Shown here in pieces: positions 1 to 30,066 of a stretch of DNA of 30,066 nucleotides. A model generated the notes under the pieces. The model was not told the origin of the DNA, searched no databases, and saw only the letters and a program-made list of their open reading frames with translations. Source of the DNA: a bacterium (GTDB lineage: Bacteria; UBP15; UBA6099; JAJRTR01); the NCBI GenBank assembly GCA_024278215.1, contig JAJRTR010000170.1, forward strand, positions 1 through 30,066. Direction: 5' to 3'. Within the stretch, counting starts at the first letter, position 1; each line of letters opens with the position of its first letter. The position numbers and the translations under genes were made by a program.

Positions 1-3000
1 CATACATGGCCGGTATCACTATCACCGACGGAACAACCACTGCGACACGCGACATCCGCATCTATGTAGACGCCGCGAGCACCACGAGCACAACCATTGC
101 GCGCGGCACCGAACCCACTGCCGCCAAGGCTATTCTTTTCGGCCAGACCGACAACGAACTTTCCAAAACCGACCTGGACTCGGCAAGGGGCGAGCTTCTC
201 ACCTTGCTCAAAACCGAGCCGCAGAACGCAGAAGCGCTGTTCCTCATGGGACTTGTTTCCCTGCTCGACGAAGGCGACAGGCTCTATGATGTCATGGACG
301 AAACACTGGACCACGGCGAAAGCGTGTTCCCGTTTACAAACGGAACTATCCCACAAGTAACATCGAGAGTAGCGGCGGCGCTTGTTCCGGCGCAGGGAAT
401 AGAGACCGGCATCCTCCAGTCGTTCTCCGGTCGCTCCGCCGGCGGTACTACCGGCACGGGCGGCACACTTAACGAAGACTCGTCTCCCGCGGAATTCCAG
501 GCGGAACTCATGCGTGTCATCGGCTCTCTGGAAAACGCTGAAACATATCTCGACTCCGCATCCAAGTATCTCGAATCCAATCCGACCGATTACTTCACGA
601 TCCCCAGAGATATTTTCGACACGGAGTCCGGCCTCAACTACTATATAGACAGCGGTGATCTCGAGATCATCACAGGCCTGATACAGCAACTGCTCGGATT
701 CGCTTATGCCGGAACCGCTTACAACATGTATGAAGGTTCCTTCAGCTGGGATGCCGCGGTGACGGACTCCGATTCGAGCGGCTACTATGAACCCGCCGAG
801 TATCTGCCCACCGGCGACTGGGGCACCCTCAGAGCCGACGGTGCCGACAGACTCGCAAAAGCAAAAACATTCCTGAGAAAATCATTCGCTTCACTTACCG
901 ACGGCATCGACGACACACTCGCGGAAACTACCGACAGCAACGAACTAATCCCGATTCACGCGGACGCGCTTCTGAAGGAAGAGCTCAAGAGCATCAAGAA
1001 CGGGCTGCTGCTGGTCGACGACATGATCTCGATCGATATGAGCGCGGAATCGAACCTGAGCGACATACTTGTCGTCAACCTTGGCGCTCTGTTCGATACT
1101 CCCGTTTCAGACTGGAAAGCCGTCGCGCCGGATTGTCTCGACACCAGCTGCAAATATATAAAACGCGGCACGGACGGTATTCCATATCTGCCTGACGAAA
1201 CATTCTCCGGCCTCATCCCGGACGGGATCCCGGATTCGCTCTGGACCGAAATCGACGATTCTTTCTACTGCCAGTGCTACAATGAATTCGATAATCCGGA
1301 CAACAGCATCTGCGGCAGTCTGCCGGAGAATATCTACACTGCAATATCCGGATTAACCTGTCCGCTCGTGTCGGCAGCTACAGACACGGTCGGTACAATC
1401 GCAAGCGTTACAGGCCTCAGCGACCTGCTCCAGCCCGGCACGGACGGCCTATCGGAAAGCGAGTTCGAGAGTGCGAAATCCAGCATCCTCTCTTACCTCT
1501 CAAGCAATCCCGACGACGCCGACGCCAACATGGCGGCGTTCATCGTCGCTCTGGCCGACGAGAACGAAGTCTGGGCCGACATCATGAACAGCGAAAGCAT
1601 GTTCCCGTTCACCTACGACTTCTCCGACGCGGTAAACACCGACCGAAAGGTTTCCATGATTACGGCGGGCGCGCTCGAATCGAGCCTTTCGGCTGTGCGC
1701 CCCGACGCGGGCGTCGCGGCTTTCTCGAGGCTCGACGCCGCTCTGCCCAGAATCACAGGCCGCACGGCAACTCCGTTTGCCGACCCGGACAATCCGACTT
1801 ACGCCGAATACAAGCGCGAGACGGAAACATTCGCCCTGACAGGCGGCACAGCGGATACTCTTATCGCCTACCTGGACAAGGTCATAACACATATAGCCTC
1901 CGACGCGAGCTACACTTTCGACATCCCGGCGGACAACCAGGAAATATCCACACAGTGGATCACTATCGACGCCGGAGATATATATCTTCTCAAGGGCGCT
2001 CTCCAGTTCGTACAGGGTATGGCTTACTACGGCCTCGCCTACGACTGGACCGGTATCGACGACGATGACTTCAGCATCGATCCCGACCAGGTCAAAAACG
2101 ACGCCGCAGACGGTGTGACCTCCCCCGACGAATACCTGCCCGCCTCGCCGTTCGGAGAACTCGTCAACAGTTCCTACATCACAAGCGCCAAAACACTGCT
2201 CGACGATTCGCTCGACAACATGATCGCGGCGGTCGACCTCATACAGGCCGAAACCACGGACGAAAACGAGCTCATCGAGTATAATTCCAAACTCGACGAC
2301 CAGTTGCTCGTCGACGAAACCGAGTATGGCCTTAAAGCCCTCAAGGCAATGTTCGACGGCGTGCAGGTCGCGGCGCCGGCAGAGGAGATCGTCGGCATCG
2401 ACACAGATGTCACGTTCCTTACTTATGTCGATCTCTCGGCACTGTTCAACACACCGCCGGCCGACTGGAAAGACCTCGCCATTACCTACAACAACGACGG
2501 CACATACACAATGCCCGACGCCACGTTCGGCGGTCTCTTCCCCAACGGATTCCCCGAATCCGCGGCATTCGATAAAAAAGGCACCGGTGAATATTGCCTC
2601 TACATGGTATGGGAAGGTGCCGAAGATGGAATCGCCATACAGCCCGCACAGGACCTCCAGATAACGATGGACGGCCAGACGGCTTCCGTCAGCGCCGGCC
2701 AGAACGGAGACGGCAGCAATTGCTTTACGTTCGACAGCGAAGTGACGGTCAACCAGCTTGGCGGAACCATTATGACGATCACACCCACCGCCGCCGCGAC
2801 ACGCGAGGCGATGAGCGAGATTTATTATTACGAGGATAATGTAGATAAACCATACCTGCTCACCGGCACCACTGCGTATTCAAGGGTGTTCGATCTACAC
2901 AGCACGGCATGGAATTACTGGTACGGCTCGACAATAGCACCGGTAAGTGTCACTGTTGTCGTTCCGGACACCGTGGCCCCGACAAACCTCGAACTCGATG

Positions 3001-3626
3001 TCACATCCGGCGGTACATATTCCGGTGTGCCCCTGTTCGGCGCGACAGCAAGGGACACCGGCGTTGTCGACTACTTCGAACTCTACATCGATGGAACCAA
3101 AACAACGACGAAAACCGCGGACGCCAGGTTCATGTATGAATCTACAGAGGGAAGCTACTATTACTTCTATCAATATGAAGCCATGTTCCGGACGGACACG
3201 ACCACAATGTCCGACGGCGACCATACACTTCAGGTCAAGGCGGTAGACGGCGGCGGCAACGCTACCAGCACAACTGCGGTCACCATCACCATCGACAACA
3301 CGAATGTCGGCACAATATCAGGTTCCGTAACAAACAACTACGGCGATTTCAGCAATATCAATGTCTTCATAATGGATTCGTCGCAACATGTCGCGGGCAC
3401 TACAAATGCAAGCAGTACCGACGGCACTTATACCCTGTCAGGCATTCAGCCCGGCACATATTCAGTATATGCTTTCCAGGATACGAACGGGAACATGGAG
3501 CCCGACTACTATTCGGAATATTGCGGCGTCAACTCGACACCTGCGGTCGTGACCGTCGGCGGATCGACAACCGGCGTCGATATCGCCATAAATGACGCTT
3601 ATTATTACGTTCTTTCAGGCGGATAG
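1..3626 (+). CDS. Large secreted/surface protein, 3' part, duplicated modules plus Ig-like and regulatory-like domains
   Basis: The frame is open at the left edge (codon phase starts at base 3). The first in-frame ATG, at base 6, lies inside what looks like the end of a beta-sandwich domain, so the true start is upstream. Counting from that ATG there are 1206 residues. Residues ~48-412 and ~480-858 are homologous modules: both carry a helical TPR-like opening and close with a matching block, LFDTPVSDWK with DETFSGLIPDGIP in the first and LFNTPPADWK with DATFGGLFPNGFP in the second. A cysteine-bearing linker (~413-475) separates them. Residues ~988-1098 resemble an Ig-like domain opening at DTVAPTNLEL, and ~1101-1206 a carboxypeptidase-regulatory-like domain with GTYTLSGIQPGTYSVYAF. 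No LPXTG or PEP-CTERM tail is seen. Composition is rich in Asp, Thr and Ser, as in exported proteins. Function is not recognised; a surface or lipoprotein-type role is inference. Confidence 0.8.
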   Translation, partial: YMAGITITDGTTTATRDIRIYVDAASTTSTTIARGTEPTAAKAILFGQTDNELSKTDLDSARGELLTLLKTEPQNAEALFLMGLVSLLDEGDRLYDVMDETLDHGESVFPFTNGTIPQVTSRVAAALVPAQGIETGILQSFSGRSAGGTTGTGGTLNEDSSPAEFQAELMRVIGSLENAETYLDSASKYLESNPTDYFTIPRDIFDTESGLNYYIDSGDLEIITGLIQQLLGFAYAGTAYNMYEGSFSWDAAVTDSDSSGYYEPAEYLPTGDWGTLRADGADRLAKAKTFLRKSFASLTDGIDDTLAETTDSNELIPIHADALLKEELKSIKNGLLLVDDMISIDMSAESNLSDILVVNLGALFDTPVSDWKAVAPDCLDTSCKYIKRGTDGIPYLPDETFSGLIPDGIPDSLWTEIDDSFYCQCYNEFDNPDNSICGSLPENIYTAISGLTCPLVSAATDTVGTIASVTGLSDLLQPGTDGLSESEFESAKSSILSYLSSNPDDADANMAAFIVALADENEVWADIMNSESMFPFTYDFSDAVNTDRKVSMITAGALESSLSAVRPDAGVAAFSRLDAALPRITGRTATPFADPDNPTYAEYKRETETFALTGGTADTLIAYLDKVITHIASDASYTFDIPADNQEISTQWITIDAGDIYLLKGALQFVQGMAYYGLAYDWTGIDDDDFSIDPDQVKNDAADGVTSPDEYLPASPFGELVNSSYITSAKTLLDDSLDNMIAAVDLIQAETTDENELIEYNSKLDDQLLVDETEYGLKALKAMFDGVQVAAPAEEIVGIDTDVTFLTYVDLSALFNTPPADWKDLAITYNNDGTYTMPDATFGGLFPNGFPESAAFDKKGTGEYCLYMVWEGAEDGIAIQPAQDLQITMDGQTASVSAGQNGDGSNCFTFDSEVTVNQLGGTIMTITPTAAATREAMSEIYYYEDNVDKPYLLTGTTAYSRVFDLHSTAWNYWYGSTIAPVSVTVVVPDTVAPTNLELDVTSGGTYSGVPLFGATARDTGVVDYFELYIDGTKTTTKTADARFMYESTEGSYYYFYQYEAMFRTDTTTMSDGDHTLQVKAVDGGGNATSTTAVTITIDNTNVGTISGSVTNNYGDFSNINVFIMDSSQHVAGTTNASSTDGTYTLSGIQPGTYSVYAFQDTNGNMEPDYYSEYCGVNSTPAVVTVGGSTTGVDIAINDAYYYVLSGG

Positions 3627-3637
3627 TATCCCTGAAT

Positions 3638-3673
3638 AAAGATACATTCAACACAAATCGGGAATGTATCTTT
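3638..3673. terminator. 12-bp perfect inverted repeat after the surface-protein gene
   Basis: AAAGATACATTC (3638-3649) and GAATGTATCTTT (3662-3673) are exactly complementary across a 12-base loop, starting 12 bases after the stop codon. It sits between convergent genes. Only a TTT end is present, so it may be a weak bidirectional terminator or an mRNA-stabilising hairpin. Confidence 0.55.
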
Positions 3674-3698
3674 GCAATAAAACCCGAGACAATATCAG

Positions 3699-3732
3699 AC
3701 CGCCGCCCCTGTATCGGGAGCGGCGGTTTTTT
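3699..3732 (+). terminator. Rho-independent terminator
   Basis: ACCGCCGC (3699-3706) pairs with GCGGCGGT (3720-3727), with a further CCC/GGG inner pairing beside a single unpaired A. A run of six T (3727-3732) follows directly. This is a textbook intrinsic terminator for the + strand gene ending at 3626. Confidence 0.9.
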
Positions 3733-3736
3733 ATCA

Positions 3737-3776
3737 GGCCCCTATCGCGCCGCAGGCAACAACTTATTGTTGCTAT
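3737..3776 (-). repeat. Dispersed palindromic repeat, copy 1 (GGCGCGATARGGG type)
   Basis: GCAACAA/TTGTTGC (3756-3762 and 3767-3773) form a 4-base-loop hairpin. Read on the minus strand, the hairpin is followed by GCGGCGCGATAGGGGCCTG. The same arrangement, a short ACAA/TTGT palindrome followed by ACGGCGCGATAAGGGACTG, occurs on the plus strand at 22842-22881. It lies in the 223-base gap between convergent genes; the rest of that gap (3777-3849) shows nothing recognisable. Confidence 0.6.
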
Positions 3777-3849
3777 CCTGCATTCCTTACAAACAAAATG
3801 ATCTGCTTAGTGCTCGTGTGCTGAAAAGAGAAGTTTATAGCTGTAGCGA

Positions 3850-4851
3850 CTATTCTTTCGGCAGATAATAGTCCAGATTCTCCCTGAAGTAATCGAATGT
3901 TTCAACAAGGCCTTCGCGCAGCCCGGTTGTGGGTTTCCAGCCGAGTTCGTTCTTTATAAGGGTGCTGTCCGCAATAAAATCACCGACTTCGATCTTTTTA
4001 TATTCATCCGGCCACGGCACAAGTTCATAGCTCCCCTGCCCCGCCACTTCGATCATCATCTTCACCATGTCGACAAACTTTATCCGGTCTCCAGCGCTTA
4101 TGTTATAAACTTTGCCGACTGCTTCCTCTTTTACCCCGGCGAGTATGAACGCATCTATCATGTCGTCGATATACGTGTAATCTCTCAACTGCGAGCCGTC
4201 GCCGAAGATTTTTATCCGCCTGCCGCCCAGAATGAGTCCGACAAACCAGTTCAGGATGCCGAACTTACTGTGTTCGATCTGCGCGCGTGCTCCGTAGCCG
4301 TTGCTGAAACGCATTATTACATAAGGTATCCCGTATGCGTTGCCGTATATTTTATGATACTCTTCGGCGGCATACTTGTTAATACCGTAAATATCCACCG
4401 GGTTGGGTCTCGTGGATTCCGTGGCGGGTGTCTCGAAGGGGCTGCCGTAAACAGCGCGGGTGGATGTGTACACGACACGCGCGCCGGGGTTGTTGTTTTT
4501 GACGGCTTCAAGAAAAACTATGTTGCCGCGGCAGTTTATATCGACATCGAGAAACGGGTCTTTCATGCTGTCCGTATGGCTGGTCTGGGCGGCGATGTGA
4601 AAGATAATATCCTTATTCCTGACGACCCGGTTCATTACATGTTCATCGCGAATGTCGCAGAGGTTCAATTGAACGTCCTGCTCGATTCCTTTAATGTTGC
4701 GCGGATTCGCGCCGTGGCCGGGCAGGAAGTTGTCTATCAGTGCAACATCCGCGCCGAGCGCGACGAGCCTGTGGGCGAGAGTGCTGCCCATAAAGCCGAG
4801 GCCGCCTGTGATGAGTATCTTTTTGCCGTTGTATTGCTTTTCAGCATCCAT
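3850..4851 (-). CDS. NAD-dependent epimerase/dehydratase (nucleotide-sugar SDR)
   Basis: This is an extended short-chain dehydrogenase that acts in the cytoplasm on a nucleotide-activated sugar (UDP-glucose 4-epimerase / dTDP-glucose dehydratase superfamily). The product has 333 residues. It shows the Rossmann glycine motif GGLGFMG (16-22), a TST segment (~130), the catalytic pair Y155/K159 in YGINK, and NGYGAR and DYTYIDD motifs typical of family substrate-binding segments. The chosen ATG (4849-4851) has GGAG six bases upstream. An in-frame TTG ten codons further up (4881) lacks such a site. The gene follows the kinase gene by 71 bases on the same strand, so the two are probably co-transcribed. 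The exact sugar (glucose/galactose, mannose or other) cannot be assigned. Confidence 0.9.
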   Translation of the reverse strand: MDAEKQYNGKKILITGGLGFMGSTLAHRLVALGADVALIDNFLPGHGANPRNIKGIEQDVQLNLCDIRDEHVMNRVVRNKDIIFHIAAQTSHTDSMKDPFLDVDINCRGNIVFLEAVKNNNPGARVVYTSTRAVYGSPFETPATESTRPNPVDIYGINKYAAEEYHKIYGNAYGIPYVIMRFSNGYGARAQIEHSKFGILNWFVGLILGGRRIKIFGDGSQLRDYTYIDDMIDAFILAGVKEEAVGKVYNISAGDRIKFVDMVKMMIEVAGQGSYELVPWPDEYKKIEVGDFIADSTLIKNELGWKPTTGLREGLVETFDYFRENLDYYLPKE

Positions 4852-4922
4852 GTTTTTCTCCGTTAAGCAACTAGTTGACAACTATCGAATAAAAACGGTT
4901 ATTGTTCTACAATGTACGAAAC

Positions 4923-6083
4923 TCAGTATTTCCGGTAATTCATGCCGAAGGGGTCCTCGCGCCAGTTTCCCATGAAATCCACAAGCGTTTCGAACCCGGC
5001 GGATTCCCCCTTCATTACATAATAACCCGAGTTGCACACGCCCATCAACAGCGAGGTCTGCGGGTCCTCTCCCAGCGCCTGAGCAAGAGCGAAACCAGCA
5101 TTGAAATGATCGCCCGCACCGGTAGTGATCAACGGTCGATCCGTCACCGGCCCCTCCTGCCTGTATGTCCTGCCGCCGATTGTCGCGACCGCGTAATGGA
5201 TGGGATGGACGACAACGGAATATATGCCGAGATGGTCGGCTATCGCTTCACACATTGCAACCGGCCGGTCGGCGGCTTGCCGCGTGTCGTCGCGCCCGAT
5301 CACCCGCGAGATCTGCTGCGCCTCGCGTTCATTCAGCCCGAAAAGCACCCGGTAATATTTCGAGAACTTTTTCAGTTGTCCGAGCATCCTTTTTATGGCG
5401 GCATCGCTTCTTTTCTGGGGGTCTGCAAGGTCCACAAAAAACAACCTGTCTTCCGCCGCGCCGCCGAGTTTCGGGCACACCTCATCGAGCAGCCTGTCCC
5501 ATATATCCGACATGAAAGAAACCATCGTCCAGTTCACGAGCGCAAGCAGGTCCGCGCTTTCGAGAATCTTCAGTAGATTCTCAAATCCGACGACTTCAAG
5601 AATTTTATCCCAGGTTATATCCACAACCGACGCGGATTTTCCGATCATGATTTTTCCGTCATTGAATTCAACGGCATCCGTGCGACATGGCCGGGCAAGC
5701 GAATAGTGTCTGATTTTTTTTGCGAAACTTCTGAAAACCGGATGAATTTCCGGTCTGCCCAGGTTACCGATATAAGTAGTATCCGCACCGAGCGAATAGA
5801 GCGCCTCTGCCATGATCGGACCGTTACCGCCTATTTTTCTGCGCTGCGTAACAAACTCGATGTTGCCGCTCTTTCCGGCGAAACTGGAGATTCGCTCTCC
5901 GAATTCAGCAATCGTCTTTACACGCACGAATTCATGCGGATTCAATCTTTTGTCCACAACATGGACAATCTCGTCGATATACCCGTCGAGCCCGACAACT
6001 GCCTGTATGCCACCCGGCGATATTAGATTCTGCTCGAGTTTTATTTTAAGTGATTCAGCAGCTTTTTTCTCTTGTTCCATCAT
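4923..6083 (-). CDS. PfkB/ribokinase-family carbohydrate kinase
   Basis: Predicted ATP-dependent small-molecule kinase, usually phosphorylating a sugar or nucleoside. The 386-residue product carries the PfkB C-terminal signature ITTGAGDHFNAGF, with catalytic base candidate D325, and an N-terminal substrate-side G-x-D pattern (GLDGYID). A GGNGP segment near residue 90 fits the family di-glycine hinge. It is longer than most members (~300 residues) and has an N-terminal helical extension (MMEQEKKAAESLKIKLEQ). The gene lies upstream of the epimerase and probably forms a two-gene sugar operon with it. It diverges from the sigma-factor gene across 220 bases. The substrate is unknown; a sugar feeding the neighbouring epimerase's pathway is plausible inference. 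Confidence 0.85.
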   Translation of the reverse strand: MMEQEKKAAESLKIKLEQNLISPGGIQAVVGLDGYIDEIVHVVDKRLNPHEFVRVKTIAEFGERISSFAGKSGNIEFVTQRRKIGGNGPIMAEALYSLGADTTYIGNLGRPEIHPVFRSFAKKIRHYSLARPCRTDAVEFNDGKIMIGKSASVVDITWDKILEVVGFENLLKILESADLLALVNWTMVSFMSDIWDRLLDEVCPKLGGAAEDRLFFVDLADPQKRSDAAIKRMLGQLKKFSKYYRVLFGLNEREAQQISRVIGRDDTRQAADRPVAMCEAIADHLGIYSVVVHPIHYAVATIGGRTYRQEGPVTDRPLITTGAGDHFNAGFALAQALGEDPQTSLLMGVCNSGYYVMKGESAGFETLVDFMGNWREDPFGMNYRKY

Positions 6084-6303
6084 TACAACCCGCCCCGGTT
6101 CATCTTGTTGCGCCGCAGGATATAGTATATACTTCTGATGTTTTTATGTGAAGTGAATGTTTGCTGTTGCATATAACGTAGAAACGACATCGGCGGGGGA
6201 AAACACCCGATTCCCTCCTTCGCGGGGTGCGGCATGATGGCGCGAACAGCGCAACAAGAGCCCAGCCGCCAACACCTGATAATTTGAACATGAGAACACT
6301 ATT
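6084..6303. other. Divergent intergenic region, likely promoters for kinase and sigma genes
   Basis: 220 bases between divergently transcribed genes must hold promoters for both. It contains the AT-rich palindrome GTATATAC (in GATATAGTATATACTTC, near 6119-6135) and a TATAAC hexamer near 6171. No confident -35/-10 pair, operator or riboswitch can be assigned by eye, and no coding sequence is convincing. Confidence 0.3.
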
Positions 6304-6894
6304 ATGAGTCCGGGACCGGAAGATGAAAAAAAACTCGTCGAGCAAGCGAAGCAGGGGGATTACGCTTCGTTCGACAAGCTCGTGTCGTTGTACGAGGACC
6401 GCATATATCACCTTGCGATAAAAATGCTTTCCGAGGAGCAGGATGCACACGAAGTGGTTCAGGAAACATTCCTGAGCGCATATAGAAATCTTAAATCATT
6501 CAGGGGTGAAGCTTCATTCTATACATGGATCAACAGGATCGCCGTGAACGCCTGCTACAAGAAGCTGCGCGGGCGTAAGAAGGACGAGCGGAGCCTTTCC
6601 CTGGACGATGTGCATCCTTTCCCCGAAGGCAAACCGCCGGGGGCGGGTGTCGCCAACTGGGATTTCAATCCGGTCAGAAAAACGATGAATACCGAACTGG
6701 GGCAGAAGATGAAGGAAGCGATAATGAAACTGCCTGAGAAATACAGGATTGTGTTCTATTATAAGGATATAGAAGGCTTGACCAATGAGAAAATAGGAGA
6801 GATTCTGGACCTGTCTGTTCCGGCGGTGAAGTCGCGGCTGAACCGCGCAAGGCTTTTCCTGCGTAAAGAACTTGCCGCATATTTTAATGTATAA
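6304..6894 (+). CDS. RNA polymerase sigma factor, sigma-70 family, ECF type
   Basis: A 196-residue alternative sigma factor that would direct RNA polymerase to a dedicated promoter set. Region 2 spans ~25-92 (core binding and -10 recognition: DRIYHLAIKMLSEEQDAHEV, then ETFLSAYRNL and TWINRIAVNACY). Region 4 spans ~139-193 (MKLPEKYRIVFYYKDIEGLT, then an HTH ending VKSRLNRARLFLRKEL). Regions 1.1 and 3 are absent, which is characteristic of ECF sigmas. The start ATG has only a weak GAGA upstream. ECF sigmas are usually followed by an anti-sigma gene, but none is present: the next gene is an ABC ATPase after 200 bases. Its target genes are not shown by the sequence. Confidence 0.93.
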   Translation: MSPGPEDEKKLVEQAKQGDYASFDKLVSLYEDRIYHLAIKMLSEEQDAHEVVQETFLSAYRNLKSFRGEASFYTWINRIAVNACYKKLRGRKKDERSLSLDDVHPFPEGKPPGAGVANWDFNPVRKTMNTELGQKMKEAIMKLPEKYRIVFYYKDIEGLTNEKIGEILDLSVPAVKSRLNRARLFLRKELAAYFNV

Positions 6895-7094
6895 AAGGAA
6901 TAACTTGATTGTGCGTTTTTGAAAAACGAGATACTTCACTTAGTATGGCAGAAAACAGGGTGACGGAAGGGTATCATCCTGACGCGGAGCCGAAAAAACC
7001 TTCTTTCGCACAATAAACTTGTAGAGCGAAAATACGGAATAATAGTAATCCCATTGGAATGAATGGTTATTGCTTCCGGAGCATAAGATAAGTA
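6895..7094. promoter_or_regulatory. Leader of the ABC transporter with palindromic sites
   Basis: The gap holds an odd-centred palindrome, CGTTTTTGAAAAACG (6914-6928), a short inverted repeat ATACT/AGTAT a little downstream, and an AGGGT/ATCCT mini-hairpin within the stretch around 6960-7000. The palindrome could be a regulator's operator. No cobalamin-riboswitch B12 box and no clear Fur box is recognisable. GGAG lies ~15 bases before the ATPase ATG. Confidence 0.3.
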
Positions 7095-7892
7095 ATGCAA
7101 TCTGCAAATGAAAAAGTATATGACATAGTGAACCTTTCGTGTGAGATGGGAGGGCAGAAAATCCTCGACGGGGTCAGCTTCAGCATTTCACAAGGTGAGT
7201 TTGTCGCAGTCATCGGTCCCAACGGTGCGGGGAAATCGACACTGCTCAAGCATCTTGTCGGAGTGAAAAAACCGCCTCCGGGCACAGTGCGGCTTTTCGG
7301 ACGCGAGATAAACGACATCAAACAAAGAGAGATAGCGTTGAAGGTCGGCTATGTGCCGCAAAGCTCACCTGTATACCTGCCGTTTACAGTTCTGCAATTC
7401 GTCATGATGGGACGGTATCCTCATATGAATCCGCTGCTCCGGCCCGGGCGCGAGCATATCGACACTTCGATGGAATATATCAACAAGGTAGGCATGACGG
7501 ACTTTGCGGGCAGGCGGATGGATATGTTGAGCGGCGGCGAAAGACAGAAAATATTCATCGCTTCCGCACTCGCGCAAGAGCCTGAGATCATCCTCCTTGA
7601 CGAGCCGACAACATATCTCGACCCGCGGCATCAGTGTGATGTCCAGTCTATCCTGGCTCACCAGAACAGCGGCAACGGACTGTGTGTGCTTGCGGTGACG
7701 CACGACATAAATTTCGCTTCGCGTTTCGCCGGGCGGGTTATCGCCCTGAAGAAAGGAAAACTCGTTTTCGACGGTACACCGGAAAAGATAATGAATAAAG
7801 AAACTCTCGAAGGCCTGTTCGACACGAACTTCGACATAATCGAATCCGGGATCGACGGCGCGGCATGTGCTTTTCCAAACAGAAATATATGA
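7095..7892 (+). CDS. ABC transporter ATP-binding protein, FecE/BtuD type
   Basis: ATPase subunit that would power uptake of an iron chelate, haem or cobalamin at the inner membrane. The 265-residue product shows Walker A GPNGAGKS (41-48), Q-loop VPQSS, ABC signature LSGGE (145-149), Walker B ILLDE (166-170) followed by PTTYLDP, and the switch histidine in VTHDIN. The LRPGREH insert between Q-loop and signature resembles FepC/BtuD proteins. Its stop codon overlaps the permease start as ATGA, so translation is coupled. No periplasmic binding-protein gene is adjacent, so that component must be encoded elsewhere. The ligand is not determinable, but B12 is attractive given two nearby B12-type radical SAM genes (inference). 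Confidence 0.92.
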   Translation: MQSANEKVYDIVNLSCEMGGQKILDGVSFSISQGEFVAVIGPNGAGKSTLLKHLVGVKKPPPGTVRLFGREINDIKQREIALKVGYVPQSSPVYLPFTVLQFVMMGRYPHMNPLLRPGREHIDTSMEYINKVGMTDFAGRRMDMLSGGERQKIFIASALAQEPEIILLDEPTTYLDPRHQCDVQSILAHQNSGNGLCVLAVTHDINFASRFAGRVIALKKGKLVFDGTPEKIMNKETLEGLFDTNFDIIESGIDGAACAFPNRNI

Positions 7893-8896
7893 TGGAAAAC
7901 AGAAAAATACGTACACAAAACTTTGTTTTCATTGCAATTGCGCTGGTCGTGCTTGCAATTGCTCCGTTTATAGGCAGCCAGTCGATAAGCTTCGCGGACA
8001 TCGCGGGAATATTCGGCGGAGGAGCGATAAGCACCGGACAGAGGATATTCTGGGATGTGCGGATGCCGCGCGTGCTGCTGGGATTCATCACCGGGGCGAC
8101 GCTTTCAGTCTGCGGCATGACGTTTCAGGCAATGTTCAGAAACCCGCTTGCAACTCCGTTTACGCTCGGCGTATCAGGGGGCGCGGCCCTGGGTGCGGTG
8201 ATCGCAATAAAACTGGGAATCGCAACGACAGTAATGGGGATAGCCCTGCCGGGCGCGCAGGTGTTCGCCTTTATCGGCGCGCTTGGTTCAATAGTCATAG
8301 TTTACGGTATTGCGCGTGCAAAAAAGGGTTTTACCATGGCTACTATGCTGCTGACCGGCATCGCGATGAGCTTCTTTTTTTCCGCATCCATTATGTTTAT
8401 CCAGTACCTCGCGGATTTCGCTCATTCATTTTCAATCGTGCGCTGGATGATGGGTGGGATTGCCGTAGTCGGCTACAGGCAGGTGCTTCAGCTTGCCGCA
8501 TTCGCAATTGTCGGAGTAGCTGTAATATTTTCATCACGCAGCGAACTCAACCTCATCCTCACCGGCGACGAGATTGCAACCGGCAGGGGGCTCGATGTCG
8601 AGAGGATGAGAAAGAAATTGTTTTTCGCGGTTTCTATCGCGGCAGGCGCAACAGTCGCGGTCTGCGGCCCCATCGGTTTTGTCGGGCTGATAATTCCGCA
8701 CATAATGCGCCTGATAGTCGGTGCCGACCACTTCGACCTCGCACCCGCCTGCATACTTGGCGGAGGCGCGTTTCTTGTCGTTTGCGATATTGTTGCCCGC
8801 ACGATTATACTGCCGGCGGAAATCCCCATCGGCATAATCACCTCGATGATCGGCGGCCCTTTCTTTATATGGCTGCTCTTCAGGCACCCAAATTAA
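7889..8896 (+). CDS. FecCD/BtuC-family ABC transporter permease
   Basis: Polytopic inner-membrane permease of the iron-siderophore/cobalamin importer family, partner of the ATPase encoded just upstream. The product is ~335 residues, the usual family length, almost all in hydrophobic segments. Family hallmarks are visible: RMPRVLLGFITGATLSVCGMTFQAMFRNPLATPFTLGVSGGAALGA early on (split here only by helices), and the late GPIGFVGLIIPHIMRL coupling-helix region. ATG 7889 overlaps the ATPase stop as ATGA; ATG 7892 is an equal alternative, while the longer in-frame start at 7865 would overlap needlessly. The stop codon lies in the left arm of a palindromic repeat. Confidence 0.92.
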   Translation: MMENRKIRTQNFVFIAIALVVLAIAPFIGSQSISFADIAGIFGGGAISTGQRIFWDVRMPRVLLGFITGATLSVCGMTFQAMFRNPLATPFTLGVSGGAALGAVIAIKLGIATTVMGIALPGAQVFAFIGALGSIVIVYGIARAKKGFTMATMLLTGIAMSFFFSASIMFIQYLADFAHSFSIVRWMMGGIAVVGYRQVLQLAAFAIVGVAVIFSSRSELNLILTGDEIATGRGLDVERMRKKLFFAVSIAAGATVAVCGPIGFVGLIIPHIMRLIVGADHFDLAPACILGGGAFLVVCDIVARTIILPAEIPIGIITSMIGGPFFIWLLFRHPN

Positions 8897-8923
8897 CCCG
8901 CATTGGTGAAATATACGGGTTAA
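8893..8923. repeat. Palindromic repeat module P, copy 1
   Basis: TTAACCCG (8893-8900) and CGGGTTAA (8916-8923) form a perfect 8-bp stem overlapping the permease stop codon. The segment 8897-8922 matches 22808-22833 at 25 of 26 positions, including CCCGCATTGGTGAAATAT. No T-run follows, so it is not a standard terminator. Confidence 0.7.
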
Positions 8924-8948
8924 GCTGTTCCGGCTGAACTTCATGTAT

Positions 8949-8982
8949 TTCTGGATACCAGAACTTGTGTGCATCCGGATGC
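8949..8982. repeat. Two adjacent short palindromes
   Basis: TTCTGG-ATA-CCAGAA (8949-8963) is a tight 6-bp hairpin. GCATCCGGATGC (8971-8982) is a perfect 12-base palindrome. The surrounding text (GTTCCGGCTGA, CCAGAAC, TTTGTGCG, AATTTCGG) has recognisable counterparts in the same order at 22719-22782, so the whole stretch is probably a diverged longer repeat. Confidence 0.45.
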
Positions 8983-9006
8983 TTTGTGCGAATTTCGGAC
9001 TTTGGA

Positions 9007-9046
9007 CAATTGTAGCCGACCGCAGCAGAATCATAATTTACAATTG
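9007..9046 (+). repeat. Hairpin repeat family H (GACCGCAGC loop), copy A
   Basis: CAATTGTA (9007-9014) pairs with TACAATTG (9039-9046) around a 24-base loop that contains GACCGCAGC at 9018-9026. It lies 66 bases before the histidine kinase start. The loop matches copies B and C, but the stem sequence differs. Confidence 0.7.
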
Positions 9047-9111
9047 GGACTACAGGCTTCTTTTCTTTGTGCATGGATATAAACATGCAGGTTCAGTTAT
9101 ACTTGATTATT

Positions 9112-10245
9112 ATGGTAAATGAAACGCCAGACAGCGAAGCCGCTACCGGCAAAGAACCGGGAAATAATGCGCCGCCCGCCGATGGCCCCAGGCCGGATCA
9201 GGGTTCCGGCACATCCCCGGAGGCCGAGTTGGCAATGTTGCGCGAGCGGGTGCGGGCGCTCGAGAGTGAGCTTGCAAAGACGGTGGACATCTTCGAGGGG
9301 ATTGTCGAGACGACGGACGACGGGATAATGGTCGAGAACGAGCAGGGACGGGTGTCGCTTGTCAACAGCGGTCTGGTGCGTATGCTCGGCTACGAGGACA
9401 AGAGTGATGTGATAGACAGACCGTGGACTCACTTTTTTTCACTCGAAAGCGAGAAAAAGGTCGCCGGCAGGCCCGGGGTTTACGAGTCGTTGTTGCTGAC
9501 AAGAGACGGCAGAAAAATTCCCATTCTCATCACGAGCACCAGCTTTTCCGTGCAGGGCAGGTATATGGGCGTGCTTTCCGTAATCAAGGACACGACGTTC
9601 CAGAAACAGACAGAAGAACGGCTGCAGGCGCTTTCGCGAAAAGTAATCTCGCTGCAGGAGGAAGAGCGTGCGCGCCTGGCGCGTGAACTGCACGATGAGA
9701 TCGGCCAGCAGATGGCGGCCGTTCAACTAATTATTTCCGGCATAAAGCAGCAGAGCGAACCGCGTCGGGAACACATCCTGATGCTTGCGGACAAGATCAA
9801 AAACATACCGGCTGAACTGAGGCGTATCTGCAAGGGGCTGCGTCCCGCCGCGCTCGATTCGCTCGGGTTGATATCCGCTGTTAATGAAATGACAAATGAA
9901 TTCGTGTCTGTCTACGGAATCAATATTGATGTGAAAATCGAAGAGTTCGACGACAAAGACCTGAAACCGGAAATATCGATAAATGTGTACAGGATTATTC
10001 AGGAAGCGATCTCGAACGCGGTCAGGCATTCAGGCGCGACGGTGATTACTATAGCTATGAAACGAGCCGGCAATAAGGTATTATTAATTATAGCGGATGA
10101 CGGCGGCGGATTCGATCCTTCGCAGAACCGGTCGGGGCTGGGGCTCGACAGTATGCGCGAAAGGGCGGCGCTGTGCGGTGGGACTGCCGATGTTGAATCC
10201 GAACCCGGCAAAGGCACGGAAATAAATGTGATCATACCATTATAA
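9112..10245 (+). CDS. PAS-domain sensor histidine kinase, NarL/HisKA_3 type
   Basis: Cytoplasmic sensor kinase that would phosphorylate the response regulator encoded 14 bases downstream. From ATG 9112 it has 377 residues: a disordered Pro/Gly/Glu-rich leader, a short coiled coil (LRERVRALESELAKTVD), a PAS fold (~55-165), a HisKA_3 helix with phospho-acceptor H194 in RELHDEIGQQM, and a HATPase_c domain with N302 (EAISNAVRHSG), DDGGGFD and GLGLDSMRERA. No membrane segment is seen, so the signal is probably intracellular (redox, ligand or protein contact through PAS). Start choice is uncertain: upstream in-frame ATGs (9073, 9085) and a TTG (9067) exist and none has a strong ribosome site. It opens the co-directional block that runs to 22618. 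Confidence 0.92.
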   Translation: MVNETPDSEAATGKEPGNNAPPADGPRPDQGSGTSPEAELAMLRERVRALESELAKTVDIFEGIVETTDDGIMVENEQGRVSLVNSGLVRMLGYEDKSDVIDRPWTHFFSLESEKKVAGRPGVYESLLLTRDGRKIPILITSTSFSVQGRYMGVLSVIKDTTFQKQTEERLQALSRKVISLQEEERARLARELHDEIGQQMAAVQLIISGIKQQSEPRREHILMLADKIKNIPAELRRICKGLRPAALDSLGLISAVNEMTNEFVSVYGINIDVKIEEFDDKDLKPEISINVYRIIQEAISNAVRHSGATVITIAMKRAGNKVLLIIADDGGGFDPSQNRSGLGLDSMRERAALCGGTADVESEPGKGTEINVIIPL

Positions 10246-10259
10246 AACGGGGGCAGTAA

Positions 10260-10892
10260 TTGATTAAGGTTTTCATCGCAGACGATCATGCTCTGTTCAG
10301 GGTGGGGCTGAGGTTCATGCTCGAGCAGACGGATGATATAGAGATAGTCGGTGAAGCGGGCAGCGGGCGCGACACCATTTCCTCGTGTCACGATCTCAGG
10401 CCGCATCTTGTGCTCCTGGACATCGACATGCCCGATATCGACGGCATCGAAGTCACACAGCGTCTGCTCGACCAGGACCCGGGTATCAAGATACTTATCC
10501 TCACGATGTACGAAAACGAGGAGTATGCCGGCCGCGCTCTGAAAGCCGGCGCGCACGGCTACGCCGTCAAAGGGATCGACCCCGACGATCTGCCCGAAGC
10601 GATCCGCAGGGTGGTAAGCGGCAGGACATACATCACGAAATCCGTCGCCGAGAACATCGCGTTTCGCACACACCACGCAGGCCGAGAGAATCCCATCTCG
10701 ATACTTTCCGACCGTGAATTGCAGGTGGTGACAAAAATAGCGGGCGGCAAGACCAACCGCGAGGCGGCGGAAGACCTTTGTCTCAGCCCCAGGACTGTCG
10801 AGACTTATAAGCGTCGTGCGATGGAAAAGCTCGGTCTGAAAAACATTCAGGCTCTCGTTCGTTTCGCTATGGAACAGGGCCTTCTCAAATGA
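10260..10892 (+). CDS. NarL/LuxR-family response regulator, TTG start
   Basis: DNA-binding response regulator, cognate to the kinase encoded just upstream by position. The 210-residue product has a receiver domain with acidic pocket DD (8-9), phospho-acceptor D54 in VLLDIDMP and the conserved Lys in AVKG. A LuxR-type helix-turn-helix follows (~140-205: LSDRELQVVTKIAGGKTN, then LSPRTVETYKRRAMEKL). The start is TTG at 10260 behind a GGGGG run; no ATG is available before the receiver's first strand (IKVFIADD). Twelve bases separate it from the radical SAM gene, so it may control the pathway genes it is co-transcribed with (inference). Confidence 0.93.
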   Translation: MIKVFIADDHALFRVGLRFMLEQTDDIEIVGEAGSGRDTISSCHDLRPHLVLLDIDMPDIDGIEVTQRLLDQDPGIKILILTMYENEEYAGRALKAGAHGYAVKGIDPDDLPEAIRRVVSGRTYITKSVAENIAFRTHHAGRENPISILSDRELQVVTKIAGGKTNREAAEDLCLSPRTVETYKRRAMEKLGLKNIQALVRFAMEQGLLK

Positions 10893-10904
10893 GGACACAC
10901 ATAT

Positions 10905-11876
10905 ATGCGGGAAAGAGACACCATAAACCATTTGCCTGAAGAGTTCGGTTTCCGGTCCGAAGAATCCGAAACATTTCCTGAAATGGTGGTTTGCGGAATT
11001 TGTTTTTTCTGCAATGCGAAATGTATCCACTGCCCTAACGCAAAAACCGATTTCACTGCAAGTCTCAAAGGCAAAGACCGGCTTATGAGTTGGGATGTGT
11101 TTAAACGCATCGCCGACGAATGCGCCCGGTATCCTCACAATCTTGTCAGGATGTCTTCCGCGGGCGAAGTGCTGCTGCACCCCGAGGCGGTGGACATGAT
11201 CGAGTATCTGTTGTCGGTGAAGAAGGACAAAAATGTGGCGCTCACGACAAACGGGTCGCGCCTGAACGCGGAAACATCGGAGCGGCTTCTCGAGGCCGGC
11301 ATACGAAGCATAGAGGTGAGCGTGGACGCCGCCACTGCCGAAGTCTATGAAAAAATTCGTGTCGGGCTTTCATTCGACAGGATGCTGAAAAATGTTCGGG
11401 AACTTGTGCGGCTTCGCAATGCAGGCGGCTATCGGACAAGGATTATGGTGAGTGTGATCGAACAGGACACAAACAGAGACAGCCTCGAAGATATTCAGGC
11501 GTTCTGGAACGATACCGTGGATGTTGTCCTCACAAGGAAGCTGCTTGGTTTCATGGGCCTGATCGAAAGAGATAAGAGTGCTCAGAAAACATACATGTCC
11601 GCGAAAACCCCGTGCCCGTTCCTGTGGGAGCGGATACTGATTGACGCGCAGGGCAACGTCAGGGGATGCGTTAACGACCTGTACAATACGTTACGTATCG
11701 GCAATGTCAATGAAAAGAGCATCTCGGAATTGTGGCATTGCGACCAACTTGAATTGTGGCGAAAACTGCATCTTGAAGGCCGCAGGAAAGATGTCCCCTA
11801 TTGTAAGGACTGCACCGATCTGGAATACCGGTCATGGAACTATAATTACTTTCATGCGCTGGAAAAACAGTTGTAA
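10905..11876 (+). CDS. Radical SAM protein with SPASM-like C-terminus
   Basis: Iron-sulfur enzyme that would cleave S-adenosylmethionine to a 5'-deoxyadenosyl radical. The product has 323 residues. The cluster motif CX3CX2C is C36, C40, C43 (CNAKCIHC), preceded by extra cysteines C30 and C33. A central TIM-barrel-like section follows, with AGEVLLHPE and LTTNGSRL. A C-terminal cysteine set (CPFLW, GCVNDLYNTLRIGNVNE, SISELWH, YCKDC) resembles SPASM/twitch domains that carry auxiliary clusters in enzymes such as AnSME or sugar dehydrogenases like BtrN. ATG 10905 has GAGGA ~10 bases upstream. No short precursor-peptide gene is seen beside it, which argues against a RiPP role. The substrate is unknown. 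Confidence 0.9.
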   Translation: MRERDTINHLPEEFGFRSEESETFPEMVVCGICFFCNAKCIHCPNAKTDFTASLKGKDRLMSWDVFKRIADECARYPHNLVRMSSAGEVLLHPEAVDMIEYLLSVKKDKNVALTTNGSRLNAETSERLLEAGIRSIEVSVDAATAEVYEKIRVGLSFDRMLKNVRELVRLRNAGGYRTRIMVSVIEQDTNRDSLEDIQAFWNDTVDVVLTRKLLGFMGLIERDKSAQKTYMSAKTPCPFLWERILIDAQGNVRGCVNDLYNTLRIGNVNEKSISELWHCDQLELWRKLHLEGRRKDVPYCKDCTDLEYRSWNYNYFHALEKQL

Positions 11877-11900
11877 ATATCACACGCACCTACGGATTAT

Positions 11901-12629
11901 ATGGCGACGGAGAAAAGAACTGTAGTTCTGCTGCAACCCGGCTACTTGCCGTGGGCCGGGTTCTTCGAGCAGGTGCACAGGGCCGACCTGTTCGTTGTTT
12001 TCGATGACGCGCAGTACACAAAACTCGACTGGCGAAACAGGAACAGGATAAAAGCGCCGAACGGAAAAGACGCTTATCTGACTGTTCCGATAATGCGATG
12101 CCCTGTGGATACGAAGATACGGGATGTGAGAATATCGTGGGACAGAAACTGGGCGGCGAAACACCTCAACATGATAAAAGCATATTACGGCAAAGCACCT
12201 TTCTTCGGAGACTACTTCCCGGCACTTGAAGAACATCTGAACAGAAAACACACGCTGCTCATCGACCTGCTGCTCGAACAGCTCGACCTCCTGAATGGAA
12301 TGCTGGGGATACGAACGGAAATATTGTTGAGCAGCGAATTGAAAACCGATGTGTATGGTAAGGGCCGACTGCTCGAGGCCTGCCGGGAACTGGGTGCCAC
12401 CCACTGCTATAACGGCATGGCCGGAGAAGCTCTGTATGACCCTGCCAAGTTTGCGAAGTATGGGATAAAGCTGATTTTTCAGCGTTATAATTGCAAAGAA
12501 TATCCCCAGCAATGGCCCGGCGGGTTCATCTCCAACCTTTCGATAATCGACGTCCTTTTCAACTGCGGCCCATCTTCTCCGGAATACGTTGTCTGTTGCG
12601 GCGAGTATATGGACTCGTTGTTTATCTGA
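11901..12629 (+). CDS. WbqC-family protein
   Basis: The 242-residue product begins with the family hallmark: LQPGYLPWAGFFEQVHRADL, followed by FVVFDDAQYTKLDWRNRNRIK. WbqC-like proteins are found in O-antigen and other polysaccharide or glycolipid clusters. Their biochemical reaction is not firmly established, so no specific role is assigned here. Recognition rests on the N-terminal motif and the WRNRN-IK block; later portions (NLSIIDVLFNCGP) also fit the family C-terminus. It sits 24 bases after the radical SAM gene and supports reading this block as a glycan-type pathway. A 100-base gap follows, AT-rich, where a weak internal promoter (TTCAGA, 16 bases, GATAAT) is conceivable but unproven. 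Confidence 0.88.
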   Translation: MATEKRTVVLLQPGYLPWAGFFEQVHRADLFVVFDDAQYTKLDWRNRNRIKAPNGKDAYLTVPIMRCPVDTKIRDVRISWDRNWAAKHLNMIKAYYGKAPFFGDYFPALEEHLNRKHTLLIDLLLEQLDLLNGMLGIRTEILLSSELKTDVYGKGRLLEACRELGATHCYNGMAGEALYDPAKFAKYGIKLIFQRYNCKEYPQQWPGGFISNLSIIDVLFNCGPSSPEYVVCCGEYMDSLFI

Positions 12630-12729
12630 CGATATGTTTTCTCAGTTCGTGTGTTTATGTGTTCAGATTCTACTTTATCCGCCGATAATAATAAAAGTGG
12701 CTCATAAGTTGTATTCCGGAGATAAGTAT

Positions 12730-14904
12730 ATGTCCAACATATTGATTACAGGCGGCGCGGGTTATCTCGGGACATGGATCACCCGGCTTCTACTCGAAGA
12801 TAACCATTATGTCCGTGTCATCGACCGCTGTTTTTTCGGTGAGAAGCCCGTTGAGGGCTTCAAACAGAATAATAACTATGAACTGATAAAGGACGATATC
12901 CGCTGGCCGTCCGAAGCGGTTTTTAAGGATATTGACATCCTGATAGACCTCGCCGGCCTGTCGAACGATCCGTCGTGCTCGCTGAATTCCGAACTCACGC
13001 AATCGATAAACCGAGACGGGATCATCAATTTCAACAGGATGGCGAAGGAGGCGGGCATCAGGCAGGTTATAAACGCTTCGTCATGCAGCGTATACGGACA
13101 GGGCGGCGGTTATTTCGTCGAAGAGTCAGCTTCATGCAATCCTCTTACATTATATGCGCAGTCGAAACTCATGGTCGAGGAGTTTTTGTTCAATAATCTG
13201 TGCGACAGGAACTATTGCGTCACGGCCCTTCGCTTCGGCACACTATACGGTCTGTCACGGCGAATGCGGTTCGACCTGATCGTCAACATTATGACCGCGC
13301 GCGTCATGATGAGCAACAAGATATTTGTGAACGGAGGCGGCCTGCAGTGGCGACCGCTTGTGCATGTTCAGGACGCCGCGAGGGCTTTTCTGCACGTCCT
13401 GGACGCGCCCGTTGAGAAAGTAAACGGCCAGGTTTTCAACGTGGGCGCCAACGATCAGAATTTCAGGGTTATCACTGTCGCCAACATCATTCATGATATT
13501 TTTCCCGGCTCGGAAATGATTATTGTTCCCGAAGACGCCGACGAGCGCTCGTACAACGTAAGCTTCGATAAGATTAAAAACCACCTGGGATTCAAGCCGA
13601 AACGCAATGTTCCGGAAACCGTTGTCGATATACGCGACGCGCTGAAAGATGGAATTGTCGAATACCGTGGCGACGGACAGGACGATCTTACCGCCACCAC
13701 ACTGAGATACAGGAAACTCACCGGGAACAATCCACTCCTCGAGCAGGAAGGCAAGTTTCGCATACACAGGTCGGTCGAATTCTACAAGCACAATATCGAC
13801 GAAAGAGACATCCTCCGCCAGGAGAAAACACTCCGTTCGATATTCCTGACAACCGGCAGTATAACGAAGAAATTCGAGAAAATGCTCGCCGACTATCTCG
13901 GCGTGTCGAGGGTTATCGGCACAACAAGCTGCACCGATTCCCTGTTTCTCGTTCTCAAGGCGCTCGGCGTGGGCCCCGGAGACGAAATTATAACAACGCC
14001 GATGACTTTCGTCGCGACGGCGAACGCTGTCGAGCATACCGGCGCGAGACCGGTGTTCGTGGATGTTGAACCCGAAACCGGCAACATCGACGCGTCGCGC
14101 GTCGCGGCGTCGGTCAACAAGAAGACGAAAGCGATTATCCCAGTTCATCTCTATGGGCAAATGTGCGACATGAAAACACTTTCCGGCATCGCGAAGGAAC
14201 ACGGTCTGTCTCTGATCGAGGACGCCGCCCATTGCATCGAGGGCGTTCGCGACGGAATACAGCCGGGCCGGCTTTCGGACGCGGCTTGCTTCAGTTTCTA
14301 TGCCACGAAAAATATCACCTGCGGCGAAGGCGGCGCCATCGCGACAAACGACAACGACCTCGCGGACATGCTTGTGAAAATGCGCCTTCACGGACTGAGC
14401 GCGGATGCGGCATCAAGGTATACGGGCGATTTCAAGCCCTTTGACATGGTTCTGCTCGGCTACAAAGCGAACATGTCGAATCTTGACGCCGCGCTTCTCA
14501 TCGGACAGCTCGAGAGAATAGACGAACTATGGGAACGCCGCGAACATGTCTCAAGAGCTTATGAAAAAGAAATCGCCGCTATCGCGAACATCGGACTGAC
14601 AACGATACGCGGCAACTCGAAATCCGCTCGCCATCTCTTCACCATCAGGGTGGACAGCAATATTCGAGGCGATATGATTACCGCGTTGAAAAGCAGGGGC
14701 ATCGGTGTCGCCGTGAATTATCCGCCGGTTCACCTGACCACTTATTACAGCGAAAAATATGGATATAAACCCGGCGATTTCCCAGTGGCAGAGCGCATCG
14801 GGGCCGAGACGATAAGCATACCGATGTATCCGCGCCTGACGGATTCGGAAATTGAGTACATTACAACCGCACTGCGCGACATATCTGAAGAATTGTCGGA
14901 ATGA
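12730..14904 (+). CDS. Fusion: NAD-dependent epimerase/dehydratase plus DegT/DnrJ/EryC1 aminotransferase
   Basis: A single 724-residue frame joins two enzymes normally encoded separately. Residues 1-~330 are an extended SDR: GGAGYLG (8-14), catalytic Y142/K146 in YAQSK, and a C-terminal GYxP-like end (LGFKPKRN). Residues ~345-724 are a DegT-type PLP sugar aminotransferase: TTSCTDSLFLVLKALGVGPG, then TTPMTFVATANAV, HLYGQMCDM, ED-AAH, PLP lysine K527 in SFYATKNITCGEGG, and a conserved terminal AERIGAETISIPMYPRL. Together they could oxidise or epimerise a nucleotide sugar and then aminate the resulting keto group. ATG 12730 has GGAG upstream; the longer frame to 12589 is rejected. The stop overlaps the next gene as ATGA. 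No frameshift or stop interrupts the join. Confidence 0.93.
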   Translation: MSNILITGGAGYLGTWITRLLLEDNHYVRVIDRCFFGEKPVEGFKQNNNYELIKDDIRWPSEAVFKDIDILIDLAGLSNDPSCSLNSELTQSINRDGIINFNRMAKEAGIRQVINASSCSVYGQGGGYFVEESASCNPLTLYAQSKLMVEEFLFNNLCDRNYCVTALRFGTLYGLSRRMRFDLIVNIMTARVMMSNKIFVNGGGLQWRPLVHVQDAARAFLHVLDAPVEKVNGQVFNVGANDQNFRVITVANIIHDIFPGSEMIIVPEDADERSYNVSFDKIKNHLGFKPKRNVPETVVDIRDALKDGIVEYRGDGQDDLTATTLRYRKLTGNNPLLEQEGKFRIHRSVEFYKHNIDERDILRQEKTLRSIFLTTGSITKKFEKMLADYLGVSRVIGTTSCTDSLFLVLKALGVGPGDEIITTPMTFVATANAVEHTGARPVFVDVEPETGNIDASRVAASVNKKTKAIIPVHLYGQMCDMKTLSGIAKEHGLSLIEDAAHCIEGVRDGIQPGRLSDAACFSFYATKNITCGEGGAIATNDNDLADMLVKMRLHGLSADAASRYTGDFKPFDMVLLGYKANMSNLDAALLIGQLERIDELWERREHVSRAYEKEIAAIANIGLTTIRGNSKSARHLFTIRVDSNIRGDMITALKSRGIGVAVNYPPVHLTTYYSEKYGYKPGDFPVAERIGAETISIPMYPRLTDSEIEYITTALRDISEELSE

Positions 14905-16328
14905 TGAAAAGAACTCTGCTGATATCGACGGACAGGTCTTCCTTCAGGGGAGCGCTCTGGGGTGCTTATGATCTCGAACTGCCCCTGAACACAGCTTATG
15001 TTTCCTCATATCTCGAGTTGCATGGAATCGGCAGCGATATTATTGATCTACAGTTGGAAAAGGATGTCAGCGGCGCAATAGCACAGATCGACTGCTCGCA
15101 AACCGCCGTCGTAGGGCTCAACGCGAACCTTGGCGGCACATACAACATGTATGATGTCGCCGCAGCGATAAAGAAAAAATATCCAGACATTCCCGTCGCA
15201 TGTTTTGGCCTGTCAACAGTACTTAAAGAGAAGATTCTCGAAGAATCGGAGAATGTCGACTATGTCGTGTTCGGCGAAGAAGAGGAAACATTCCGCGAAC
15301 TCGCCGCCGCGCTGATTGACGGCCGCGACACGAGCGGGATAAAAGGAACATCGAGCCGCCGCGACAACGGTGAGATAATCTGCAATCTCCCGCGCGGTTT
15401 TATCAGGGACCTTGATGCCATGCCGTTTCCCGGTAGACACCTTTTCGATGTCGGTCGCTATTTCCCGTCGCCCGGCAAATATATGCTGATGCCGCAATTC
15501 ACGATGATCTCCAGCAGGGGCTGCAACGGCGCGTGCCTCTTCTGCCCGAGGCTGTATGGCCGCGGCATACGGTACAGATCGCCGGCGAATATCGCCGAAG
15601 AGATAGACATGCTGGAAAAGGATTTCGGGGCACGGGAAATATATTTCCTCGACGACACATTCACTGCCGACCGCGACCGCACGATGGAAATAGCCGACAT
15701 GCTGTCCGGGCGAAAGAAACGCATTGCCTTCCGCATTGCGTCCAGGGTCGATAAGGTCGACAGGAAAATGCTGAAGGCGCTGAAGGCCGCCGGACTTTAC
15801 AGCATCGGCTTCGGCATCGAATCCGGTGTGGATGAAATCCTTAAGTTCAATCGCAAGGGTATCACGACGGAACAGGTGAAAGCCGCAGTTTCGTGGAGCA
15901 GGGAGGCCGGCCTGGAAACACGCGGCTTCTTCATGCTGAATCTGCCCGGCGACACACAAAAGACGACGCGCGAAACCATACGGTTTATCCGCGAACTTAA
16001 ACTCGATCTTGTGAATGTCCAGATAGCATATCCGTGGCCCGGTTCGGAACTGAGAAAGTATGTTCTCAAAAACTGCGACGTTTCCCATGATGTGATTAAC
16101 GACTGGACCGCCTGCGAAGGCGACAGGGTCACTTTCACACAAAACGACATGACACCCGAATTTATATTTGAGTCGTATAACAGTATAATAAAGGAATTCT
16201 ATCTGAATCCGCGTTTTATTCTGCGGTGGTTGTCCCGGATCAGAAACTATCACGATTTTAAGTATGCGTTTCTCCAGTTTCTGAGCCTTGCGGGACGCAT
16301 GGTCGCAGGCGTGAAAAACATAAAATAA
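14901..16328 (+). CDS. B12-binding-type radical SAM protein (first)
   Basis: The 475-residue product combines an N-terminal Rossmann-like cobalamin-binding-type domain (~1-140; LNTAYVSSYLELHGIGSDII, VVGLNANLGG, VVFGEEEETFRELA) with a radical SAM barrel. The cluster motif is C208, C212, C215 (CNGACLFC), followed by YFLDDTFTADRDR, GIESGVDEIL and FFMLNLPGDT. This is the BchE/methyltransferase-type architecture. Members methylate unactivated carbons or do other radical chemistry using methylcobalamin, but some bind no B12; the classical DxHxxG motif is not visible here. The start overlaps the fusion gene's stop (ATGA), so translation is coupled. The C-terminal ~100 residues (FILRWLSRIRNYHDFKYAFLQF) are typical of this family. 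Confidence 0.9.
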   Translation: MMKRTLLISTDRSSFRGALWGAYDLELPLNTAYVSSYLELHGIGSDIIDLQLEKDVSGAIAQIDCSQTAVVGLNANLGGTYNMYDVAAAIKKKYPDIPVACFGLSTVLKEKILEESENVDYVVFGEEEETFRELAAALIDGRDTSGIKGTSSRRDNGEIICNLPRGFIRDLDAMPFPGRHLFDVGRYFPSPGKYMLMPQFTMISSRGCNGACLFCPRLYGRGIRYRSPANIAEEIDMLEKDFGAREIYFLDDTFTADRDRTMEIADMLSGRKKRIAFRIASRVDKVDRKMLKALKAAGLYSIGFGIESGVDEILKFNRKGITTEQVKAAVSWSREAGLETRGFFMLNLPGDTQKTTRETIRFIRELKLDLVNVQIAYPWPGSELRKYVLKNCDVSHDVINDWTACEGDRVTFTQNDMTPEFIFESYNSIIKEFYLNPRFILRWLSRIRNYHDFKYAFLQFLSLAGRMVAGVKNIK

Positions 16329-16354
16329 ATCTACAATAAACGGAGCGCTGCCGC

Positions 16355-17056
16355 ATGTCGGAAGAAATATGGTGGAAGAAAACAGCCTGGACTTATCCGG
16401 CTGCCCGGAAAACAAAATTCGTGCAGGAGGTCCACCGCGCGTTTTTCCGCAAGATCGACTCCCTCCCGCTGCCGCGGGGCGCGCGATGCCTCGACGCGGG
16501 TTGCGGCGACGGCAATTGCGCCTTCAAGCTGGCAGAAAGGGGGCTCGATGTCGTCGGACTCGATTTCGGCGACGCGATCCTGGAACAGGCAAAAAAGAGA
16601 CAGCGCGGCATGGGCGTCGACAACGTGCATTTCGAATGGGGAGACCTGAACTCGCCTCTCAAGTATGGCGATAACGAATTCGACATTGTGACCTCCATGC
16701 ACGCCCTGATGAAAGTCAAAAAAGCAAAAGACGCGCTCCGGGAATTCCACAGAATCCTGAAACCGGGCGGATACGCCGTCATAACGATAACGGCAAGCGA
16801 CGAAGAATTCAGTTCATGGTTTCGCAGATATATCAGGAACAACGGAGTGATAAAAGGGTTCTGGGACATCCGGTGGCTTGTTGTGTGGAACCTGCCTTAT
16901 GTCATCATGACAAAAAAGTCGGAGCGACGCGACGAATGGCGCTGGCCGCCCGAAACGCTCGCGCGCAATATGGAAGCAGCCGGCTTCAAAACATTATCCG
17001 TCGAGTCCGTTCCCTATACTCATGTCGGTTGTTCGCTTGGCGTTTTTCAGAAGTAA
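16355..17056 (+). CDS. Class I SAM-dependent methyltransferase (first)
   Basis: A 233-residue soluble methyltransferase. Motif I is CLDAGCGDGNC (45-55) for SAM binding, followed by an acidic end of strand 2 (VVGLDFGDAILEQAKKR), and a motif IV/post region (FDIVTSMHALMKVKKAKDAL, then HRILKPGGYAVIT). GGAG lies nine bases before the ATG. The sequence most resembles the Methyltransf_11/25 group, which covers small-molecule, sugar and lipid methyltransferases, so the acceptor cannot be named. Within this cluster an O- or N-methylation of the sugar product is the simplest reading (inference). Confidence 0.88.
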   Translation: MSEEIWWKKTAWTYPAARKTKFVQEVHRAFFRKIDSLPLPRGARCLDAGCGDGNCAFKLAERGLDVVGLDFGDAILEQAKKRQRGMGVDNVHFEWGDLNSPLKYGDNEFDIVTSMHALMKVKKAKDALREFHRILKPGGYAVITITASDEEFSSWFRRYIRNNGVIKGFWDIRWLVVWNLPYVIMTKKSERRDEWRWPPETLARNMEAAGFKTLSVESVPYTHVGCSLGVFQK

Positions 17057-17127
17057 TCTTTACAAACCAAATAGATAGCCGCTTCGCTTTTACGGCAGGC
17101 AGCGAGTGGGTATCGAGGATTATATCT

Positions 17128-17850
17128 ATGCACGGTTCACTGGACGACTTTGCTAAAAGCTATGACAGTGATTTTCCGTATTCTCTCGACAACAGCTTGA
17201 TGCTGAACTGGTATCCCGAAAGAATACTCGATTCCGCTTGCGGAGACACGGCGCTCGAGCTGGGGCTCGGGCACGGCTTCTCGACAACAATATTCGAAAA
17301 CCGCTTTGAAAGACTTGTCGTCGTTGAAGGTTCTCCGGCGATCATCCGCAGATTCAAAAACAAGCATAAAAGATCAAAGGCGGAAATTGTTCAAAGTTAT
17401 TTCGAAGACTTCGAGACACGCGAACGGTTCGACCATGTGATAATGGGATTCATACTTGAACATGTCGACGATCCTTCGGCGATCCTTAAGAAGTATCGCG
17501 GCATGTTGAAACCGGGCGGTTCACTGTTCATCGCAGTGCCTAACGCCGAATCGCTGAACAGGCGAATCGGATTCGCGGCAGGTCTGATAGATGATATATC
17601 GGCGCTTGGTGATGCAGACTTGCAATTGGGGCACAGGCGATACTTCACTGTCGACTCAATAAGCGCAACGACTGTGGAAGCCGGTTACGAAATAATAAAG
17701 ACCGAAGGCATATTTCTGAAACCTTTTTCGACGCAACAGCTCATGTCCCTGGAACTTACCGGGAAAATACTCGAGGCATTGCTGAAGGTCGGTACTTGTT
17801 ATCCCGAACTCTGCGCGGGAATACTTATCGAAGCGGTGCAGTCATCATGA
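17128..17850 (+). CDS. Class I SAM-dependent methyltransferase (second)
   Basis: A 240-residue methyltransferase with motif I ALELGLGHGFS, acidic strand-2 end VVVEGSP, FDHVIMGFILEHVDDPSAIL, and the post-motif RGMLKPGGSLFIAVPNAES. ATG 17128 is preceded by GAGGAT at the right distance. The open frame continues to 16816, but that stretch reads as out-of-frame text of the previous gene and is rejected. The 71-base gap before it is among the largest in the block. The gene ends in an ATGA overlap with the next SDR. It is not closely similar by eye to the first methyltransferase, so a second, different methyl acceptor is likely. Confidence 0.87.
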   Translation: MHGSLDDFAKSYDSDFPYSLDNSLMLNWYPERILDSACGDTALELGLGHGFSTTIFENRFERLVVVEGSPAIIRRFKNKHKRSKAEIVQSYFEDFETRERFDHVIMGFILEHVDDPSAILKKYRGMLKPGGSLFIAVPNAESLNRRIGFAAGLIDDISALGDADLQLGHRRYFTVDSISATTVEAGYEIIKTEGIFLKPFSTQQLMSLELTGKILEALLKVGTCYPELCAGILIEAVQSS

Positions 17851-18695
17851 AGGTATTGATCACAGGTGGAACTTCCGTACTCGGCAGGAGTCTCAAGCGC
17901 GTGTTGGGGCGCGACTGCGAGGTCGTGACCGCCGGGCGCGACGATTCATCCGATTTCAGAATCGATCTTCTGAACCGTGACTCGTTCCGTGGCATCGACA
18001 TCGATTATGACGCGGTTGTGCATTGCGCCGCTGCTTTTTATGGCGACTCGGCGGACGGCATGATACAAAACGAATTGCTGAATTCTCTCGGTTCTCTTTA
18101 TGTTGCGGAAAACGCTGCTACCGCCGGTTGCAGACACTTCATTTATATATCGACAATATTCTCGCTCCGGCACAATGATAACGCCTATTTCGGTTCCTAC
18201 GGCATCTCGAAACAGCACGGTCAGGATAACGTATCTCAATTATGCTCGGCCCGCGACATGTTGTTCACTTCCATGGCCGCCGGACCCCTGTATGATATCG
18301 CAGGTAATGAGCGAAAACATCAACCGCTTTTTTACCACATTATTGATCGCGCTGAAAACGGAAAAGATATTCATTTCTTCGGGAACCTTGATCCCATCAG
18401 AAACTATTTACTGATCGACGACTTCGCGGAAATGATCGGGATCGTTGTCCGACAGCGCATCGGCGGCGCTTTTAACTGCGTTCACCCGGATTCATATAAG
18501 CTGAGCGAAATAGCGGAACTCGCATACGATGTATATGGCAACGGAGGGGAAGCCCTATTTCTGAAAGACAGGCCGGACCTGCCGGCAATGTATATCCCTT
18601 CCGCGACAGATACTTTCGAGACGCTGAAATACACGCCGGGAACAAGTCTGCGCGAAGGAATCGAAATGATTCGTGAGTTCAGGGAGAACAGATAA
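17847..18695 (+). CDS. NAD(P)-dependent epimerase/dehydratase/reductase (SDR)
   Basis: Extended SDR of 282 residues, shorter than the other two in the window and closer in size to dTDP-4-dehydrorhamnose-reductase-like or NAD(P)-dependent sugar reductases. It shows GGTSVLG (7-13), an adenine-side acidic stretch (FRIDLL), VHCAAAF, the catalytic pair Y118/K122 in YGISK, and a family-type C-terminal section. ATG 17847 overlaps the preceding stop (ATGA), indicating translational coupling; the in-frame extension to 17796 is inside the methyltransferase gene. It probably reduces or epimerises a keto-sugar intermediate, but the substrate is unknown. Confidence 0.88.
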   Translation: MKVLITGGTSVLGRSLKRVLGRDCEVVTAGRDDSSDFRIDLLNRDSFRGIDIDYDAVVHCAAAFYGDSADGMIQNELLNSLGSLYVAENAATAGCRHFIYISTIFSLRHNDNAYFGSYGISKQHGQDNVSQLCSARDMLFTSMAAGPLYDIAGNERKHQPLFYHIIDRAENGKDIHFFGNLDPIRNYLLIDDFAEMIGIVVRQRIGGAFNCVHPDSYKLSEIAELAYDVYGNGGEALFLKDRPDLPAMYIPSATDTFETLKYTPGTSLREGIEMIREFRENR

Positions 18696-18697
18696 TC

Positions 18698-19681
18698 ATG
18701 TACAGGCTACTCGTCACAGGTGTGGGCGCGCTGATCGGTTGCGGCATTGTGAGATCGCTTAACGATTCCCGGTTTGAAACTACCGTCTACGGAATGGACA
18801 TACAGCATGATGCGGTCGGCAGAAAGTGGTGCGACCATTTTATTGAAGCGCTGCCGCTGTCCTCTCCGGATTACATAGGTTTTCTCAGGAACATAATAAC
18901 GGAATATTCCATCGACCTTGTGATCCCCGGCTTCGAAGCCGACACGATGAGGATTCACAGGAGCCGGGCTGAACTCGGGGAAACATGCGCCGGGCTCGTA
19001 TTGAACAACAGTGAATTGCTCGATATTGCAAACGACAAGTGGCTTACACAAAAAACACTCGCAGAGAACGGTTTCCCTGCGATACCGGGAAGCACCGGCG
19101 ACAGCTTCGATTCAGTTGCGAACAAACTCGGCATTCCGTTTATCGTGAAGCCACGCCGTTCTCATGCGTCTATCGGAGTTTGCGAAGTGTCACAGGAATA
19201 CGAATATATTTACCGGCAAAAAAAACTCGGCGATAACTTTCTCGCACAGAAAATCATCGGGACGGAAGATGAAGAGTATACCGCCGGAGTTTTCGGCTAC
19301 GGCGACGGGACAGGGTCGAAAGCCATCGTGTTTCAACGGAAACTCGGCGGTGGCGGCGCGACAGTCAGCGCCCGTTCTGTCGTCATCCCCTCTCTTAATA
19401 AGTTTATAGTCGAACTCGTCGCGCTTTTCCGGCCTGAGGGCCCGACAAATTTTCAGTTCCGAAAACATGATGGTGTTTTCTATCTTCTTGAAGTTAACGC
19501 GCGAATCTCTTCTACCACATCAATAAGAACCGCCTTCGGTTTCAATGAAGCGGAAATGTGCATCAGGTATTATTTGCTGAACGAAAAGCCCGATCCAGTA
19601 ACCATCATGACAGGAACGGCATTGCGCTATCTGGAAGACATAATTGTTTATGATCGCAATCATATCCGACATTCACGGTAA
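18698..19681 (+). CDS. ATP-grasp domain protein (carbamoyl-phosphate-synthase-like ligase)
   Basis: The 327-residue product looks like an ATP-grasp ligase that would activate a carboxylate through an acyl-phosphate and join it to an amine or thiol. The N-terminal pre-ATP-grasp Rossmann part (VTGVGALIGCGIVRSL, VIPGFEADT) is followed by the ATP-grasp fold: K151 in FIVKPRRSHASIGV, a glycine-rich stretch GGGGAT (217-222) and the metal ligands E265 and N267 in LLEVNAR. This resembles CarB/PylC-like proteins. GGGAGAA sits nine bases before the ATG, two bases after the previous stop. In this cluster it could attach an amino acid or carbamoyl-like group to the amino sugar made by the fusion enzyme (inference). 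Confidence 0.88.
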   Translation: MYRLLVTGVGALIGCGIVRSLNDSRFETTVYGMDIQHDAVGRKWCDHFIEALPLSSPDYIGFLRNIITEYSIDLVIPGFEADTMRIHRSRAELGETCAGLVLNNSELLDIANDKWLTQKTLAENGFPAIPGSTGDSFDSVANKLGIPFIVKPRRSHASIGVCEVSQEYEYIYRQKKLGDNFLAQKIIGTEDEEYTAGVFGYGDGTGSKAIVFQRKLGGGGATVSARSVVIPSLNKFIVELVALFRPEGPTNFQFRKHDGVFYLLEVNARISSTTSIRTAFGFNEAEMCIRYYLLNEKPDPVTIMTGTALRYLEDIIVYDRNHIRHSR

Positions 19682-20345
19682 TTATCCGGCAGTCGAGGCA
19701 GTTCTCGCCGACATAGAAAAAAGAGAGGTCGACAGAATTTATTGCCTTGGCGACATCGCCGGTTATTACTGCATGATAAATGAATGTATCGAGGCGCTGC
19801 GAGCGCGCGACGTCGTCCTCCTTATGGGCAATCACGATTATTATCTTATTAACAACAAGTCGTGCCCGCGGTCTCCAACTGCTACTAAATGCCTTGCTTT
19901 TCAGCGAAACATTATAACGTGCGACAACCTCGCATGGCTGCGCGGCAGGCCTTCGCAACTGACTTTTGACAATGTATTCATGGTTCACGGCGGCAGGCAC
20001 GATCCGCTCGAAGAATATATTTATGAAATCGGCGCAGATTATTTCAGCGGACGAGACGAGAAGTTTTTCTTCGCCGGCCATGTTCATGTTCAGGCAAAAC
20101 ACGTATTTGAAAACACGATATTCTGCAATCCCGGTTCCGTCGGACAACCGCGGGACGGAGTCCCGGCTGCGGCCTACGCTGTAATGGACGGCGCGGAGAT
20201 CGACCTCCGAAGAGTCGATTATGACACAGACGCCGTTGCCTTCCGGATGCGAAAAGCCGGATTCGATGAATATACATACAGCAACCTGTACGCAGGTACG
20301 CGCATCGGCGGGAAGCGTGACACGATTTCTATGACTGGACGGTAA
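19650..20345 (+). CDS. Metallophosphoesterase, YfcE/MJ0936-like
   Basis: Dimetal phosphoesterase of 231 residues. All the family blocks are present in order: SDIHGN (D7, H9), GDIAGYY (D35), GNHD (N61, H62), VHGG, GHVHVQ and NPGSVGQPRD. These proteins hydrolyse phosphomono- or diesters; the biological substrate varies. The gene overlaps the end of the ATP-grasp gene by 32 bases. ATG 19650 is preferred because the first strand (IAIISDIHG) starts there. A TTG six bases upstream has a better-spaced GGAAGA and is possible. In this pathway it might remove a phosphate or a nucleotide carrier (inference). Confidence 0.9.
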   Translation: MIAIISDIHGNYPAVEAVLADIEKREVDRIYCLGDIAGYYCMINECIEALRARDVVLLMGNHDYYLINNKSCPRSPTATKCLAFQRNIITCDNLAWLRGRPSQLTFDNVFMVHGGRHDPLEEYIYEIGADYFSGRDEKFFFAGHVHVQAKHVFENTIFCNPGSVGQPRDGVPAAAYAVMDGAEIDLRRVDYDTDAVAFRMRKAGFDEYTYSNLYAGTRIGGKRDTISMTGR

Positions 20346-20354
20346 GCGGCACTC

Positions 20355-21164
20355 ATGAATGAAAAGTTTCCTAAAAACCTCTCTTTCTCGATGATTACTT
20401 TCGCTTATAATGAGGAAAACTGGCTCGAAGACCGGATTCATTTGTGGATGAGCCAGTTCGGGAAGTTCGTTGACGACTTCGAGATCGTTCTCGTGAACGA
20501 CGGCAGCGAAGACCGCACCGGTGAGATCGCGGACAGACTCGCTCGTGAGTATCCGCAACTGAAAGTCATTCACCATGAGAAAAATATGGGGACAGGCTAT
20601 GCCGCCCGAACCGGCAGAAATAATGTCTCGAAGTATATTGTATTCTGGAACGATGTCGATTCGCATTTTAATCTCGACGATCTCGGCAAGGTTATTCCGC
20701 TGCTACAGGACCCCGAAATAGATATTGTCGTCGCTTTCAAACACGACTTGATCAAAACCAAATCTATGTTTTCATGGATGAAATCCAGGATAAATTATTA
20801 TCTTATAAAAATGCTTTTCTTCTCGCTTTTTTTCGACTATTCGCCGATACTCGACTACCAGTTCGTACAGTTTCTGCCGCGCCGGTTTTTCGTCGACGGC
20901 ATCGACTTGAAAAGCTACAGTTCCTTCATACCGGCGGAATGTTTGATAAAGGCGCGCCGGATCGGACTCGAAATCCGCCAGATACAGTTGAAGTATCATA
21001 GCAAGCCGGCAGGTTACGGAACCGCTTTGAATGCGAAAACTATTATGACAAGTATAAAAAACATTTTCGAATTCTGGCTCAGATGGACCATCGGCGGCGA
21101 AAAAAACAGAACGATCGAACATTGGCACAGCGCGTTCGGAGGTGAGTTCCCCTGGCGAAAGTAG
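20355..21164 (+). CDS. Family 2 glycosyltransferase, DPM1/polyprenyl-phosphate-transferase-like
   Basis: The 269-residue GT-A-fold glycosyltransferase has the GT2 opening (FAYNEENWLEDRI), donor-binding VLVNDGSEDRTGEI with D49, the NMGTGYAARTG block seen in dolichyl/undecaprenyl-phosphate sugar transferases, and a DVD metal motif (D100, D102). It likely transfers a sugar from a nucleotide donor to a lipid phosphate or glycan acceptor at the cytoplasmic face of the membrane. Hydrophobic stretches around 145-165 could be peripheral, with no clear multi-pass tail. It starts nine bases after the phosphoesterase and its last codons contain the ribosome-binding site and proposed start of the next gene. 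Confidence 0.9.
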   Translation: MNEKFPKNLSFSMITFAYNEENWLEDRIHLWMSQFGKFVDDFEIVLVNDGSEDRTGEIADRLAREYPQLKVIHHEKNMGTGYAARTGRNNVSKYIVFWNDVDSHFNLDDLGKVIPLLQDPEIDIVVAFKHDLIKTKSMFSWMKSRINYYLIKMLFFSLFFDYSPILDYQFVQFLPRRFFVDGIDLKSYSSFIPAECLIKARRIGLEIRQIQLKYHSKPAGYGTALNAKTIMTSIKNIFEFWLRWTIGGEKNRTIEHWHSAFGGEFPWRK

Positions 21165-22618
21165 TTTTCCTGATACAGCGCGAAGAGCTCGACCCGGAAC
21201 GAACCGTTCTGCGCAAGGTCTTGTTTCCTGTCGAGACAGCCTTCGCCGCGGCATTACTTGTCGAGAACGGCCATGAAATAGTTCCGTTCGATCTGAACTT
21301 AGCAGGCAATTCTCCTGACTGGACCCGTGATTTCGAACAACTTATCATCGAATTTAAGCCCGACGTTGTCGTTTCCGCGCCTCAGGCTCTGACTTTCTTT
21401 ATCAAAGAATGTACCGCGGACACCGCTGTCGCTTTCAAGCTGTCGAAGAAGCTCGACGACGGTATCGTTACCGTTTACTGCGGACCGTTCGCAACATCAT
21501 ATCCGCAACGTGCTCAGGATACATGCTCGCCGGACTTCATAATACGCGGCGAATATGATTCAGCGTTGCTGAGTATGGTCAATAATATCCCGGCCTCAGT
21601 AGTTTTGTCCGGTTCGGACTCACGCACAGATGCGGCGGCACGCGACGGCGGTATGTCGTTCATCGAGGATTTCGACAGCCTGCCTTTTCCGGCCTACAAA
21701 CAGTTCGGGTATAAAAACTATTTTGCATATCGCGGCAAAGGCAATCTCAGATACGCCGAACACAGCGAAAGATATACACACTACACCACTTCGCGCGGCT
21801 GCACATGCAAATGCTGCTTCTGCAATGTCGGCTTTCTGCGGGGCGGCAGAAAGTTCAGAAAAAGAGCCGTCCCAACGGTCCTGGACGACCTCGAACGCAT
21901 TAACACCGAACTCGGAATCGAGGAGATTCACTTCCTTGACGAAAACATGACTCTGAACCGCAGAAGAACCGCGGCTATATGCGACGGCATCATTGAAAGA
22001 GGCCTGGATTTCAAATGGCTTGCCGCGGGGGGGATGAGCGTCTATTCATTGAACAAAGAGATTCTTGTAAAGATGAAGGAGTCCGGCTGCTACAGGCTCA
22101 ACCTCGCTTTCGAATCCGGCGACCAGGCTGTCCTCAGAAAAATCATTCGAAAACCCCTGGACCTGAAAAAGGGGCTCGCCCTCCTGGAAACCGCCCGCGA
22201 ACTCGACTTTGAAATAATCGGCTATTTCGTGATCGGGCTACCCGGCGAAGCCCGCGCTCAAATACAGAAAACCCTCGATCTCGCCTCGCATCATTGCTTC
22301 GACTATGTAACGATCTCCATAGCAACGCCGCTGGCAGGTTCCGAACTGGAAAAGATATGCAAGCGCGACGGCCTGATAGAGGAAAAAGCGCGGCTTTCGG
22401 AAATAAGCCGCCGCTCCACAGGGGTTTTCGGCACAGATGAGTTCACTCCGTTCGAACTCGAAGAGATCAGGTGGAAAATGTGGGATAATATAAATTTCTC
22501 CGACCGGCAACGCAGAGAACGGCTCTGCCGCATCCTCGGCCTGAGCGACGGCGAACTTGCGGAATTGAGGGATAGAACCGCTTCCGACTTTCACCAACGT
22601 CACCGCGAAAACGATTAG
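21152..22618 (+). CDS. B12-binding-type radical SAM protein (second), probable CTG start
   Basis: The frame from the upstream TGA (21143-21145) has no ATG or GTG near the N-terminus. The first TTG (21221) would cut off a native-looking first beta strand (AKVVFLIQREELDPERTVLR). CTG at 21152 lies six bases after GGAGGTGA (21138-21145), an almost ideal ribosome site, so CTG initiation giving 488 residues is proposed. The domains are an N-terminal cobalamin-binding-type fold (AALLVENGHEIVPFDLNL, VVSAPQALTFF, IIRGEYDSALL) and a radical SAM barrel with C217, C221, C224 in CTCKCCFC, FLDENMTLNRRR, AFESGDQAVL and YFVIGLPGE. It overlaps the glycosyltransferase stop by 13 bases and is the last gene of the block. 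Function: radical methylation or rearrangement of an unknown substrate. Confidence 0.87.
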   Translation: MAKVVFLIQREELDPERTVLRKVLFPVETAFAAALLVENGHEIVPFDLNLAGNSPDWTRDFEQLIIEFKPDVVVSAPQALTFFIKECTADTAVAFKLSKKLDDGIVTVYCGPFATSYPQRAQDTCSPDFIIRGEYDSALLSMVNNIPASVVLSGSDSRTDAAARDGGMSFIEDFDSLPFPAYKQFGYKNYFAYRGKGNLRYAEHSERYTHYTTSRGCTCKCCFCNVGFLRGGRKFRKRAVPTVLDDLERINTELGIEEIHFLDENMTLNRRRTAAICDGIIERGLDFKWLAAGGMSVYSLNKEILVKMKESGCYRLNLAFESGDQAVLRKIIRKPLDLKKGLALLETARELDFEIIGYFVIGLPGEARAQIQKTLDLASHHCFDYVTISIATPLAGSELEKICKRDGLIEEKARLSEISRRSTGVFGTDEFTPFELEEIRWKMWDNINFSDRQRRERLCRILGLSDGELAELRDRTASDFHQRHREND

Positions 22619-22644
22619 CCCGGATTTCTCATAAAGAAATCCGG
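22619..22644. repeat. Hairpin directly after the last cluster gene
   Basis: CCGGATTTCT (22620-22629) and AGAAATCCGG (22635-22644) form a perfect 10-bp stem with a 5-base loop, beginning one base after the TAG stop. It is well placed to end or protect the operon mRNA, but no T-run follows. Its core GATTTCT/AGAAATC differs from the 22903 hairpin (GATTGCT/AGCAATC) by a compensated base pair. Confidence 0.6.
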
Positions 22645-22800
22645 TTCGGTGTTCGGCAATCGGAGTTCGGGATCCGGGAAAAACAAAAACGTCGAACACC
22701 TCGAACCTGATTTTTCAACGTTCCGGGGCTGAGTTCCAGAACGATAACACATGCCGCATTTTCGTGCCCAGACAAATTCGGTTTGAGCACGCCACACATA
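22645..22800. other. Non-coding stretch with inverted GGTGTTCG/CGAACACC
   Basis: GGTGTTCG (22648-22655) is complementary to CGAACACC (22693-22700), and TTCGG/GTTCGG words recur between them. From ~22719 the text (GTTCCGGGGCTGA, CCAGAAC, TTTTCGTGCC, AAATTCGG) parallels the repeat tract at 8926-8998. No coding sequence is convincing. Confidence 0.4.
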
Positions 22801-22807
22801 GTTTTGG

Positions 22808-22833
22808 CCCGCATTGGTGAAATATGCGGGTTA
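22808..22833. repeat. Palindromic repeat module P, copy 2
   Basis: CCCGCAT (22808-22814) and ATGCGGG (22824-22830) form a perfect 7-bp stem. The 26 bases match 8897-8922 with one change, A to G. In this copy the change extends the stem, so the difference is structurally neutral or favourable. Confidence 0.7.
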
Positions 22834-22841
22834 TCTGCCTG

Positions 22842-22881
22842 GTGACAACATGTTGTCGCTTACGGCGCGATAAGGGACTGT
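22842..22881 (+). repeat. Dispersed palindromic repeat, copy 2 (GGCGCGATARGGG type)
   Basis: The perfect 14-base palindrome GACAACATGTTGTC (22844-22857) is followed by ACGGCGCGATAAGGGACTG. It corresponds to the minus-strand element at 3737-3776, where the palindrome is GCAACAA/TTGTTGC. Confidence 0.6.
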
Positions 22882-22902
22882 TGGCATAGCCGCAAACAGC
22901 GG

Positions 22903-22920
22903 GATTGCTGATAAGCAATC
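22903..22920. repeat. Hairpin GATTGCT/AGCAATC
   Basis: A perfect 7-bp stem (22903-22909 with 22914-22920) with a GATA loop. It may be a variant of the 22620-22644 hairpin. It is one of several palindromes in the 466-base gap before the acyl-CoA dehydrogenase gene. Confidence 0.5.
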
Positions 22921-22989
22921 ATAACTATTCGTAAGCTTTTTTTGGCATTTTACCGCAGTTTTCACACAAACTTGCGCTATAATGGTTGG

Positions 22990-23042
22990 AGCCGATTGCA
23001 GAGGACCGCAGCGGAATCGGAATCTTGCAATCGGCTGTTTTT
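22990..23042 (+). repeat. Hairpin repeat family H, copy B (strongest copy)
   Basis: AGCCGATTGCA (22990-23000) pairs perfectly over 11 bp with TGCAATCGGCT (23026-23036). The 25-base loop contains GACCGCAGC (23004-23012). A GTTTTT run follows (23037-23042), so on the + strand it could also act as an intrinsic terminator or attenuator ahead of the acyl-CoA dehydrogenase gene, which starts 42 bases later. Confidence 0.8.
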
Positions 23043-23084
23043 ATTTGCCGGATAATAAAACTTGTTGTGAAGGGAAGACATGAT

Positions 23085-24830
23085 ATGCTGCTGCTGAACC
23101 CAAAGAAACATGTGCGGAAGTATAAAGACGAAAAAACAAAAGAGATTATGCTCGAGACCATTGATTTCTTCGAGAAAAAGGGGCGCGGAAAACTCAAAAA
23201 GGACGACCACGAGCGAACATGGTATGCGGACTTCCTCGAGTTCCAGAAGGAAAACAGGATATTCGCGCGGCTGCTCACCCCGGCGCAATATGGAGGCGGC
23301 GACGAAGAATACCGCTGGGATACTTTCCGCAATTGTGAGTTCAATGAGATACTGGGTTTCTACGGCCTCTGCTACTGGTATACGTGGCAGGTGAGCATAC
23401 TCGGGCTCGGACCGATATGGATCAGCGACAACGAAGTTGTCAAAAAGAAAACAGCCGAGCTGCTCAAAGAAGGTGGCATCTTCGGTTTCGGGCTCTCCGA
23501 GAAGGAGCACGGCGCGGACATCTATTCGACGGAGATGCTGCTCGTGCCGCAGGACGACGGTACATATCTCGCAAACGGCCGCAAGTATTACATCGGCAAC
23601 GGCAACGAGGCAGCGCTGGTGTCCACACTGGGCAAGATCAAAAAACCGGGCGAAGTGGAGACCGACAAGTATAAACATTTCGTGTTCTTTGTCGTCGGCT
23701 CGAAACACGGTCGATATGAAGTTATCAAGAATGTTGTCAACAGCCAGTCGTTCGTCGCCGAGTACGGGCTCAACGACTATCCCATCGAAGAAGAAGACAT
23801 ACTCTCGAAGGGCCGCGACGCATGGGACATGGCGCTCAACACTGTGAATATAGGTAAATATAATCTTGGATGGGCTTCGATCGGGATATGCACACACGCT
23901 TTCTATGAAGCCATCCGCCACGCCGCCAACAGGAACCTCTATGGGAAATTTGTGACGGATTTTACCCATGTCAAACAACTGTTCGTGGACGCCTATTGCA
24001 GGCTCACTGCGATGAAAGCGTTCGCTCTGCGCGCTTCCGACTACATCCGCACAGCGAGCGCCGAGGACCGCCGCTATCTGCTCTTCACACCCATGGTAAA
24101 GATGAAAGTGACGACACAGGGCGAAGAAGTCATCGACAACCTCTGGGATGTCATCGCGGCGAAAGGATTCGAGAAGGACATGTATTTCGAGATGGCTGCC
24201 CGCGACATCCGCGCTCTCCCAAAACTCGAGGGCACGGTACACGTCAATATGGCGCTCATCATCAAGTTCATGCGCAACTACTTTTTTATGCCCGGCGACT
24301 TCCCCGACATCCCTGTTGTGGACGATGTGCGCAATGACGACTTCCTCTTCAACCAGGGTGCCACAAAGGGGCTCGGCAACATCCAGTTCGACGATTACAA
24401 CAAGGCCTATGACAGCGTGGACCTTCCCAATATCAACGTGTTCAAGCAGCAGATCGGAGTGCTCAAGGATTTTCTCATGGCATCGGCCTCCGATGCAGAC
24501 GCCGCGAAAGAACAGGCAAAAGACATCGACTTCCTGCTCATTCTCGGCGAGCTCTTCACGCTTGTCGCTTACGGGCAGGGCATCATCGAGTTCCACAATT
24601 TGAACGAGGGCGGCATCTCCAGCGACCTGCTCGACCAGATATTCGACTTCATGGTACGCGACTTCACGAAGTTCGCCACTCAACTGTATTCCAAGCCGCA
24701 GGCAACAGAAAAACAGATGGAATTATGTCTGAAAATGATCATGAAACCGGTGCTCGACAAGGAACGTTTCGAGCGTATATGGACTGAAGAGGTCTATCCA
24801 CTCAAAGACGCATACGAAATGAACGACTGA
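23085..24830 (+). CDS. Acyl-CoA dehydrogenase family protein, long form
   Basis: FAD-dependent dehydrogenase/oxidase-fold protein of 581 residues, longer than classical ~380-residue acyl-CoA dehydrogenases. N-terminal helices are followed by the middle beta domain (GIFGFGLSEKEHGADIYSTEM; GRKYYIGNGNEA) and a C-terminal helical domain. The AAKGFEKDMYFEMAARDIRA stretch leads into LEGTVHVNM, where E382 is the candidate catalytic base. A ~170-residue helical extension follows. ATG 23085 has GAAGGGAAG upstream; the in-frame ATG at 22986 would translate straight through repeat hairpin B and is rejected. No electron-transfer flavoprotein, CoA-ligase or thiolase gene is adjacent, so the pathway is unclear. 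Confidence 0.9.
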   Translation: MLLLNPKKHVRKYKDEKTKEIMLETIDFFEKKGRGKLKKDDHERTWYADFLEFQKENRIFARLLTPAQYGGGDEEYRWDTFRNCEFNEILGFYGLCYWYTWQVSILGLGPIWISDNEVVKKKTAELLKEGGIFGFGLSEKEHGADIYSTEMLLVPQDDGTYLANGRKYYIGNGNEAALVSTLGKIKKPGEVETDKYKHFVFFVVGSKHGRYEVIKNVVNSQSFVAEYGLNDYPIEEEDILSKGRDAWDMALNTVNIGKYNLGWASIGICTHAFYEAIRHAANRNLYGKFVTDFTHVKQLFVDAYCRLTAMKAFALRASDYIRTASAEDRRYLLFTPMVKMKVTTQGEEVIDNLWDVIAAKGFEKDMYFEMAARDIRALPKLEGTVHVNMALIIKFMRNYFFMPGDFPDIPVVDDVRNDDFLFNQGATKGLGNIQFDDYNKAYDSVDLPNINVFKQQIGVLKDFLMASASDADAAKEQAKDIDFLLILGELFTLVAYGQGIIEFHNLNEGGISSDLLDQIFDFMVRDFTKFATQLYSKPQATEKQMELCLKMIMKPVLDKERFERIWTEEVYPLKDAYEMND

Positions 24831-24896
24831 CACATGGTGAGTCGGTGTTGCCTGTGCGATTGAGTGCCCGGAGAGGTCGAATACAATCCGGAGCCG

Positions 24897-24938
24897 AGTC
24901 CGTTCGACCGAGCCCAGCGGTAATTCTGAGAACAGACT
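24897..24938 (+). repeat. Hairpin repeat family H, degenerate copy E
   Basis: AGTCCGTTC (24897-24905) pairs at 8 of 9 positions with GAACAGACT (24930-24938) around a 24-base loop that begins GACCGAGCCCAGCGG. It is preceded by GGAGCCG as in copies B and C. It lies in the 212-base gap between convergent genes, where no T-tailed terminator is seen and nothing else is recognisable. Confidence 0.5.
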
Positions 24939-25042
24939 GGTGGAAGCAAAAGCATTCTGCTGTCATGTCACGTTTGTAAATGCGCAAGTTGAGGCGGGCT
25001 GCGGTGATCGTACCGCTTTGTATTGGCGTATCGAGTGTGCAT

Positions 25043-27943
25043 TCAGTTTGGAAACGTCTTTTTCACCATTTTCTGTTTCAAGCCTATCGCGAAGTTAAAC
25101 CCGCCGCATGAGGAAGTGTCCTCACATGTAATTATGCCGCCTGCTGTGTCGTTTATGTCCGGTCGTAGATCGACAAGAACGGTTGATGACTCCGACGATG
25201 TGTTTTCAGGATCGAAAGCAAGCTGTGTCGCCAGTCCTGTGATTCGGCTCCTTTTTATGGCTGGTTCTCCAGCATCCCTGCCGGTTTGAAGATAATATCT
25301 GCCGGGTCCGACGATGTACACATTTTTCTTCAGCCACCCGGGGTCCAGACGAACGGAATAAACGCCCGGCGTAATATTCTCAAAGTAATACGCGCCTGTC
25401 TCGTCGGTAAATGCTTCGCGTATTTCTCCTGTCCGGCTCTCGAGTGTGACACGCAGTTTATCGGGAGTCAGGCCACGCAGTTTCGCGAAATAGTTTGAAT
25501 AATCGACATCGACCCTGCCGCTGACGACATAGAGCGAGAGCAGCGGTATATTGATATTGCGAGTGCCGCCCGCAGCGATATGTATTTTTTGCGGGCGCTC
25601 ATTCGTCGGAGTGATTCCGACCGGAAACGAAGCGGAGTCCACAAACACATCATACGAGCCGGGAGTCATGTTTTTCACTTCAAAGCAACCATTTTCATCT
25701 GTCGAGGCAACGTATTTGTCGCCGAGTCGAACGAGAACATCTTCAAGGGGCCGGTCGTCGTTGTCGTACTCGCCGTTCCGGTTGTGGTCGACAAAAACAA
25801 CACCGGCGGCGTTGCCGTTCTTCTTCAGAGGAATTTTCACCTCGAAACTGCGGGTAAAAACAGCTGACAAAAGATTCTCATTGCCTGCGCCGTCACGTTG
25901 TATTTTATACTCCAGATTCAGGAAATCAGTGTTGTTGAATATTCGCTTAAAGCCGAATGTAGTCCTCTGCGTGCCGCCACCCGGCATATTGAGAAAAACG
26001 CCGGCCTCTTTTTTTATGTCCATATAAAAGGAAGTCCTGTCATTGCTCAAATAATACCTGAGGCCGCAGTATTGTGTAATTCTTGTTTGATAAGCGAGGT
26101 CTTCCGCCTTGAAATCGAGGGCCTTCGCGAATCCGGCGCGGGCATCGAAACGCTTGCCCCTGTACCTGCCGCTGAATGTATAATGCCTGAAATCGCCGCC
26201 TGCGCCGGTCGTGTTTTCCCGGCCATATTCAAGGCCTGTCGACACGCTTATGTTTGAGAAGTTTTTCGACACCGTAACCGCCGTGGTGTCGACAACATTC
26301 GACGTGATCCCGGACATGTCCCCTGAACTTGGGATGTCAACATGTCTTTCGCTCAGGGTCGTCGCTATCGACATTTCAGGCCCGGGCAGGAATTTCGTCC
26401 ATCCGAACGAATAATTACTGCTGTTCAATCTCGTTGACCTGTATTCTCCATCGTCGTATTCCAGAAGTGCGAACGATGTGCGGCGTGCCGCGGCCAGTGT
26501 GAACCTCGAGTCCATTGCATCATATTCGAGCTCGACATCCCGCATCGTGTGATAATCGTCCATCGGCGCGTTTTCGCTACTTTCTCTGAGGGTTGCGCTG
26601 AGCTGGAGCGGCCCCTTTGCATATCTGCCTTTGAGTTGCATCGCCGCGCCCGCGCCGCCCGTTTCCCCGATGTCGCTTTTCGTATGTGTTCCGGCGAGTT
26701 CTCCCTCGAGAAATATCCTGCCGGCCTTTTCGTAATTCACGGTAAGGATATAGGCGGAGATTCCGGAAATATGTTTTTCCAGCGACTCTTTACGAAGCCT
26801 TCCGATGCTGAAATGCAAACCCTTATTTATGTATCTGCCGTATTGAAGAAGATTGACATTGCCTGAACTCCCGGCACCATCGAAGTATGTGAAAGTGCCC
26901 CTGCCACCGCCATACGAATACCTGAAGCCGTCGAAGCCGGTATTATTCGACAGCATATCACTGAACCGGATATCCTGGTCACCGGATGTAACGGTGTTAT
27001 CCCCGAAATGCAGTTCATGCGTATTGCGTCTGGTTTCGGATCGCCCTTTTTCAAGTTCCACCCTCATATCCGATTTATAGGAAATCCCCCTGTCCTCGAT
27101 GTCGGGGATGCCGAGCTTGAATATCGTGCGTGACGGGCGGCCGCTCTCGATCAAATGTTCCATCTTCATCTTGAGCCGCAGGTACTGGAAGTACCTGGAA
27201 GCATTCGTGTGTTCCGGCGGTCGGATCGAAATATTCGATGTCTTTTCCGATATAATCATATTGTCCCGCTTCACCTTGAAAGTGATAAGCTTCGTGTCGT
27301 CTTTCATGTCCGTATTGGGGAAAACAACTGTTTTGAACGCATGCACTTCGCCCGGTGCCAGCTTTGTCGGCTCCGGGAGTTTCCTGATTATTATATCCTT
27401 ATCAGTCTTGATGTCTATATCGAAATATTCGTCCGCACTGCCGCAGTTCGCAACTGAGAATTCGACGTTGTTTTTTTCTTTACCCCGCCAGACGAATTCA
27501 TCGGGTAGTCCGCTGATCGAAGCACATATCTTTGCGTCCACAATAAGTTCAGACTCGCCTGTTACAGCCTCGCCCGCGCCGCTTTCCGGAATCAGCGAGA
27601 CTTTTATCTTTATAATCTCTTTATCATCGACATCATCTGAAATAAGAAATGTAAATGGTATTTTTCTCGACTCGCCCCGACCGAGCGCAATCGGCGCAAG
27701 GGAGCTGATAAGCGACGCTTTGCTTCCCGCGTCTATACTTATTTTATATGTTTTATCATCGTTTGATATGTTCCTGACGACAAAGGGGATCGTGACAAAC
27801 TCCCTTGATTTCACAACGCGGCCGGGAGCGAAGGCGGGCTGAACAACAACGTCGGCAGCCTGCGCGGCCGCCGCGCAGAGAGCTAATGCAAAGATACATG
27901 CCGACACCGATATTCTCTTAATTACTTTCGACGGTTCCGCCAT
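25043..27943 (-). CDS. Usher-like outer-membrane protein with CNA-B/SdrD-like C-terminal domains
   Basis: The 966-residue exported protein has a signal peptide (VIKRISVSACIFALALCAAAAQA). Two Ig-like domains (~34-240) with VTIPFVVRNISNDDKTYKI come next. A long stretch (~250-690) of alternating short beta strands rich in Gly, Tyr and Arg suits an outer-membrane barrel. Residues ~705-790 are an SdrD/CNA-B-like module (GVVFVDHNRNGEYDNDDRP, then GSYDVFVD) and ~805-880 a second one (YYFENITPGVYSVRLDP). The layout recalls ushers that carry plug and C-terminal beta domains. ATG 27943 is chosen for the signal peptide, although no ribosome site precedes it; ATG 28042 behind GGAGGGG would add 33 residues. 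Usher function is inferred from structure and neighbours, not from a recognised FimD motif. Confidence 0.7.
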   Translation of the reverse strand: MAEPSKVIKRISVSACIFALALCAAAAQAADVVVQPAFAPGRVVKSREFVTIPFVVRNISNDDKTYKISIDAGSKASLISSLAPIALGRGESRKIPFTFLISDDVDDKEIIKIKVSLIPESGAGEAVTGESELIVDAKICASISGLPDEFVWRGKEKNNVEFSVANCGSADEYFDIDIKTDKDIIIRKLPEPTKLAPGEVHAFKTVVFPNTDMKDDTKLITFKVKRDNMIISEKTSNISIRPPEHTNASRYFQYLRLKMKMEHLIESGRPSRTIFKLGIPDIEDRGISYKSDMRVELEKGRSETRRNTHELHFGDNTVTSGDQDIRFSDMLSNNTGFDGFRYSYGGGRGTFTYFDGAGSSGNVNLLQYGRYINKGLHFSIGRLRKESLEKHISGISAYILTVNYEKAGRIFLEGELAGTHTKSDIGETGGAGAAMQLKGRYAKGPLQLSATLRESSENAPMDDYHTMRDVELEYDAMDSRFTLAAARRTSFALLEYDDGEYRSTRLNSSNYSFGWTKFLPGPEMSIATTLSERHVDIPSSGDMSGITSNVVDTTAVTVSKNFSNISVSTGLEYGRENTTGAGGDFRHYTFSGRYRGKRFDARAGFAKALDFKAEDLAYQTRITQYCGLRYYLSNDRTSFYMDIKKEAGVFLNMPGGGTQRTTFGFKRIFNNTDFLNLEYKIQRDGAGNENLLSAVFTRSFEVKIPLKKNGNAAGVVFVDHNRNGEYDNDDRPLEDVLVRLGDKYVASTDENGCFEVKNMTPGSYDVFVDSASFPVGITPTNERPQKIHIAAGGTRNINIPLLSLYVVSGRVDVDYSNYFAKLRGLTPDKLRVTLESRTGEIREAFTDETGAYYFENITPGVYSVRLDPGWLKKNVYIVGPGRYYLQTGRDAGEPAIKRSRITGLATQLAFDPENTSSESSTVLVDLRPDINDTAGGIITCEDTSSCGGFNFAIGLKQKMVKKTFPN

Positions 27944-28124
27944 GACCGGATCAGGGATATGCGAACGGCAAAGTGCGGTATAACAAAAGGACTTCAATGC
28001 GGAGAACACCGGTGCCCGGAGGAAACAGAGAGTAAAAGACATTCCCCTCCGCGCGCTTCGTTTCCCTGCGAATTCCGTGTTGATGTTTTTTTGTATTCTG
28101 CACATTTCATCCAGTCGCCTGCAA
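27944..28124 (-). other. Gap between possible pilin and usher-like genes
   Basis: 181 bases without a supported separate gene. The usher-like frame stays open through it to 28141 and includes an ATG at 28042 with GGAGGGG just upstream, so part of it may encode an N-terminal extension. No terminator is seen, consistent with read-through from the upstream gene. Confidence 0.35.
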
Positions 28125-28703
28125 CTATATCGCCTCGGCAAGTGTATATACTATGGTGATGCTGTAACTGCCGGGTTTGTCGGTCCAATCGGTTTTGACT
28201 CTGTAATCAATTTCCACGGCACCGTCGCCCGAACCGGAATCGACTATGTTTTCGTTTGTAGTAAACGGAGTGTAATTGCCGGTGCCGTTAAGTCTCCATT
28301 CCAGGTGACCGCAGGCCTTGTGTCCCGCAATGGAGACAAATTCGGGAGTCGTCGCGCGTGCTGTAATCTCCCAGTTGAGTGTTTCGGTGTCTATTATGGT
28401 GATTTTCTGCGCGTAGTCGAGTGAGGAAGCGCCTATCTCTTTGAAACCTTTCATTAAGTCGGAAGCGTAAACGTAACCGAAATCGACCGAGCCGCTGTCG
28501 GCGACAATAAAAAAATCCGCGCGGCAGATACTGGTTTTCAAGCAGATCGACAAAGTGATCAATATTATGATAAACGGCAATATTCCCGTGCCGAACTCTT
28601 TTCGCGAAGCCGTATTATTATGTGACGAACCGCTGGTTGTCATCGCCGCCGTCGCGAAGGAGCCGCCTTTTAAATATCGTGTCGTAAAATATTCCGTTTT
28701 CAA
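28125..28703 (-). CDS. Small secreted protein, possible pilin subunit (TTG start)
   Basis: The 192-residue product starts at TTG (28701-28703), six bases after a perfect GAGGAG (28710-28715). A GTG at 28727 and an ATG at 28643 are less well placed. A charged ~40-residue leader precedes a hydrophobic export segment (ILPFIIILITLSICLKTSIC) and a ~125-residue beta-rich mature part (DFFIVADSGSVDFGYVYASD) ending DKPGSYSITIVYTLAEAI. That closing pattern is common among Ig-fold secreted subunits. Position between chaperone and usher-like genes suggests a fibre subunit. Family identity is not recognised; pilin is inference. Confidence 0.65.
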   Translation of the reverse strand: MKTEYFTTRYLKGGSFATAAMTTSGSSHNNTASRKEFGTGILPFIIILITLSICLKTSICRADFFIVADSGSVDFGYVYASDLMKGFKEIGASSLDYAQKITIIDTETLNWEITARATTPEFVSIAGHKACGHLEWRLNGTGNYTPFTTNENIVDSGSGDGAVEIDYRVKTDWTDKPGSYSITIVYTLAEAI

Positions 28704-28740
28704 TGTTCTCTCCTCGGGCTGTAACACGGAGTTTGAGCCA

Positions 28741-28777
28741 GTTGCAGTCGACCGCAGCCGAAACAGAATTTTGCAAC
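28741..28777 (+). repeat. Hairpin repeat family H, copy C
   Basis: GTTGCA (28741-28746) pairs with TGCAAC (28772-28777). Further GAGCC/GGTTC pairing outside continues past one mismatch and includes one G-T wobble. The 25-base loop contains GACCGCAGC (28750-28758). It lies in the 93-base space between the chaperone and possible-pilin genes, inside an apparent operon, where it could modulate relative expression. Confidence 0.7.
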
Positions 28778-28796
28778 CGGTTCGTTTGTATAAAGC

Positions 28797-29597
28797 TCAA
28801 TCGGCAACGAAATGTGTTTCTCCGGCAATAAGCCTGTCCGTGCCAATGTCGAGAACGGCGAGTGCGATATACTCACCGGCTGGAAACGAACCGTCGAAGA
28901 CTGTTGTGATTTCTCTCTCTCGGCCCGGAACGACATAATATTTAGATGGAATCTCCGTGCGGCCTATCGTCACTCCATCCATATTTCTTATTTCAACGAA
29001 ACCGCCAGGCTTGAGAAGTGTGTTTCCACTATTTTTAAATCTGACTATCGCACGATAGCGTGAACCGCTTTCACTGTTTTTATTGATTGTTACGCCGGAA
29101 ATCGCACCATCGGGGTGTCGGTCTTTCATCACATTTACAAAAACTCTTACGGCATACCTGAATTTTGTTTTGATCATAATCTGCATCGTTTTTTCGGCAT
29201 TATCGCGAGAGTCCGGCATCTCGACGCCTTCAAGCATGATCGACGTCCAATAGGAGCCGGACGCATTCAGGGGAACATCTATCGAGTACTTGACTATGTC
29301 GCGGCTGTTACCCGGCAATTCGGTTGTTTTCCCGGAGACGGCGATCCAGTCGCTGCAACTCCGGTCGCCGGTTCCAGCTTGTAAACTCACGTCGTTGCCG
29401 TCGGGAAGCTTGTCCCAGTCTTCGAGATAGAGCCTGACTTTTTCTGCAGCCGGAGACATGTTTTCAAGCCGCATCTCTCCAGTGTAGACCCTTCCCGGCA
29501 GCGCGTCGATCTCGATCAGCATCGGAGATACATTGAATGCTTCCGCCTGAAACGGTATCACTGATAAACACAATGTTAGAATTATCTTTCGCAGCAT
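28797..29597 (-). CDS. PapD-like periplasmic fimbrial chaperone
   Basis: The 266-residue exported protein has a signal peptide (MLRKIILTLCLSVIPFQAEA) and then FNVSPMLIEIDALPGRVYTGEMRLENMS, the strand pattern of PapD-type chaperone first domains. A second beta-sandwich half begins near residue 165 (SGSRYRAIVRFKNSGNTLLKPGGFVEIRN). Such chaperones cap fibre subunits in the periplasm and hand them to an usher. ATG 29597 has GAGGA eight bases upstream; the in-frame ATG at 29612 is poorly spaced. Its 5' end overlaps the membrane-protein gene by 134 bases. The conserved PapD catalytic Arg/Lys pair could not be confirmed by eye, so the assignment rests on fold pattern and neighbours. Confidence 0.7.
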   Translation of the reverse strand: MLRKIILTLCLSVIPFQAEAFNVSPMLIEIDALPGRVYTGEMRLENMSPAAEKVRLYLEDWDKLPDGNDVSLQAGTGDRSCSDWIAVSGKTTELPGNSRDIVKYSIDVPLNASGSYWTSIMLEGVEMPDSRDNAEKTMQIMIKTKFRYAVRVFVNVMKDRHPDGAISGVTINKNSESGSRYRAIVRFKNSGNTLLKPGGFVEIRNMDGVTIGRTEIPSKYYVVPGREREITTVFDGSFPAGEYIALAVLDIGTDRLIAGETHFVAD

Positions 29598-30027
29598 CGC
29601 CGGAGTCCTCATCTCTCGTTGTTTCGTTTGAATCTTCGATCTTTAAAACCGCAGGGAATATTCCGGGCACGATGCCTCCGGCACCTGTTACGCCTGTATT
29701 CCCGCTGCTGTCCGCACCGGCCACTCGCAGTCTCCCGGCAGTCCGGCCGGCGACATCAGGAGCACTGAACAACCAGGCAACGCATATCACGAGCGCGCCC
29801 GCCGACGTCATCACCAGGTCCAGTGCTTCTATGTTTCCAAGCATCATGATGTCGTCCCACAAAACTTCCTTAAGAGAACCGCAAACGACAGTCATCAGGA
29901 ACGCTGTCATGATTGCGCCGAGCCTGCCCATTCTGATTGAACTGAAAAACATATAGAGCAATGCGCAAATCACTATACCGGCCATGAAGTGTGCGATACC
30001 GTCTGTTCCTGAAATGAAGTGTGGCAT
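29464..30027 (-). CDS. Small membrane protein, VanZ/YfiM-like pattern
   Basis: The 187-residue product has three predicted membrane helices in the first ~92 residues (IAHFMAGIVICALLYMFF; AIMTAFLMTVVCGSLKEVLW; ALDLVMTSAGALVICVAWLF) and a low-complexity polar tail. Charged residues in or beside helices (DGIAH, KEVLWDD, LDLVMTSAG) resemble small VanZ/YfiM-type proteins of unclear function; this is a weak pattern match. ATG 30027 has an AGAG about ten bases upstream. The last ~45 codons overlap the chaperone's signal-peptide region in another frame, so either the overlap is real or a frameshift or assembly error moved the stop. It is the first gene of the minus-strand surface locus in view. Confidence 0.55.
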   Translation of the reverse strand: MPHFISGTDGIAHFMAGIVICALLYMFFSSIRMGRLGAIMTAFLMTVVCGSLKEVLWDDIMMLGNIEALDLVMTSAGALVICVAWLFSAPDVAGRTAGRLRVAGADSSGNTGVTGAGGIVPGIFPAVLKIEDSNETTRDEDSGDAAKDNSNIVFISDTVSGGSIQCISDADRDRRAAGKGLHWRDAA

Positions 30028-30047
30028 TGGAATAGTTCTCTTTTCTT

Positions 30048-30066
30048 CGGAGCCAATTGCAAAATC
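30048..30066. repeat. Hairpin repeat family H, partial copy D at window edge
   Basis: GGAGCCAATTGCAAAATC matches an arm of copies B and C (GGAGCCGATTGCA; or, on the other strand, the arm of C ending GCAAAATTC). The window stops before a loop would be seen, so orientation and completeness are unknown. Confidence 0.45.

Follow-up and report, generated by a model that had tools for sequence, protein, structure and literature searches.

What product would call for three radical SAM enzymes, a WbqC family protein and a single glycosyltransferase, encoded together in one block of 13 genes (9112–22618) within a 30,066-nucleotide stretch of bacterial DNA (hereafter the window)? Radical SAM enzymes are known to act on antibiotic aminosugars and, to our knowledge, are seldom linked to surface glycans. 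The answer that we favor, and hold with about as much doubt as confidence, is that the cassette makes a radical-tailored 4-amino sugar and loads it onto a polyprenyl phosphate carrier for a surface glycan or glycoconjugate, its core having been horizontally transferred.

The preliminary description of this locus had reported 13 co-directional genes with gaps of at most 100 bases and some starts overlapping stops. Our analysis bears this out and recovers the domains that it named: all the genes lie on the forward strand, with intergenic gaps of −32 to +100 bases. With refined starts, the successive gaps are HK +14 RR +12 SPASM +24 WbqC +100 SDR-AT −4 R1 +26 MT1 +71 MT2 −4 SDR2 +2 ATP-grasp −32 MPE +9 GT2 −13 R2. 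Corrected starts were adopted for the SDR–aminotransferase fusion (about 12730), MT2 (about 17128) and SDR2 (17847). For R2 the most likely start is the CTG at 21152, where the gene would overlap the stop of GT2: translated from there, the sequence aligns with the entire N-terminus of a relative's protein. Terminator-like sites within the block occur at chance level (17 versus 16.6 ± 4.2 in shuffles), and the 10-pair hairpin after R2 possibly marks the operon end. Neither a cobalamin riboswitch nor any other known RNA was detected in the window at gathering score.

Table 1. Coordinates and assignments of the 13 genes and the downstream hairpin.
Feature	Positions	Strand	Remarks
PAS-HisKA_3 histidine kinase (HK)	9112–10245	+	Pfam; outside core, no counterpart beside core in relatives
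LuxR-type response regulator (RR)	10260–10892	+	Pfam; outside core, no counterpart beside core in four relatives
SPASM radical SAM protein	10905–11876	+	Core; nearest solved relative BtrN
WbqC family protein	11901–12629	+	Core; Pfam 1.1e-71; HUP/class I aminoacyl-tRNA-synthetase-like fold predicted
GalE-like SDR + PseC/ArnB-type C4 aminotransferase fusion (SDR-AT)	12730–14904	+	Core function; SDR part without catalytic Glu
B12-binding radical SAM protein 1 (R1)	14901–16328	+	Core; closest models are AprD4 and, far under its cut-off, HpnJ
Class I methyltransferase 1 (MT1)	16355–17056	+	Core; found in three of four relatives
Class I methyltransferase 2 (MT2)	17128–17850	+	Local; weakly similar counterpart in G001, no other
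Second SDR (SDR2)	17847–18695	+	Local addition
ATP-grasp, PRK12767 carbamoyl-phosphate-synthase-like	18698–19681	+	Local addition; 251 bits (cut-off 218)
Calcineurin-like YfcE-type metallophosphoesterase (MPE)	19650–20345	+	Local addition
GT2 glycosyltransferase, DPM synthase/ArnC-like	20355–21164	+	Core; no transmembrane segment
B12-type radical SAM protein 2 (R2)	21152–22618	+	Core; CTG start probable
Hairpin	22619–22645	+	10 pairs, z −3.2; directly 3' of last stop codon, no T-run

A core comprising the SPASM protein, WbqC, a C4 aminotransferase, an SDR, two B12-type radical SAM proteins, a methyltransferase and the GT2 recurs, rearranged, in four other genomes (G001, G041, G042 and G093). 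With the window genome (G000), the core is thus found together in five genomes and two phyla; one of the relatives belongs to another family of the same order and three to a single class of a different phylum. In the 4.4-Mb genome G001, the genome-wide best matches of four cluster proteins, each searched singly, fall within about 12 kb on one contig, and core clustering in this genome exceeds chance. The independent scattering of homologues that the preliminary description had named as an adverse outcome is not seen for the core, which is linked in four other genomes, across phyla. Its grouping of all 13 genes into one pathway set stands for a core of about eight functions and not for about six genes, which are local additions: the two-component pair, MT2, SDR2, the phosphoesterase and the ATP-grasp gene are absent beside the core in the four relatives, a weakly similar MT2 in G001 excepted. 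GNAT-type enzymes accompany the core in the relatives. A survey with R2 of a sample of 395 genomes from the relatives' phylum yielded a cassette-like score in G042 alone (831 bits; next 312), and R2 paralogues in G000 (contig C151), G035 and G477 occur without the cassette in the stretches inspected. G093 is a closed genome of the same class as the Desulfobacterales MAG.

The five cassette SPASM proteins form one clade (support 100/100). The core looks horizontally transferred because the cross-phylum identities of the SPASM protein (65%) and of the GT2 (59%) are close to the within-order values (68% and 65%), whereas SecY identity drops from 73% within the order to 46–48% across phyla.

The SPASM protein matches PF04055 (74.9 bits) and PF13186 (42.9 bits), both above cut-off, and has a C-terminal SPASM domain and an intact CNAKCIHC motif. 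Its closest relative in a search of solved structures is BtrN; DesII was considered as a relative and dropped after this search returned BtrN. R1 scores 42.7 bits against PF02310 (cut-off 32.1) and carries the motif CNGACLFC; R2 falls under the Pfam cut-off for PF02310, carries the motif CTCKCCFC and has a cobalamin-type N-terminal domain in a weak predicted model. Both are predicted to be cobalamin-dependent (class B) radical SAM enzymes, combining a B12-binding domain with a Cx3Cx2C core, and AprD4 (about 18–19% identity) and MgmA are the closest solved relatives of these B12-type proteins. The radical SAM proteins score far under every equivalog cut-off. Deoxygenation, dehydrogenation or C-methylation by these enzymes is reasonable because two aminoglycoside enzymes, BtrN and AprD4, are among their nearest solved relatives. 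To this extent we retain the earlier proposal that the radical SAM set implies C-methylation or deoxygenation; the ATP-grasp ligase that had been listed with it is not part of the core.

The aminotransferase half of the fusion scores 328.3 bits against PseC (cut-off 423.5) and 276.6 bits against ArnB (cut-off 631), retains the catalytic Lys and has ArnB as its closest solved relative. An RmlB-like dehydratase adjoins the C4 aminotransferase in the relatives; the SDR of the window fusion is only 22–28% identical to those enzymes and has no catalytic Glu, and therefore the first pathway step may differ in the window. The GT2, which has no membrane segment, aligns with DPM synthase over 10–242 and with ArnC over 13–201, both among its best solved relatives. 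The PseC/ArnB-type aminotransferase, the SDR, WbqC and the DPM synthase/ArnC-like GT2 support the amino-sugar pathway proposed in the preliminary description.

The WbqC protein matches PF08889 over nearly its full length (241.6 bits, profile 1–216 of 218). Its model (pLDDT 71.8) shows a fold match to class I LysRS (Z 11.0), and the fold is predicted to be HUP/class I aminoacyl-tRNA-synthetase-like, with a resemblance to nucleotidyltransferases as well. The protein has no HxGH motif, a conserved Q12-P-x-Y15-x-P17-W18 being present instead. Foldseek searches with the model gave no significant match, and sequence searches of solved structures, a 20-sequence profile included, gave no credible one. 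The cassette offers a defined setting for testing the WbqC family, for which we found no assigned function.

From gene content, co-occurrence, family placement and intact motifs, we infer a pathway whose substrate, step order, radical reactions, carrier and acceptor would be as follows. The first enzyme, an SDR (4,6-dehydratase in the relatives; in the window, the diverged SDR fused to the aminotransferase), would generate a nucleotide 4-keto sugar, and the ArnB/PseC-type enzyme would place nitrogen on C4. WbqC, perhaps with the ATP-grasp protein in the window or GNAT-type enzymes in the relatives, would modify the amine or another position. The SPASM enzyme could act on the ring by dehydrogenation or epimerization, and the two B12-type radical SAM enzymes, by deoxygenation or C-methylation, may alter it together with MT1. 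The DPM/ArnC-like GT2 would transfer the sugar onto undecaprenyl phosphate, and a membrane GT-C enzyme, YfhO or another, would move it on at the outer side. YfhO directly adjoins the core in G041 and G042, lies elsewhere in the G001 genome and was not found in the window genome or in G093; polytopic membrane proteins of unassigned family sit beside or inside the core in G001 and G093. Neither a GT-C enzyme nor a flippase was found on the window contig. These absences weigh against the proposed route, as do the missing YfhO of the window genome, the low equivalog scores of the radical SAM proteins and the sub-threshold B12 match and weak model of R2. A bolder version, which we consider unlikely as a whole, has the three radical SAM enzymes acting on one 4-amino sugar to give an undescribed branched or multiply deoxygenated polyprenyl-phosphate monosaccharide, mobile across phyla, with WbqC, working like an aminoacyl-tRNA synthetase, forming an amide on the sugar amine at the expense of ATP.

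The block contains one GT2 and no transporter, polymerase or second glycosyltransferase, upholding the earlier observation that flippase and polymerase genes are missing from it. This absence is easier to reconcile with a route through a polyprenyl-phosphate monosaccharide than with one through Wzx/Wzy. It also argues against the foremost alternative, in which the cassette would provide a single sugar unit for a conventional long-chain O-antigen or capsule, with the exporter and other transferases encoded elsewhere. The GT2, having no membrane segment, could indeed be an ordinary chain glycosyltransferase, and the window genome carries many further DegT and SDR genes. Moreover, a smaller module of adjacent SPASM, WbqC, SDR and aminotransferase genes sits in Desulfobacteria polysaccharide loci (L083, L085–L088); an ABC-2 exporter pair accompanies it in one locus, and asparagine-synthase-like genes do so in several. 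This module shares the four base genes with the cassette but lacks the two B12-type radical SAM proteins and MT1, and the cassette SPASM clade does not include the SPASM proteins of the module. As the GT2 is DPM/ArnC-like and the neighbor of the core in two relatives is YfhO rather than Wzy, we regard the long-chain alternative as less likely than the favored reading, though the most serious of its rivals.

Flagellin glycosylation as the destination of the sugar is suggested by a large flagellin gene, NeuB and a cytidylyltransferase near the G093 core and by 15 flagellin-domain matches in the window genome. It appears improbable, since no flagellar gene lies near the core in the window, G001, G041 or G042, and the draft genome G042 has no flagellin match, which led us to discard flagellin as a universal target. 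BtrN and AprD4, whose substrates are an aminosugar or aminocyclitol, act on aminoglycosides and could point to a secreted aminoglycoside-like small molecule. This origin is highly improbable: the 13 genes include no aminocyclitol synthase, dedicated exporter or resistance gene, the core accompanies YfhO-type enzymes in relatives, and the smaller module resides in polysaccharide loci. HpnJ-like tailoring of a hopanoid side chain, raised by HpnJ (product, a cyclitol ether of bacteriohopanetetrol; PMC12583986) being the best equivalog score of R1, has next to no probability at 201.8 bits against a cut-off of 577.6, and the hopanoid pathway was rejected as no hopene cyclase scored above cut-off in the five core-bearing genomes, a comparison that gives no proof of sensitivity because 14 control genomes likewise had none.

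Under the favored reading, a linked cassette of three radical SAM enzymes and a lipid-carrier-type glycosyltransferase that moved between phyla would point to unknown surface sugars in uncultured and sulfate-reducing bacteria. Like the preliminary description, which had not recognized the gene set, we found no described pathway matching it in the openly accessible literature searched. The Arn pathway (ArnA–ArnB–ArnC–ArnD–ArnT), which places 4-amino-4-deoxyarabinose on lipid A, likewise joins an SDR and the C4 aminotransferase ArnB, whose class the cassette enzyme probably shares, to a subsequent GT2, ArnC, which the DPM/ArnC-like cassette GT2 resembles; a membrane transferase is adjacent in cassette relatives. 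The block, however, lacks the ArnA formyltransferase, the ArnD deformylase and ArnT, and has three radical SAM enzymes, WbqC and methyltransferases in their place. Among solved structures, the apramycin enzyme AprD4 is a closest relative of the B12-type proteins and the butirosin enzyme BtrN that of the SPASM protein, but identity is low and the cassette has no aminoglycoside genes. TDP-desosamine biosynthesis (DesIV, DesI, DesII) likewise uses a 4,6-dehydratase, as in the cassette relatives, a C4 aminotransferase and then a radical SAM enzyme acting on a 4-amino sugar, TDP-4-amino-4,6-dideoxyglucose for DesII (PMC11434129); the search of solved structures, however, paired the cassette radical SAM proteins with BtrN, AprD4 and MgmA and not with DesII, and the cassette product would go to a glycan rather than a macrolide. 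C55-P-sugar systems with YfhO provide a precedent (PMC7389260): CsbB–GtcA–YfhO glycosylation shares with the cassette a DPM-type GT2 and the YfhO adjoining the core in G041 and G042. No GtcA-like gene was seen with the cassette and the window genome lacks YfhO; CsbB–GtcA–YfhO systems handle an ordinary sugar (GlcNAc, Gal), whereas the cassette carries a dedicated sugar-making set.

The thirteen genes of the cluster bear the domains that the preliminary description had claimed for them, the stated Pfam domain being matched in each. The window is a complete contig of 30,066 bases from a 207-contig draft genome of 4.55 Mb, whose phylum is represented by only seven genomes in the set compared. With starts refined, the intergenic gaps within the cluster range from -32 to +100 bases, including two ATGA stop/start overlaps. 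Terminator-like sites occur within the cluster at chance level only, without excess, and a hairpin of 10 pairs lies directly 3' of its last stop codon. The last gene, encoding B12 radical SAM 2, probably uses a CTG start, as judged from sequence, since the full N-terminus of a relative aligns there.

Coordinates of features in the window and in two related loci
Sequence	Position	Strand	Feature	Remark
Window	7095-8896	+	BtuD/BtuC-like (FecCD family) ABC importer genes	End 215 bases upstream of the kinase gene, same strand
Window	11901-12629		WbqC (PF08889)	
Window	14901; 17847		ATGA stop/start overlaps	
Window	21152		Probable CTG start of B12 radical SAM 2	
Window	23085-24830	+	Acyl-CoA dehydrogenase-like protein, 581 aa	Starts 466 bases past the cluster; match confined to middle and C-terminal domains
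Window	25043-29612	-	Large surface-type protein, SdrD_B and carboxypeptidase-regulatory-like domains	Two smaller adjoining proteins match no Pfam family; the set may serve secretion or be fimbria-like
L070	6490-7865		B12 radical SAM 1	Split across two frames
L072	27-12186		ATP-grasp, SPASM protein (39%), SDR, aminotransferase, PMT_2-type membrane transferase	In a row

We searched other genomes with single cluster proteins, one by one. In G001, which shares the window genome's order but not its family, the genome-wide top matches of the aminotransferase half, WbqC, SPASM and B12 radical SAM 2 all fall within ~12 kb, a stretch that also carries B12 radical SAM 1, methyltransferase 1, GT2 and a dehydratase-like SDR. 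A two-sequence SPASM profile run against the genome contigs of 84,980 species found four loci: the G001 contig, L070 (Deltaproteobacteria MAG G041), L071 (Desulfobacterales MAG G042) and the more distant Omnitrophota locus L072. The core is complete in L071; L070 lacks methyltransferase 1 and the aminotransferase, its contig ends shortly after SPASM, and the split in its B12 radical SAM 1 is due to a frameshift mutation or to an error of assembly. Profile searching across 389 genomes from the class of G041 and G042 added G093, a closed genome of 5,197,905 bases, in which the aminotransferase, a membrane protein, SDR, WbqC, SPASM, methyltransferase 1, GT2 and B12 radical SAM 2 form a row; B12 radical SAM 1 is encoded on the opposite strand, ~7.6 kb upstream of the aminotransferase gene. 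Gene content is largely retained across relatives, and order and orientation vary.

The window's SPASM, GT2 and B12 radical SAM 2 proteins are 68%, 65% and 57% identical to those of G001 and 65%, 59% and 54% identical to those of G093, whereas SecY of G001 shares 73% identity with that of the window genome and 46-48% with those of the three deltaproteobacterial genomes. The SPASM proteins of the five core genomes form one clade (support 100/100), within which G093 adjoins G001 (81/89), near the window, and G041 pairs with G042 (100/100). The simplest reading is that the core moved between phyla by transfer. It comes in two subtypes, one in the window, G001 and G093 and the other in G041 and G042.

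The kinase, regulator, second SDR, ATP-grasp protein and phosphoesterase have no counterparts adjoining the core in the four relatives, and the sole counterpart of the second methyltransferase beside the core is a weakly similar one in G001. A GNAT-type protein lies between methyltransferase 1 and GT2 in G001, and a GNAT/FemAB-like protein within the island of G093; we infer that the ATP-grasp protein may be the amine-decorating enzyme of the window genome.

BtrN is the top solved relative of the SPASM protein, matching in the C-terminal region, and AprD4 and MgmA (9ccb) are nearest by sequence to both B12 radical SAM proteins. A low-confidence model of B12 radical SAM 2 (pLDDT 62.7) predicts a cobalamin-type domain at the N-terminus as well as a radical SAM barrel; its nearest structures are TsrM, OxsB, AprD4 and MgmA. 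These include methyltransferases, an enzyme that contracts a ring and a dehydratase, so no single reaction is assigned. B12-type radical SAM homologues number 38 in the window genome (4.5 Mb), 21-33 in its order relatives and 0-10 in most other genomes searched, making this order unusually rich. A cobalamin importer beside the cluster would fit its two B12-type enzymes; no cobalamin riboswitch was found in the window.

The aminotransferase is of the PseC/ArnB class, scoring 328 bits for PseC and 277 for ArnB (both under the equivalog cut-offs), and retains the catalytic lysine. The SDRs of the relatives are RmlB-like, with an S-[ST]-S-E-VYG motif. The window's fused SDR reads ASSCSVYG there, shares 22-28% identity with them and best matches a sugar-nucleotide epimerase/dehydratase (6vo6), and the first step may therefore differ from that of the relatives. 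The moderate-confidence WbqC model (pLDDT 71.8) best matches class I lysyl-tRNA synthetase (Z 11.0, r.m.s.d. 3.0, 175 residues); TyrRS, phosphopantetheine adenylyltransferase and pantothenate synthetase come next, at Z 6-7. Because Foldseek returned no significant match for this model, a HUP/class I aminoacyl-tRNA-synthetase-like fold is a lead. Q12, Y15, P17, W18, H88, D217 and N221 are invariant among 20 aligned WbqC sequences.

GT2 aligns with DPM synthase along nearly all of its length and with ArnC along most. In G041 and G042 the core has YfhO-family membrane proteins as immediate neighbours, and polytopic membrane proteins without a family match lie beside or within it in G001 and G093. 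Gram-positive bacteria have systems in which a GT2 of the cytoplasm, GtcA and a transferase of the membrane, such as YfhO or GtlB, load a sugar on polyprenyl phosphate (C55-P) and transfer it outside (PMC7389260). Such a route would account for a block that, as described previously, carries no flippase or polymerase gene. No YfhO was found in the window genome, and its membrane transferase, if any, would be encoded elsewhere and belong to another family.

The core sugar could instead be a conventional O-chain sugar, as Desulfobacteria loci repeatedly carry a smaller module of SPASM, WbqC, SDR and aminotransferase, accompanied in one case by an ABC-2 exporter pair. Five such polysaccharide loci (L083, L085, L086, L087 and L088) recurrently hold two SPASM radical SAM genes with WbqC, SDR and aminotransferase, often with asparagine-synthase-like genes. 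The neighbourhood of the core in G093 hints at flagellin glycosylation, but G042 lacks any flagellin match; a hopanoid role is unlikely.

No published pathway with the core's gene set was found in the full text of open papers. The proposed logic is already known from the Arn, desosamine and CsbB/YfhO systems; the combination of genes appears to be new.
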